In this document: in pieces, positions 1 to 56,815 of the stretch | Layout of the letters: every line of letters begins with the position of its first letter | Position numbering within the stretch: the first letter of the stretch is position 1 | Assembly: GCA_902579115.1 (NCBI GenBank) | Contig: CACHFP010000006.1 | Span: 1 to 56,815, forward strand | Direction of reading: 5' to 3' | Source of the DNA: an uncultured Pelagibacteraceae bacterium | Lineage (GTDB): Bacteria; Pseudomonadota; Alphaproteobacteria; Pelagibacterales; Pelagibacteraceae | Length of the DNA: 56,815 nucleotides | Made by a program: the position numbers and the translations under genes | The notes under the pieces: generated by a model | Database searches by the model: none | Seen by the model: the letters and a program-made list of their open reading frames with translations, nothing else | What the model was told of the DNA's origin: nothing

Positions 1-2059
1 CATTTTCAAGAAATGGTATCAAAGCAGCTGCTACTGAAACTAATTGTTTTGGAGACACATCAATAAAATCTATATTGTCTCTATTAGCTAATTCAAAATT
101 TAAGTTTTTTCTACAAGCTACTAATTCATCAACAAAAGAACCATCTTTGTTAAGTTGAGAATTTGCTTGAGCTATAGTAAATTTTTCCTCTTCAATTGCT
201 GAAAGATATTTGATTTCAGATGTTACTTTTCCATTAAGAACTTTCTTATATGGACTTTCAATATATCCAAATTTATTGACTCTGCAATAAGTTGCAAGAC
301 TATTTATAAGGCCAATATTTGGACCTTCTGGAGTTTCAATCGGGCATATTCTTCCGTAATGAGTTGGATGTACGTCTCTCACTTCAAAACCAGCTCTCTC
401 TCTTGTCAGGCCTCCTGGTCCAAGAGCTGAAACCCTCCTTTTATGTGTAATTTCAGATAAAGGATTTGTTTGATCCATAAATTGAGAAAGCTGAGAGGTT
501 GCAAAAAAATCTTTTAAAGATGTTGTTATTGGTTTTGCATTAATTAAATCTTGTGGCATTGCAGATTCTATTTCTAAAAATGTGGACATTTTTTCTTTCA
601 CAGTTCTTTCCATTCTTAAAAGACCAATTCTAAATTGGTTTTCTACTAATTCTCCAACGGATCTAACTCTTCTATTTCCTAAATGATCTATATCATCAAC
701 ATCTCCTCTTCCATCGCGCAAATCTAACATAAACTTTATTATAGAAATTATATCAGTCGTATCTAAAATAGTTTTTTTAGCACTAGTTTTAAGATTTAGC
801 TTTGAGTTAAGTTTTACTCTTCCAACTTCTGATAAATCATATCTCTCTTTTTTAAAATATAAATTATTGAATATTTCTTCAGCTACTTCTATAGAAGGGG
901 CCTCACCAGGTCTAAGAACTTTATATATATCATTTAAAGCTTCAGATTTATTTGAATTTTTATCTATTTTTAAAGTTTCTAAAATATACGGACCTTTATT
1001 AATCGGGTCGATATTAACTATAGTTAAAATCTTTTCTTCATTACTTATGATTTTAGCAAGTTGCTCTTCGGTAATATCGAAACCAGCGCCAGTAATGACT
1101 TCTCCATTTTTATTTTTTACATCTTTTCCTAAATATTTGCCAACTAATTCATCGTTATTTACTGATATTGAAATGAGTCCTTTTTCATGGAGTTTTTTTG
1201 CAATTACAAAATTTAATTTATCTCCTTTTGATAAAACTTTTTTATCATTTTTTGAGTCTATAAGATCATTCGCAAGCTTTATGGGCCTTTTATAATTTTC
1301 TGGGTTAAACTCTGTGCTCCAATTTTTTTTATCTGTATTATACGTAAATTTATTTGTAGAATAAAAAGTTTCAATAATTTTTTCTTTATTAAATCCTAAA
1401 GCGTATAGTATTGTAGTAATTGGGAGTTTTTTCTTTCTATCTATTCTAAAAAATAGTATATCCTTTGGGTCAAATTCAAAATCGAGCCAAGATCCTCTAC
1501 CAGGTATTATTCTGCAGTTGAAAAGTAACTTGCCACTTGCATGAGTTTTTCCTTTATCGTGATCAAAGAAGACTCCAGGACTTCTGTGCATTTGATTTAC
1601 TACTACTCTTTCAACACCATTTGTGATGAATGTAGCGCTAGGTGTCATTAGTGGTAGATCACCTATGAACACCTCTTGTTCTTTAGCTGATAATATTTGT
1701 TTTGTATTATTCTCTGTATCTATCTCGTAAACAACCAGTCTCAAGTTAGCTTTTAAAGCAGCTGAAAATGATAAACTTCTCTGCTTGCATTCTATAACAT
1801 CAAATTTTGGTCTCTCAAGTTTATAAGATATATATTCAAGGGTTGATTTATCATTACCATCTTCAATCGGAAAAATACTTTTAAAAACTTTATCTATTCC
1901 TTTTGAAAGTTCACTAATTTGCTCATTTATTGATTTTGATTTAAGAAATTCACTATATGAATTTTTTTGAACTTCAATTAGATTTGGTATCGACAAACCT
2001 TCGACGAGTTTACCAAAGTTCTTTCTTATATTTTTCTTTTGAGTAAAAGATAATTGCAT
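1..2059 (-). CDS. rpoB: DNA-directed RNA polymerase subunit beta (5' part)
   Basis: Beta subunit of RNA polymerase, forming one side of the catalytic cleft. The gene starts at the ATG read leftward from 2059 ([16 protein letters not shown]) and runs off the left edge, so only about 686 N-terminal residues are seen. The rifampicin-pocket segment ([18 protein letters not shown]) lies near 411-500 and has the usual sensitive-type residues by eye. It is the last visible gene of the rplKAJL-rpoB block and is separated from rplL by 58 bases holding a long hairpin. Identification is certain; the 3' end is outside the window. Confidence 0.97.
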
Positions 2060-2066
2060 TAAATAT

Positions 2067-2102
2067 AAAATTTATTGTAAGATCAAGCTTACAATAAATT
2101 TT
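2067..2102 (-). terminator. Perfect hairpin between rplL and rpoB (attenuator or processing site)
   Basis: A 15-bp perfect inverted repeat (2067-2081 with 2088-2102; loop ATCAAG on the plus strand) sits in the rplL-rpoB gap. In the direction of transcription it is followed only by a weak TATATTTAATG tract, so partial attenuation or RNase processing is more likely than full termination. E. coli is known to attenuate and process RNA in the same gap. The sequence shows the structure; the function is inferred. Confidence 0.6.
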
Positions 2103-2117
2103 TTTCTAAAATTTTGT

Positions 2118-2489
2118 TTACTTTAATTCTACTTTAGCCCCAGCTGCTTCAAGTTTTTTCTTGAATTCTTCAGCATCTTTTTTTGCAACACCACCTTTAA
2201 TCTCTTTTGGCGCTGCCTCTACTAAATCTTTCGCTTCTTTCAAACCTAAACCAGTTATTGCTCTTACTTCTTTAATTACGTTAATTTTCTTATCCCCAGC
2301 TGATGCTAAGAACAATGAAAATTCTGATTTTTCCTCCCCAGCTGGAGCAGCTGCTCCACCTGCTGGTGCTGCAGCCACCGGTGCTGCTGCTGTTACTCCC
2401 CATTTTTCTTCAAGTTGTTTTGAAAGCTCAGCTGCTTCTACAACAGTTAAAGTGGAAAGTTCATCAATAATTTTATTTAAATCTGCCAT
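2118..2489 (-). CDS. rplL: 50S ribosomal protein L7/L12
   Basis: Stalk protein that recruits translation GTPases to the large subunit. 123 aa, the normal size, with the N-terminal dimerisation segment ([15 protein letters not shown]), the alanine/glycine-rich hinge around residues 35-50 and the C-terminal domain with [12 protein letters not shown]. It follows rplJ by 15 bases, so the two stalk genes are co-transcribed. Its local GC content is raised by the Ala-rich hinge, which is normal for this protein. Confidence 0.97.
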
Positions 2490-2504
2490 TTTAAAACCTA
2501 TGAA

Positions 2505-3017
2505 TTAATTTTTTAAACTCTTTGCGCGCGCTAAATTAGCAATTTTTGAGCCAGGTGCAAGTAAAATACTTACTAATTTTTGAGCTGGAGTGGCTAAAAT
2601 ACCCACAATTTTAGCCCTTGCTTCATCAAGTGAAGGGAGTGTGGCTATTATAGACACCTCCTTTTCATCTAAAACCTTACCATCCATGAACCCAGCAATG
2701 ATTTTTAACTTATTATTTGATTTTGAAAATTTAGTTAAAATTTTTGCAGTTGAAATAGGGTCAGAAGAAATAGCTGCAGCTGTTGGTCCTGTAAAATATT
2801 TTTCTAAATCTTTTTTTGGTGTTTCTTTTAAAGCTAATTTAGTGATTCTATTTTTTGTAATTTTAAATAATATTCCTTTTTCTCTAAGTTCTTTTCTTAA
2901 TGAATCTAACTCATTTACATTTAAACCTTGATATTGAGCGATCATAACTGACTCATTTGCAGTAAAGTTTTTTTTCATTTCTTCAATGTAATTTTTCTTT
3001 GCTTGCTTGCTCATCAT
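2505..3017 (-). CDS. rplJ: 50S ribosomal protein L10
   Basis: Stalk-base protein that binds 23S rRNA and carries the L7/L12 dimers. 170 aa, typical for the family. Two consecutive ATGs (3017 and 3014) are possible starts and cannot be told apart. It begins only five bases after rplA ends, so there is no room for the L10-binding leader that autoregulates this operon in many bacteria. Confidence 0.95.
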   Translation of the reverse strand: MMSKQAKKNYIEEMKKNFTANESVMIAQYQGLNVNELDSLRKELREKGILFKITKNRITKLALKETPKKDLEKYFTGPTAAAISSDPISTAKILTKFSKSNNKLKIIAGFMDGKVLDEKEVSIIATLPSLDEARAKIVGILATPAQKLVSILLAPGSKIANLARAKSLKN

Positions 3018-3022
3018 AAGGC

Positions 3023-3709
3023 TTATTTCGCTCCTACTTTGTAAGATATTCCCATAGTTGAAGTTATAAATATATTTTTTATAAATTCACCTTTTATAGT
3101 ATCTGGTTTTTCTTTTTTAATACTATCGATAAAAAAATTGAAATTTTCAGTTAATTTTTCATTTGAAAAACTTTTCCTGCCAATTGTAGAACCTAGATTT
3201 CCGTCTTTATCATTTCTTATTTCAACTAAACCAGTTTTTATATCATTTACTGCTTTTGTTATATCATTAGAAACAGTTCCTAATTTTGGATTTGGCATTA
3301 AACCCTTTGGACCCAAAACTTTTCCTTGTTTTCCTACTTTGCTCATCATTTTTGGAGTGCATATTAATTTAGTAAAGTTAAATTTTCCTGCAGCAATTTT
3401 TTCTATCAAATCATCTGATCCAACTATGTCAGCTCCACTTTTTTTTGCCTCTGAGATTTTATCTAACTCACACAATACAGCTATTTTTTCTTTTTTCCCT
3501 GATCCATTAGGTAGTTGAACAATTGTTCTTAAGCTAACGTCGCCACCTTTTGATTGTTTTAAATTAATTCTTAAAGAGACATCTATAGACTCATCAAATT
3601 TTGTGTTTGAATTTTTTTTCACTAATTCAATTATTTCCTTTGGAGATAGTTTTTTTTCTTTAACTTTTGATTTTAATAAATTTTTATATCTTTTTGATCT
3701 TTTTCTCAT
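3023..3709 (-). CDS. rplA: 50S ribosomal protein L1
   Basis: L1-stalk protein of the large subunit. I choose the ATG at 3709 (MRKRSKRYKNLL), giving 228 aa, the usual size. An in-frame upstream start at 3751 would add 14 residues that only overlap the 3' end of rplK and look nothing like L1. Conserved features include the GKVLGPKGLMPNP stretch. The start lies immediately after the rplK stop, as expected for coupled translation of L11 and L1. Confidence 0.96.
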   Translation of the reverse strand: MRKRSKRYKNLLKSKVKEKKLSPKEIIELVKKNSNTKFDESIDVSLRINLKQSKGGDVSLRTIVQLPNGSGKKEKIAVLCELDKISEAKKSGADIVGSDDLIEKIAAGKFNFTKLICTPKMMSKVGKQGKVLGPKGLMPNPKLGTVSNDITKAVNDIKTGLVEIRNDKDGNLGSTIGRKSFSNEKLTENFNFFIDSIKKEKPDTIKGEFIKNIFITSTMGISYKVGAK

Positions 3710-3710
3710 A

Positions 3711-4136
3711 CTATTCTTTAACCTCAATGCCCATAGATCTAGCTGAGCCACAAATAATTTTTGTAGCTTCTTTCAAATCAAATGCGTTTAGGTCTTTCAT
3801 TTTTTCCTTGGCTATTGCCTCAGCTTGTTTCATGGTTATCGATCCAGCAACAACTCTGCCTGGTTCACTTGAACCACTCTTTAATTTAGCTGCTTCTCTT
3901 ATAAAATGTGAAGCTGGTGGGGATTTAATTATAAAATCGAATTTTTTATCCTTATAAACTGTAATAACCACTGGTACTGGCTTACCCATAAAAGCTTTTG
4001 TCTTTTCATTAAAGGCTTTACAAAACTCCATTATATTTATTCCTCTTTGACCTAAAGCAGGGCCAACTGGAGGTGCGGGGTTTGCTTGACCTCCTTTAAT
4101 CTGCAATTTTACGTAACCTGAAATTTCTTTTGCCAT
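3711..4136 (-). CDS. rplK: 50S ribosomal protein L11
   Basis: Component of the GTPase-associated centre with 23S rRNA. 141 aa, full length, with the conserved N-terminal [18 protein letters not shown] segment (proline switch of the thiostrepton-binding domain) and the C-terminal RNA-binding domain. Its ATG overlaps the nusG stop by one base, which leaves no untranslated leader for L1 autoregulation upstream of rplK. Confidence 0.97.
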
Positions 4137-4660
4137 TAGTTTTTCTCCACTTGGTTAAACTCTAAATCTACTGGTGTAGCCCTACCAAATATAGAAACTG
4201 AGACTTTAAGTCTAGATTTTTCTTCATCAATTTCTTCAATAAGACCATTAAAAGAGGCAAATGGACCATCGCATACCTTAACTTTTTCACCAATTTCAAA
4301 ACTAATACCCGCTTTTTGTGTTACTGCGCTCTCAGAAACTTGACCCAATATTCTTTTAATTTCATCATCAGAAATTGGAGTAGGATTATTAGAGGATCCT
4401 AAAAAACCGCTTACTTTTTGTAAATTTTTAATTAGATGATAAATTTGTTTAGTAAGTTCTATTTTAATTAATACATACCCTGGAAAAAACTTTTTTTCCC
4501 GCTTTATTCTTTTTCCTTTTTTTACTTCAGTGACATTATGAGTTGGTACCAAAATTTCCTCTAATTTTTCTGATAACTTATGTTTTTTTAGCTCGTCTTT
4601 TATTGCCTCAACCACTTTTTTTTCAAATCCGGAATAAGCTTGTACAATGTACCAATTCAT
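4136..4660 (-). CDS. nusG: Transcription termination/antitermination protein NusG
   Basis: Elongation factor binding RNA polymerase and linking it to Rho or the ribosome. 174 aa with the NGN domain at the start ([16 protein letters not shown]), the FFPGYVLIK motif near residues 58-66, and a C-terminal KOW domain ([15 protein letters not shown]). It follows secE by three bases and overlaps rplK by one, the classic secE-nusG-rplK order. Confidence 0.97.
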
Positions 4661-4663
4661 AAT

Positions 4664-4855
4664 TTAAAAATTAATTGTTAAGATTAAATTTAGTAAAAAT
4701 CTTAAGATTTGATCTAAAATTAAAAAAAATATTGCGGCTATAGAAGCTAGTGCAAAAACCATCACTGCTCCCATCATAGTATCTTTTTTAGTTGGCCAGG
4801 TTATTCTGAATGTTTCCTGCTTCACTTCTTGAAAAAATTTTAAAGGGTTTATCAT
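4664..4855 (-). CDS. secE: Preprotein translocase subunit SecE
   Basis: Small subunit of the SecYEG channel. The chosen ATG at 4855 gives a 63-aa protein with an amphipathic N-terminal helix (NPLKFFQEVKQETFRITWP) and one transmembrane helix, the usual bacterial short form. A longer in-frame reading from 4927 runs through tRNA-Trp and is rejected. It sits between tRNA-Trp and nusG. Confidence 0.95.
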   Translation of the reverse strand: MINPLKFFQEVKQETFRITWPTKKDTMMGAVMVFALASIAAIFFLILDQILRFLLNLILTINF

Positions 4856-4866
4856 AATAATTTTTT

Positions 4867-4942
4867 TGGCAGGAGCGGAGGGACTCGAACCCACAACCTC
4901 CGGTTTTGGAGACCGGCGCTCTACCAATTGAACTACGCTCCT
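4867..4942 (-). tRNA. tRNA-Trp (anticodon CCA)
   Basis: A 76-nt cloverleaf read on the minus strand: acceptor AGGAGCG pairs with CGCTCCT, followed by G and CCA; anticodon stem CCGGT/ACCGG with loop CTCCAAA-type containing CCA; T-arm GGGTTCGAGTCCC. CCA is encoded. It lies between tuf and secE, its usual place. Confidence 0.95.
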
Positions 4943-4948
4943 AAGCGT

Positions 4949-6148
4949 TTATTTTACTATCTTAGTTACTACTCCAGCTCCTACTGTTTTTCCACCTTCT
5001 CTAATAGCAAAATTTAGATTTTCGCTCATTGCAATAGGTGTGATTAATTTAACAGTAAATTTTCCATCATCACCTGGCATAACCATTTCTGTGCCAGAAG
5101 GTAATGTTACTTCACCTGTTACATCAGTAGTTCTAAAGTAAAACTGAGGTCTATACTTTGTGAAAAAAGGAGTATGCCTTCCGCCCTCTTCTTTCTTTAA
5201 TATATAAGCCTGACATTCGAACTCTGTATGTGGAGTTATTGAACCAGGTTTACAAAGAACTTGTCCTCTTTCAACATCATCTCTTTCAACACCTCTTAAA
5301 AGAGCACCAATGTTATCACCTGCTTCACCACTATCTAAAAGTTTTCTAAACATTTCAACACCAGTGCATACAGATTTTTTAGTATCTCTAATACCTACGA
5401 TTTCAATTTCTTCACCAACTTTGATAACTCCAGATTCTACTCTTCCAGTAACTACTGTTCCCCTACCTGATATTGAAAAAACATCTTCAACTGGCATCAA
5501 GAAAGGTTTATCTTTGGGTCTATCTGGCTGAGGGATAGTTTCGTCTACAGCTTTCATTAATTCCATAATCGCGTTCTTACCAGTTGCTTCATCTTTCCCT
5601 TCGACAGCATTTAATGCAGAACCTTTTATGATAGGAATTTTATCTCCCGGAAATTTGTATGAAGTTAAGAGCTCTCTAATTTCTTCTTCTACTAAGTCTA
5701 CAAGCTCTTTATCTTTTACTGTATCAATTTTATTTAAGAACACAACAATCGCTGGTACGCCAACTTGTCTTGCTAATAGAATGTGCTCCCTAGTTTGAGG
5801 CATCGGCCCATCAGCAGCGTTCACTACTAAAATTGCACCATCCATTTGTGCTGCACCTGTAATCATATTTTTTACATAGTCTGCGTGACCTGGGCAATCT
5901 ACGTGAGCATAATGTCTTTTTTCTGTTTCATATTCTACGTGCGCAGTTGAAATTGTTATTCCTCTCTCCTTCTCCTCGGGAGCTTTATCAATTTGATCAT
6001 ACGCTACAAAATTTGCACTGCTTGAACCGCCAGCTTCAGATAATACTTTTGTAATGGCTGCAGTTAAAGTTGTTTTACCATGGTCTACGTGTCCGATTGT
6101 ACCAATGTTACAATGTGGTTTATTTCGGTTAAACTTTTCTTTCGACAT
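4949..6148 (-). CDS. tuf: Translation elongation factor Tu
   Basis: GTPase that delivers aminoacyl-tRNA to the ribosome. 399 aa with GHVDHGKTT (G1, about residues 19-27), the DCPGHADY switch II motif, NKID and the SAL motif of the GTP pocket, then beta-barrel domains 2 and 3 ending [11 protein letters not shown] few residues longer than the common 394-396. It is flanked by tRNA-Gly upstream and tRNA-Trp downstream. Confidence 0.98.
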
Positions 6149-6181
6149 CTATTTTTTCCTCACTTTATTTTTTTTTAATTT

Positions 6182-6255
6182 TGGAGCGGGTAAAGGGAAT
6201 CGAACCCTTACATCCAGCTTGGAAGGCTAGCGTTCTACCATTGAACTACACCCGC
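6182..6255 (-). tRNA. tRNA-Gly (anticodon TCC)
   Basis: 74 nt on the minus strand: acceptor GCGGGTG-type stem with encoded CCA, anticodon arm CTAGC-CTTCCAA-GCTGG giving TCC, T-arm GGGTTCGATTCCC. It precedes tuf and follows tRNA-Tyr, the conserved tyr-gly-tuf arrangement. Confidence 0.95.
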
Positions 6256-6302
6256 AATGTCCAAACTTATCACGCTCTTAATTATTAAATAACTTTTTAG
6301 TT

Positions 6303-6388
6303 TGGTGGAGGGGGAAAGATTCGAACTTTCGAAGACCGAAGTCAACGGGTTTACAGCCCGCCCCATTTGACCGCTTTGGTACCCCTCC
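6303..6388 (-). tRNA. tRNA-Tyr (anticodon GTA)
   Basis: 86 nt class II tRNA on the minus strand: acceptor GGAGGGG/CCCCTCC with encoded ACCA, anticodon arm CGGGC-TGTAAAC-CCG with GTA, and a long variable arm (GACTTCGGTC region). First transcribed gene of the tyr-gly-tuf block. Confidence 0.95.
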
Positions 6389-6443
6389 TAATTTCTAATT
6401 TTTGGGATACCCCCTAACTTAAAAAGCATTTAACAACAAGGGT

Positions 6444-6471
6444 TTTATAAGCATTTATCAAATAATTGCAA
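6444..6471 (-). promoter_or_regulatory. Putative promoter of the tRNA-Tyr/tuf operon
   Basis: On the minus strand a TTGCAA -35 (6466-6471) and a TATAAA -10 (6444-6449) are separated by 16 bases, about 55 bases upstream of tRNA-Tyr. The rlmB gene diverges from the same gap. Consensus match only, read by eye. Confidence 0.4.
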
Positions 6472-6525
6472 TCAATCATTTTGCCTTAAAATATGCTAGT
6501 AATTTGAAAAAATTAATGAGAAATC

Positions 6526-7269
6526 ATGAAAAAAACCACATTTTTAATAGTCGGAAAACATGCTGTACTAGAAGCTCTGAAAAATCCATCTAGAAAAATA
6601 GAAAGGGTATATTTAACTGAAGACGCACAAAAAAAACTTAATAGAGAAAACCAATCATTAAACCTATTTAAGTCTACAAATGTTTTTTATAAGTCGAGAA
6701 AAGAATTGGATAATTTATGCGGAAAAGATGGTACTGCCCATCAGGGATTAGTGGCTGAAGCTGAGCAACTAGATGAAATTACATTAAAAGAATATGTTTT
6801 AACAAATAAAAATAAAAATATAAATTTAATCGCCTTAGAAGAAGTTTCTGATCCAAGAAATATAGGGTCAATAATTAGATCTGCTGTTGCTTTTGATATA
6901 GATGGATTAATAGTTAAAGAGAGATCTTTTCCAGAAAAAAGTAAATTACTTTATAAGAGTGCAAGCGGTGGTGCTGAACATATTAAGATATTTAAAGTAT
7001 CAAATTTAAATACAGCACTCAAATTTTTAAAAACTAAAAATTTTTGGGTAAGTGCTTTTGATGTTTCTGCAAAAAAGGATTTTACGAAAAATAATTGGGA
7101 AGGTAAAAATGTTTTATTGTTCGGTTCAGAAGGGTATGGGATTAAAGCAAAAACACTAGAAAATTCAGATTTTAGATTTAGAGTTAATATGAATAATAAT
7201 ATTGAAAGTTTAAATATATCCAATACAGTTTCAGTAGTATGTCACTATATTTTTCAATCAATAAAATAA
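6526..7269 (+). CDS. rlmB: TrmH/RlmB-type 23S rRNA (Gm2251) 2'-O-methyltransferase
   Basis: SPOUT-fold RNA ribose methylase, most likely modifying G2251 in the 23S P-loop. 247 aa: an N-terminal substrate-binding segment (GKHAVLEALKNP), then the three SPOUT motifs: DPRNIGSIIRSA, LLFGSEGYGI and the C-terminal SLNISNTVSV knot loop. The gene diverges from the tRNA-Tyr/tuf operon and is followed by tRNA-Thr. RlmB rather than another TrmH paralog is inferred from the N-terminal domain and length. Confidence 0.85.
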   Translation: MKKTTFLIVGKHAVLEALKNPSRKIERVYLTEDAQKKLNRENQSLNLFKSTNVFYKSRKELDNLCGKDGTAHQGLVAEAEQLDEITLKEYVLTNKNKNINLIALEEVSDPRNIGSIIRSAVAFDIDGLIVKERSFPEKSKLLYKSASGGAEHIKIFKVSNLNTALKFLKTKNFWVSAFDVSAKKDFTKNNWEGKNVLLFGSEGYGIKAKTLENSDFRFRVNMNNNIESLNISNTVSVVCHYIFQSIK

Positions 7270-7320
7270 AAAATTATTTATATTGTTTTTTTCTAATTTT
7301 TATTTTAAAGAGACTTTCAA

Positions 7321-7396
7321 GCCCTCATAGCTCAATTGGTAGAGCAATTGATTTGTAATCAATAGGTTCGCGGTTCGAGTCCGTGTGAGGGCACCA
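7321..7396 (+). tRNA. tRNA-Thr (anticodon TGT)
   Basis: 76 nt on the plus strand: acceptor GCCCTCA/TGAGGGC plus ACCA, D-arm GCTCAATTGGTAGAGC, anticodon arm TTGAT-TTGTAAT-CAA with TGT, T-arm CGGTTCGAGTCCG. Many proteobacteria carry a tRNA-Thr in the tyr-gly-tuf cluster; here one is about 0.9 kb away on the opposite strand. Confidence 0.95.
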
Positions 7397-7446
7397 CAAA
7401 ATAAGTAAATCTTAAACTTTTTAATTTATAAAAGATTTTAATATAA

Positions 7447-8037
7447 TCAATTATAATTTCTATTTATAAAATTATTAAAATTTTTTGAGTTTATTATAAC
7501 TCGAAAACTATCTACCCAACCTTTTTTTTTTTCTACATTATTAGACCAATCGGTACACATAATCCTTATTACCGCCCCATCACTAAAACTTGTTTTAAAA
7601 AATAAATCGGTAGTAATTGTTTTACTCAAACCAGTAAGATCGCCTGGGTGAGATTCTAATTTCCCAATTGAAAATTTGAGATTTGGGAACTGACCCATAA
7701 TTTCTTTTTCAACAATTTCTTTTTTTTTTATGCACTCAGAGAGATTTTTGATGTTCATAGCGCCCTCGATACTTTCAATTATAAATTTTTTATCATTATC
7801 TTTCAAATTAACTTGCACATCATCGTAAAGATTGTCTCTTTTTGGTAAAAACACTGTGTAATAATCTTTGAGTTTATACCCATAATATTTTGTCTTATTT
7901 ATTTCATTAATACTATAGTATTTTAAAAGGCTCTCTTTTAAGCTCATTCCTGATATTTGAAATTCTCTACTTTCGTCTGCCTGGGATGGGATTATTAAAC
8001 ATAAGTTTATAATGATAATAGCTAAAAACTTTTTCAT
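7447..8037 (-). CDS. Secreted protein of a local six-member paralog family (copy 1)
   Basis: Function unknown. 196 aa from the ATG at 8037 (a TTG at 8040 is just upstream). It has a signal peptide (MKKFLAIIIINLCLIIPSQA), then the family motif FQISGMSLKESLLKYY directly after the cleavage site, a central KDNDKKFIIESIEG segment, and a C-terminal DGAVIRIMCTDWS motif followed by a hydrophobic/aromatic tail. The same layout recurs in the genes at 8098, 8774, 14157, 15353 and 15943. The promoter at 8044-8072 would start the RNA at the A of the ATG. Probably periplasmic; no enzyme motif recognised. Confidence 0.8.
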   Translation of the reverse strand: MKKFLAIIIINLCLIIPSQADESREFQISGMSLKESLLKYYSINEINKTKYYGYKLKDYYTVFLPKRDNLYDDVQVNLKDNDKKFIIESIEGAMNIKNLSECIKKKEIVEKEIMGQFPNLKFSIGKLESHPGDLTGLSKTITTDLFFKTSFSDGAVIRIMCTDWSNNVEKKKGWVDSFRVIINSKNFNNFINRNYN

Positions 8038-8043
8038 CAAATT

Positions 8044-8072
8044 ATTATAGAAAAAAAAATTTGTGGTGTCTA
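8044..8072 (-). promoter_or_regulatory. Leaderless-type promoter of paralog copy 1
   Basis: Minus strand TAGACA (8067-8072), 17-base spacer, perfect TATAAT (8044-8049), then six bases before the ATG at 8037. With the usual -10 to +1 spacing, transcription begins at the start codon. Near-identical elements precede copies 2 and 3. Confidence 0.65.
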
Positions 8073-8097
8073 TGTGGTGAGTGAGATTAATTGATCT

Positions 8098-8676
8098 CTA
8101 AGGAGCAAACATAAAAGACCTCGACTCTTTTGAAAAAATAGATACTTTAAGAGAATCTATCCAATCATTTTTTTTTGTAATTTTATCACTCCAGTCATCA
8201 CAAGAAATTTGAGTCACACCCCCATCATTCATAATTACAAGACTATAATACATTTTAGATTTTCCAATTTTATCAAATTTAAGTGGATCTACTCCGTTGC
8301 GTACATCACTTTTATTTTTATTAGTTACTTCTAAAATATTTTCTAAAATTTTTTCTTTTTTATCCAGACATTTTTGAAAATCTGTTGGAAACATAATTAC
8401 ACCAGCTATTGCATAAATTTTTTTATCTTTGTCATTTTCTAAATACGTTAGCTGAATTCTATCATAGGTTTTTGAGTCATATTTAGAGACCGTATTAACA
8501 TTCTTATCCTTATAAAATTTTTCTTTTTGATTTTGATTATATTCACTCATAGAAATATGATCTAGCACTTTATCACCGATGCTAATTCCATCGACTTGAA
8601 TATCTTTTATACTTTCAGCATGAGCGGAAATTAAGATAAAATTTATTATGAAGATAATTGAAAAGATTTTTTTCAT
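8098..8676 (-). CDS. Secreted paralog family protein (copy 2)
   Basis: Function unknown; 192 aa. Signal peptide (MKKIFSIIFIINFILISAHA), then IQVDGISIGDKVLDH matching the family N-motif, a central NDKDKKIYAIAGV segment, and the C-terminal DGGVTQISCDDWS motif with WIDSLKVSIFSKE. It is more divergent in the middle than the other copies. Own promoter at 8683-8711, so it is probably a separate transcription unit from copy 1. No SD sequence is visible before the start. Confidence 0.8.
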   Translation of the reverse strand: MKKIFSIIFIINFILISAHAESIKDIQVDGISIGDKVLDHISMSEYNQNQKEKFYKDKNVNTVSKYDSKTYDRIQLTYLENDKDKKIYAIAGVIMFPTDFQKCLDKKEKILENILEVTNKNKSDVRNGVDPLKFDKIGKSKMYYSLVIMNDGGVTQISCDDWSDKITKKNDWIDSLKVSIFSKESRSFMFAP

Positions 8677-8682
8677 AAAATT

Positions 8683-8711
8683 ATCATAGAATAGAAAATT
8701 TGTAGTGTCTA
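8683..8711 (-). promoter_or_regulatory. Leaderless-type promoter of paralog copy 2
   Basis: Minus strand TAGACA (8706-8711), 17-base spacer, TATGAT (8683-8688), six bases, ATG at 8676. Same architecture and similar spacer (A/T run) as at 8044-8072. Confidence 0.6.
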
Positions 8712-8773
8712 TGTTGTAAGCTTAAATAATATGCTTTGATAGATATTAAATTGTAAATTTTTTAGATAGTAAA

Positions 8774-9364
8774 TCAATAGCCAGCCCTCAATTTATAATC
8801 ATTGATCTTATCTGAGTCTATATTAACACCAACACTATCTGTGAATTGATCTTTATATAACCGTCCTACGGTAATATATGTAACTGTAATATTTGCATAT
8901 TTACTATTAGGGAAATAAAAAGCTGTACGTAAATATTTTGTCTCACCAGATTTATCCCAATTCATTTTCTGATTGTCTTCAAAAGACTTTACTTTGGTGT
9001 TGGCAAAAAAATTTTTTAATTCTTTTACTAATATTTTATATTGTTTTTTAAACTCTAAGTCTGATTTTCCAACAATTGAACCTGATATACCCTCAATAAT
9101 ATATTTGTTATCATTTTTTTTTATAGATACTTCAACAGCATCGTATGTTTCGAAAGCTTTAATAACATTTACATGTATATACTCATCTTTTTCTTTTAAT
9201 TTGGGATGAAAAAATTGATTATCTTTAATTTCGTCTTCTGTCATGTATTCTAATAAACTTACTCCGATACCAAGATTCTCTATTTGAAAATCTCTAATAT
9301 TATCTGATTGGGACTGGGTAAAGAAAAAAAAATTTAGAATGATTATGACTAAAAGTTTTTTCAT
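8774..9364 (-). CDS. Secreted paralog family protein (copy 3)
   Basis: Function unknown; 196 aa. Signal peptide (MKKLLVIIILNFFFFTQSQS), N-motif FQIENLGIGVSLLEYM, central KKNDNKYIIEGISGS. The C-terminal cysteine/DWS motif of the other copies is absent: the corresponding stretch reads NSKYANITVTYITVG, followed by FTDSVGVNIDSDK. This makes it the odd member. It lies just downstream of nadK but has its own promoter at 9372-9400. Confidence 0.8.
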   Translation of the reverse strand: MKKLLVIIILNFFFFTQSQSDNIRDFQIENLGIGVSLLEYMTEDEIKDNQFFHPKLKEKDEYIHVNVIKAFETYDAVEVSIKKNDNKYIIEGISGSIVGKSDLEFKKQYKILVKELKNFFANTKVKSFEDNQKMNWDKSGETKYLRTAFYFPNSKYANITVTYITVGRLYKDQFTDSVGVNIDSDKINDYKLRAGY

Positions 9365-9371
9365 CTGAATT

Positions 9372-9400
9372 ATTATAGAAAAAAAAATTAATGTTGTCTA
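9372..9400 (-). promoter_or_regulatory. Leaderless-type promoter of paralog copy 3
   Basis: Minus strand TAGACA (9395-9400), 17-base spacer, TATAAT (9372-9377), seven bases, ATG at 9364. This predicts a leader of zero or one base. Confidence 0.65.
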
Positions 9401-9413
9401 TGTGAAAACACCA

Positions 9414-10181
9414 TTAAAAAGCTTCTTTTCTCAATCGCTCTAATTTAATTTTTTTTTGTAAACTTTTATTTTTATCGTAAAGTAAGTTAAACTTAATTTT
9501 GTTTTGAATATATATAACTATCTTTACAGCATTTCGAATTTCAATGTTATCAGCCACGGCGCTCACAGGTCTTTTAGAGGGATTTAAATTAGTAATGATA
9601 ATTTTTGACTTATCGCTAACAATTTTACCTGGCCACCTTCTTGGTCTAAATGCGCTTATCGGAGCGATTGAAAGTTTTTTAGAATTCAAATTCAATATAG
9701 GTCCATACACAGATAAGTTATATGCAGTGCTTCCTGCAGGTGTTGAAATTAGAACACCGTCCGACACTAATTTGTTCATAATATAATGTGACTTATATTT
9801 AATTGACAGCTTTGCTGCCTGTCTACTTTGTCTTAAAATTGATACCTCATTGATTGCTATACATTTCTTAGTTTTATTTTTACTTTTAACAACCATTTCT
9901 AAAGGTGAAATGCTAATCATTTTTGATTTCAGAATATTTTTAATCAAGAGTTTTTTTGAAAATTTATTCATCAAAAAACCATAGTTACCAGAGTTTATAC
10001 CGTAAAATAATTTTTTTGTTTTCTGATTTTTTTTTAGCGTTTTAAGCATAAAACCATCACCACCTACAACTATTATAATTTTTTTTTTGAATATTTTTTT
10101 TCTTTTAAACAAATTAATAATTTGTTTTTTTATTTGAACAGACTTTAAATTTTTGTCAGATATAATTAATGGTTTAAACAT
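9414..10181 (-). CDS. nadK: NAD kinase
   Basis: Phosphorylates NAD to NADP. 255 aa with the diacylglycerol-kinase-like fold signature: VVGGDGFML (GGDG, residues 40-43) and STPAGSTAYNLS of the second nucleotide-binding motif, plus GILISTPAG context and INPxSK-type C-terminal strands. Shorter than E. coli NadK (292 aa) but common for alphaproteobacteria. It starts eight bases after tRNA-Leu in the same direction, so the two may be co-transcribed. Confidence 0.9.
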   Translation of the reverse strand: MFKPLIISDKNLKSVQIKKQIINLFKRKKIFKKKIIIVVGGDGFMLKTLKKNQKTKKLFYGINSGNYGFLMNKFSKKLLIKNILKSKMISISPLEMVVKSKNKTKKCIAINEVSILRQSRQAAKLSIKYKSHYIMNKLVSDGVLISTPAGSTAYNLSVYGPILNLNSKKLSIAPISAFRPRRWPGKIVSDKSKIIITNLNPSKRPVSAVADNIEIRNAVKIVIYIQNKIKFNLLYDKNKSLQKKIKLERLRKEAF

Positions 10182-10189
10182 TTATTTTG

Positions 10190-10275
10190 TGGTGCCCTCG
10201 GCCAGACTCGAACTGGCACTCCCAAAAGGGCAAGGATTTTAAGTCCTTTGTGTCTACCAATTTCACCACGAGGGC
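10190..10275 (-). tRNA. tRNA-Leu (anticodon TAA), island attachment gene
   Basis: 86-nt class II tRNA on the minus strand: acceptor GCCCTCG/CGAGGGC with encoded ACCA, anticodon arm AAGGA-CTTAAAA-TCCTT giving TAA, long variable arm, T-arm CAGTTCGAGTCTG. Its 5' 39 bases and 5' flank are duplicated at 14019, marking it as an integration site. Confidence 0.95.
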
Positions 10276-10380
10276 ACGTCGTTGTTTTTGTTGTTATTGT
10301 TAATATATTAATACACAAGTGTTTTAAATAAGTAAAAATAATTTATTTTACGTCTCTATCTTCTAGTTGTCTTCTAGTCT
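10237..10380. repeat. Left copy of long direct repeat (att-like)
   Basis: The 53 bases 10237-10289 are identical to 14019-14071. Similarity continues imperfectly to about 10380 (shared TTAATATATTAATACACAAG and CGTCTCTATC words). The repeat begins inside the tRNA-Leu anticodon loop and covers the tRNA 5' half plus its upstream region. The right end holds the tandem TCTTCTAGT words (10353-10380). Confidence 0.85.
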
Positions 10381-10431
10381 TCCCATATTTTATATGACAA
10401 TAAATGAGTTTTTTTCTGTCCGCGGCAACTG

Positions 10432-10715
10432 GCAACAGAACGCACCTTGCACTACAATTAAGCATGATAGATAATCAAGCATGATTGATTTTAAAAAAAA
10501 TCCTAAATTAGCATTATTCACTTATGGAATATTATTATGTTCTGCTCTGATAGAAATAGGTGCAGAACTTGGACTCCATGAATTTGATGATTTTGCTTCA
10601 CATCACGGCTTAGCAATTTTTTCTATCGGAAGTTTAATTGCTAATTGGGAAAAAATTTCTCAAATATTAACTAAAGGTAAAAAAAAGAAATATTAAGCAC
10701 CTTGCAACAGAACGC
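10432..10715. repeat. Short GC-richer repeats flanking the 71-aa gene
   Basis: GCAACAGAACGC occurs at 10432-10443 and 10704-10715; GCACCTTGCA occurs at 10442-10451 and 10697-10706. Both fit a 17-base unit GCAACAGAACGCACCTT cut in different phase on each side of the gene at 10481-10696. They stand out from the surrounding AT-rich DNA. Confidence 0.6.
10481..10696 (+). CDS. Small hypothetical membrane protein in tRNA-Leu island
   Basis: Not recognised. 71 aa with two hydrophobic stretches (about residues 9-29 and 41-55), a His-His-Gly in the connecting loop (FASHHGLAIF) and a lysine-rich tail (KGKKKKY), suggesting an inner-membrane hairpin with a cytoplasmic basic end. No clear SD sequence; the upstream AAGCATGAT word is duplicated just before the start. 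It is the only plus-strand gene of usual size in the island and is bracketed by short repeats. Confidence 0.55.
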   Translation: MIDFKKNPKLALFTYGILLCSALIEIGAELGLHEFDDFASHHGLAIFSIGSLIANWEKISQILTKGKKKKY

Positions 10716-10810
10716 TCCTACTTAATTTAATATTTAAAAATATAATCCTCTTTAATAAAAGATTAAATATTTTGTAATATAGGCTTAATAATTAGATGTT
10801 CTGATTACTT

Positions 10811-10876
10811 ATGTCTAAACTAAAAAAAATATTAAAAAAGATTTATTATTTTATCTTCCCTAAGGAGCTTAAATAA
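10811..10876 (+). CDS. Possible 21-aa basic peptide
   Basis: ATG at 10811 reads MSKLKKILKKIYYFIFPKELK and stops at 10874-10876, overlapping the next ATG as TAATG. Amphipathic, strongly basic, with an aromatic centre. Too short for coding statistics; its support is the tight coupling to the next ORF. Confidence 0.3.
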   Translation: MSKLKKILKKIYYFIFPKELK

Positions 10877-10923
10877 TGTGGCCATACAACGATAAAGAAA
10901 ATGAGTTTATCTCATTGAATTGA
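10876..10923 (+). CDS. Possible 15-aa acidic peptide
   Basis: ATG at 10876 reads MWPYNDKENEFISLN and stops at 10921-10923. A strong AAGGAG Shine-Dalgarno-like sequence lies at 10862-10867, about eight bases before the ATG, rare in this window. It could equally be the 5' end of a longer gene that has been lost. Function unknown. Confidence 0.35.
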   Translation: MWPYNDKENEFISLN

Positions 10924-10948
10924 ACTGTTTTAGAGAATATTATTTTCA

Positions 10949-11569
10949 TTATTTTATGATATTTTCAATAATATAATTTGATTTAGCATCATTCATTCTT
11001 ATATTTTTAAATGTGTAAAAATATTTTTTTTTTTTTATTTTTTTTATTTTGGAAATAAATAAAAATTGAGTATGAAAAACAAGGAAATTAATATGATTTT
11101 TATTTAGTTTTTGGTTAATTTTACCATTTTTTCGATGACTATGTAATATTAAACCAAGTTTAAAATCTTTTGTGATGCCTCTAATCTTGACTAGATTGCT
11201 TTCTTTAAAAGAAATAAAATAAACATTCTTCTTAAAACCATTACATGTTTCAAGCAATCGATTTAAAGTATTTTTCCTAAGCAGAGGCTTAATCTCAACT
11301 AACACTTTTGTATTTACAGTTAAAATTTTTAAAAGATCACATAGTTTTGTTATCTTGTATTTTTTTAAATTCTTATCAAGAATTGTTCTAGTTTTTTTTC
11401 TGATATTGAATAACCTTCTTAAGCTATAATCATGAAAGCAAATGGGTGTATTGTTTTGGGTAAAGTGAATATCAGTCTCAATATTAAACTTTTTTTTTAT
11501 ACACTCTTTAAATGAAGTAATATGATTTTCTCTAAAGTTTTTTTCAATTAATCCTCTGTGTATAAACAT
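10949..11569 (-). CDS. Glycerophosphodiester phosphodiesterase family protein
   Basis: Probable GDPD-type enzyme hydrolysing glycerophosphodiesters to glycerol-3-phosphate and an alcohol. 206 aa with the catalytic signature at the N-terminus: HRG (residues 4-6), ExD metal ligands (E31, D33) and HD (H46-D47), then a VLVEIKP strand near 105-115. No signal peptide, so cytoplasmic. Somewhat shorter than typical GDPDs (about 240 aa), with a Lys-rich C-terminus. Its ATG overlaps the MFS stop by one base, so the two are coupled. Possible phosphate or lipid salvage; substrate unknown. Confidence 0.75.
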   Translation of the reverse strand: MFIHRGLIEKNFRENHITSFKECIKKKFNIETDIHFTQNNTPICFHDYSLRRLFNIRKKTRTILDKNLKKYKITKLCDLLKILTVNTKVLVEIKPLLRKNTLNRLLETCNGFKKNVYFISFKESNLVKIRGITKDFKLGLILHSHRKNGKINQKLNKNHINFLVFHTQFLFISKIKKIKKKKYFYTFKNIRMNDAKSNYIIENIIK

Positions 11570-12783
11570 TATTTTAATCCCTTGGTTCTATGCAATATGA
11601 TCCATCCAAAAAAGAGCAGTAAAAGAACTGAGGCAAAACCTATCCTTTGATTTTCAGTTATGAAAGTAATGGTTCCTACTAAAAATGGGCCAAAAAAAGA
11701 CGTTAGCTTTCCAGAAGTAGCAAATAAACCAAAGGCTTTATTCTGATCCTCAATTTTTGTTAATTTAGTTATCATGACCCTACTAGCTGATTGTATTGGT
11801 CCTATAAATAATCCCAAGAAAAATGAAAAAATAAAAAAACTAATTTTTGACTGTGTAAAAATGATTAAAATGGAGAAGAAAATAAGACATATCAAGGAAA
11901 AGGAAATTGTTTTTTTTGAATTATATTTATCATTGAAATATCCACCAAAACTAGCACCTATTAAAGCAGCAACATTCATTAAAACAGACATCATTAAAAG
12001 TTCATTTATTGATAGTTTAAATACCCCAACAGCAAAAATACCTCCCATGACAAAAATGGTATTTAAACCATCAGCATAAAGTAGCCGTGCAAACAAAAAA
12101 CGAGTTGTGTTAGTTAGACCATTATTCCAAAGAATCTTTTTTAAACTATTTGATTTTTTTTTGTTTGGTTCAACTTTTTTATATTTTGTTTGACTTAATA
12201 GTGGATAGGAAAAAATGAGAAACCAAAGGGCTACAAAAATGGCAGTGGATCTAAAATTAATTTTTTGATCTAAATCGATTAAATAATTTGATTGAATTAA
12301 TAAAATAATGGTCAAAATAAGTGTGATAATGCCACCTAAATACCCCAGCGCAAAAGCAAAACCAGACACCTTTCCCACATGTTGTTTATCCGCTGAATGA
12401 ATTAATAATGAATTATAGAAAATAGAACTTAGTTCATAAAAATAGTTTGCCAAACAAACTATGATTAAGGTAAATAAAATATATTCAGTAGATGGTTTTG
12501 CAAACCATAACGCTGCTGTAAAAAGTATACATAAATAGGTGCTTGATTTTAAGATAATTGAGTTTAAATTCTTCTTATCAGCTAAATTTCCTAAAAAGGG
12601 TCCGCTTAATGCAATGCATAGTCCTGATACTGAAATGGCCCAACCCCAATATGCCTGGCCATTAACCATATCTTGAACAATTGACTCCGCAAAATAATTT
12701 GAGAAAACAAAAGTTATAATAACTGTTGTAAAGGCAGAATTAGCAAAATCATAAAGAGAAAATTTATAAGATTTTAAATTCAT
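11569..12783 (-). CDS. MFS transporter, UMF1/Atg22-like family
   Basis: 404 aa with about 12 hydrophobic helices. The N-terminal SLYDFANSAFTTVIITFVF segment and the later GPFLGNLADKK loop (A-loop position between helices 2 and 3) are characteristic of the UMF1 group of the major facilitator superfamily. Substrate unknown. It is coupled to the downstream GDPD-like gene by a TAATG overlap; a paired transport and hydrolysis role is inferred. It belongs to the tRNA-Leu island cargo. Confidence 0.75.
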   Translation of the reverse strand: MNLKSYKFSLYDFANSAFTTVIITFVFSNYFAESIVQDMVNGQAYWGWAISVSGLCIALSGPFLGNLADKKNLNSIILKSSTYLCILFTAALWFAKPSTEYILFTLIIVCLANYFYELSSIFYNSLLIHSADKQHVGKVSGFAFALGYLGGIITLILTIILLIQSNYLIDLDQKINFRSTAIFVALWFLIFSYPLLSQTKYKKVEPNKKKSNSLKKILWNNGLTNTTRFLFARLLYADGLNTIFVMGGIFAVGVFKLSINELLMMSVLMNVAALIGASFGGYFNDKYNSKKTISFSLICLIFFSILIIFTQSKISFFIFSFFLGLFIGPIQSASRVMITKLTKIEDQNKAFGLFATSGKLTSFFGPFLVGTITFITENQRIGFASVLLLLFFGWIILHRTKGLK

Positions 12784-12797
12784 GCTAATTTAATATC

Positions 12798-12836
12798 TTA
12801 TAAATCCAGAACCACGATCGCTAAAAGTTTTTTCAT
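12798..12836 (-). pseudogene. Possible remnant of the secreted-paralog signal peptide
   Basis: Minus-strand ATG at 12836 reads MKKLLAIVVLDL then stops. The DNA around the start (AAAACTTTTTTCAT-type on the plus strand: CTAAAAGTTTTTTCAT) matches the first codons of copies 3 and 4 of the secreted paralogs. It may be a broken 5' end left by recombination, though the match is short. Confidence 0.3.
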
Positions 12837-12837
12837 T

Positions 12838-13800
12838 TTAAAGTTTATTACAATTGTACCCTAAATTTGTTAGGTTTAATTTATTACATTGATCTGCAAA
12901 TCTTATTTCATCTATGTACAAAATTTGAACTGTTGACGCTTCCTCATACTTCCATTTAGTTTTCACTTTTTTTCCTTTAGCCTTTATTTGATTTGCTCTG
13001 TCTTGATAAATACCAAAATTTGTTGACGAGAGTGATGAGTTTCCTGGCATTTTATTTTGCATATCTACAATTTTTTTGCCGTTAACCCATATGAATAAAC
13101 TTTTCTTATTTGGTGTATGTACTATTACATCTATCCACTTTCCTAAGTGATTAGAAAAATGTTTTAAATCAAAAAAAGGTGGATCGTGATATTTTTCGCT
13201 TATTTTTCTACAAATATTTTTTCCCAGAAGTTTTTTGCTAATTTTCACGCACTCATTGTCGTGAAGAAAACTTCTTAACTGTACATTTACAATTCCTTCA
13301 GGTGAAATACCCATTCTATAATGTGCACCTTTGCCTTTTCTATGTATTTGATTGAATATAAGTGGCGTATTTGAATGAATATAATTTTTAGGGATTAATA
13401 CGGAAAATGAAAGCCATTTACTTCCCCAATCCCGATACTTTGTTCCTATAAAAACTCGTCGTGCTCCCTCATAGCAATTGTTCCAGTTATTTTTGCTATC
13501 ATTTGATTTCTTGTATATCCCACAATCACCTGGATGACTTTCAAATTTAATAGAAATATTATCATCTCTTGAAATTTCATCTGTGATTATCAAACAGTGA
13601 TCAGGTCCTTTACCATTTTGCCAGCATGAATCCCAATGGTTCATTCTTAATTTTTTACCTTCAAGAACATTATCAGGTAAATTAATTAAACGACTATTAC
13701 CACTACTTTTGCTTCCAGCTAATTCTTTCCACACTATTGGATCAGCATATGAATTATTTAAAAAGAGAAAAAATAATAAAAATATAGACAAACTTTTCAT
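12838..13800 (-). CDS. Secreted polysaccharide-lyase-like (heparin lyase I-type fold) protein
   Basis: 320 aa with a clear signal peptide (MKSLSIFLLFFLFLNNSYA). Visible features of the jelly-roll lyase family: SIKFESHPGDC and RRVFIGTKYRD in the first half, WLSFSVLIPKNY, FNQIHRKGKG, then WIDVIVHTPNKKSLFIWVNGKKI and NFGIYQDR near the end. This pattern (chain-length-setting strands, WVNG, FGIYxxR) is typical of the heparin-lyase-like family of polysaccharide lyases. Eight or so cysteines suggest disulfides in the periplasm. Substrate not predictable; catalytic residues not assigned. Island cargo. Confidence 0.6.
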   Translation of the reverse strand: MKSLSIFLLFFLFLNNSYADPIVWKELAGSKSSGNSRLINLPDNVLEGKKLRMNHWDSCWQNGKGPDHCLIITDEISRDDNISIKFESHPGDCGIYKKSNDSKNNWNNCYEGARRVFIGTKYRDWGSKWLSFSVLIPKNYIHSNTPLIFNQIHRKGKGAHYRMGISPEGIVNVQLRSFLHDNECVKISKKLLGKNICRKISEKYHDPPFFDLKHFSNHLGKWIDVIVHTPNKKSLFIWVNGKKIVDMQNKMPGNSSLSSTNFGIYQDRANQIKAKGKKVKTKWKYEEASTVQILYIDEIRFADQCNKLNLTNLGYNCNKL

Positions 13801-13867
13801 CGATAAAATTTAAATTATCAGTATTAAATATTTATGAAAAGTAAAAATTATCTTACCAAATTTTCCC

Positions 13868-13895
13868 TCTCTGTCTTCTAGTTATCTTCTAGTCT
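13868..13895. repeat. Tandem TCTTCTAGT motif, third copy
   Basis: 28 bases matching 10353-10380 with two differences (TCTCTGTCTTCTAGT... versus TCTCTATCTTCTAGT...). Each site contains the word TCTTCTAGT twice, 11 bases apart. A degenerate version is at 14134-14161. Possible integrase arm-type sites. Confidence 0.5.
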
Positions 13896-13968
13896 GCACA
13901 AATTAATTTGCCTTGATTTCTAATGCTAATTGAAAGGTTAAATAATAAAATAAGGATTGATAATTTTT

Positions 13969-13998
13969 TGAGACTACCTGAGACTGTCTGAGACTCTA
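13969..13998. repeat. Three TGAGACT words at 10-base period
   Basis: TGAGACTACC, TGAGACTGTC and TGAGACTCTA follow one another, one helical turn apart, 20 bases before the att-like core. The arrangement resembles protein-binding arm sites beside a recombination core; the binding protein is not known. Confidence 0.5.
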
Positions 13999-14018
13999 AT
14001 CTTACTGTATCCTTGGGG

Positions 14019-14160
14019 TTTTAAGTCCTTTGTGTCTACCAATTTCACCACGAGGGCACGTCGTTGTTTTTATTGTTAATGTTAATATATTAATACACAA
14101 GAGTTTTGAAGAAGTAAAAAAGAATTATTTTCCGTCTCTATCTCCTAGTATGTCCACTAG
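14019..14160. repeat. Right copy of long direct repeat with displaced tRNA-Leu 5' half
   Basis: 14019-14057 equals the first 39 bases of tRNA-Leu (minus strand) up to the anticodon loop; 14019-14071 is identical to 10237-10289. Beyond that it diverges, and its outer end overlaps the stop codon of the gene at 14157. It cannot make a functional tRNA because the 3' half is missing. Together with the left copy it delimits about 3.8 kb. Confidence 0.85.
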
Positions 14161-14741
14161 TTAGCTTCTTCATTCCTCCATTTTAAAAAATAATTTGGTG
14201 AAATTGCTACAGAAAGATTGTCTTCAAAATTCCGTTTCTTTTCTGTAACTTTTGACCAATTCACACACCAAACTCTAAGTGAAGAACCATCTTTCAAATC
14301 GAAATCACTTACATAGGCTATACTTTTAAGATCATCAATTTTATATTTGAAATCATATTCATTTAACTTTAATTTTTTATAATTAGATTTAATAGAGTCC
14401 ATAATTTTCTTTTTTTTAATCAAACAATCATTAAAATTTTTTTTATAAAATGTGCCACCTGATAATGAGTGTATTATATATTGATTATCGTTTTTTTTAA
14501 GATGAAATGATAAAACTTCGTATTCTTTTTGATTTTTGATTTTGATACCATCTAACAAATAATATTTATCACTTTTAGGATAAAAAGTTTTCTTAAAATT
14601 CTTTATTTCACTCTCGTTATAATATTTTAATAAACTATCTCCAATGCTTATACCTTCGATTTGAAAGTCTTTGATATCGTCAGCCTGCGATGGGATTGCC
14701 AAGTATAAGCTTAGAGTAATAATTGTTAAAAGTTTTTTCAT
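14157..14741 (-). CDS. Secreted paralog family protein (copy 4)
   Basis: Function unknown; 194 aa. Signal peptide (MKKLLTIITLSLYLAIPSQA), N-motif FQIEGISIGDSLLKYY, central KKNDNQYIIHSLSGG, conserved cysteine in CLIKKKKIM, and C-terminal DGSSLRVWCVNWS (the DWS motif with Asp replaced by Asn). The closest N-terminal match is to copies 1 and 3 across the island. No own promoter seen: it follows the Sel1 gene by two bases in the right-hand operon. Its stop codon lies within the att-like repeat. Confidence 0.8.
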   Translation of the reverse strand: MKKLLTIITLSLYLAIPSQADDIKDFQIEGISIGDSLLKYYNESEIKNFKKTFYPKSDKYYLLDGIKIKNQKEYEVLSFHLKKNDNQYIIHSLSGGTFYKKNFNDCLIKKKKIMDSIKSNYKKLKLNEYDFKYKIDDLKSIAYVSDFDLKDGSSLRVWCVNWSKVTEKKRNFEDNLSVAISPNYFLKWRNEEAN

Positions 14742-14743
14742 CT

Positions 14744-15325
14744 TTAGACTGGTTTTGATTTTAACAATTGGATAAATAAATCTCTTAACTTTTGCATTTC
14801 TTTTGATGGGTTTTTATTATATTGATTTATTTCTTGAAGCAAATCATCAGGATCTGCTCTGCATATGTTGTCTCGGTCAAAAAATTGGGACGCGCTTAAG
14901 AGCCAAAATCTTTTTGCTTCATTCAAATTTTGATCTAAATCGGCTAAACCTCCATAGTAAAAGAGACCCATATTATAACTTGCAATAGAGCATCCTAAAT
15001 CTGAGGCTTTTTTGTTCCACCCTATTGCCTCTTCATAATCTACTGGCGCACCATGAGTTCCTTCAAAATATACCCATCCGACAGTAGTCATCGCATTTAC
15101 TTGATTTTGAGCTGCTGCTTTACTTAAATAATAAATAGCTTTGTCAGTATCTTGTTCAATATTATAATCAGAAAATCCATCTAGATACATGTGTCCTAGA
15201 TCATTTTGAGATATCGCGTCTCCCCGATCAGCCTTTTTTTTTAAAGTTGTATGAAAATCGTCTGCATATAAATTTGAAAAATTAAAAGTGATTAATATTA
15301 ATAAAATATAATTAAACTTTTTCAA
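14744..15325 (-). CDS. Secreted Sel1-repeat (TPR-like) protein
   Basis: 193 aa with a signal peptide (MKKFNYILLILITFNFSNLYA) and about three Sel1-like repeats: SQNDLGHMYLDG, AMTTVGWVYFEGTHG and ASYNMGLFYYGGL, each followed by an A/W-rich second helix. Such solenoids act as protein-interaction scaffolds, often in the periplasm. It sits between two secreted paralogs in the same operon and could be their assembly or interaction partner (inference). Confidence 0.75.
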   Translation of the reverse strand: MKKFNYILLILITFNFSNLYADDFHTTLKKKADRGDAISQNDLGHMYLDGFSDYNIEQDTDKAIYYLSKAAAQNQVNAMTTVGWVYFEGTHGAPVDYEEAIGWNKKASDLGCSIASYNMGLFYYGGLADLDQNLNEAKRFWLLSASQFFDRDNICRADPDDLLQEINQYNKNPSKEMQKLRDLFIQLLKSKPV

Positions 15326-15352
15326 ATTGCCCTCTCATTTTATTTTTTTCTT

Positions 15353-15928
15353 TTAGTTATTTATTATAAATTTCATAAATTCGTGTGTATTAACAGATAC
15401 TTTTAAATTTGCATTCATTGAACTTTCTTTTGTAAAATCGTAACAATTTATATTAATGGACTCAAGATTTGGGTAGGGCTTTAGATAATTTTGTATCCCA
15501 TAAATTATTGACTTTCCTGTCTTGTCCATATCACTAGCAAATTTAGTTATTTGGCTATCATCAATTTTAAACTCCTTTTTTATGTAGGACTGAATTTCTT
15601 TTTTTAATTTATTACACTCATCCAAATTTTTATAATAATAAATTCCTGTAACACCAACTATTTTAAAATTTTTATCATTCTTTTTAACGCTAACGTTTAA
15701 TTTATCGTATTGTTTAAGTTCGTGTATTTTTTCAAATCTATATGTTGTAAATTGATCGGTTTTATACTCAAATCCTGCATCAATAGATCTGATTTTTTCT
15801 TCAGTTGCATAATCTAAAAGACTTTCACCAACACTAATTCCCTCAATCTCAAAATCCTCTAAATTATTAGCTATCGAATTATTAACAACGCTAAATAAAA
15901 TAGATATTATTAAAAAAAAATTTTTCAT
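15353..15928 (-). CDS. Secreted paralog family protein (copy 5)
   Basis: Function unknown; 191 aa. Signal peptide (MKNFFLIISILFSVVNNSIA), N-motif FEIEGISVGESLLDYA, central KKNDKNFKIVGVTGI, conserved cysteine (LDECNKLKKEI), and a C-terminal INCYDFTKES where others have C-x-D-W-S (Trp replaced by Phe). It follows copy 6 by 14 bases in the operon. Confidence 0.8.
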   Translation of the reverse strand: MKNFFLIISILFSVVNNSIANNLEDFEIEGISVGESLLDYATEEKIRSIDAGFEYKTDQFTTYRFEKIHELKQYDKLNVSVKKNDKNFKIVGVTGIYYYKNLDECNKLKKEIQSYIKKEFKIDDSQITKFASDMDKTGKSIIYGIQNYLKPYPNLESININCYDFTKESSMNANLKVSVNTHEFMKFIINN

Positions 15929-15942
15929 AAAATTACTTTTGA

Positions 15943-16518
15943 TTATTTATAAACCTCTGTAAGAAAATCATTAAATTCATCTGTAATGATAGAGACTTTT
16001 AAATTGTCAGTATAGCCTGACTCCGTTGACCAATCCATACACTCAACCATTATGAAGCCACTACCATCATTCATTTCAAATTGATGGTGACTGCCAACAG
16101 ATTTTCCAGATTTATCACCAGGGTGAGGACTTTTGCCCCAATTATTATATTTTGCATTATTTTTAAAAATTACTTTTAGTTCGTCCACTATTTTTTTTTC
16201 ATTTTTATAACAATCCTCAAAGTTTTTATTATCGTATAAAATTTTTCCGTTCATTGCTTTTATTATGTAATTTTCATCATTAGTCTCAACCTCTACTGAC
16301 ACTCCTTCATAAGGACCAGTATCTAATAGCTTAGAAATTGCACTAAATCTATTATCTTCATACATAGATCTTTTACTATCTAATTCACTTTTACTAAAAT
16401 GATTAATCGCGCTATCTCCAATGCTAATTCCATTAATTTCAAACTCATTAATATCATCACTCATTAAATGGTTAATGGTAATCAATGACATAACGACTAT
16501 AAAAAAAATTTTTTTCAT
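15943..16518 (-). CDS. Secreted paralog family protein (copy 6)
   Basis: Function unknown; 191 aa. Signal peptide (MKKIFFIVVMSLITINHLMS), N-motif FEINGISIGDSAINHF, central TNDENYIIKAMNGK, a PHPGDKSGKS loop similar to SHPGDLTG in copy 1, and C-terminal DGSGFIMVECMDWS. It begins three bases after the PrsW-type protease stop, so co-translation with that protease is likely. This makes the family a possible substrate or partner of the protease. Confidence 0.8.
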   Translation of the reverse strand: MKKIFFIVVMSLITINHLMSDDINEFEINGISIGDSAINHFSKSELDSKRSMYEDNRFSAISKLLDTGPYEGVSVEVETNDENYIIKAMNGKILYDNKNFEDCYKNEKKIVDELKVIFKNNAKYNNWGKSPHPGDKSGKSVGSHHQFEMNDGSGFIMVECMDWSTESGYTDNLKVSIITDEFNDFLTEVYK

Positions 16519-16521
16519 AAT

Positions 16522-17367
16522 TTAAAAAAGGATAGCTGACATAACTATTAAAGTTACTAAAATAGCAGCTGATATATATGAATATAAAACTTCGATATTT
16601 TGTACACGAGCTTTATCTATTGACTCCGTAATTTTTTTTAACTGCTCTCTTCTATAATAGTAAATAAGACTAATCATAAAAATGACAGATAAAAGAGGAA
16701 AAATACTTGCCGCTCCATAGTAATTATACGCGCCGTGAAAAACTATTGGTAAAGATAAAGATAGAATTAACATTATCCTTCTTTTAAAAATATTTCTTTC
16801 TTCAAATAAATTTAAACTCAGTAACCACCCCATTAAAACTCCAAAACCCATATGCATAACAAGAGGATAATATCTTGTTTTAACCATTTCTATTGTCCAT
16901 GCATTTTCTAGACTTGAGCTAGATAAATAGCCTACATTTTCTATTGCTGCATAGCCAAGACCTATAGCGGCACCATAAACAATTGAATCCATTGGTTCAT
17001 TTAAAGCTGATAGCCTGACACAAAAAAATATAAGTAACGCAAATTTTATTCCCTCTTCCAGGAAAGCTGCTCGAAAAAAGCTTTGAAAAGCATTTTCTGC
17101 TAAAGGAAAAGTAGCTCCTGCTACTTTATAACCGCCATCAATATATTCATTGTAAGCGTTTATATCTAAACCTAATAAAGGACCTAAGTGATCCTCAGCA
17201 AGCATTATGAATAGTTGCAATGGCAAAACTATAGATGCGCCTAATAAAAATGAAGAAAATAAAAATTTACCTGGTTCAGGAAATCTATCTGATTTCCAAA
17301 CTGCAATTCCTAGCAATATAGGTGGTAGTACTGTTGAAATATAAAGAAAGGAAGGATCGGTAAACAT
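16522..17367 (-). CDS. PrsW-type intramembrane metalloprotease
   Basis: 281 aa, about eight transmembrane helices. Motifs of the PrsW/CPBP (Abi) glutamic membrane-protease group: EEGIK (E104-E105, K108), IENVGY (E143-N144), MHMGFG (H172) and FHGAYN (H211, N215). Family members cleave membrane-bound anti-sigma factors or process peptides; no sigma or anti-sigma pair is visible here. Start overlaps the upstream stop (TAATG). Its location between a secreted vWA-like protein and secreted paralogs suggests an envelope-signalling or processing role (inference). Confidence 0.8.
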   Translation of the reverse strand: MFTDPSFLYISTVLPPILLGIAVWKSDRFPEPGKFLFSSFLLGASIVLPLQLFIMLAEDHLGPLLGLDINAYNEYIDGGYKVAGATFPLAENAFQSFFRAAFLEEGIKFALLIFFCVRLSALNEPMDSIVYGAAIGLGYAAIENVGYLSSSSLENAWTIEMVKTRYYPLVMHMGFGVLMGWLLSLNLFEERNIFKRRIMLILSLSLPIVFHGAYNYYGAASIFPLLSVIFMISLIYYYRREQLKKITESIDKARVQNIEVLYSYISAAILVTLIVMSAILF

Positions 17368-18281
17368 TATTGAATATCTAGTTGTTTAATCACCTCATAA
17401 TTATCAACACCAATGTAATTAAATAAATCTTCCCAGAGTTTTACTAGAGAACTTGATAGACCATCTCTAGTTTCATAATCATGATTAATATATAAAATTG
17501 TTACTTTTAAATTTTTTAAAGTTTGTTTATTTGGTTTTCTATCATCTATATAATTCTTTACTTTTTTATTTTTTATTAAACTTGCAAATGATTTACATTT
17601 ATTTGGTTTTAAAATTTCTAAATTAGTTTTGCAGTGGTTATAAAATGAAAATCTTTTAGAAAATTGCATTAAATCTGAAACAATAATTAATTCTCTCTCT
17701 GGATAGTCAGGAGTAAAATCTACTTTTGCTTCTCTTAAAACATGAAAGAAATATTCAAATATTAAACTTTGTTTTCCTTCGATATCATTTGCTTTAATAA
17801 AATCATTTTCAAATTTCGTGTTTAATATCTTCCATGCATCAAAAACCTCTTTAATTTGTTTATCGCCTTCACATCTGCTGTTTGTTTCTTCTCCTGGGAA
17901 TTTTGATTTATTCCCTGATTTCGCTCTACACTTAGAATACATAATTAATTGTGATTGTGGTGGGGTATCATCAATCTTCATGTAAGATATTTTGTGATAA
18001 GGTGGTGTAGTTTTAATTAATGTATCACCAAATATCCTACCTTTAATCCAATCAACCTGCGCAAGTTTTAATGGAGAAGTAAAATCAACTAAAAAGAATT
18101 TGTGTCCTAATTTTGAGTTCAAAGGGCAAAATTGATTTGAGCTTTTTGGATTTAAAACTATTGGATTTTTGCTATCTTTCCAACATTCAGGATAACCAGT
18201 TGGAAAATTTTTTGCATTAATAATACTTGTTGTTAAAAAAGAAAAAGTTAGTCCTATTAAAAAAATCTTAAATTTCAACAC
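17367..18281 (-). CDS. Secreted protein with a von Willebrand A / MIDAS-like signature
   Basis: 304 aa, hypothetical. Signal peptide at the N-terminus (FLIGLTFSFLTTSIINAK). FFLVDFTSPL (D66-F-T-S) followed much later by ELIIVSDLMQ (D203) and RFSFY resembles the DxTxx...SDMxQ layout of secreted or anchored vWA-like domains with a metal-ion site. Cysteines at the N-terminal region (ECW, FCP) and in YSKC may form disulfides. The start is GTG at 18281 (or TTG at 18278), overlapping the upstream gene by 14 bases; no ATG fits the signal peptide. Assignment is motif-level only. Confidence 0.6.
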   Translation of the reverse strand: MLKFKIFLIGLTFSFLTTSIINAKNFPTGYPECWKDSKNPIVLNPKSSNQFCPLNSKLGHKFFLVDFTSPLKLAQVDWIKGRIFGDTLIKTTPPYHKISYMKIDDTPPQSQLIMYSKCRAKSGNKSKFPGEETNSRCEGDKQIKEVFDAWKILNTKFENDFIKANDIEGKQSLIFEYFFHVLREAKVDFTPDYPERELIIVSDLMQFSKRFSFYNHCKTNLEILKPNKCKSFASLIKNKKVKNYIDDRKPNKQTLKNLKVTILYINHDYETRDGLSSSLVKLWEDLFNYIGVDNYEVIKQLDIQ

Positions 18282-19764
18282 TATATTTCTCCCTTATAAT
18301 CTCAATTTTTTTATTAACTTCCTCATTTATTGAGTTGATCTGATTGATATAGTCATTTGCCTCCTTTTGAATTTTATTTTGATACTCTTCAATTTTCTTT
18401 TCAATCTGATCTTTGTTTAAATATAAAACTACAAAATCTCTATATACGTTTTCGGGGTTTAATTTTTCTGGTCTCATATCGTAATAACGAGTTTTTACTT
18501 TACCGCTGTCGTCCTTCCAATATTTTGGTTCTGGGGTAGTTCTATACATTCCGTTTATTGATCTATATTCGCCAATTATATGATCCAAATCTTCATTAAT
18601 TTTAGAGGCAAAACGTCTGTAACCTTCAAACGTATTTTCTAAAGCAGTTATGTTTGGTACCCAGGATTTTCTTAAAGTGTTAGATATAATTGAGTCCCTT
18701 TTTTCACCAGTATTTTTAATCTCATCTTTAAAAATCATATTTACTTCAGTAGATAGATGTTCTCTTATCCTATTAATTTCTTTCTTGTCATTATTCTTGC
18801 CTTTACCAACTTCTCCATATCCTGGATATTTGTCACCAAATAAATACCCGTCTATTAATGATGCGATTGCGAATCCTAGTCCTATAAAAACTAAAGTAAA
18901 AGATGTAAATGACAAATCAACTGTCCATGGAAATAATGCATTACCAGTTTCTAATGATGTTTCAGCTGTCCCCATTATCAAATCTTTTATATTTGCTCCA
19001 GTCTTTTCATGAATAGATCGATAAGCTCCCAAAGACCAATTTAGATAAGAAATAAAGATTGCATATAAGATAATAGAAATTTTAGAAATTATTTTTCTTA
19101 AGCTGTTAACATGATGAAAATTTTTTAAGGCAAAAAAACCGAATGCAAAAGAAACAAACACGTTTAAACCTGCAACACCAGCTGCGACCGCTAAGCCTTC
19201 TTTTTGACCGCTACCCATTGCTGGTGCAAGTAAATTTCCATTAACCTGTAATTCGATTATAAATAAAATAGCTATTACTGCTATACCAATTATTATATTT
19301 AAAGTTGTCAAAGATCTAGGTTCACGATCTAATTTATTTTCTAATTTAAAATTTCTAACTTCATTATTATGAGTATTAAAAGAACTTTTTAAATTTGACA
19401 GCCGGCCTTCAGCCGCAGTTAGAGTCCGTTGGATTCTATTTTTGAAGTTATCAATATAAAAATGTTTTTGACCTAATTTAGCCGTACTATCTATAATTTG
19501 ATTTTTAATAGAATTTAGATAGGCTACACTTTTTTCTATTTCTTCGTTTCTCATTTGATCCGAGGAAACAATGGCTTCATTTTCACAATTTGAAAAAGTT
19601 TCAGACTCAGGTCTTGGTAGGTTATTCTTACCATCAGTTGTGGCTCGATCTTTAAGCTTGATGTTGTCTTCTATCTTTGCAACTTTTGAACTTTTAAATT
19701 CATAACTCATTTTATTTTTTTTTAAATTCCTCTTAATTGTATTTATTAATTCTTTTAATTTCAT
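18268..19764 (-). CDS. Four-helix membrane protein with long cytoplasmic coiled-coil ends
   Basis: Not recognised. 498 aa: a polar N-terminal 150 residues with helical heptad-like stretches (65-145), four transmembrane helices at about 153-172, 190-212, 224-244 and 286-306, then a soluble half with a predicted coiled coil from about 450 to the end (QIEKKIEEYQNKIQKEA). An internal ATG at 19710 (MSYEF) is an alternative start. It overlaps the vWA-like gene, so the two are probably partners; the topology suits a scaffold spanning the inner membrane. Confidence 0.7.
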   Translation of the reverse strand: MKLKELINTIKRNLKKNKMSYEFKSSKVAKIEDNIKLKDRATTDGKNNLPRPESETFSNCENEAIVSSDQMRNEEIEKSVAYLNSIKNQIIDSTAKLGQKHFYIDNFKNRIQRTLTAAEGRLSNLKSSFNTHNNEVRNFKLENKLDREPRSLTTLNIIIGIAVIAILFIIELQVNGNLLAPAMGSGQKEGLAVAAGVAGLNVFVSFAFGFFALKNFHHVNSLRKIISKISIILYAIFISYLNWSLGAYRSIHEKTGANIKDLIMGTAETSLETGNALFPWTVDLSFTSFTLVFIGLGFAIASLIDGYLFGDKYPGYGEVGKGKNNDKKEINRIREHLSTEVNMIFKDEIKNTGEKRDSIISNTLRKSWVPNITALENTFEGYRRFASKINEDLDHIIGEYRSINGMYRTTPEPKYWKDDSGKVKTRYYDMRPEKLNPENVYRDFVVLYLNKDQIEKKIEEYQNKIQKEANDYINQINSINEEVNKKIEIIREKYSVEI

Positions 19765-19803
19765 AATAATTTTATTCCTATTTCAACCTTTTATTTGGAT
19801 TTA

Positions 19804-19828
19804 TCTCCCCCTACTTTTAAGGGGGAGA
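19804..19828. terminator. GC-rich hairpin downstream of the 70-aa gene
   Basis: Nine-base perfect stem TCTCCCCCT/AGGGGGAGA with a seven-base loop, located just after the stop at 19838 and before the 498-aa gene. No T-run follows on either strand. In such AT-rich DNA a G5/C5 stem is exceptional; it probably caps the 3' end of the upstream message or partly terminates it. Confidence 0.55.
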
Positions 19829-19837
19829 AATCAGTTA

Positions 19838-20050
19838 CTAGTCACCATCCTTTCCTGCGCTCATTAATGCAGCTCCAATAAATCCAAAGATCATTGGAGA
19901 AAATCTTGAAGCAGCACCCATAAAGCTAGTAAGGTTTACTCCAGCCCAAGACATTGCAAAGTCTGCTATTGCGAAGGCTATTAACAAGAGGCCTAATACC
20001 TGCAAACCTGATGTAGAACTAGTCTCATTTTGTACTTTTGCTTTTTTCAT
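19838..20050 (-). CDS. Small membrane protein heading the operon
   Basis: Not recognised. 70 aa from the ATG at 20050 (MKKAKVQNETSSTSG), preferred over an in-frame ATG at 20077 because AAAGGA lies six bases upstream of 20050 and nothing SD-like precedes 20077. Two hydrophobic helices (about LQVLGLLLIAFAIADFAMSW and MIFGFIGAALMSAG) rich in Gly/Ala, similar in style to small pore or phage-holin-like proteins, though that is only an impression. The hairpin at 19804-19828 follows it, so it may be expressed above the rest of the operon. Confidence 0.65.
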   Translation of the reverse strand: MKKAKVQNETSSTSGLQVLGLLLIAFAIADFAMSWAGVNLTSFMGAASRFSPMIFGFIGAALMSAGKDGD

Positions 20051-20108
20051 TTTTTTTCCTTTTGTTTGTGTTCTCATGATTTAGATATAGTTGTTCTTGT
20101 AAAAAATT

Positions 20109-20178
20109 CTTGTCCACCTTTTATAATAAAATTGGACAATTAAATTTAAGTCCAAAATTTAAAATAATATTGGACAAG
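20109..20178. promoter_or_regulatory. Double inverted-repeat operator-like region between divergent arms
   Basis: Four copies of TTGGACAA-like words: TTGTCCAC (20110-20117, inverted), TTGGACAA (20132-20139), AAGTCCAA (20148-20155, inverted) and TTGGACAA (20170-20177). They form two inverted pairs, each with 22 bases between half-site centres, the pairs being 38 bases apart. The region separates the minus-strand operon starting at 20050 from the plus-strand genes starting at 20211. The regulator is unknown. Confidence 0.55.
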
Positions 20179-20198
20179 ATGAATTATTTTTAATTTAT

Positions 20199-20204
20199 TA
20201 TAAT
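20199..20204 (+). promoter_or_regulatory. -10 element of the gene at 20211, leaderless spacing
   Basis: A perfect TATAAT ends seven bases before the A of the ATG at 20211, so transcription should start at the start codon. No good -35 is placed 17 bases upstream; TTGGAC at 20170-20175 is 23 bases away. This could fit activator dependence through the operator-like repeats. Confidence 0.4.
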
Positions 20205-20210
20205 AAACTT

Positions 20211-20444
20211 ATGAAAAAAATAATTTTAACAATTTTAATAATTTTTTTTTCAAGCTATTTATATGCTTCGGAAATGAATGAGCTTTTAGATCAAAATTAT
20301 AAAATTATCAAAACCGAGTTAATAAAATTCAATCAAGACGCCTATAAAATTTTTACTTTAAAAAATGGTAAAAATATTTTCATATGCTCTGTCAAATTAG
20401 AGGACATGAACGGTCTAATTGGATCTGAATGCATAAAACCTTAA
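20211..20444 (+). CDS. Small secreted hypothetical protein
   Basis: Not recognised. 77 aa: signal peptide (MKKIILTILIIFFSSYLYA) and a 58-residue mature part with two cysteines (IFICSVK and SECIKP) that could form a single disulfide. First gene of the plus-strand arm, four bases before the lipoprotein gene. Confidence 0.6.
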   Translation: MKKIILTILIIFFSSYLYASEMNELLDQNYKIIKTELIKFNQDAYKIFTLKNGKNIFICSVKLEDMNGLIGSECIKP

Positions 20445-20448
20445 AAGA

Positions 20449-20649
20449 ATGAAAAAAATTGTAATTATTATATGTTTTAGTTTTTTGATGATATCGTGTG
20501 ATCGCGCTGAGCCATTAGTAAAAAAATCTAAGACTGGCATTTGTCATAAAGCTGGAACAAGATATTATGATCAAACAAAATACTTTGAAAATTTCTCATC
20601 AATTGAAGATTGTATCAAAAGCGGTGGAAGATTACCAAAAAGAAGATAA
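20449..20649 (+). CDS. Small lipoprotein with GGRLPK-type mini-domain
   Basis: 66 aa. Signal sequence ending in a lipobox (FLMISC, lipidated Cys17), then a compact domain GICHKAGTRYYDQTKYF ... FSSIEDCIKSGGRLPK. This Cys-x-x-x-G-(S/T)-x-Y-Y ... C-x-x-S-G-G-R-L-P-K pattern is a short module I recognise from the C-termini of some bacterial nuclease-like and secreted proteins; here it stands alone on a lipid anchor. Function unknown. Confidence 0.65.
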   Translation: MKKIVIIICFSFLMISCDRAEPLVKKSKTGICHKAGTRYYDQTKYFENFSSIEDCIKSGGRLPKRR

Positions 20650-20691
20650 ATAAATTCTAGAATTTTTTTTAAATTGAATTAAAATATTATT

Positions 20692-22155
20692 ATGTTTAAA
20701 AATTATAAAAAAGTAAGCGTATTAGTTCTTACAAGTATCTTTCTATTTTCATCAGTCGAAGCTAACTGGATAACAAAGAAAAGCGACAAATCTAAAGAAG
20801 TTATAAAACAGGAGAAAAAACAAAAAACTGAATGGATAAAACTTAAAAAAAAAGAAATTAAAAAAAATAAAGAGGAATTTAAAAAAGAAGAAAAAAAAAT
20901 CACAAATGAAGTTAAATCCTGGATAACAAAAAAAAGTAAAAGTAAATTTTTAAAAAGTATTGAAGAGCTGCCTGATGGTGCGATATATTTTTCTGGATAT
21001 AGTGACGGTAGTAATGATTTATTTTATGGTTATGTTGTCCCTGATCAGAACTCAGAGTTAGTAAATGGGTTTTACAAAACTAGTAAGGGTGTAGGTTTTT
21101 TTAGTGATGGAAAAACAATTTGCCAGATTGGATCTACAGTTTTGATCGTAGATTCCGGTGAATTAACTTCAAGGGTATCAGGGAATTGTTCGAATGGAAT
21201 GAAATTCGCAGGTAAAACATCTCAAACAAAAGATAAAGGTTGGGGGCAAGCAAAAACAAATGATGGTAAACAAAAGTTAAATTTTGAATTTAATGTTAAC
21301 AAAAAAGAAATTGCAAAACTGTATAAATCTAATATCGTAAAAGAAAAAACAATTGCCAGAAACGTTCCAAAAAATAAAACTAAAATAAACTTAAAGCCAA
21401 ACGGAAAATATTACGCATTACTAATAGGTAATTCAAATTACAACGATAACGGATGGGATGATTTAGTGTCACCTGTTAACGATATAAATTCAATTAAATT
21501 AGTTCTAGATAGAAGTTATAAATTTGAAAAAATTATGATGGTTAGAGATGGAACAAAGAATGAGATTTTTAAAGCTTTTCAAGATCTATCAAAACTTACT
21601 ACAACTAACGATTATGTTTTAGTTTACTACTCTGGTCATGGGATGGTTAAAGCAGAACAAGCTTATTGGATACCAAAAGATGGCAGCTTAGAATGGGGTA
21701 ATGGTGACTGGATTAATATAAATGAATTAAATATATTTCTCACCGAGATTAAAGCCCATCATTTAGCGCTAATGGTTGATTCTTGTTTTGTAGGTGGAAA
21801 ATTTAAAGGGATTAATGTACTTGATCTAGAAGATAATAACGACCGTCAAACTATAAACAAGAATCTGCAAGATAATTTAAATTTAAGATCAAGAAGTGTC
21901 TTATCCTCTGGCAGTATTGGTCAAGTAAGTGACACTGCTCCAAACTCAAAAAATTCAATATTTGCTTTATCATTTTTAAATATGCTCAACATTTCTGAAA
22001 AACAGTCTATTCCTATGAATATGAGATCAATAGCATTTAATATACAAAATGCATTTGCTGGAAATTATAACCAAAAACCTTATTACTACCATCCTGATAC
22101 ATGGAGGCATCTTGGTGGTGATTTTATTTTTATTCCAAAAAAAAACCTTAAATGA
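20692..22155 (+). CDS. Secreted caspase-like (C14) protease
   Basis: 487 aa. Signal peptide cleaved after VEA (residue 24), a lysine-rich linker with two WITKK motifs (W26 and W77), a MORN-like or beta-rich middle (residues about 90-215: DGAIYFSGYSDGS, GFFSDGKTICQIGS), then a caspase-hemoglobinase domain from about 240: YYALLIGNSNY, SPVNDINSIKLVL, VYYSGHGM with catalytic His316, and LMVDSCFVGG with catalytic Cys365. Such prokaryotic caspase homologs cleave after basic residues. Its stop overlaps the start of the next protease gene, so the two are coupled. Confidence 0.88.
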   Translation: MFKNYKKVSVLVLTSIFLFSSVEANWITKKSDKSKEVIKQEKKQKTEWIKLKKKEIKKNKEEFKKEEKKITNEVKSWITKKSKSKFLKSIEELPDGAIYFSGYSDGSNDLFYGYVVPDQNSELVNGFYKTSKGVGFFSDGKTICQIGSTVLIVDSGELTSRVSGNCSNGMKFAGKTSQTKDKGWGQAKTNDGKQKLNFEFNVNKKEIAKLYKSNIVKEKTIARNVPKNKTKINLKPNGKYYALLIGNSNYNDNGWDDLVSPVNDINSIKLVLDRSYKFEKIMMVRDGTKNEIFKAFQDLSKLTTTNDYVLVYYSGHGMVKAEQAYWIPKDGSLEWGNGDWININELNIFLTEIKAHHLALMVDSCFVGGKFKGINVLDLEDNNDRQTINKNLQDNLNLRSRSVLSSGSIGQVSDTAPNSKNSIFALSFLNMLNISEKQSIPMNMRSIAFNIQNAFAGNYNQKPYYYHPDTWRHLGGDFIFIPKKNLK

Positions 22156-23432
22156 ATAAAAAATATTTAATTTTACTTTTAGTAATATTTCATTTTTCTT
22201 TAACGAGAGCTGAAATAAGTAGTAAATTTGTTATAGACTCAAAAATAAAAGGAACTGAGACTATAATAATTGCGGTTACTCCTCTTACTGACAAAAAACA
22301 AATAAAAGATTTAAAAGTTAATGTAGAGTCTAATAAAAATTACTTAAATGTTATTAGGCCAAAGTTGATTAGCAAAAATAGAAACCGCCCCCCTAGAACG
22401 AAATTTAAAGGCCCATCTGAAGAAATTTATAAAGAATACGCCAAAAGTGTAGTTTTCATAGGAAATTATAAAAGAAAAGGTTCAGGCTCTGGATTTATAA
22501 TTAATTATAAAGGAAAAAAAATAATAACGAATTGGCACGTCGTTCAAGGTTCTAAAAAAGTAAGAGTTTGGTTAAAACCTGAAAATTTAGTGAACGAAAG
22601 ATACATGTTGGATAATTTAGACTCTTATGAAGCTAGTGTATTAAAGATAGATAAAGAAAAAGACTTAGCTTTGTTAGAAGTAATTGGTCTCCCAAATAAT
22701 ATAAAACCTGTGCAATTTGGTGATTATAAAAATGTAAATGTTGGCGAAACAGCTTTTGCTATTGGTCATCCAGGAGACTTGATCTGGAGTTTTAATAGTG
22801 GAATGGTAAGTCAGTTAAGGCAGGACTATAAATGGAAATATAATGACTCTCATCACTTTGCAGATGTAATACAAATTCAGGTTCCTATAAATCCAGGAAA
22901 CTCAGGAGGCCCATTATTTAATAAAAATAAAAAATTAATTGGAGTAAATACCTTTACTGCAGAAGGTGAAAATCTAAATTTTGCTATATCAGTGAATGAT
23001 ATGATTGAATTTTTAAACAAACCTGAAAAGAAAATAAAAGAAAATAAATATATTCAAAAGAAAAAGAAAGGTCCTACCTGGATAACTAAAAAAGATAAAA
23101 AAGTTAAAAAAAACAATATAGATAAAAAATATCCTAATGCTCAAAAAGGAGATATGAATGAAAATGGGTCTACTGATATTTGGTTTTTAGATGAAAACAA
23201 AAATGGAAAAATAGATACAGCTGTTATAGATGCAAATGAAGATGGAATCATTGAAACAATAGCATTTGATGAAAATGAAAATAAAAACTTCGAAATTTTT
23301 CTTTTTGATGATGACTTAGATGGTAATGCTGACAGGGCTGAAATTGACGAAGATGATAACGGCACTTCTGATGTTATGGCATACGATAATGATCAAGATG
23401 GAAAATGGGATAGATATGAAAAAATATCTTAG
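22152..23432 (+). CDS. Secreted trypsin-like serine protease (S1C-type) with acidic C-terminal repeats
   Basis: 426 aa. Signal peptide (residues 1-20), protease domain about 95-295 with the triad visible: NWHVV (His129), KDLALLEV (Asp171) and NPGNSGGP (Ser251). No PDZ domain. A Lys-rich linker with TWITKK (W310) leads to about 90 residues of Asp/Asn-rich repeats (DMNENGSTDIWFLDENKNG, DANEDG, DDDLDGNAD, DNDQDGKWD) resembling calcium-binding thrombospondin-3/EF-type loops. Overlaps the caspase gene by four bases. Likely periplasmic or surface-exposed, possibly calcium-stabilised. Confidence 0.85.
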   Translation: MNKKYLILLLVIFHFSLTRAEISSKFVIDSKIKGTETIIIAVTPLTDKKQIKDLKVNVESNKNYLNVIRPKLISKNRNRPPRTKFKGPSEEIYKEYAKSVVFIGNYKRKGSGSGFIINYKGKKIITNWHVVQGSKKVRVWLKPENLVNERYMLDNLDSYEASVLKIDKEKDLALLEVIGLPNNIKPVQFGDYKNVNVGETAFAIGHPGDLIWSFNSGMVSQLRQDYKWKYNDSHHFADVIQIQVPINPGNSGGPLFNKNKKLIGVNTFTAEGENLNFAISVNDMIEFLNKPEKKIKENKYIQKKKKGPTWITKKDKKVKKNNIDKKYPNAQKGDMNENGSTDIWFLDENKNGKIDTAVIDANEDGIIETIAFDENENKNFEIFLFDDDLDGNADRAEIDEDDNGTSDVMAYDNDQDGKWDRYEKIS

Positions 23433-23443
23433 TAATCACACAA

Positions 23444-23914
23444 TTACTTATTTTTATTATCAATTGTAAGTTTAATTTTAAGAATTTTATTTTCTAGGTC
23501 CGTTATCGCCTCAAAAATATCTTTTTTTTCTATGGGTGATATTTCATCACCCCTGTCACCTTTAGGATCCTTGGCATTTTTAACAAGTTCTGTAAGTTTT
23601 CCATGCAGTATTGTAGATTTAACCAACATTTCATTAATATCTTTATTTTCAAAATTATCAGATTTTTCCAACAACTGAGCAATCATATATTCATAAGAAG
23701 TTAATAATGGAGGTGCCTTACCTTTTTGTATACAGGCTTGGTCGAGTTTAAATGAATCGTTATGATCTATTTGTTGAGGTAAATCTGGATTGCTACATTT
23801 TCTAATATATGAAGAGGTTTTGCCAATTGCTTTATTGATCTCTTCATCAGATAAAATCTTTAATACTTCCATTAAACCGCTCTCTATGGAGGCGTTTTTT
23901 CTAATCTTTGCCAT
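23444..23914 (-). CDS. Hypothetical cytoplasmic protein
   Basis: Not recognised. 156 aa, no signal peptide or membrane helix. The N-terminus (SGLMEVLKILSDEEINKAIGKTSSYIRKCSNPD) looks like a short helix-turn-helix-type segment of the kind that ends in SYxRKCSNPD, followed by an all-helical C-terminal half (KKDIFEAITDLENKILKIKL). It could be a small regulator; it is the only soluble candidate DNA-binding protein near the operator-like repeats, but this is speculative. Convergent with the trypsin-like gene and divergent from the channel gene. Confidence 0.6.
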   Translation of the reverse strand: MAKIRKNASIESGLMEVLKILSDEEINKAIGKTSSYIRKCSNPDLPQQIDHNDSFKLDQACIQKGKAPPLLTSYEYMIAQLLEKSDNFENKDINEMLVKSTILHGKLTELVKNAKDPKGDRGDEISPIEKKDIFEAITDLENKILKIKLTIDNKNK

Positions 23915-23958
23915 TTTAAATATTATGATTATAATAAATTAAACTCAACTTATAGTTT

Positions 23959-25440
23959 ATGAATTTAATCAAATATAAATTTATTATTTTGCTTTTTGTA
24001 AGCACTATATTTTCAAACAATTTTCAAGCAAAAGCTGATTTATTTCAAAGATCAGCGGTTGAGCTTGAATTTAATAATCGGATTTTTAAAAACACCGTAA
24101 TTAAATCATACCCTTTTCAGAAAACAAGAAGTGATATAGGTTTGTTCTGTGATTTTGCTTGGGACAAAAACAATAAACAAATAATAATCAAAAGAGACAA
24201 AAAAAACTATCCAGTTATAAGATTTTCTTTATTTGATAAGAAAAATTTTCCTCAAGGTGTCTCAGTGTTTAAATATAATAATATAGATTTATCCAAGGTT
24301 ACTGACAAAAAAATTAAAGAATTATTAAAAAAAAATAAGGAAGCAAAAATTACTTTAGATAATAATAAAGTAATTAATCTTAAGCCTGACATTTATGACT
24401 ATAATGATATTAAGCTTTCAAGTTTTAATTTAGATTACATAAATAACATAGACACTAATAAAGGTTTACTTGAAATATCATTCCGTGCAGATTTTACAAA
24501 TAAAAGACCAGAATTAAATAAATTTGCTAAAGGTCTACTCGAAGATGATTTTTATGAAGCCTTCTCTGACAATGGACCATATCCGATTAGAGAAGTAGAG
24601 ATAAAAGAATATAAATATGATGTTGACATTAGAAAAGGCTTAAATACTCCAGACATCGCTAATAGGTCTCAAATTGATTTTACTTACGACAATGGAGAAG
24701 TAAGAACTGTACGTCAAGAGTCTGGGATAGGACAATTCAGACAAACATTCGACTTTAAAAATTTTCCTTTTGATAAACAAATATTAAAAATTAAAATTGC
24801 CTCTGGAGCTAGAAGCACAGCAAATATTAATGAAGCTTGGCCAAAAACTGGAAAGGGAGCTGTTCATTTCATAACTCCTGCTGAAGGAGCTTTTTTAGGA
24901 TTAGAAAATTATTTAATTAATGTATCAGAAAATTATTTAAAAGAATGGACAGTAAAAAACATAAACATTGAAAGTGATGAAATAATAGTTGAAAATTTTT
25001 ATAACAAATATTTAGATAAAACTCATTCTTACAATGAAAATTCAATCGACTTAATATTAAACATTGAAAGAAATTCAGCTCATTATATCTATAAAATTAT
25101 AATACCTATCTTTTTAATTTTAAGTATAGCCTGGTATGTATTATGGATACCTACAGATAAACTTGAAGCAAGATTAACTACGTCTATTGTAGCTTTGCTA
25201 GCTTTAATAGCTTATAATTTTGTTTTTTTAGATGACATACCAAAATTAAATTATCTTACAGCTTTAGATAAATATATTTTATTATCATATATTTGGTGTT
25301 GTATTCCAACATTCATGAGTATCGGTTTTAGTAAATTTATAGTTAAGAATCAGAGAAAAATTATTCTTATAAATAAAAAGTTAAGAACTTGGCTTGGATT
25401 TTTTTACTTATTAATTACAATTCAAATATTTAGTTTTTGA
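23959..25440 (+). CDS. Pentameric ligand-gated ion channel (Cys-loop superfamily, GLIC-like)
   Basis: 493 aa. Signal peptide to about residue 26, an additional N-terminal domain of roughly 110 residues, a beta-sandwich ligand-binding domain from about 135 (LLEISFRADFTNKRPE) including the signature FPFDKQ loop (269-274), and four membrane helices: M1 about 377-397, M2 about 405-425 (EARLTTSIVALLALIAYNF), M3 about 437-459 and M4 about 475-492. Glu403 sits where GLIC has its -2' glutamate, suggesting a cation-selective pore. Ligand unknown. Separate unit behind TATAAT at 23930-23935. Confidence 0.85.
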   Translation: MNLIKYKFIILLFVSTIFSNNFQAKADLFQRSAVELEFNNRIFKNTVIKSYPFQKTRSDIGLFCDFAWDKNNKQIIIKRDKKNYPVIRFSLFDKKNFPQGVSVFKYNNIDLSKVTDKKIKELLKKNKEAKITLDNNKVINLKPDIYDYNDIKLSSFNLDYINNIDTNKGLLEISFRADFTNKRPELNKFAKGLLEDDFYEAFSDNGPYPIREVEIKEYKYDVDIRKGLNTPDIANRSQIDFTYDNGEVRTVRQESGIGQFRQTFDFKNFPFDKQILKIKIASGARSTANINEAWPKTGKGAVHFITPAEGAFLGLENYLINVSENYLKEWTVKNINIESDEIIVENFYNKYLDKTHSYNENSIDLILNIERNSAHYIYKIIIPIFLILSIAWYVLWIPTDKLEARLTTSIVALLALIAYNFVFLDDIPKLNYLTALDKYILLSYIWCCIPTFMSIGFSKFIVKNQRKIILINKKLRTWLGFFYLLITIQIFSF

Positions 25441-25489
25441 CTTTTAGACTTTTATATTACTTAGCTTTTCTTATAAAGTGTATTTCTTT

Positions 25490-26443
25490 ATGAAAAAAAT
25501 ATTAATATATAATTCAGGTGGTGGTTTAGGAGACTCAATTCAGCTATTTCCTCTCATATTAAGTTTAAAAAACCACTTTAATAAAACAAAATTTTATTAT
25601 TTAGGTGCTCACTCAAATCATTTTAAAGGTAAATTAAAAGAATATAATATAAATTTAGACTCATTAGATTTAAATCTTGAGTATTTCGGCTTCAGATGGT
25701 GGCATCTTTTTCTTGCTAAAAAAAGAATGCTTAAACAAAACTTTGGAAGTTTTGATTTAATAATAGATTTGCAAACTAAATTTAGAAATTCTCTTATATT
25801 AAAAAGAATCCCCCATGTGCAATTTTACTCCAGAACATTTAATAATTTTTTTTTAACAAAAAAAATAAAATTTAATTCCAAAGATCATTTAGAAAATTTA
25901 AAATTATTTTTAGAGGAAAAAATTGAAAATCTAGATTTTAAAGTCAACAAAATATCAAAAGATCTTTTAAAAGAGGCAAAAAGATTATTACCAAACTCTA
26001 ATTATGTAGGTTTTTCAATTACTCAAGGCAATGAATATAGAAAAAAAAGTTGGTCAGTATATAAATTTGTTTCCTTAGCTAATAAAGTCTCCTCGCAAAA
26101 TAAAACTCCTGTATTTTTTATTGAGAAAGATAAAAGTGATCTTATTGAAAAAATTAAAAACCAAGTTCCTTCAGCAATTTTTCCAGAAATTCATTCAAAT
26201 CTTTCATGCCCAGCACTTGTTACTGCATTATCATCGAGACTGAATTCTGCGATATCAATAGATAATGGAATCATGCATATGATTGCTTTAGCTAAAATTC
26301 CAATGGTTGTTTTGTTTGGCCCTACAAATTCTGAAAAATTTGCGCCAAAAAATAAATTAATTAAGATAATCGATAGTAAAAAAAATTATAAAACAAATGA
26401 TATCAATTCTATAACTGTTGATGAAGTCTTTTCTTTAATTTAA
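25490..26443 (+). CDS. Glycosyltransferase family 9 (heptosyltransferase-like)
   Basis: 317 aa from the ATG at 25490; a GTG at 25478 would add four residues. GT-B fold protein: N-terminal ILIYNSGGGLGDSIQ nucleotide-sugar-fold loop, FDLIIDLQTKFRNS, and C-terminal SAISIDNGIMHMIALAKIPMVVLFGPTNSEKF, the donor-binding signature of ADP-heptose transferases. Probably adds a sugar to the LPS core; substrate not certain. Its end overlaps the end of the opposite-strand gene by four bases. Confidence 0.8.
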   Translation: MKKILIYNSGGGLGDSIQLFPLILSLKNHFNKTKFYYLGAHSNHFKGKLKEYNINLDSLDLNLEYFGFRWWHLFLAKKRMLKQNFGSFDLIIDLQTKFRNSLILKRIPHVQFYSRTFNNFFLTKKIKFNSKDHLENLKLFLEEKIENLDFKVNKISKDLLKEAKRLLPNSNYVGFSITQGNEYRKKSWSVYKFVSLANKVSSQNKTPVFFIEKDKSDLIEKIKNQVPSAIFPEIHSNLSCPALVTALSSRLNSAISIDNGIMHMIALAKIPMVVLFGPTNSEKFAPKNKLIKIIDSKKNYKTNDINSITVDEVFSLI

Positions 26444-27195
26444 ATTTTTAGAGTTTTTAATTTTTTTTGTTTTATAAGATTATTTAATTCCTTTGAGACT
26501 TGCTTTAGTTTTAATAAAGATGTTGATCTATAAACTACTGAAACTCCAATTTTCCCTAATCTGAAAAAAGGATAGCTTCCAATGTCTACGTCTTTGCTAA
26601 ATTTTTTTTGAATAATCCCTAATTTTTTTGAAATATTGCTTTCAACTGTAAAGAGATTTAGTGTCTTGCTATGGACTTTTGAGCCTTTAACAAGATACTT
26701 TTTGCAGTTATCAATCATTGAATTTAAGATTGAGGGAACACCTGGAAGGGAAAAAACATTTTTGGTAACAAAACCTGGGGCGGCACTTGAAGGGTTGTAT
26801 ATTAGTTTTGAAGTAATAGGCATTTTTGCCATTTTTTTTCTCCCATCATTAAAATTTTTTTTTCCATAATAATTTTCTAATATCTTATAAGCTTCTTTAT
26901 GATATCCATATTTAATTTTAAATGTTTTAGCTATTGATTTAGCAGTGATATCATCATGAGTAGGACCTATGCCACCAGTTGTAAATAAGTAATTAAATTT
27001 TTTTGAGAGATTCTTAACATTTTTAATTATTATTTTTTCAACGTCAGGTATAATCCTCACCTCGCGAACTAATATTCCGCATTTAGAATTAAGCCAATTA
27101 CTTAAAAATATTGTATTTTTATCTTGAGTTCTGCCTGATAAAATTTCATTACCTATAATTAAAATTGCTGCATTTACTTTTTTAATTTTCTTCAT
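26440..27195 (-). CDS. CinA N-terminal / MoaB-like molybdopterin-binding domain protein
   Basis: 251 aa. NAAILIIGNEILSGRTQDKN and FTTGGIGPTHDDIT are the hallmark motifs of the competence-damage (CinA) N-terminal domain, which has the MogA/MoaB fold and in CinA carries ADP-ribose pyrophosphatase activity. The C-terminal deamidase domain of full CinA is absent. It diverges from sfsA across only 15 bases. Confidence 0.85.
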   Translation of the reverse strand: MKKIKKVNAAILIIGNEILSGRTQDKNTIFLSNWLNSKCGILVREVRIIPDVEKIIIKNVKNLSKKFNYLFTTGGIGPTHDDITAKSIAKTFKIKYGYHKEAYKILENYYGKKNFNDGRKKMAKMPITSKLIYNPSSAAPGFVTKNVFSLPGVPSILNSMIDNCKKYLVKGSKVHSKTLNLFTVESNISKKLGIIQKKFSKDVDIGSYPFFRLGKIGVSVVYRSTSLLKLKQVSKELNNLIKQKKLKTLKI

Positions 27196-27210
27196 AAATT
27201 ATATTTATAT

Positions 27211-27909
27211 ATGAACTTTGAGAAAACACTAATACCAGGAGAATTAGTTAAAAGATACAAGCGATTTTTTGTAGACGTAAAAATTCACAATACTACTGTA
27301 ACTGCTCATTGCCCTAACACAGGTTCTATGTTTGGCCTACTAAATAAAGGTAATAAAGTCTGGTTGAGTAAAAATGATAATCCAAAAAGAAAATTGAAAT
27401 ATACACTTCAAATCATTGAACAAAAAAATAAAAAAGTAGGTATTAATACACATTTAACAAACAAAATTGTCTACGAAGCTTTGACAGACAAGCGTATAGA
27501 AAGCTTTAAAAACTTTGATAATATTCAAACAGAAGTGAAATTTGGTGAAAATACAAGATTCGACTTTTTCTTATCAACTAAAAAACAAAAAGTCTTTATA
27601 GAAGTTAAAAATGTTACTCTTTCAAGGACTGAAGGAGTAGCGGAATTTCCTGACACGATTACTTCTCGAGGCCAAAAACATATTAACGAATTGGTCAAAG
27701 CCAACAAAGAAGGTTACCAAGTGTACATTTTATACGTTATTCAAAGAGATGATTGTCAAAAATTTGAAATAGCTAAAGATATAGATAGCAAATATTATGA
27801 ATTATTAGAAAAAGCTGTTAAAAAAAATTTAAAAGTTCTTTGCTATGATTGTAAATTTACATCAAAAGGAATAAAACTTAATCACGAAATAAAATTCAAA
27901 ATCAAATGA
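27211..27909 (+). CDS. sfsA: SfsA family DNA-binding/nuclease protein
   Basis: 232 aa. Contains the SfsA signatures: KRYKRFFVDVKI, TAHCPNTGSM near the N-terminus and the PD-(D/E)xK-like core RFDFFLSTKKQKVFIEVKNVTL, then FPDTITSRGQKHINEL. E. coli SfsA was described as a sugar-fermentation regulator; the fold suggests a nuclease. First gene of a tightly packed plus-strand cluster (sfsA-map-purB...); its stop overlaps map. Confidence 0.92.
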   Translation: MNFEKTLIPGELVKRYKRFFVDVKIHNTTVTAHCPNTGSMFGLLNKGNKVWLSKNDNPKRKLKYTLQIIEQKNKKVGINTHLTNKIVYEALTDKRIESFKNFDNIQTEVKFGENTRFDFFLSTKKQKVFIEVKNVTLSRTEGVAEFPDTITSRGQKHINELVKANKEGYQVYILYVIQRDDCQKFEIAKDIDSKYYELLEKAVKKNLKVLCYDCKFTSKGIKLNHEIKFKIK

Positions 27910-28661
27910 ATAACAATTATCAAGAAGCATTCGAAAAAACTAGATCAGCAGGAATAATAGCTGCTGGTGCGTTAAATGAAGTAGAAAAAATAATAAAACC
28001 TGGTATTAGGACTGACCAAATTGATAAACTTTGCTATGAATACATTAATGATCATGATGCTTACTCTGCACCATTGTTTTACAGAGGTTTCCCTAAATCC
28101 TGTTGTACATCAACTAATCATGTAGTTTGTCATGGGATACCTTCAAACAAAATTTTACAAGATGGTGACATTTTAAATGTTGATGTCACAGCATTAAAAG
28201 ATGGCTGGCATGGAGATACAAGCAAGACTTTTGAAGTTGGAAAAGTATCAGTTAAAGCAAAAAAATTAGTTAAAACTTCCTACCAGGCTTTAATGAACGC
28301 AATAGAAATAGTGAAAGAAGGTGTTTGTTTAGGGGATATAGGATCTACAATACAAAATTTTGTAGAAGCTGAGGGGTTTTCAGTCGTCCAAGATTTTTGT
28401 GGTCACGGTATAGGCAGGCTATTTCATCAAGAGCCAAATATTTTACACTATGGTAAAAAAGGTACGGGAGAAAAGTTAAAAGCTGGAATGATTTTTACTA
28501 TTGAACCCATGATAAATTTTGGTAATTATGAGACTAAAATCCTCAAGGATGGTTGGACAGCGGTCACTAAAGACAAATCTTTATCAGCACAATTTGAACA
28601 TACTATAGGAGTAACTAAAGAAGGATATGAGATTTTTACACTGCCAAATATTAAGAACTAA
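27906..28661 (+). CDS. map: Methionine aminopeptidase type I
   Basis: Removes N-terminal Met from new proteins. 251 aa with the five metal ligands in order: NVDVTALKDGWHGDTSKTF (two Asp), CGHGIGRLFHQEP (His), FTIEPM (Glu) and QFEHTIGV (Glu). No N-terminal zinc-finger extension. Overlaps sfsA by four bases and abuts purB. Confidence 0.95.
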   Translation: MNNNYQEAFEKTRSAGIIAAGALNEVEKIIKPGIRTDQIDKLCYEYINDHDAYSAPLFYRGFPKSCCTSTNHVVCHGIPSNKILQDGDILNVDVTALKDGWHGDTSKTFEVGKVSVKAKKLVKTSYQALMNAIEIVKEGVCLGDIGSTIQNFVEAEGFSVVQDFCGHGIGRLFHQEPNILHYGKKGTGEKLKAGMIFTIEPMINFGNYETKILKDGWTAVTKDKSLSAQFEHTIGVTKEGYEIFTLPNIKN

Positions 28662-29960
28662 ATGATTGAAAGATATTCAAGAAAAGAAATCAAAAACATC
28701 TGGTCTGATCATAATAAATATTCTTTATGGTTGAAAATAGAATTAGCTGCTGCTGAAGCCATGGAAAAATTCAAAATTATTCCTAGAGGTGTAACAAAAA
28801 AAGTGAGATCAAGAGCTAAGATCAATGTTAAGCGTATTCTTCAAATTGAAAATAAAGTTAAGCACGATGTTATAGCTTTTTTAACATCTATAAACGAAAA
28901 GGCTGGCAAAGATGCTAGATATCTTCATAAAGGAATGACATCATCAGATGTTTTGGACACCTGTTTTAATTTACAACTAAAACAATCAGGAAAAATTTTG
29001 ATCAAAGATATTGAAGAGTTGCTTTCTGTTCTAAAGAAGCAAGCTTTAAAATATAAATATACTTTATGTATTGGTAGAAGCCATGGCATACATGCTGAAC
29101 CAATTACTTTTGGCTTAAAGATGTTAAGTTTTTACCAAGAATTTTTGAGAAATAAAAAAAGATTACTAAGTGCAATTGAAGAAATTTCCACATGTGCTAT
29201 TTCTGGGGCTGTAGGTACTTTTGCTAATATTGATCCTAGAGTAGAAAGTTATGTTGCTAATAAACTTGAACTTTACGTTGAGCCAATCTCTACTCAAGTA
29301 ATTCCAAGAGATAGGCATGCCCAATTTTTTTCTACACTTGCCATAATTGCAAGTTCCATTGAAAGGTTGGCAACTGAAATTAGGCACCTACAGCGAACGG
29401 AAGTTTTAGAAGTTGAAGAATTTTTTGGAAAAAAACAAAAAGGATCTTCTGCTATGCCTCATAAAAAAAATCCAATTTTAAGTGAAAATTTGACTGGATT
29501 AGCAAGATTAATTAGATCAAGTGTGATACCTGCTCTTGAAAACGTTGCCCTTTGGCATGAAAGAGACATATCTCATTCCTCGGTTGAAAGAAACATTGGC
29601 CCGGATTCTACGATTACATTGGATTTTGCATTATCAAGATTAAGTGAGTTAATTAAAAACTTAAATATATATCCAAATAATATGAAAAAAAATTTAAGTA
29701 TCACAAATGGAATTTTCTTTTCACAAAGAGTTTTGCTTGAATTGACAAATGTAGGCTTTTCAAGGGAAGAGTCATACAAAATTGTTCAAAGAAATGCTTT
29801 GGCGGCTTGGAAAGAAAACTCCTCTTTTTTAAATAAAATCGTTTTAGATAAAAAAATTACAAATAAAATACCTGTTAATAAACTCAAAAAGTTATTTGAT
29901 TTCAGTTACCATACCAAAAAAATTAATATAATTTTTAATAGAAGTCTTAAAAAAATATAA
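28662..29960 (+). CDS. purB: Adenylosuccinate lyase
   Basis: Catalyses two fumarate-releasing steps of purine synthesis (SAICAR to AICAR, adenylosuccinate to AMP). 432 aa, short form, with [21 protein letters not shown] (catalytic His) and the superfamily signature [11 protein letters not shown]. Starts immediately after the map stop and precedes purC by four bases. Confidence 0.96.
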
Positions 29961-29964
29961 TTTA

Positions 29965-30756
29965 ATGAATAAAGGCAAAAAACTATACGAAGGCAAAGCA
30001 AAGATAATATATGAGACTAAAGATAAAAATTTAGTCATCCAACATTTCAAAGATGATGCTACAGCCTTTAATAATCTTAAAAAGGCGAAGGTTGAAGGTA
30101 AAGGTGTTTTAAATAATAGAATATCTGAATATATATTGACTAATTTATCTCAGTGCGGAATTAAAACACATTTTATTAAACGTTTAAATATGAGGGAACA
30201 ACTTATTAAAAAAGCTGAGATATTTCCTGTAGAATTTATTGTAAGAAATATTTCTACTGGTTCTTTATCTAAAAGACTAGGTATACCAGAAGGTACAATA
30301 TTAGATAAACCCCTGCTGGAATATTGCTATAAAAAAGATGAACTTAATGACCCTTTAATTTCAAAGGAGCATATATACTCATTTGGCTGGGCTACAGAGG
30401 AAGAGATTGGGATCATAGATAAAATTACATTAAGAATTAATGATTTACTTACGGGATTGTTCAGAGGAATAGGAATTAAGCTGGTTGATTTTAAAATTGA
30501 ATATGGAAAAGCTTGGAACAAAGATACGGAAAAAAAAGAAATAGTTTTAGCAGATGAGATAAGCCCAGATACATGTAGATTATGGGATGCTAAAACTGAA
30601 AAGAAATTAGATAAAGATAGATTTAGGAAAGATTTAGGTAATATTATTCAAGCGTATCAAGAGGTTGCAAGAAGATTAGGAATAATGCCTGAAGAAACAA
30701 ATATAAGTGAAGTTAATTTTGGAAAAACTATTCCAATAAAATTCAAAAAAAAATAA
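29965..30756 (+). CDS. purC: Phosphoribosylaminoimidazole-succinocarboxamide synthase
   Basis: Joins CAIR and aspartate (ATP-dependent) to SAICAR. 263 aa; [13 protein letters not shown] at the N-terminus (ATP-binding loop), [23 protein letters not shown] and [14 protein letters not shown] signatures all present. Part of the purB-C-S-Q-L run. Confidence 0.96.
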
Positions 30757-30757
30757 A

Positions 30758-30997
30758 TTGAAATTTTCAGTTACAGTTACTCTTAAAAAAGATGTATTGG
30801 ATCCTCAAGGCAAAGTAGTTCAAAATACCTTGTTAAATCTAGGAATGGATAATTTAAAGAGCATAAGACAAGGTAAATTTTTCGAAATAGAAATTGATGA
30901 AAAAGATGAAGAAGTAGCAAAAAAAAGAATTAATGAAATGTGTCAAAAGCTTTTAGCTAATTTAATTATAGAGGACTATAAAATTAACAAATTATAA
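30758..30997 (+). CDS. purS: Phosphoribosylformylglycinamidine synthase subunit PurS
   Basis: Small structural subunit that bridges PurL and PurQ in the three-part FGAM synthase. 79 aa (KFSVTVTLKKDVLDPQGK). The start is TTG at 30758, one base after the purC stop; no ATG or GTG is available at the expected place. Overlaps purQ by one base. Confidence 0.93.
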   Translation: MKFSVTVTLKKDVLDPQGKVVQNTLLNLGMDNLKSIRQGKFFEIEIDEKDEEVAKKRINEMCQKLLANLIIEDYKINKL

Positions 30998-31674
30998 TGA
31001 AATCATCAGTAATAGTATTTCCAGGTTCAAATTGCGATCGGGATATCGCAGTTGCTTTAGAAAAAATGCAATTTAAGAATCAAATGGTTTGGCACAAAGA
31101 AACTACTTTGCCCAAATCAGATTTAATAGTTATACCTGGTGGATTCTCTTATGGTGATTATTTGCGTTCTGGTGCTATTGCCGGGAAATCTTTGATTATA
31201 GAAGAGGTGATTAAAGCTGCCAACTCAGGTTGTTTTATACTAGGTATTTGTAATGGATTTCAAATATTAACAGAAACTGGATTGCTTAAAGGCACTTTGT
31301 TAAGAAATAAAAATCTAAAATTCATTAACAGAGATGTAAATATAAAAGTGATTAATAATTCTTCAAAATTCACCTCAAAATATAAATTAGGTCAAGTTTT
31401 AAAAATAAATATTGCTCATAATGAAGGTAATTATTTTACAGATGATAAGCACCTTAAAGAGCTTAAAAGAGAAAATTTAATTGCATTTAAATATTGTGAT
31501 GAGAAAGGAAAAATAAGTGAAGATAGTAATCCTAACGGTGCCATAGAAAACATTGCAGGTATATTAAATGCTAAAAAAAATATTTTAGGAATGATGCCTC
31601 ATCCTGAAAGAATGATTGATAAACTAGTTTCAAACACTGATGGTTTAAATCTATTTTCGAGTCTACTAAATTAA
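30997..31674 (+). CDS. purQ: FGAM synthase glutaminase subunit PurQ
   Basis: Class I glutamine amidotransferase supplying ammonia to PurL. 225 aa; VFPGSNCDRD start, GGFSYGDYLRSGAIA oxyanion loop, nucleophile Cys in GICNGFQIL, and the C-terminal His/Glu in MMPHPER. The ATG overlaps the purS stop. Confidence 0.96.
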   Translation: MKSSVIVFPGSNCDRDIAVALEKMQFKNQMVWHKETTLPKSDLIVIPGGFSYGDYLRSGAIAGKSLIIEEVIKAANSGCFILGICNGFQILTETGLLKGTLLRNKNLKFINRDVNIKVINNSSKFTSKYKLGQVLKINIAHNEGNYFTDDKHLKELKRENLIAFKYCDEKGKISEDSNPNGAIENIAGILNAKKNILGMMPHPERMIDKLVSNTDGLNLFSSLLN

Positions 31675-33855
31675 ATGAAAATTACTAATAAAATACTTGA
31701 GAAACATGGAATTAAAAATGAAGAATATGAGTCTATTCAAAAACTATTAAAAAGAGAACCAAATTTTTTAGAACTTGGTATTTTCTCTGCTATGTGGAAT
31801 GAACATTGTTCTTATAAATCATCGAGAGTCCATTTAAAAAAATTACCTACCAAAGGAAAACAAGTAATTCAAGGGCCGGGAGAAAATGCTGGAGTGATTG
31901 ATATTGGTGATGAAGATGCAATTGTATTTAAAATAGAAAGTCATAATCATCCTTCGTATATAGAACCATATCAGGGTGCCGCTACAGGCGTTGGAGGTAT
32001 TCTGAGAGATGTTTTTACTATGGGCGCTAGACCAATAGCATTATTAAACTCAATTCATTTTGGTTCACCAGATCATCCAAAAACTAAAAGCTTACTGAAT
32101 GGTGTTGTTTCAGGAATCGGAGGATATGGGAACTGTATAGGAATTCCCACAGTAGCAGGTGAAACAAAATTTAATGACACGTATAATGAAAATATTTTAG
32201 TAAATGCTATGGCTGTAGGTCATGCAAAAAAAAATAAAATATTCTATTCGAAAGCAAAAGGTATAAATAAATCTGTAGTTTACGTTGGTTCAAAAACGGG
32301 ACGGGATGGTATACACGGGGCGTCTATGGCCTCAGCAGAATTTGATGAAAATTCTGAAGAAAAAAAACCAACAGTGCAAGTCGGAGACCCCTTTACTGAA
32401 AAATTACTTTTAGAAGCTTGTTTGGAGCTAATGAAAGATGACTCTATTATTGCTATTCAAGATATGGGAGCAGCAGGATTAACATCATCAAGTGTGGAAA
32501 TGGCCTCTAAAGGTTCTCTTGGAATAGAACTCCAACTTGAAAAAGTTCCATGTAGAGAAGAAAACATGACTCCTTACGAAATGATGCTATCAGAAAGTCA
32601 AGAAAGAATGTTAATTATTTTGGAAGATGGCAAGGAAGAAAACGCAAAAAAGATTTTTAAGAAATGGGATTTAGACTTTGTTATAATTGGTAAAACTACT
32701 AATACTAAAAATTTGACTTTAAAATTTAATAATAAAATCGAAGGTGAAATTCCGATTGAAGCTTTGGCTTCGAAGGCACCTGTATACAAAAGAAAATGGG
32801 TTAAAAAATCACTACCGAAAAAAACAGTTGATCTAAAAAAACTTAAGAAAATCAAATTAGAAGATGCATTAATTAAAATTTTATCTTCACCTAATCACTC
32901 AAATAAAAGTTGGATCACAGATCAATATGATCAAATGGTAATGTGCGATACTATCCAAAGATCAGGCTCAGACGCAGCAATTATAAAGATTCATAATAAA
33001 GAAAAAGCTATTGCTGTTTCAGTAGACTCCTCTGCAAATTATTGTAAATCTCATCCTTCTTCTGGTGGAAAACAAATAGTTTGTGAAAATTGGAGAAATT
33101 TAATTTCAGTAGGAGCAAAACCATTGGCAATTACTAATTGTCTTAATTTTGGAAATCCAGAAAATGAAAAAATAATGGGTGAATTTGCTGAATGTTTAGA
33201 TGGTATTAAGGAAGCTTGTGAATTTTTAGATTATCCCGTTGTTTCTGGAAATGTCTCATTTTATAATGGTACAAATAACAAAAATATTTTTCCTACACCA
33301 GTAATCGGTGGGGTTGGGCTAATTTCAAGTCTTCGAAAACCCATTAACCATAAATTAAAAAAAGAAAAAAGTTCATTAATTTTAATTGGTAAGACTTTTG
33401 GCCATTTAGATCAAAGTTGTTTTCTTAAAGAAAATTATTCAATAAGTGATGGTGCACCACCAAAAATTAATTTGGTTAATGAGAAAAATAATGGAGAAGT
33501 AGTTTTAAGTTTAATAAATAAAGATTTAGTTCTAGCCGCACATGATGTTTCAAATGGTGGGTTAATTGTCTCTTTAAGTGAAATGGCAATGAACTCCTAT
33601 TACGGTATGAAAATTGAAAAAGTAAAAAAATTAAGAAATTTATTTGAATATTTTTTTGGTGAAGATCAAGGCAGATATATTTTAGAAGTTGAACACTCAA
33701 ATTCTCCTAAAGTTAAAAAAATGTTATCAGACGCTAATATATATTATGAAAATATTGGCTACACACAAAAAAAATATTTTGAAATTGAAGGTGAGTTTAA
33801 AATAAACATAAATGATCTATCTAAAATGAATAATCAATGGTATAACAATTATTAA
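31675..33855 (+). CDS. purL: FGAM synthase large subunit PurL (small form)
   Basis: ATP-dependent amidation of FGAR. 726 aa, the short form that needs separate PurS and PurQ, both encoded just upstream. [12 protein letters not shown] near the N-terminus, [22 protein letters not shown] (substrate loop) and later [14 protein letters not shown]. Starts directly after purQ and overlaps the bolA-type gene by one base. Confidence 0.96.
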
Positions 33856-34088
33856 TGCCTTTGCCGATTGAAGAGATAAAAAAATTAATCAAAGAATCTA
33901 TTCCCGATGCGTCTATAGAAATCAAAGATTTAATGGGAGATAACAATCATTATTCAGCAATTATAAGATCCAAGATGTTTGAAAAAATGAGCAAAATAGA
34001 GCAACATAAGCTTGTATATAAATCTTTGAAAGGTAAAATGGGTAATGAATTACATGCATTATCAATCACTACAGATATTAAGAAATGA
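33855..34088 (+). CDS. BolA/IbaG family protein
   Basis: 77 aa with the BolA fold features: DLMGDNNHYSAIIRS, and KSLKGKMGNELHALSI with the conserved His of the Fe-S-binding loop. BolA proteins pair with monothiol glutaredoxins to coordinate a [2Fe-2S] cluster; the next gene, overlapping by four bases, is such a glutaredoxin. Confidence 0.9.
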   Translation: MPLPIEEIKKLIKESIPDASIEIKDLMGDNNHYSAIIRSKMFEKMSKIEQHKLVYKSLKGKMGNELHALSITTDIKK

Positions 34089-34402
34089 GTGTTAAAGAAA
34101 AAATAGAAAATTTAATTAAAGAAAATGACGTTTGTCTTTTTATGAAAGGAACACCGGACTCACCTCAATGTGGTTTTTCAATGACTGTATCAAACGTTTT
34201 AAAACATTTAAAAATAAATTTTAAAGGAATAAATGTTTTAGAAGATGAAAATTTGAGACAAGGAATTAAAGATTTTAGTGACTGGCCAACGATTCCTCAA
34301 CTTTATGTTAAGTCTGAGTTTATAGGGGGATGTGATATTGTAAAAGAAATGTTTGAAAAAGGAGAATTGAAGAAATTATTTGAGGATAAAAAAGTTATTT
34401 AA
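34085..34402 (+). CDS. grxD: Monothiol glutaredoxin (Grx4 type)
   Basis: 105 aa with the CGFS active site (SPQCGFSMT, about residues 26-34), WPTIPQLYV and GGCDIV motifs. Carries and transfers Fe-S clusters, acting with the neighbouring BolA-type protein. Last gene of the sfsA-map-pur cluster; convergent with the methyltransferase gene across one base. Confidence 0.95.
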   Translation: MSVKEKIENLIKENDVCLFMKGTPDSPQCGFSMTVSNVLKHLKINFKGINVLEDENLRQGIKDFSDWPTIPQLYVKSEFIGGCDIVKEMFEKGELKKLFEDKKVI

Positions 34403-34403
34403 T

Positions 34404-35141
34404 TCATTTTTTTTTTATAAAACAAATATCAGAGTCAGATAAATTTCCTTTGTAAACATCAACAGCCGCAACAGACTTTATTAAGAAAGATTGATCATTG
34501 GCAGTTAAACAACTTGAATTAAAAAATTCTTTTTTTTTTAGTTTTTTTATTAGTTCATCAACTAAAATATCATCTATATCTTTATTATATTCATAATAAT
34601 TTGGGTGTTTAAAATCCTCTATAACGTAAGTACCGTTTTTATCTAAATGTTTAAACAAACAGCCTAAACTGTAAAGTATGTCACTTAAATAATGGGAACC
34701 ATCGTCAATTATTATATCGAATGACTCAAAATTCTCTCTACTAAATATATTTGCTAATATTTTTTTTAGTTTTTTTTTATTTTTAATATCTATGCCATAG
34801 ACACTGATTTGTTTAGAGGTAAATTTAAAATTTGATATATTTATATCAAAACAAAAAATTTTAGATTTTGGAAAGTATTTTGCAAATGCGGCTGCTGAAG
34901 CACCTGCATAAGATCCTATTTCTAAAATATTAATTTTTTTATCTCTAAGATTTTCAAAATGTTTTACATAGATATCTGAAAATCCATGGCCTATGTTTTG
35001 ATCAAAATTATTGGCTTTATCACTACCGTAAAAGTTGAACAAAAAATCTAATGATTTATCTCTAAAAAGATTATCGTCGATAGAGATTTTTTTTTTAAAT
35101 TTATAAATAAGGTTTCTTTTAAATAAACTAAAAAAGTTCAA
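34404..35141 (-). CDS. Class I SAM-dependent methyltransferase
   Basis: 245 aa. Rossmann motif I NILEIGSYAGASAAAFAKYF (about residues 76-95), FDIIIDDGSH (motif IV-like, with the metal-binding-type DDGSH) and a central YVIEDF. This resembles the TylF/CmcI-type O-methyltransferases of polysaccharide or natural-product modification; the substrate is not known. It follows rpsD with no gap, but is probably unrelated in function. Confidence 0.7.
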   Translation of the reverse strand: MNFFSLFKRNLIYKFKKKISIDDNLFRDKSLDFLFNFYGSDKANNFDQNIGHGFSDIYVKHFENLRDKKINILEIGSYAGASAAAFAKYFPKSKIFCFDINISNFKFTSKQISVYGIDIKNKKKLKKILANIFSRENFESFDIIIDDGSHYLSDILYSLGCLFKHLDKNGTYVIEDFKHPNYYEYNKDIDDILVDELIKKLKKKEFFNSSCLTANDQSFLIKSVAAVDVYKGNLSDSDICFIKKK

Positions 35142-35759
35142 TTATCTAGAATAATATTCAATTACTAAGTTTGGCTCCATGACTACTGGAAATGGTACTT
35201 CTGAAAATTTTGGAACTCTAATTAATTTAGCTGTCTTATTTTTATTATCCATTTGAATATATTCTGGAACATCCCTCTCTTTACTTTGCAAAGATCCTTC
35301 AAGCGAAATTAATTTTTTTGATTTCTCTCTTACTTCAATTAAATCTGTATTTTTAACAACATAACTAGAAATATTTACTCTTTTTTTATTCACCTTGATG
35401 TGACCATGGTTTATCAGTTGTCTAGCTGAGAAAACTGTAGGGGCGAATTTAGCTCTGTATATAATTGTATCTAATCTGCTTTCTAATAAAGCGATAAGAT
35501 TTTCAGTAGTATCACCTTTTTTTGAAAGCGCTTTTCTATAAATATTTCTAAATTGTCTTTCATTTATATTACCGTAATATGCTTTTAATTTTTGTTTAGC
35601 CTGCAATTGGATTCCGTAATCAGTTGGTTTTCCTTTTTTATTCTGTCCATGTTGACCAGGAGGGTATGCTCTTGAGTTAAACGGACTTTTTGGTCTTCCC
35701 CAAATGTTAGCTTTTAACCTTCTATCTACTTTATGTTTAGATTTAAGTCTTTTTGTCAT
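35142..35759 (-). CDS. rpsD: 30S ribosomal protein S4
   Basis: Primary 16S-binding protein that starts 30S body assembly. 205 aa: N-terminal [19 protein letters not shown], then the S4 RNA-binding domain ([35 protein letters not shown]). Away from the main ribosomal operons, as in other alphaproteobacteria. 49 bases separate it from the TrmJ-type gene. Confidence 0.97.
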
Positions 35760-35808
35760 TATTTGATCATGTGTTTATAAGGTTTCATATTTATTTGTCA
35801 ATTACGGT

Positions 35809-36528
35809 TTAATGTTTATTTTTGCTCAATGCGGTAACAATACTAGCTAAAATCCTTAATTCTTTATCATTAGGCTCAAATCTGTAAAACAAATTATTGA
35901 TATTCAGTATCATTGACTGTTTTTTTTCTTTTGGAACAAAAAAATCTTTTGTTTCAAGTAATTTTATTAAATGTTTTAGAGCTAAATTAATTTTAGATTT
36001 TGAAGATATTTTAATATTTTTTCCCTCTTTTTTAAAAAGTTTTTTATTTAAAAGTTTAAAGATTTCAAAACAAATAAGCGTCACAGAATGAGACAAATTT
36101 ATAGATTTAAAATTATTTACTGTAGGTATTTGTAATATAAAGTTTGAGAGAGAAAGATCTTGATTTGAAAGTCCAGATGCTTCAGGGCCAAACATTAAAC
36201 CAATACGCTTTTTTTTATAAGTTGCTAAAATTTTGGAAAAATCTCTAATTGTTAAATGTTTTTTATTAATATCTCTTTTCCTTGCACTAAGAGAAATTAC
36301 AATATCAAACTCTCCTATTGCTTCCGCTGTAGTTTTAAATACTTTAGTATTATTTATAATATCATATGCCCCTACTGAAGTAACTTTTGCTTTGTGATTT
36401 GGAAATGAGAATTTTGGAGAAACAATATTCAGTTTATTAAAACCAAAATTTTTCATTGAACGTGCACAGGCACCAATATTTTCTCCTAATTGTGGTTTAA
36501 TTAGTATAAACCCAAATTTATTTTTCAT
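35809..36528 (-). CDS. TrmJ-type tRNA 2'-O-methyltransferase
   Basis: 239 aa SPOUT methylase of the TrmH group 1 (TrmJ/LasT) subfamily: LIKPQLGENIGACARSMKNFG (motif 1), LMFGPEASGLSNQDL (motif 2) and INLSHSVTLICFEIF (motif 3). TrmJ methylates position 32 of tRNAs. It overlaps the cimA 3' end by 11 bases. Confidence 0.85.
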   Translation of the reverse strand: MKNKFGFILIKPQLGENIGACARSMKNFGFNKLNIVSPKFSFPNHKAKVTSVGAYDIINNTKVFKTTAEAIGEFDIVISLSARKRDINKKHLTIRDFSKILATYKKKRIGLMFGPEASGLSNQDLSLSNFILQIPTVNNFKSINLSHSVTLICFEIFKLLNKKLFKKEGKNIKISSKSKINLALKHLIKLLETKDFFVPKEKKQSMILNINNLFYRFEPNDKELRILASIVTALSKNKH

Positions 36529-38122
36529 TTAAATTAGCGGGGGCTTTTTCCTTGTAGAGCTTATAATCTAAACTATCAATTAATGCTTGAAAAGAGGCCT
36601 CAATGATATTAGGGGAAACACCTACTGTGAACCAACTAATTCCTTTTTTATCAGTGCTTTCAATGAGTACTCTTGTTGTTGCCTCTGTGCCTGTATTTAA
36701 AATTCTTACCTTATAATCAAGAAGTTTCAAATCTGAGAAGAAATTATAATATTTTGTGACTTTTTTAAAATTAGATCTAATAGCATTATCTAATGCATTA
36801 ACAGGTCCGTTTCCTTCACCGTGACATTCGATTTCTTTTCCATCTATTAAAAAAATAACCTTCGCCTTAGTTAAAATCTTGTCAGATTTTGAAACATTTA
36901 CGTCATAACTTTTCACTTTTAAATATTCAGGAACTTTTCCTAAAAGTCTATTCGCTAATAATTCAAAAGAAGCATCGGCTCCATCGTACGAATAGCCGCT
37001 AAATTCTCTATCTTTAACCTTATCTAAAATTTTTTGAACTTTAGGATCGTTAGAATCAATTTTAACACCATAATTTTCAAGTCTAGATAATATATTAGAG
37101 CGTCCAGACTGATTTGAGACAATAATATTTCTGTGATTACCAATTAATTCAGGATTAATATGTTCGTAAGTTTTTGGATCTTTTTTAACAGCTGAAACAT
37201 GTAATCCCCCTTTATGTGAAAAGGCAGATGCGCCTACGTAAGCCATATTTTTATTCGGTTTTCTATTTAATATTTCATCAAGTAATCTTGAACATTCAGT
37301 CAAAGAAGATAGCTTCTCCTTTTTTATATTTATTTCATATTTTTCGCTAAATGATTTTTTTAAACACAGACTGGGTATTATCGACATCAAATTTGCATTT
37401 CCACATCTTTCTCCTAGTCCATTTATTGTTCCTTGAACTTGTCTTACCCCGCTTTCGATTGCAGCTAAAGAATTGGCCACTGCATTTTCTGTATCATTAT
37501 GTGCATGTATTCCTAAATTTTTGCCAGGGATAACTTTTATTACTTTTGAAACAATTTCTCTTACTTCGTTTGGTAGTGTGCCTCCATTCGTATCACATAA
37601 AACTACCCATCTCGCTCCATTGTCATACGCTTGTTTTAAACAATTCAACGCATAATCTGGATTAGCTTTAAAACCATCAAAAAAATGCTCAGCATCAAAT
37701 AAAAATTCTTTATTGTTCTTCACAAAATGTTTAGTTGTCTCTCTTATATTTTCCAAGTTTTCTTCATTCTTTATTCCTAAAGCAACTTTGACGTGAAAAT
37801 CCCACGATTTACCAACTACACAAACCGCTGGTGTATTAGCATTAATTAGTGATGCCAAACCCGGATCATTATCAGCGCTTCTACCAGTTTTTTTTGTCAT
37901 ACCAAAAGCAGTAAATGATGATCGATCAATTTTTGGAGGATTAGAAAAAAATTTTGTATCAATTGGGTTTGCTCCAGGCCAACCACCTTCAATATAATCA
38001 ACTCCTATATTAGATAAAACTGAGGCTATTTTGTTTTTATCTTCTATCGAGAAATCTACTCCCTCGGTTTGAGCGCCATCTCTTAAAGTTGTATCAAAAA
38101 TGTATATTTTCTCTTTTTTCAT
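36518..38122 (-). CDS. cimA: (R)-citramalate synthase
   Basis: Condenses pyruvate and acetyl-CoA to citramalate, a threonine-independent route to 2-ketobutyrate and isoleucine. 534 aa from the ATG at 38122 (MKKEKIYIFDTTLRDGAQTEG), chosen because it overlaps the cysS stop as ATGA; an ATG at 38134 adds four residues. DTTLRDG, GIHAHNDTENAVANS (HxH metal motif) and a C-terminal LeuA dimerisation domain. Alternative: 2-isopropylmalate synthase, but the QTEGVDFSIEDK and GGWPGANPID segments fit CimA better. Confidence 0.88.
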   Translation of the reverse strand: MKKEKIYIFDTTLRDGAQTEGVDFSIEDKNKIASVLSNIGVDYIEGGWPGANPIDTKFFSNPPKIDRSSFTAFGMTKKTGRSADNDPGLASLINANTPAVCVVGKSWDFHVKVALGIKNEENLENIRETTKHFVKNNKEFLFDAEHFFDGFKANPDYALNCLKQAYDNGARWVVLCDTNGGTLPNEVREIVSKVIKVIPGKNLGIHAHNDTENAVANSLAAIESGVRQVQGTINGLGERCGNANLMSIIPSLCLKKSFSEKYEINIKKEKLSSLTECSRLLDEILNRKPNKNMAYVGASAFSHKGGLHVSAVKKDPKTYEHINPELIGNHRNIIVSNQSGRSNILSRLENYGVKIDSNDPKVQKILDKVKDREFSGYSYDGADASFELLANRLLGKVPEYLKVKSYDVNVSKSDKILTKAKVIFLIDGKEIECHGEGNGPVNALDNAIRSNFKKVTKYYNFFSDLKLLDYKVRILNTGTEATTRVLIESTDKKGISWFTVGVSPNIIEASFQALIDSLDYKLYKEKAPANLNEK

Positions 38123-39465
38123 TTTACTTTCCAAATAGTTTTTCCTTTTTGATCTTCAATCGAAATTCCTTTTGATATTAGCTCGTCTCTTATTTTATCG
38201 GCAAGCGCAAAGTCACCATTTATTTTAGCTTTTAATCTCTCCTCAATTTTATTATTAATATAACTCTCAGATACACCAATTTTAGTCTTTTTTGAACTTT
38301 CCCAATCCTTTTTTGTGACATTAAATAACCCTAAAAACTTACAGGCTTGATTAAATTTAATCTTTTTTTCTTTATCACCTTTACTAGCAGCATTATAAAA
38401 TTCATGTATTTTAGCAATAAAACCAGGTGTATTTAAATCATCTAATAAAGTTTCATCTATTTCTGAAAGATCTTTATTTTCATCTAAAAAAAGATCGTAC
38501 CACTTATTCAATATTGTTTTTTGGTTTTCTAAAAGCTTGTCATTCCAGTCAAGAGGTTGACTATAATGCGCGCTTAATAGTGCCAACCTTACAACTTGTC
38601 CAGAATATTTTTTTACAGCCTCTGAAATAGATATTATATTTCCTAATGACTTTGACATTTTTTCTTTATTAATTGTAACAAAACCATTGTGAACCCAATA
38701 ATTTGCAAATTTTTTAGTATTATTGTTACTACATGATTGAGCTATCTCATTTTCATGATGTGGAAAAACTAGATCAAGACCTCCACCATGTATATCAAAA
38801 TTTTTTCCTAAATATTTTTCACTCATTACCGAACACTCGAGATGCCAACCAGGTCTACCTTTGCTCCAAGGCGACTCCCATCCAGGTTCTTTTTCTTTTG
38901 AAGGCTTCCAAAGGACAAAATCCATTGGATTTTTTTTGAGCTCAGAAATTTCTACCCTGCTTCCAGCTTTAAGATCATCTAAATTTTTATTAGATAATTT
39001 TCCGTATTCTTTATAAGAATTAACTTCAAAATATACGTGACCATCTTTTTCATATGCATATCCTTTTTTAATTAATGATTGAGTCATATCAATCATGCCT
39101 TGAATATGCTCAGTAGCTTTAGGCTCCATTGATGGTTTCAAACAATTAAGACTTTCACAGTTTTCATGAAAAATTTTTGTAATCTTATTTGTAATTTCAT
39201 CAATACTTTTCTTATTTTTTAATGATGCTTCGATTATCTTATCATCAACATCAGTAATATTTCTTACATAAATAACGTTTGAGTCATAAAGAACTTTTAA
39301 AACTCTAAACAAGACATCAAAAACTACTAAACTTCTTGCATTACCTACATGAGGACTGTCATAAACTGTTGGTCCGCAAGCGTATAATGAAATTTTTTTT
39401 GGATTTAAAGGTTTAAATACTTCTTTTTTTCGTGAAAATGAATTAGTTAATCGAAGGTTACTCAT
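38119..39465 (-). CDS. cysS: Cysteinyl-tRNA synthetase
   Basis: 448 aa class I synthetase. CGPTVYDSPHVGNAR (zinc Cys plus HIGH-type HVGN), GRPGWHLECSVM and HHENEIAQS (zinc ligands) and KEKMSKSLGN (KMSKS loop). Its start overlaps the nadE 3' end by eight bases; a nadE-cysS-cimA-trmJ-type operon is suggested. Confidence 0.97.
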   Translation of the reverse strand: MSNLRLTNSFSRKKEVFKPLNPKKISLYACGPTVYDSPHVGNARSLVVFDVLFRVLKVLYDSNVIYVRNITDVDDKIIEASLKNKKSIDEITNKITKIFHENCESLNCLKPSMEPKATEHIQGMIDMTQSLIKKGYAYEKDGHVYFEVNSYKEYGKLSNKNLDDLKAGSRVEISELKKNPMDFVLWKPSKEKEPGWESPWSKGRPGWHLECSVMSEKYLGKNFDIHGGGLDLVFPHHENEIAQSCSNNNTKKFANYWVHNGFVTINKEKMSKSLGNIISISEAVKKYSGQVVRLALLSAHYSQPLDWNDKLLENQKTILNKWYDLFLDENKDLSEIDETLLDDLNTPGFIAKIHEFYNAASKGDKEKKIKFNQACKFLGLFNVTKKDWESSKKTKIGVSESYINNKIEERLKAKINGDFALADKIRDELISKGISIEDQKGKTIWKVK

Positions 39466-40195
39466 TAAATTTGCAAACTGGGATCGGGTTCATTTTATGT
39501 AAATTTTTTTCTCTTATCTCTAAATATTTTTTATAATTAGGATCATTTTTATCTTGCATAGCTTTTTCTAAATCTTCGTAGCTCATTCCAAGTTGTTGAA
39601 CATCATTTCTGCCGTCATCCCACAAGCCATCAGTCGGTGAAGTATTAACAATCTCCTCAGATACTCCAAGATATTTTCCTAATTCCCAAACTTGAGTCTT
39701 AGTACAGTCAGCTATGGGTGAAATATCTACTCCTCCATCACCATATTTAGTATAAAATCCAACGCCAAAATCCTCAACCTTATTTCCCGTTCCAACTACT
39801 ATTCCATTATTAGCTGCAGCAACTTGGTATAAAGAAGCCATTCTAAGTCTTGCTCTTGAATTAGCGTATCCATGTTCATTATCAAATTTATTTAAAACTT
39901 GAGTAAAAGAGGTAAAAATTTTATCCATCTCTAATAAATGGTGATCTACGTTTTTGAACTTTTGTTTAAGCCATTTCGCATGTAGCAAGCTTAAATCGTG
40001 TTGAGACTTAATTTGCTTTATCGGCATTGTTAACACAATTGTTTTTCTTCCCGTATTTGCGCACAATGTACTAACTACAGAAGAATCTATACCTCCTGAA
40101 ATACCAACAACTAAAGCTTTAGGCTTATAGGCTGCTGACTCACAATATTCATTTATCCAGTTCGTTATAAATTCAGCTCTATTTTTTACATCCAT
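39458..40195 (-). CDS. nadE: NH3-dependent NAD synthetase
   Basis: Final step of NAD synthesis. 245 aa with the ATP-pyrophosphatase P-loop VGISGGIDSSVV, GTGNKVEDFGVGFYTKYGDGG and PTDGLW motifs. No glutaminase domain, so ammonia is needed. nadK lies elsewhere in the window. An SD-like AGAGAGGAAGG precedes the ATG. Confidence 0.93.
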   Translation of the reverse strand: MDVKNRAEFITNWINEYCESAAYKPKALVVGISGGIDSSVVSTLCANTGRKTIVLTMPIKQIKSQHDLSLLHAKWLKQKFKNVDHHLLEMDKIFTSFTQVLNKFDNEHGYANSRARLRMASLYQVAAANNGIVVGTGNKVEDFGVGFYTKYGDGGVDISPIADCTKTQVWELGKYLGVSEEIVNTSPTDGLWDDGRNDVQQLGMSYEDLEKAMQDKNDPNYKKYLEIREKNLHKMNPIPVCKFNE

Positions 40196-40225
40196 AATTA
40201 ATACCTTCCTCTCTTTTAAGGTTTG

Positions 40226-40254
40226 GTCTTAATAATTACAATAATTATTAAGAC
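40226..40254 (-). terminator. 13-bp perfect hairpin after the DAHP synthase stop
   Basis: GTCTTAATAATTA and its exact complement (40226-40238 and 40242-40254) enclose a three-base loop; the stem overlaps the DAHP synthase stop codon. No T-run follows toward nadE. Possible partial terminator or 3' stabiliser. Confidence 0.5.
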
Positions 40255-41630
40255 GCGGCTTGAATAATTTTATTTGATATCTTTGAATTTTTCTTGATTT
40301 CTTCAGATATTAAGAATGCTAGCTCTAAAGCTTGATTAGCATTTAGCCTTGGATCACAATGTGTCCTATATCTATTCGATAAATCGTTCTCAGAGATTTT
40401 TTGAGCTCCCCCTGTACATTCGGTCACATCTTGACCAGTCATTTCTATATGAAGACCTCCAGCATATGTGCCCTCTGTTTGATGAACCGCAAAAAAATTC
40501 TTTACTTCTTTTACTACGCTGTCAAAAGTTCTGGTTTTAAATCCTGTTGCTGCTTTTATAGTATTTCCGTGCATAGGATCACAAGACCATACAACATTAA
40601 GTCCCTCTTTTTTAACGGTTTTAATAAGACTAGGTAAAAATTTTTCAACATTATCTGCGCCAAATCTTGAAATTAAAGTCATTCTTCCAGGCTCATTGTC
40701 AGGATTCAAAATATTACAAAGTTTGATTAATTCATCGGGTTTTAAACTCGGACCGCATTTAAGACCTATCGGATTTTTTATACCTCTGCAAAATTCAACA
40801 TGAGCTCCATCGATTTGACGAGTTCTATCTCCAATCCACACAAAATGAGCCGAAGTGTCATGATACTCTCCTGTTGTGGAGTCAACTCTTGTCATACACT
40901 CTTCAAAAGGTAATAATAAGGCTTCATGTGATGTATAAAAATTCACCGTTCTTAACCTACGATTGTTGTCTGAATTGATACCACAAGCTTCCATGAAAGC
41001 TAAAGCATCGCTAATTTTGTCTTCAATTTCTTTATATTTTCCTTTGGTCTTATCTTTTATGAAACCTAAATTCCAAAGATGAACCTGTCTTAGATCAGCA
41101 AATCCTCCTTGTGAAAATGCTCTCAATAAGTTTAATGTAGAGGCAGATTGTGAGTAAGCTCTAAATAATCTTTTAGGATCTGGAATTCTAGCTTTTTCAC
41201 TAAACTCCATCCCGTTAATATTATCTCCTAAATAACTTGGAAGTTCTTTTCCATCTTTTTTTTCAGTAGGTGCGCTTCTTGGTTTTGAAAATTGTCCAGC
41301 TATTCTACCTACTTTTACGACTGGCACTGAAGCTGATGCTGTCAAAACTAGTGACATTTGTAAAATTACTTTAAAAGTATCTCTTATGTTGTCTGGGTGA
41401 AATTCTGCAAAACTTTCAGCGCAGTCTCCACCTTGTAATAAAAAAGCCTCACCTTTTACTACGCTAGCTAAAGCTTTTTTCAAAGATCTAGACTCACCTG
41501 CAAATACTAATGGTGGATATTTTTTTATTTTACTTAAGACTAAATCAAGTTCATCTTTATCCTGGTAAACAGGTAAATGTTTAGCAGCAAATTTTGTCCA
41601 GCTATTTAAGTTCCATTTTTTCATATTCAA
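40248..41630 (-). CDS. Class II 3-deoxy-7-phosphoheptulonate (DAHP) synthase
   Basis: First enzyme of the shikimate pathway, condensing PEP and erythrose-4-phosphate. 460 aa, plant/class II type: [51 protein letters not shown], and the C-terminal HxE and metal site [15 protein letters not shown]. Two ATGs (41630, 41624) are possible starts. Confidence 0.93.
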
Positions 41631-41707
41631 CTTATGGTATATATATATTGCAATTGTAAATTTTCCAAGCGAGAATGTTGTTTTTTAAGTCTAAAAAACC
41701 CAATAAA

Positions 41708-42121
41708 TCAAAATTTTTGAACTTTTTTATTCAAAGAAATTAAAATCGTTTCAATCTTTAACTTTGGATGTTTTTTTCTTAGAGATTTTTTAATTTTTTT
41801 AAATGAGGCTTTATGGATTTGAGTCTCATTAAATTTGTCAAATTTCTTCTTGCCATTTAAAATTTTTGCTGCGCCACAGTCTTGATGATTGATAACAATT
41901 AATTTTTTGATACCATGTAGTTTTATTGAAGTATCAAGGTTATCCCAAAAAGTTTGGTGCCATTTTTTAAATCTCGATGCTGTAACTCCTATTCCTGATC
42001 CTGCGATAGAAAATAAACTGTATTGGCCTCTTAACTTTTTTTTTTTTAAATAGTTAAAAATAATTGGTTGAAATCTTGGATCTATACAAGACAAAATCAT
42101 CGCTTTATATGTGGTAAACAT
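41708..42121 (-). CDS. Small beta-carbonic-anhydrase-like protein
   Basis: 137 aa. The N-terminus has a C-x-D-x-R motif (SCIDPRF) and later HQDCGA, which together match the Cys/Asp-Arg and His/Cys zinc site of beta-carbonic anhydrases. At 137 aa it is well short of typical enzymes (about 200 aa), missing much of the C-terminal helix region. It may be a reduced CA or a zinc protein without hydratase activity. Two bases separate it from glmS. Confidence 0.6.
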   Translation of the reverse strand: MFTTYKAMILSCIDPRFQPIIFNYLKKKKLRGQYSLFSIAGSGIGVTASRFKKWHQTFWDNLDTSIKLHGIKKLIVINHQDCGAAKILNGKKKFDKFNETQIHKASFKKIKKSLRKKHPKLKIETILISLNKKVQKF

Positions 42122-42123
42122 AT

Positions 42124-43941
42124 TTATTCTACTGTAACTGACTTTGCTAAATTTCTTGGTTTGTCAATATCACAATTTTTTAATAATGCTACATGGTATG
42201 CTAATAATTGTAATGGAACAGCTAAAAGAATTGGTGTTAAAGTATCATCTATGTAAGGGACTCTTAATCCAAACCTTATATTTTCACTTATAGAAACTTT
42301 TTTATTATTAGTAATTAAAAAAATTTTTCCTCCTCTTGAAATTACTTCCTGCATATTTGAAAGTGTTTTTTCATAATATTTATCTTTAGGGGCAATAACT
42401 ATTACTGGTAAACCCTCTTCAATTAAAGCTAATGGTCCATGCTTCATCTCTCCTGCGGGATAGCCTTCAGCATGTAAATAAGATAGTTCTTTTAATTTAA
42501 GTGCTCCTTCTAACGCTATTGGGAAAGAACTTCCTCTGCCTAAAAACATAGATCCTCGAGCTTCTAAAAACTCTTTAGCCATTAATTGAATATTTGTCTC
42601 TAAATTTAGAGTTTTTTTAATAGCTTCTGGCAATTTTTTTAAATTTTCAATACTTTGATGATATGTCTTTTTGTCTATCTCATTCCTTGCTGAAGAAAGT
42701 TTTAAACAAGAGATATATAGTACAATTAACTGACCTAAAAATGCTTTAGTTGATGCAACTCCAATCTCTGGACCAGCATGAATTGGCAAGACCCAATCAG
42801 AATTTCTTGCAATAGTGCTTTCTACGACATTTACTACTGAACAAGTTTTAACTCTATTTTTTTTACAAATTTCTAATGCGGCCGCAGTATCAGCAGTTTC
42901 TCCAGATTGTGAGACAAAAATATATAAGTTATTATTATCGAATTTTACATTTCTATATCTAAATTCAGATGCAATATCTATTTCAATATCAATTTGAGTA
43001 AGTTCCTCAAACCAATATTTTGCAACTAAACAAGAGTGGTAAGCTGTTCCACACCCAATTAGAATTATTTTATTTATTTTTTTTGGATCGATAGGAAAGT
43101 TATAAATATTTATATCTTTTTTTAAACTATCAATGTATTCGCTTACACATTTTTTTGCTGTAGTTGGTTGTTCAAAAATCTCCTTGGACATAAAGTTTTT
43201 GTAGTCACCTTTGTCAGAAACATTTTCATCATCTGATACAGTATGTATTTTTTTGTTTATCTTATTTTTCTTTACATTATAAAAACTCACATTATTTTTA
43301 GTCAAAACACATAACTCGCCATCATCTAAATATGAAATTTTATTTGTCATAGATTTTAGAGCGTAAGAGTCTGAACCTAGATAATTTTCCTCATTGGAGT
43401 AACCGACAGCTAACGGGCTGCCTCGCCTAGCTCCAATAATTATATCTGAAAAATTTTTAAAAATAATTCCTAAAGCAAAACTTCCTTTTAATTTACTCAA
43501 AGTTTTAAAAACAGAATCAAGTGGATCAGTATTTTTTAAGGACTCAGTTAAAAGCATTGTAATTACTTCAGTATCAGTTTGCGATTTAAATATATATCCT
43601 TTAGTTTCTAATTCTTTTTTAAGATCATCAGAATTTTCAATAATTCCATTATGAACAACAGAGACGTTTTCAGTAGAATGTGGGTGGGCATTCACAGTAT
43701 TTGGAATGCCATGAGTAGCCCATCGTACATGTCCAATACCAATATTTCCATTTGAAGGTGACTTTAGAAGTAATTTTTCCAATTCGTCTACTCTCCCTGA
43801 ACATTTTTTTTCATCAATTGAATTATCTTTAAGAGTGGCTATTCCGGCAGAATCATACCCTCTATATTCTAACTTTTTTAATGAATTTATTATATTAATA
43901 GAAACTGGTTTATTACTTGCGATTCCAATAATTCCACACAT
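42124..43941 (-). CDS. glmS: Glutamine-fructose-6-phosphate aminotransferase
   Basis: Makes glucosamine-6-phosphate for cell wall and LPS. 605 aa: nucleophile Cys2 in MCGIIGIAS, HVRWATHG of the glutaminase domain, then two SIS domains (GCGTAYHSC, SQSGETADT) and C-terminal KPRNLAKSVTVE. It overlaps the upstream acetyltransferase gene by one base. Confidence 0.97.
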   Translation of the reverse strand: MCGIIGIASNKPVSINIINSLKKLEYRGYDSAGIATLKDNSIDEKKCSGRVDELEKLLLKSPSNGNIGIGHVRWATHGIPNTVNAHPHSTENVSVVHNGIIENSDDLKKELETKGYIFKSQTDTEVITMLLTESLKNTDPLDSVFKTLSKLKGSFALGIIFKNFSDIIIGARRGSPLAVGYSNEENYLGSDSYALKSMTNKISYLDDGELCVLTKNNVSFYNVKKNKINKKIHTVSDDENVSDKGDYKNFMSKEIFEQPTTAKKCVSEYIDSLKKDINIYNFPIDPKKINKIILIGCGTAYHSCLVAKYWFEELTQIDIEIDIASEFRYRNVKFDNNNLYIFVSQSGETADTAAALEICKKNRVKTCSVVNVVESTIARNSDWVLPIHAGPEIGVASTKAFLGQLIVLYISCLKLSSARNEIDKKTYHQSIENLKKLPEAIKKTLNLETNIQLMAKEFLEARGSMFLGRGSSFPIALEGALKLKELSYLHAEGYPAGEMKHGPLALIEEGLPVIVIAPKDKYYEKTLSNMQEVISRGGKIFLITNNKKVSISENIRFGLRVPYIDDTLTPILLAVPLQLLAYHVALLKNCDIDKPRNLAKSVTVE

Positions 43942-44585
43942 TATTTTTTTTTCTTCCTTTTATAATTTTTTATTTCCAGTTGTGCAGCTCTAGTGACAGC
44001 AAGAGATTTTTTTTTGACATTTTTTGTAATTACAGATCCAGCGCCAATTATACTTCCTTTCTCTAGTTTAATGGGGGCAACTAAAGACGAGTTTGAACCA
44101 ACAAACACATTATCAGAGATAGTTGTTCGAAACTTTCTAACTCCATCATAATTGCAAGTTATAGTACCCGCGCCGATATTTGAATTTTTTCCTATTAAAG
44201 TATCGCCAATATATGAAAGATGATTAACTTTTGAATTTTTATTTATTCTTGATTTTTTGGTTTCTACAAAGTTCCCTACTTTAACGTTATCATTTAAAAT
44301 CGTTCCTTCTCGAAGTCTAGCATATGGTCCAATTTTAACATTTTTTGCGATATTACTTCCTTCAATATAAGAAAAAGATTTTATTATAGAGTTATTTCCG
44401 ATTTTCACTTTAGGGCCTATTACTACATAAGGTTCTATTGTTACATTTTTTCCAAAAAAAGTGTCCCTACTCAAAAAAATTGTTTCTGGCGCAATCAAAT
44501 TTACACCTTTTTTTAAGGCTTTATTTCTTAATAGTTCTTGAGATACTCTGTAACTATTTGATTTGCTAATTCTGCTATGATTCAT
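43941..44585 (-). CDS. Stand-alone GlmU C-terminal (glucosamine-1-phosphate N-acetyltransferase) domain
   Basis: 214 aa. The whole protein aligns by eye with the linker helix and left-handed beta-helix of GlmU: GVNLIAPETIFLSRDT, IGPYARLREGT, KVGNFVETKKS, VNHLSYIGD (catalytic-type His122) and NIGAGTITCNYDG. The roughly 230-residue uridylyltransferase domain normally fused in front is missing, and the gene starts cleanly at its own ATG with a divergent gene upstream. Together with glmS it covers part of UDP-GlcNAc synthesis; the uridylyl step must be encoded elsewhere. Confidence 0.85.
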   Translation of the reverse strand: MNHSRISKSNSYRVSQELLRNKALKKGVNLIAPETIFLSRDTFFGKNVTIEPYVVIGPKVKIGNNSIIKSFSYIEGSNIAKNVKIGPYARLREGTILNDNVKVGNFVETKKSRINKNSKVNHLSYIGDTLIGKNSNIGAGTITCNYDGVRKFRTTISDNVFVGSNSSLVAPIKLEKGSIIGAGSVITKNVKKKSLAVTRAAQLEIKNYKRKKKK

Positions 44586-44669
44586 AATTTTTATGTATTT
44601 ATATTAATACAGATGTTAAAATAACTCACAAAATATTACTTTTTAATACTCCAAAAAAAATCATTAAAA

Positions 44670-46700
44670 ATGCAAAAAAAAATATTTAAATTTTTCTCGA
44701 TTGTTTCCCTGATAATCATCTTTTTCATTGTGTATGAGATTACCGATGTATCTAATAAAATAATTAATAGAAGTTTAATCTCTTTTGATCTTAATAATAT
44801 TAGAAATCCTCAAGTTAAAAAAACTATGAGATACTTAAATGATACATTTGCCTCTTTTAGAATATTATTTAGCCAAAAAAGTAAAACTTATTACAATAAT
44901 AATGATGATAATAGGGATAATTTTTCAAATGAAATTATAATAAAAAAGACAGATCAGTATTCAGAAAATATTTTTCCAAAAAATCATATTGGGGAAAATT
45001 GGCATAGAAATCACGGTGATAGTTCATCGATAAGATTTTCTAAACTTAAATTAATCAATAAAGAAAATTTAGATAAATTAAATGTTGCTTGGAAATATAG
45101 TATACCTGATGGTAAACCACTTGATATTCAATCCAATGCAATAGTGGCAGAAAAAAAAATATTTATCTCCAGTTTCAATAAAAAAATTATTGCACTAAAT
45201 GCAATATCTGGAAAGCCTGTATGGGAATTTTTTTTAGATGATATCGCTCCTAGAAGAGGGATGTTATATCTTCCTGGTAAAAACGGAGAGCCATCCAAAT
45301 TAATATTTTCCTCAAGAAAAAAGTTAATTTGTCTTAACGCGAAAAATGGAAAAACAATTTCTCATTTCGGCAAAAATGGAAAAGTAAAATTAAAAAGAGC
45401 TTCAATTACATCACCGGCAGTTTTTGAAAATAACTTAATAATCACTACTGCAGAACCATCTGTTGAGATTTATGACCTAGACAAGGGAGATTTACTTTGG
45501 AAATTTTTACTAATGAAAAAAGAGAAAGATGAAATAGGAGTTAAAAAACATGATTACTCTGGAGGAAATCCTTGGGGTGGTTTTTCTTTAGATAAAAACC
45601 GAGGAATTGTTTATATAACTACAGGTAACGCAGGCAGATGGTTTAATGGAGTAAATAGACCTGGAAAAAATAAATACGCTAATTCTATTATAGCATTAGA
45701 TATAAAGAACAAAAAAAAATTATGGGACTTCCAAGAAGTAAGACATGATATCTGGAATTTAGATATACCTGCTCCCCCAATTTTAGGATCAATTACAAGA
45801 AATAAGAGAAAAATTGATGTTGTAATTTCTGTAACAAAACTCGGAAACACATTAGTCTTAGATAGACTTACAGGTAAACCGATATACGATTTTCATTTAA
45901 AAAAAGCCCCGAAGTCAAAAGTTCCAGGAGAAAAAACAAATTTTTACCAACCTCTGGTTAAAATACCTGAGCCATTTGCCAAACAAATTTTTACTTTAGA
46001 TGATGTGACAAATATAAATGAAGACAGTAAAAAATATATTTTAGATAAAATTAAAAACCATAAGTACGGTTTTTTTGAACCATATGAACTCGGTAAAAAA
46101 AATGTTCAATTTAGTTTTCATGGTGGTGCTGAATGGGCTGGTGGGTCTTATGACCTTAAAAATGAAAAACTTTTTGTTACTTCTTCAAATATTGCATGGG
46201 AAACTGAAATTACATTAAATAAGAAGAAAGGAAAATTTTCTCCTGAGCCTTATTATAAATATAATAGCAAATTCACAAGACTCAAAGATCAAGATGGTTA
46301 CCCAGGGAATAAACCTCCATGGGGAACTATAACAGCAATAGATTTGCAAAAAGGTAAAATCATTTGGCAAAAACCTTTTGGAGAATATCCTGAGTTAACA
46401 AAAAAAGGTATTTCAATTACTGGTACCGAAAACTATAGCGGGGTAACTGGAACTGAGTCTGGAATTTTATTAGCAACAGGAACACTAGATAAAAAATTTA
46501 GAATTTATGATGCAGAAAATGGTGATGAATTATGGTCATACAATTTACCTTACATAGGTTCCAGTCCACCAATTACCTATCAAATAGACAATGAGCAATT
46601 TATTTTGATAAACTCAACAGGCAGTTATTCTCTTAAAAAAGGTTATCCTGACTTGGTAAAGTTTGGTAATGAAATTATAGTTTTTAAATTAAGAAAATGA
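44670..46700 (+). CDS. Membrane-anchored PQQ-dependent dehydrogenase
   Basis: 676 aa. One N-terminal membrane anchor (IVSLIIIFFIVYEI), then an eight-bladed PQQ propeller: W-rich repeats such as NVAWKYSIPDG, KPVWEFFLDD, GGNPWGGFS, DIWNLDIPAPP, GGAEWAGGSYD and NKPPWGTITAID. Related to glucose/quinate-type quinoprotein dehydrogenases that feed electrons to quinone from the periplasm. Substrate unknown. Starts a four-base-overlap chain with the HAD and LysE genes. Confidence 0.85.
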   Translation: MQKKIFKFFSIVSLIIIFFIVYEITDVSNKIINRSLISFDLNNIRNPQVKKTMRYLNDTFASFRILFSQKSKTYYNNNDDNRDNFSNEIIIKKTDQYSENIFPKNHIGENWHRNHGDSSSIRFSKLKLINKENLDKLNVAWKYSIPDGKPLDIQSNAIVAEKKIFISSFNKKIIALNAISGKPVWEFFLDDIAPRRGMLYLPGKNGEPSKLIFSSRKKLICLNAKNGKTISHFGKNGKVKLKRASITSPAVFENNLIITTAEPSVEIYDLDKGDLLWKFLLMKKEKDEIGVKKHDYSGGNPWGGFSLDKNRGIVYITTGNAGRWFNGVNRPGKNKYANSIIALDIKNKKKLWDFQEVRHDIWNLDIPAPPILGSITRNKRKIDVVISVTKLGNTLVLDRLTGKPIYDFHLKKAPKSKVPGEKTNFYQPLVKIPEPFAKQIFTLDDVTNINEDSKKYILDKIKNHKYGFFEPYELGKKNVQFSFHGGAEWAGGSYDLKNEKLFVTSSNIAWETEITLNKKKGKFSPEPYYKYNSKFTRLKDQDGYPGNKPPWGTITAIDLQKGKIIWQKPFGEYPELTKKGISITGTENYSGVTGTESGILLATGTLDKKFRIYDAENGDELWSYNLPYIGSSPPITYQIDNEQFILINSTGSYSLKKGYPDLVKFGNEIIVFKLRK

Positions 46701-47359
46701 AATCTATTTTTACGATACTTTTTGATTTAGATGGAACTATAGTCAATACAGCTCCTGATCTTATGGCTGCTCATAATTACGTTATGAGAAAATATGGACA
46801 TTCTGAAAAGAAATTAGAGGATATAAAATCTTTAGCTGGAAGGGGTGCTTGGGTAATGATGCAAAAATCTTTTAAAGAGGAAATCAAAGATGAACTAATT
46901 AAAAAAAAAATGACTAAGGATTTTATTGATTTTTACTCAAAAAATATTGATAGAGGAAGTGTTCCAGTAAATGGTGCTATTGACTTTTTTAAGTGGGCTA
47001 AAAACAAAAATATCTCTTTGGCAGTTTGCACGAATAAACAAGAAAAACTTGCCACTGATTTATTACAAAAATTAGATATGTACAGTTATTTTGATTTTGT
47101 AGCAGGTTCAGACACTTTCTCATTTAATAAACCTGATCCTAGACACCTGACTGATGTTGTAGAGATAATTGGCGGAGATTTGAAAAAAACAATTATGGTT
47201 GGAGATAGCGAGGTTGATTCAATGTCTGCACATAACGCTAAATTACCTTTCATTCTTGTAAAAGATGGTTATACAGAAAAATCTGAAAAAGAAATTAAAC
47301 ACGATAAACTAATTTCTGATTTTATTGGATTTAATAGAATTATTGAGAAATATCTATGA
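46697..47359 (+). CDS. HAD-superfamily phosphatase (phosphoglycolate phosphatase-like)
   Basis: 220 aa with FDLDGTIVNTAPD (nucleophile Asp and acid Asp), a four-helix cap, VCTNKQ and MVGDSEVDSMSA (Asp pair). Probable cytoplasmic phosphatase of the Gph type; substrate not assured. Overlaps both neighbours by four bases. Confidence 0.8.
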   Translation: MKSIFTILFDLDGTIVNTAPDLMAAHNYVMRKYGHSEKKLEDIKSLAGRGAWVMMQKSFKEEIKDELIKKKMTKDFIDFYSKNIDRGSVPVNGAIDFFKWAKNKNISLAVCTNKQEKLATDLLQKLDMYSYFDFVAGSDTFSFNKPDPRHLTDVVEIIGGDLKKTIMVGDSEVDSMSAHNAKLPFILVKDGYTEKSEKEIKHDKLISDFIGFNRIIEKYL

Positions 47360-47955
47360 TATCTTTCGCATTATTTTCTGCTTTATCAACATTTTATTTT
47401 ACAATGTTTTTTACTCCTGGACCAAACAACGCGATGTTAACTACCTCGGGAATGAAATTTGGTTTTATAAGAACTCTTCCCCATTTAATCGGAATCCCAT
47501 TAGGTCATATTTTTCAAATAGGTCTTACCTGTTTTGGCCTTGCTAATTTATTCTTAATTTATCCTCAAATACAATTTTATATGAAAATTTTATGTTTTTT
47601 ATATTTAGTTTACCTCAGCTGGAAAATGTTAGGATCATTTAGCTTGGTTCAAAAAGAAACAGGAAGACCATTAAGATTATACGAAGCATCTTTATTTCAA
47701 TTTATTAATCCAAAAGCATGGTCTATTGCCATAACAGTTGCGTCTGGTTTTTTTCCAACTGAGGAAAATATTTTTATTGGTATTGCTTTTGTTACTATTA
47801 CCGCTGCAATAATATGTTTTCCTACAATCAGTCTTTGGGCTCTTTTTGGAAGCGGATTAAGGAAATTTGTTGGTGATACAAAAATAAAAAAAATTACTGA
47901 ATACCTGCTCGCAATTTTATTAGTTTTAACGGGAATATTTATTTTAATTAAATAA
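47356..47955 (+). CDS. LysE family amino-acid exporter
   Basis: 199 aa with about six helices and the family hallmark FTPGPNNAMLTTSG (residues 19-32), followed by a later FINPKAW. Exports amino acids or similar small molecules; substrate not predictable. Confidence 0.85.
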   Translation: MISFALFSALSTFYFTMFFTPGPNNAMLTTSGMKFGFIRTLPHLIGIPLGHIFQIGLTCFGLANLFLIYPQIQFYMKILCFLYLVYLSWKMLGSFSLVQKETGRPLRLYEASLFQFINPKAWSIAITVASGFFPTEENIFIGIAFVTITAAIICFPTISLWALFGSGLRKFVGDTKIKKITEYLLAILLVLTGIFILIK

Positions 47956-47998
47956 TAGCCTTTGATTTTTAGTAATCTCTTTAATATAAACTCAGCAG

Positions 47999-48895
47999 AT
48001 GCATTTTACTAAAAAAAGTAAATCTGAAAAAAGATTAAGTTTTGTAAAAAAATTACAGACAAAAAAATTATTAAGATTTCCTGGAGCCTACAATCCACTT
48101 TGTGCAAAATTAATTGCTGAAATAGGATTTGACGGCGTTTACATTTCTGGGGGAGTAATGTCAAATGACCTTGGTTTGCCAGATATTGGTTTAACAACTC
48201 TGGATCAAGTAAGTTATAGAGCTGGACAAATTTCAAGAGTCACAGATCTTCCAACTATTGTTGATGCTGACACTGGTTTTAAAAATTGTCAGAAAACAAT
48301 CACGACTCTGGAAAATAAAGGATTAGCAGGATGTCATATTGAAGACCAAGTAGCCGAAAAAAGATGCGGTCACTTAGATAACAAAGAGCTTATTTCAAAA
48401 AATGATATGATTAAAAAAATTAAAGACTCTGTAAGATCTAGAAAGGATAAAAATTTCTTAATTATTGTAAGAACTGACGCTAATACTGTCGAGGGTATTG
48501 AAAAAACACTTGATAGAATCAAAGCCTACGAGGATGCGGGCGCAGATATGATTTTTCCTGAAGCTATGAAAGACGAAAAAGAATTTGATAAAGTAAGAAA
48601 AGTTTCTAGAGGTTTTTTGTTAGCTAATATGACAGAATTTGGAAAATCAAAATTATTAAACACAAAACAATTAGAAAATCTCGGATATAACGTCGTAATT
48701 TATCCTGTCACTACACAAAGATTAGCAATGCAAAACGTAGAATTAGGTCTTAAATCAATATTTAATGACGGTCATCAAAACAATATTATAGACAAAATGC
48801 AGACTAGAAAAAGGTTGTACGAGTTAGTAGAATATGAGAAATACAATACGCCAGATAAAAAAATTACAGATTTTTCAACTGAGGGTCATGAATAA
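47999..48895 (+). CDS. prpB: Methylisocitrate lyase
   Basis: 298 aa of the ICL/PEP mutase superfamily: FPGAYNPLCAKLIAEIGFDGVYISGG, VDADTGF metal-binding Asp loop, the KRCGH active-site motif and HIEDQ. Cleaves 2-methylisocitrate to pyruvate and succinate, the last step of propionate breakdown. Overlaps prpC by one base (TAATG). Confidence 0.93.
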   Translation: MHFTKKSKSEKRLSFVKKLQTKKLLRFPGAYNPLCAKLIAEIGFDGVYISGGVMSNDLGLPDIGLTTLDQVSYRAGQISRVTDLPTIVDADTGFKNCQKTITTLENKGLAGCHIEDQVAEKRCGHLDNKELISKNDMIKKIKDSVRSRKDKNFLIIVRTDANTVEGIEKTLDRIKAYEDAGADMIFPEAMKDEKEFDKVRKVSRGFLLANMTEFGKSKLLNTKQLENLGYNVVIYPVTTQRLAMQNVELGLKSIFNDGHQNNIIDKMQTRKRLYELVEYEKYNTPDKKITDFSTEGHE

Positions 48896-50019
48896 TGGGT
48901 GAAGAAATTAAAAAAGGTTTGCTTGGAATAGTTGTTGACGAAACTACAATTTCTCACGTGGTGCCTGAACTCAGCGCATTGACTTACAGAGGTTATACAG
49001 TTCAAGAACTATGTGACAAATGTGATTTTGAAGAAGTCGCTTATCTTGTCTTAAATGGTGAGCTTCCAAATAAAAACCAACTTAAAAGATTTATTAAACA
49101 AGAGAGATCAGAAAGAAAACTATCAAAACAAATTTTAAATGACATCAAAAAAATGCCAAGGAATGCTCACCCAATGGATGTAATTAGAACCTGTGTAAGT
49201 TTGATGGCATTAGAAGATAAAGACACAAAAGACAATTCTCCTAAAGCAAATATGAGAAAAGCAATGAGAATATTTGCTAAAACACCGACAGCCGTTGCTG
49301 CTTATTTTAGAACACGAAAAGGAAAGACAATTATAGCTCCAAGTAAGAAATTATCTTTTTCAGAAAATTTCTTTAAAATGATGTTTAACAAAGTTCCTGA
49401 TAAAGAAATTGTAAGAGCATTTGATATATCGCTAATATTATACGCTGAACATAGTTTTAATGTTTCAACTTTTACAGCAAGAACGATTACATCTAGTTTA
49501 TCTGATTTACACGGTGCAATAACTGGAGCAATTGCCTCTTTGAAAGGTCCACTTCATGGGGGGGCAAATGAAGCAGTGATGCATATGATGAAAGAGATTG
49601 GTAAACCTGAAAAAGCAAAAGCTTGGATAGAAAATGCATTAAATAAAAAAAAGGTAGTAATGGGATTTGGGCACAGAGTTTACCGTACAGGGGACTCGAG
49701 AGTACCAACAATGAAACACTATATGTTTAAAGTAGCTAAGCTTTTGAAAAAAGAAAAGTATACAAGAATGTATGAGATTTTAGAAAAAGTAATGATACAA
49801 AGAAAAAATATCCATCCAAATGTAGATTTTCCATGTGGTCCAACTTATTATATGATGGGTATCGATATAGATTTCTACACACCAATATTTGTTATGTCAC
49901 GTATTACGGGTTGGTCTGCACATATAATGGAACAGCATGCTTCCAATAAACTAATTAGGCCTTTATCAAAATATAAAGGAGCAGAAGTAAGAGAAGTTAT
50001 GCTTTTGAATCAAAGATAA
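48895..50019 (+). CDS. prpC: 2-methylcitrate synthase
   Basis: 374 aa citrate-synthase-fold enzyme joining propionyl-CoA and oxaloacetate. GLLGIVVDETTISHV N-terminus, HPMDVIRT, AEHSFNVSTFTAR (catalytic His), GFGHRVYRTGD and the catalytic Asp in HPNVDFPCG. Pairing with prpB supports methylcitrate rather than citrate synthase; prpD is not in the window. Confidence 0.93.
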   Translation: MGEEIKKGLLGIVVDETTISHVVPELSALTYRGYTVQELCDKCDFEEVAYLVLNGELPNKNQLKRFIKQERSERKLSKQILNDIKKMPRNAHPMDVIRTCVSLMALEDKDTKDNSPKANMRKAMRIFAKTPTAVAAYFRTRKGKTIIAPSKKLSFSENFFKMMFNKVPDKEIVRAFDISLILYAEHSFNVSTFTARTITSSLSDLHGAITGAIASLKGPLHGGANEAVMHMMKEIGKPEKAKAWIENALNKKKVVMGFGHRVYRTGDSRVPTMKHYMFKVAKLLKKEKYTRMYEILEKVMIQRKNIHPNVDFPCGPTYYMMGIDIDFYTPIFVMSRITGWSAHIMEQHASNKLIRPLSKYKGAEVREVMLLNQR

Positions 50020-50195
50020 TGATTACTTTAACAGATTTACTTTTATTTTTTATACTAGTCACACTAGCCACTTACACATTTATGCCTTGGAAAGGTATTG
50101 ATAAAGGCTCAGGTTTTAAACTCTACGGACAATGGTTTATTTGGTTTACAATTTTTGGTGTGGTTATCTTAGTATTTAATAGTGTCGTTAATTAA
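50019..50195 (+). CDS. 58-aa two-helix membrane protein in the prp operon
   Basis: Begins with an ATG overlapping the prpC stop (TAATG) and ends TAA at 50193-50195, 14 bases inside the next gene. MITLTDLLLFFILVTLATYTFMP and GQWFIWFTIFGVVILVFNSVVN are two hydrophobic segments around a charged loop (WKGIDKGSGFK). The conserved coupling on both sides argues that it is real. Not recognised; possibly a small inner-membrane subunit or accessory. Confidence 0.65.
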   Translation: MITLTDLLLFFILVTLATYTFMPWKGIDKGSGFKLYGQWFIWFTIFGVVILVFNSVVN

Positions 50196-51081
50196 AAATT
50201 TTTTTCTAGAGACTAGAATTCTCGATGGCGGAATGGGTCAGGAGCTACTTAATAGAGGCGTTAAAACCTACGGTTCTCTTTGGGGAGCATCTGCACTTTT
50301 GAATAAGAAATATCATAAAACTATTGTTAAAACTCATTTAGATTTTATTAATGCAGGAGCTGAGGTAATTGTTACCAATAGTTTTGGAAGCAGGAGAAGA
50401 AGATTAATCGAAAATAACTTAGAGAATAAATATGCACTACTTAATAAGCTTGCAGGATCGTTAGCCAAAAAAGCAGTAAAAATTTCAAAAAAAAAAATTA
50501 TGATTGCAGGAAGCCTTCCTCCTCAAAATTTTACATATATAGCAGACCTCGGTAGGGATAAAAAGTTCATCAAAGATAGTTTTAAAAGCCAAGCGAAATA
50601 TTTATTTCCTTATGTAGATTTTTTTTATTTAGACGTTATGAGTAGTTATGAGGAATGTAAAATAGGTTTAGATGCTATAAAAAATTTTAAAAAAGAGACA
50701 CTAATTGGTATTCATTTGAGAAAAAACGATACACTTCCATCAGGTGAAAAGTTTTTTGATGTAGTAAAAAAATTAGAGAAATATAAGCCTCTAGGTTTTA
50801 TTGCATCCTGTGTTTCGGTGGAAGACGCTGGTAAAATAATGAAAAAAATAAAAAAAGTAAATTATCCAATAGGATTTAAGATAAATGCATTTAGACATAT
50901 ACCCATAGGATGGAAGCCAGATGCTAACAATCCTAATTTACAACTAGGGATGAGAAAAGATTTAACTCCAAAAAAATTTTTTAATGTTTGTAAAAAATTT
51001 AAAAATTTAGGTGCTAAAATAATTGGGGGTTGTTGTGAAATCAGTCCTAAACATATTCAATTATTAAGGGATTTAAAGTAA
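50182..51081 (+). CDS. Homocysteine S-methyltransferase family protein
   Basis: 299 aa, start GTG at 50182 (the only start upstream of the ILDGGMGQELLNRG motif). Zinc ligands are the Cys of IASCVS and the GGCC pair (IIGGCCE) near the C-terminus. Transfers a methyl group to homocysteine, making methionine; the donor may be betaine, DMSP or S-methylmethionine. The neighbouring OpuA-type transporter genes favour betaine-like substrates, but this is inferred. Convergent with the permease gene with no gap. Confidence 0.85.
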   Translation: MSLIKNFFLETRILDGGMGQELLNRGVKTYGSLWGASALLNKKYHKTIVKTHLDFINAGAEVIVTNSFGSRRRRLIENNLENKYALLNKLAGSLAKKAVKISKKKIMIAGSLPPQNFTYIADLGRDKKFIKDSFKSQAKYLFPYVDFFYLDVMSSYEECKIGLDAIKNFKKETLIGIHLRKNDTLPSGEKFFDVVKKLEKYKPLGFIASCVSVEDAGKIMKKIKKVNYPIGFKINAFRHIPIGWKPDANNPNLQLGMRKDLTPKKFFNVCKKFKNLGAKIIGGCCEISPKHIQLLRDLK

Positions 51082-51972
51082 TTATTTTTTTGCCTCTTTA
51101 TGTTTTTGTATCCTTCTAGCGTAATTTTGAGAAATTCGATCAAATATTATTGCTAATGCAACTATAGCTAATCCATTCATTAAACCTAATGCAAGAAATT
51201 GATTGGAAATAGATCTTAAAATTGGAACACCTAAACCACTTACACCAATCATTGAAGCAATAACAACCATCGCTAACGCCATCATTATAGTTTGATTTAC
51301 TCCAGTCATGATTGAAGGGAGTGCTAAAGGTATTTCAATTTTAAATAAGATTATTCTTTTTTTAATACCCAAAGCTTTTGCTGCCTCAACCACTTTCCTA
51401 TCAACCTCCCTGATTCCTAAATTTGTAAGTCTTACAATTGGTGGAATTGCATAAACACAAACAGCTAATAAACCAGGCACTTTTCCAATACCTAAAAGCA
51501 TTATAATTGGAATTAAATAAACGAAAGTTGGAATAGTTTGCATCATATCTAATACTGGAGACAAAATATTTTTTAATCTTTCAGATCTAGCCATTAAGAC
51601 TCCAATAGGAGTACCTATTATTAAACAAATTAAAGTGGCTACAGATATGATGGCCATTGTAGACATAGTATCTTTCCACATACCAAAATAACCAATTACA
51701 AAAAAACTTATCGCTGTACCTATTGATAACTTAAGACTTCTTGAGCTTAGCCAGGCCAAAAAAGATAATAAAAAGATTATTAAAGGCCAAGGAGTAGTAA
51801 TTAAAAACTTTTCAAACCAAACTAAAAATTTTAATAGAGGGCCAAAAAAGCCCTCTATTGAATCTCCATACTCTCGAGAAAAGTCTTTAAAGGTAAGGTC
51901 AATACCTTTTTTCAAATCTCTTAAACTTTCCCTCTCCATTGAGGGAAATTTTAAGAAGAATTCGAGTTGCAT
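51082..51972 (-). CDS. Glycine betaine/proline-type ABC transporter permease (OpuAB/ProW-like)
   Basis: 296 aa, about six to seven helices; inner-membrane pore of a compatible-solute importer. The EAA-type loop appears as KVVEAAKALGIKKRIILFKIEIPLALPSIMTG. The substrate-binding gene precedes it by 18 bases. No ATPase gene follows; the next gene is on the opposite strand. Confidence 0.88.
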   Translation of the reverse strand: MQLEFFLKFPSMERESLRDLKKGIDLTFKDFSREYGDSIEGFFGPLLKFLVWFEKFLITTPWPLIIFLLSFLAWLSSRSLKLSIGTAISFFVIGYFGMWKDTMSTMAIISVATLICLIIGTPIGVLMARSERLKNILSPVLDMMQTIPTFVYLIPIIMLLGIGKVPGLLAVCVYAIPPIVRLTNLGIREVDRKVVEAAKALGIKKRIILFKIEIPLALPSIMTGVNQTIMMALAMVVIASMIGVSGLGVPILRSISNQFLALGLMNGLAIVALAIIFDRISQNYARRIQKHKEAKK

Positions 51973-51990
51973 CTAAAACAGTAATTTAAA

Positions 51991-52995
51991 TTAAATTCCT
52001 GCTTTAATTTTTTTTGCAACAGATGAAGAAACCCACTTAGACCAAACTTTTTCGTGTTTCTTCATAAACTCAATTGCTGCATCTTCACCTTCAGCTTGAT
52101 TATCAGTCATGTAAACTAACATTGAATTCATCACTGTTCCTGGATAAATTCTTTTTTTCATGAACTTCATAGCTTCTGGCCCTGCAGATTTTTTAAAGTT
52201 ATCGGTAACAACAGAATAAACTTCTGAGTCTACCCATCTTGTTTTTTTTGGTGTTGCACATTCTTGTTCTGGTTTTACCACACATTTGTGCCAATTATCA
52301 TCTCCACCCCACTTAACTCCAAAATCTAAAAGTCTCATATCGTACTTTCCGATTATTGCAGTTGGGCTCCAATAATATCCAACCCAGTTTTCTCCTCTTT
52401 CAACAGCCTTTGCAATTGAACCGTCAAGCCCTGCTGCTGATCCTGGGTCAACTAATTTCCAACCTTTTGCTTCCATATCAAAAGCTTTAAAAAGTTGATT
52501 GTTTATTAGTTGGCATCCCCAACCAGCTGGACATCCCACAAATGCACCTTTTGATTTGTCTTCAGGGTGTGGAAACAGATCAGGTCTTTTTAACAAGTCC
52601 TGAACAGTTTTAATTCCATGTTTTTCCATAGTGTAAGGTGGAACAAACCAACCTTCTCCAAGTCCAGTTATCGGACCTTTATTTACAATATGAATTCTTC
52701 CCTCTCCTACAGCTTTTTTGAGCGGACTCATTACTGAATTAGCCCAAAGCTCCGGTGCAACATCCGGCTGACCTTTTTCATTCATAGAAGTGAATGAAGG
52801 CATTGTGTCGCCAGGTAATAATTCTACCTCACAACCATATCCTTTTTCTAAAATAATTTTATCAATATTCGCCATCAATGAAGCTGAAGCCCAGTTCATA
52901 TTTGCATAAGTGATTTTTCCGCACGCAGCATTAGCGATGTTATTGAAAAACAAGGCAGCGAATATAACTGCCAATAGTTTAGTTAATGATCTCAT
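51991..52995 (-). CDS. Glycine betaine/TMAO-type ABC substrate-binding protein (OpuAC-like)
   Basis: 334 aa periplasmic protein. Signal peptide to about residue 23 (AALFFNNIANA), then many tryptophans placed to form an aromatic cage for quaternary ammonium ligands: NMNWASA, APELWANS, GEGWFVPPY, CPAGWGC, WVGYYWSP. A G-rich AGGGGGGG precedes the ATG. Whether it binds betaine, TMAO or DMSP cannot be read by eye. Partner of the permease downstream. Confidence 0.85.
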   Translation of the reverse strand: MRSLTKLLAVIFAALFFNNIANAACGKITYANMNWASASLMANIDKIILEKGYGCEVELLPGDTMPSFTSMNEKGQPDVAPELWANSVMSPLKKAVGEGRIHIVNKGPITGLGEGWFVPPYTMEKHGIKTVQDLLKRPDLFPHPEDKSKGAFVGCPAGWGCQLINNQLFKAFDMEAKGWKLVDPGSAAGLDGSIAKAVERGENWVGYYWSPTAIIGKYDMRLLDFGVKWGGDDNWHKCVVKPEQECATPKKTRWVDSEVYSVVTDNFKKSAGPEAMKFMKKRIYPGTVMNSMLVYMTDNQAEGEDAAIEFMKKHEKVWSKWVSSSVAKKIKAGI

Positions 52996-53131
52996 TTAAC
53001 CCCCCCTAGAGTTATTTATTTTTTTAAATAATGTAACAAAATGTAGTGTGTATTGTAACCGGAACACAACTAAAAAGTGAAATATGGAAGATATGCTTAT
53101 GAGAGTAATTAGATAGCTTATTTAGAAAAAA

Positions 53132-53524
53132 TTACTTACATTTTTTGCATAAACCGAAAAATTCTAAGTTAAATCTTTTAAATTTCATTCCTTTTCTATG
53201 ATTAAAACTTGATAAGTATTTTGAAAGTTTAGCGTCACTAATTTCATCAACCATCTCACAACTTTCACAAATTGAAAACGCTGTAGCTTTTGAGATTTCA
53301 CAATCTGAACTTCTGCATGCAACGAAAGCATTTTTGCTTTCTATTTTATGAATTTTACCCATTTCAATCAGCTTATCTAAAGCTCTATATATTTGTTGAG
53401 GCGCGTTAATTCCTTTTTTTTGTACATTAAAAAGTATTGAGTAAGCTTTTAAAGGACCCTTTGCTTTTTCAATAATATCTAAAACAATTTGTTGATTTCT
53501 AGAAAGTGTTTGTGCTTGTACCAT
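53132..53524 (-). CDS. zur: Fur-family regulator, probable zinc-uptake repressor
   Basis: 130 aa from the ATG at 53524; a TTG at 53539 adds five residues. Winged-helix N-terminal half (LSRNQQIVLDIIEKA ... PQQIYRALDKLIEMGKIHKIES), then a dimer domain with structural zinc pairs SICESCE and LCKKCK. The expected sensor histidines are replaced (CRSSDCEISKATAF). Third gene of znuC-znuB-zur, which argues for Zur. Confidence 0.8.
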   Translation of the reverse strand: MVQAQTLSRNQQIVLDIIEKAKGPLKAYSILFNVQKKGINAPQQIYRALDKLIEMGKIHKIESKNAFVACRSSDCEISKATAFSICESCEMVDEISDAKLSKYLSSFNHRKGMKFKRFNLEFFGLCKKCK

Positions 53525-53546
53525 TATATAATTTACCAATAAAACA

Positions 53547-54350
53547 TTATTTTTTCAATTCGGAATATTTTTTAAACTTAATAAGTGAAAAACAAAAAAG
53601 TATTAAAGCTGCAGTTATTATTGATGGACCCGAAGCCGTATTAAATTCTAAAGACAAAAATAATCCGATTAAAATTGATAATAGCCCTCCAATTGTAGAT
53701 AAAAAAACCATCTGGATGGGATTGTTTGATATGTTTCTTGCAAGAGCAGCAGGAATAATTAGCATTCCAGTTATTAAAAGTAGTCCGACTATTTTAATTG
53801 AAATAGCAATTATTGCTGCCATCAAAATTGTAAATATTGCATTATATCTATCAGGCTTCATCCCTTCTGCTTTAGCCAAATCATAATTTATTGTAGATGC
53901 GAACAAAGGTTTCCATATAAATTTTAATATGATTAAGATAAATATTCCACTACCCCAAATTAACAGCAAATCGTTTTGATTTACAGCTAATATATCACCA
54001 AACAACAATCCCATGACATCAAATCTAATAGTTGTTAAAAATCCAATAATTACAAGTCCTATCGCTAGTGATGAATGTGCTAACAAACCTAATAAAGCAT
54101 CATTAGGAAGATTTGTTTTAGTTTGAAGTTGAAGAAGGAAAATTGCTAAAACTGCTGATATTAAAAAAACTGAAAATGCAATATTAAGTTCAAAAACTAA
54201 AGCCATAGTTACACCCAATAGAGCTGAATGTGCAAGTGTACCTGCAAAAAAAGACAATCTTCTCCATATTACAAAGCACCCCAGTGGACCTGTTATTAAA
54301 GCTATTCCAATTCCAGCAATTAGAGCTCTTATAAAAAAATCATCAAGCAT
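53547..54350 (-). CDS. znuB: Zinc ABC transporter permease
   Basis: 267 aa, about eight transmembrane helices, typical of the ABC-3 metal permease family. The N-terminus has FFIRALIAGIGIALITGPLGCFVIWRR and GTLAHSALLGV, the conserved start and cytoplasmic loop of the family. One base separates it from znuC. Confidence 0.9.
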   Translation of the reverse strand: MLDDFFIRALIAGIGIALITGPLGCFVIWRRLSFFAGTLAHSALLGVTMALVFELNIAFSVFLISAVLAIFLLQLQTKTNLPNDALLGLLAHSSLAIGLVIIGFLTTIRFDVMGLLFGDILAVNQNDLLLIWGSGIFILIILKFIWKPLFASTINYDLAKAEGMKPDRYNAIFTILMAAIIAISIKIVGLLLITGMLIIPAALARNISNNPIQMVFLSTIGGLLSILIGLFLSLEFNTASGPSIITAALILFCFSLIKFKKYSELKK

Positions 54351-54351
54351 A

Positions 54352-55098
54352 TTATTTTCGATCTATTGTTCCATCTTGAGAGTGAGTGTGATCATGTTTG
54401 TGTTCGTATAAAGATAAGATATTTGAAGCTCTATCGCCGAACAATTCCTTATATTTGTTATCCTTAATTACTTTTTGAGGTGTGCCAGAACAACAGACAT
54501 GTCCATTTAAACATATTACGAAATCAGTAGCAGACATAACTACATGTAGATCATGTGAAATTAAAAGTATTCCACATTTCATTTTTTCTGTAATTTTTTT
54601 GATTAATTCATATAAAGCAATTTCTCCTTTAAAATCAACGCCTTGCACTGGCTCATCAAGAACTAGTAATTCTGGTTGTTTAGAAATAGCCCTAGCTATC
54701 AAAACTCTTTGAAACTCTCCTCCAGATAAATTGCTTAAGCTTTTATCTTTTAAATGTTCAACACCTGTTAAATTTAAAGCGTTATTAATTTGGTCTTGAG
54801 TTAAATTTTCTGTTAAAGACATAAAATCAAGTACCCTTATTGGTAAGGTCCAATCTATTGAAATTTTTTGAGGAACATATCCAATTTTATCAGTGTATGT
54901 TTTAACTTTGCCATCTATGTTTTTATATATTCCTAAAGCAATTTTTGCAGTTGTTGATTTCCCAGATCCATTAGGGCCAATCAAAGTAACTATTTCACTT
55001 TGTTTAACTTCAAATGAAACTCCTTTTACCAAAGATTTGTCATTAATAGAAAGGCCGACATTTTCAACCTTTAGTAGAACTTTATTTTTATTTTCCAT
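54352..55098 (-). CDS. znuC: Zinc ABC transporter ATPase
   Basis: 248 aa: Walker A LIGPNGSGKSTT, signature LSGGEFQRVLIARA, Walker B LLVLDEPVQG and switch His LLISHDLHVV. A histidine-rich C-terminus (YEHKHDHTHSQD) is common among zinc transport ATPases. First gene of the zinc operon; starts 59 bases from the divergent znuA. Confidence 0.93.
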   Translation of the reverse strand: MENKNKVLLKVENVGLSINDKSLVKGVSFEVKQSEIVTLIGPNGSGKSTTAKIALGIYKNIDGKVKTYTDKIGYVPQKISIDWTLPIRVLDFMSLTENLTQDQINNALNLTGVEHLKDKSLSNLSGGEFQRVLIARAISKQPELLVLDEPVQGVDFKGEIALYELIKKITEKMKCGILLISHDLHVVMSATDFVICLNGHVCCSGTPQKVIKDNKYKELFGDRASNILSLYEHKHDHTHSQDGTIDRK

Positions 55099-55124
55099 AA
55101 TAAAAAATCCTTGACCTCAAATAT

Positions 55125-55137
55125 GTTATATTATAAC
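55125..55137. promoter_or_regulatory. Zur-box-like palindrome 1
   Basis: GTTATATTATAAC, a perfect 13-base palindrome between znuC and znuA, of the AT-rich GTTATA-n-TATAAC type seen for Zur. It contains the TATAAT that could be the -10 of the znuC direction. Confidence 0.75.
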
Positions 55138-55141
55138 AAAC

Positions 55142-55154
55142 GTTATACTATAAC
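55142..55154. promoter_or_regulatory. Zur-box-like palindrome 2
   Basis: GTTATACTATAAC, same half-sites as box 1 with only the central base different; centres are 17 bases apart. It ends three bases before the znuA ATG, so repressor binding would block both promoters. Confidence 0.75.
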
Positions 55155-55157
55155 ACT

Positions 55158-56201
55158 ATGATAAACAAATTTATAAGGCTTACAATTACTTTATTTTTTG
55201 CATTAACTCTAAGTTTTTCTGCTAATGCAGATATAAAAGTTGTAACCTCTATTAAACCTATACATTCATTAGCTAGTTATTTGATGGATGGAGTGGGTAA
55301 ACCAGATTTGATTGTAGATGGATATAATTCCCCACATGGATTTGCATTAAAACCATCACACGCTAAAATGTTGCAAAATGCTAACCTAGTATTTTGGGTC
55401 GGCGAAGACTTAGAAACTTTTTTAGAAAAACCATTAAAATCAATAGCAAAAAAAGCTGAAAAAATAGAATTAATGGAAATTAAGGGATTAAATAAGTTAG
55501 AATTTAGAGAAAGAAATATATTTGAAGGTCATGATGATCATGGGCATGGTCATAAAAAAGATAAACATGATGACCATAAAGAAGCTAAACATGATGATCA
55601 TAAAGATCATGGTCATAAAGAGGATAAACATGATGATCATAAAGAACACGGTCATAAAGAAGCTAAACATGATGATCATCACGGACATGGTCATGGTGAA
55701 CACGACCCACATATTTGGCTTGATCCAATGAATGCTAAAGTAATATTAAGTGAGATGGCAGAACATCTTATTGAAAACGATCAAGAAAACGCCTCTAAAT
55801 ATAAATCTAATTTAAAAAAAGCACATAAAGATTTAGACAAACTTACAAAAAAAATAAAATCAGAGTTGAATAAAGATTTTAAATCAATTGTTTTTCATGA
55901 CGCCTACCAGTATTTCGAAAAAAGATTTGGTGTAAATGTCTTAGGAGCTTTTACTGTAAATACAGATGTATTGCCAGGTGCAGAACAATTATCTGAAATA
56001 AGAGAAATAATTGAGCACGAAAAGGTAAGCTGTGTGTTTTCTGAACCTCAATTCAATCCTGATATAATTAATGCAGTGGCAAAAGATACGGATATAAAAA
56101 CTGGGGTTATAGATCCATTAGGAGCGACTCTTAATCCGGGAAAGAATTTATATTTCGATTTAATTAAGAATATGTCTTCTTCTTTTAAAGTCTGTTTATA
56201 A
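55158..56201 (+). CDS. znuA: Zinc ABC transporter substrate-binding protein
   Basis: 347 aa. Signal peptide (LTLSFSANA), cluster A-1 metal-binding fold with ligand His60 (SPHGF), His-rich loop of residues 125-182 built of repeated HDDHK/HGHK units, and HDPHIWLDP (H182, H185) after it. A His-rich segment is typical of zinc-specific ZnuA but this one is long and repetitive. Little or no room for an SD site; divergent from znuCB-zur. Confidence 0.93.
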   Translation: MINKFIRLTITLFFALTLSFSANADIKVVTSIKPIHSLASYLMDGVGKPDLIVDGYNSPHGFALKPSHAKMLQNANLVFWVGEDLETFLEKPLKSIAKKAEKIELMEIKGLNKLEFRERNIFEGHDDHGHGHKKDKHDDHKEAKHDDHKDHGHKEDKHDDHKEHGHKEAKHDDHHGHGHGEHDPHIWLDPMNAKVILSEMAEHLIENDQENASKYKSNLKKAHKDLDKLTKKIKSELNKDFKSIVFHDAYQYFEKRFGVNVLGAFTVNTDVLPGAEQLSEIREIIEHEKVSCVFSEPQFNPDIINAVAKDTDIKTGVIDPLGATLNPGKNLYFDLIKNMSSSFKVCL

Positions 56202-56204
56202 AAA

Positions 56205-56815
56205 TTACTTCTCAATTACTAAAGTGTCTTTAGAACCACCGCCTTGGGAACTATTCACTATAGTGCTACCCTTTTTGAGCGCAACTCTAGTCAATCCACC
56301 TGTTGTAACCCAAGATTTTTTACCAGTTAATACAAATGGTCTTAAATCTAAATGTCTTGGCTCTATTCCTTCTTCAGAAATTGTTGGTGTTGTTGAAAGT
56401 ATTTCTAATGGTTGAGCAATAAATGCCTCGGGCTTAGCTTTAATCTTATTAATCATTAGTTCTTGCTCATCTTTAGACGATTTGGGTCCAATTAATATCC
56501 CATTTCCTCCAGATCCATTAGTAGGTTTAACAACTAATTTTGAAATATTTTCAATAACATGATCTTTATGAATTTTTTTTCTACATAAAAAAGTTTTTAC
56601 TTGTTTAAGTTTAGGCTCCTCATCTAAATAAAATTTAATCATCTTGTCTACATATGAGTAAATTGCTTTATCATCAGCGATACCAGTTCCAGGTGCGTTT
56701 ATAATACCAACGTTTCCTTTTCTCCAACATTTAAATAAACCTGGTACACCTAGTAACGAATGTTTATAAAAAACTTTTGGATCTAAAAAGTTATCATCTA
56801 TTCTTCTATAAATAC
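56205..56815 (-). CDS. Circularly permuted ATP-grasp protein (3' part)
   Basis: The minus-strand frame is open from the right window edge to the stop at 56205. Conserved blocks: [65 protein letters not shown] and [12 protein letters not shown]. This is the CP-ATP-grasp (DUF404/407) type, often found beside alpha-E and transglutaminase-like genes of a putative peptide-modification set. Its 5' end lies beyond the window. Substrate unknown. Confidence 0.85.

Follow-up and report, generated by a model that had tools for sequence, protein, structure and literature searches.

Two conserved inverted-repeat dyads between divergent gene arms of a SAR11 chromosomal island as candidate operators of a phage 186 CII-like activator

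The window, meaning the whole stretch of 56,815 nucleotides from an uncultured Pelagibacteraceae bacterium that was analyzed here (contig CACHFP010000006.1 of GCA_902579115.1), makes up one of the 23 contigs of a 1.0-Mb assembly. Two gene arms diverge from a gap that is flanked by the ORF 19838-20077 on the minus strand and the ORF 20211-20444 on the plus strand and contains two dyads (Table 1). In addition to the genes listed in Table 1, the minus arm also holds a Sel1-repeat protein and small paralogues. Paralogues of ~190 aa that look secreted form an expanded family around these islands, in the window at 14157-16518 and, for example, in the related locus L093 at 11380-15480. The 66-aa protein of the plus arm matches the C-terminal end of the phage family phrog_37565 (E 3.7e-15). 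In window-type loci, the gene for the CII-like protein described below is adjoined by a gene for a ligand-gated ion channel-like protein (23959-25440 in the window). In the single-cell genome locus L006 the caspase gene is present as two ORFs (6001-7492), and the remaining locus looks intact.

Table 1. Positions of the dyads, the putative promoter elements and the genes of the two arms in the window.
Feature	Position	Strand	Remarks
PrsW-family membrane protease	16522..17367	-	minus arm; E 1.9e-25 (Pfam)
304-aa protein	17367..18281	-	minus arm; no Pfam match
498-aa protein	18268..19764	-	minus arm; no Pfam match
Small membrane protein	19838..20077	-	outer ATG at 20077, but translation likely begins at 20050 (70 aa)
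Putative -10 box TATATC, minus promoter	20084..20089	-	20 bp from dyad 1; 4/6 columns invariant in 8 loci; assigned from conservation
Dyad 1, TTGTCCAC-N14-TTGGACAA	20110..20139		half-sites 20110-20117 and 20132-20139; proposed operator of the minus-strand promoter
Dyad 2, AAGTCCAA-N14-TTGGACAA	20148..20177		half-sites 20148-20155 and 20170-20177; proposed operator of the plus-strand promoter
Putative -10 box TATAAT, plus promoter	20199..20204	+	21 bp from dyad 2; 1/6 columns invariant (8 loci)
77-aa small protein	20211..20444	+	ATG at the inferred +1 (leaderless)
66-aa small protein	20449..20649	+	second ORF of the plus arm
Caspase-domain (Peptidase_C14) protein	20692..22155	+	plus arm; E 4.8e-18 (Pfam)
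Trypsin/HtrA-like protease	22152..23432	+	plus arm
156-aa 186-CII-like protein, proposed regulator	23444..23914	-	3.3 kb from the dyads

Both dyads are 30 bp long and have the form xxGTCCAA-N14-TTGGACxx; two of the half-sites are exact, and the other two are one and two bases off a perfect inverse. An earlier note on this DNA had described two inverted pairs with a within-pair spacing of 22 bp and an offset of 38 bp and had considered such an arrangement unlikely to arise by chance. By the half-site coordinates this geometry is correct for the window, and the judgement on chance agrees with the behavior of the pattern TTGTCCAN{10,18}TTGGACAA, which has one match in the window and none in 100 shuffles. 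Single half-sites with at most one mismatch are not enriched in the window (69 vs 76.9 expected), so that the unusual feature is the pairing. In the 1.0-Mb assembly the 16-base dyad with at most three mismatches occurs at 10 places, compared to three for the reversed pattern; at most two mismatches are found at the window's two dyads only, the other eight places having three. A background scan of 397 genomes, in which the spacing was one base shorter, gave matches in 42 genomes, many of them with a single TGGTCCAGC...CTTGGACAA sequence.

Eight related loci were gathered by a scan for the caspase gene. Seven of them (L002 to L008) hold the homologous gap, which L009 does not reach, and together with the window they formed a conservation alignment of eight rows. 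The half-sites contained 22 invariant columns out of 32, compared to 2 out of 36 in the stretches between them, and the pairwise identity was 92, 86, 87, and 88% for the four half-sites vs 54, 46, and 48% for the intervening stretches. Half-sites that drift like their surroundings, the result by which the earlier note wanted to see its observation refuted, were thus not what the eight orthologous gaps revealed: the half-sites are conserved and the spacers are not. The within-pair spacing is 22 in all eight loci, whereas the pair-to-pair offset varies (35 in L004, L007, and L008, 37 in L006, and 38 in the window, L002, L003, and L005), which shows that the rigid unit is the pair and not the quartet. 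Single half-sites are degenerate in three loci (half-site 2 in L003 and L008, half-site 4 in L004). Overall, we regard the dyad observation as real and as functional in character.

On its outward side each dyad is followed by a TATAWT-like box at a distance of 20-21 bp and by an ATG at 32-33 bp, with a mirrored arrangement on the two arms. When the units of both arms from the eight loci were read outward (n=15, omitting the degenerate plus unit of L004), they aligned as GTCCAA-N14-TGGACAAG-N~19-TATAWT-N6-ATG, and TGGACAAG and the ATG were invariant in all 15 units. As the arms of the window carry different genes, this common layout belongs to the promoter. A sigma-70 promoter scan found no ordinary promoter at the putative -10 boxes of either arm, nor was a terminator-like site found. 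Transcription probably starts near 20077 on the minus strand and near 20211 on the plus strand. If the A of the ATG at the presumed start is taken as +1, the half-site centers lie at -36.5/-58.5 on the minus arm and at -37.5/-59.5 on the plus arm.

The ATG of the unit opens unrelated genes in several arms, namely those of the 77-aa protein, of an 88-aa lipoprotein (L007, L008, L093), and of another 79-aa protein (L087, L088). In L009 a weak unit (E 0.0057) has an ATG that opens the gene of a 211-aa TerB-like protein, and in L090 a 132-aa gene starts two bases beyond the position of the unit ATG. In the case of the 70-aa membrane protein an inner ATG is the probable start, because in L092 and L093 the frame does not begin at the outer one, and a leaderless start is not assumed for this protein. 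Among 23 dyads listed by hand outside the window and L008, an ATG lay at offset 32, counted from the edge of the operator, in eight cases, compared to a mean of 1.03 per offset, with the reservations that two of the eight (L087, L088) came from a model containing the ATG and that in two L108 cases a later ATG is the start of the called gene. Judging from these sequences, several targets appear to be leaderless, with the ATG at or a few bases from the transcription start.

We searched for the unit with a sequence-only model, choosing a full-length match at E<1e-6 as cut-off. In the window's own genome the units of dyad 1 and dyad 2, both of them training sequences, were matched with E 1.1e-14 and E 1.9e-8, respectively, and further matches were partial, starting from E 0.006. 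Some match at E<=0.01 was found in 135 of 298 family genomes, and a full-length match at E<1e-6 in eight (G000, G006, G058, G189, G191, G195, G225, and G384). Matches with E values of 1e-5 to 1e-2, which concern most of the 135 genomes, were treated as chance and dropped. G000 is the window genome, G189 and G225 appear to hold the model loci L002 and L003, and all eight strong-unit genomes carry the whole locus. G189 and G195 have an extra unit on another contig, and the gene behind it is present in 2 of the 298 genomes, which are these two; in G006 a second unit lies 4.5 kb from the first. The exact sequence GTCCAA-N14-TTGGAC was found at nine sites in seven of the eight window-type genomes, G384 having sites with one mismatch only, and was absent from 12 genus controls and from G378, G206, G426, and G338. 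With one mismatch, it occurred at one or two places in 10 of the 12 controls, many of these representing one recurring sequence. Exact sites in viral contigs (49 stretches) were set aside, as most will be chance matches given 15 fixed bases.

Homologues of the 156-aa protein were present in 30 of the 298 family genomes at E<=1e-5. Those with at least 61% identity occurred in eight genomes, exactly the eight with a strong unit, but this co-occurrence of site and regulator is confounded because both lie in one locus. The protein family is sparse, being found in 17 of 148 genomes of an order sample and in 7 of 241 genomes of a class sample, with the window genome counted in both. The window protein itself matched neither PF06892 (Phage_CP76; curated cut-off 26 bits) nor PHROG 101. 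Among 22 aligned homologues, 14 reached E<=0.5 with PF06892, the model of the phage regulatory protein CII, the best value being 7.5e-9; the score was above the cut-off for L115 (36.1 bits) and below it for L104 (24.4) and L090 (23.9). Eight reached E<=0.1 with PHROG 101 ("CII-like transcriptional activator"), the best of them 7.4e-9. As its relatives match PF06892 and the window protein does not, we describe it as 186-CII-like and not as a formal family member.

The structure predicted for the 156-aa protein had a pLDDT of 82.6 and a pTM of 0.48. In a Foldseek comparison with the PDB the first eight rows were chains of 186 CII (6vpe, 6vli, 6vmh), with E values of 0.009-0.28, probabilities of 0.98-1.00, and TM scores of 0.34-0.39. 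The match rests on the N-terminal domain (~75 residues, Z 7.5 in VIA-align), and VIA-align ranks unrelated long-helix proteins above 186 CII. An hhalign comparison of the protein with 186 CII alone gave a probability of 0.3%, a profile search of PDB sequences did not find 186 CII, and a viral structure library contained no match at E<=0.001. The earlier note had proposed that this small protein be tested for DNA binding, and as a candidate it is supported by the predicted fold and by the relatives.

The upstream regions of 30 homologues were then read for dyads, and many contained dyads of the common frame. These were present in G035 (AGTGAAAT...ATTTCACT), G234 (AATGAAAT), G466 (ATGTCCAA...TTGGACAT), and G697 (TAGTCCAA...TTGGACAG). 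Dyads of the GTGAAA type preceded the CII-like gene in G083, G418, and G322/G162/G232, and with a mismatch in G170; hybrid dyads GTGAAA...TGGAC occurred in G378, G206, G426, and G075. By eye we also spotted CCGTAGG...CCTACGG (G212/G180), TAGTCC...GGACTA (G454), and TGCCTAA...TTAGGCG (second copy in G195). Under a scoring rule that was set after the regions had been viewed and that left out five GC-rich groups, 10 of 19 AT-rich non-redundant homologues had an upstream dyad with at most one mismatch and a spacer of 13 or 14, and nine had none. No other spacer from 8 to 23 exceeded 1 of 19 homologues. Such dyads were present in 5 of 181 control regions for spacer 14 and in 0 of 181 for spacer 13; the five matches belong without exception to CII islands (L106, L108, and L114) and may be targets. 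GC-rich homologues mostly lacked a dyad; one of their six regions, that of G623, has one with at most one mismatch. L108 and L114 contain four dyads each, in intergenic gaps. A noisy shuffle-based search for any inverted repeat upstream of 24 CII-like groups gave its highest summed Z values, 5.7, 6.1, and 5.0, at arm distances of 18, 20, and 22, but Z also reached 4.3 at distance 24 and 17 of the 24 single P values were >0.05; the scoring rule above, although set later, gives the clearer picture. In some relatives the dyad center lies ~16-45 bp from the ATG of the CII-like gene itself. In the gap before the window's own CII-like gene no dyad was found, so that autoregulation is not visible here.

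The half-site broadly follows the recognition helix, SY[ILV]RKC occurring with GTCC, SHFRKC with GTGA, and SF[IL]RKC with the hybrids, with the exception that GTCC is also found with other helices (L128, L130, L134). The exact sequence GTGAAA-N14-TTTCAC was present at 13 sites in seven of nine SHFRKC-type genomes and at none in 12 genomes without a CII-like match. Twelve of the 13 sites are located on the CII contig within ~8 kb, and the site in G222 lies on another contig. When both exact dyads were pooled, 14 of 17 genomes with the matching CII type contained a site, compared to 0 of 24 chosen controls. In L103, L104, L105, and L107 the gene immediately after the CII-like one is PrsW-like (checked with Pfam for L103). 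The GTGA-type CII-like genes of L108 and L109 lie near pilin-like gene clusters with N-terminal methylation motifs. In IMG/VR, six contigs encode a CII-like relative with 29-31% identity. One of them, L145, carries at 51-7740 an integrase, a small terminase subunit, an AAA_25 protein, and the CII-like gene and looks satellite-like; a dyad with one mismatch lies near the CII-like gene. The relatives on these contigs show that CII-like proteins occur on phage- or satellite-like elements. Window and satellite-like elements share dyads near CII-like proteins, whereas no integrase, small terminase subunit, or AAA_25 protein was found among the 20 window proteins scanned with Pfam.

The closest known system is that of phage 186. 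In the annotated CII site of U32222, ATGTTTG-N13-CAAACAT, which lies over the start of cII, the dyad ends 19 bp before CATAAA, which in our reading is the -10 box. A 2014 paper on 186 CII reportedly stresses the 20-bp spacing of the half-sites. According to PMC6593788, the inverted repeat recognized by 186 CII at pE has its halves two turns apart, at -38/-58, and the protein touches alpha and sigma of RNA polymerase; PMC7708051 describes its degradation by FtsH and RseP. The dyads of the window resemble the pE site in having inverted half-sites that are, by sequence, about two helical turns apart, and in the distance of the near half-site from the -10-like box (20-21 bp vs 19 bp); the 156-aa protein is predicted to share the order of an HTH domain followed by a helical part. 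The differences are that the sites belong to a host chromosomal island instead of a phage switch, that the window has two operators back to back with divergent promoters, that the half-site is GTCCAA and not ATGTTTG, that the spacing is 2-3 bp longer (20 bp between 7-mers in 186, 23 by the same measure here), that several targets here appear leaderless, and that the sequence similarity of the window protein to 186 CII is barely detectable. The CII protein of phage lambda binds direct TTGC repeats one turn apart and contacts the -35 region. According to PMC7708051 it acts as an activator by which the repressor is primed and lysogeny is established, and it is unrelated to 186 CII.

With a probability of about 77%, we consider the two dyads to be operators of the 186-CII-like activator encoded at 23444-23914, which would switch on a symmetric bidirectional promoter in the outward direction. 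The sites, their conservation, their fixed geometry, and their tracking with CII-like genes, all read from genome sequences, point to this assignment together with the predicted fold of the regulator; binding, activation rather than repression, the transcription starts, the operons, and any signal are inferred. The CII-like protein would sit on one DNA face of each dyad, whose half-sites are separated by about two helical turns. Both promoters would lack the usual -35 box, the near half-site covering the -35 zone and the far half-site lying at about -58, and RNA polymerase would be recruited outward on both sides. In this way the caspase/trypsin arm, yielding two small proteins, the caspase-domain protein, and the trypsin/HtrA-like protease, would be switched on together with the PrsW/498-aa arm, yielding the small membrane protein, the 498-aa and 304-aa proteins, the PrsW protease, the Sel1-repeat protein, and the small paralogues. 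The idea of the earlier note that the pairs are operators bound by a dimeric or tetrameric regulator is well supported, whereas nothing was found that would speak for envelope stress as the signal. New with respect to the earlier note are the fixed, activator-like distance of each dyad from its own promoter, the recurrence of the unit at other places, and the flexible distance between the pairs.

The same protein could act at the dyads as a repressor of both divergent promoters. Some relatives have their dyads so close to the start of the CII-like gene that repression would be natural, but the dyads of the window and of the orthologous gaps stop 20-21 bp short of the -10 box, which corresponds to the position of 186 CII at pE, and the scan found no ordinary sigma-70 promoter at the -10 boxes. 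We therefore regard repression as unlikely. It is quite improbable that the dyads serve a different DNA-binding protein whose gene lies elsewhere, the CII-like gene being a mere neighbor. The locus is complete in every one of the eight strong genomes, so that linkage alone could yield the match, and the window protein is only distantly CII-like; against this stand diverged CII-like genes in other surroundings, whose dyads keep the spacing but differ in their half-sites, and the extra units that G189 and G195 have outside the main locus. An explanation of the repeats as RNA structures, as terminators, as recombination sites, or as products of chance in an AT-rich gap is hardly credible. Inverted repeats are common in such a stretch (68 pairs in 501 bases), but the pair did not arise in any of the 100 shuffles, such repeats would not be expected to show the fixed spacing, the drifting spacers, and the constant distance from the -10 box, and a terminator-like site was not found.

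An activator related to 186 CII that is used by a chromosomal island remains the best description of the locus. The cleavage of 186 CII by a membrane protease, together with the PrsW-type gene in the window locus and the PrsW-like gene following the CII-like gene in four loci, makes control of the level of the CII-like regulator by PrsW a lead suggested by analogy. A wider reading, which is tentative and as a whole rather doubtful, is that SAR11 chromosomes carry CII-like master activators that are exchanged with satellite-like integrative elements and have their own operator codes (GTCC, GTGA, and others), each switching on a whole island via leaderless promoters of the operator-32-ATG type; the window type would be a protease module (caspase, trypsin, ion channel) set by PrsW acting on the CII-like protein and perhaps responsive to phage. 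Among the papers listed from the open-access literature, to which our search was largely confined, there was no report of a chromosomal CII-like activator family.

SAR11 bacteria are among the most abundant bacteria of the ocean. 186 CII is known as an activator of phage lysogeny, and chromosomal relatives with readable operators would point to island-level regulation in SAR11. Such a family would allow genes of unknown function to be tested as regulons, and its members would form a natural series from which the reading of DNA by CII-type proteins could be decoded.
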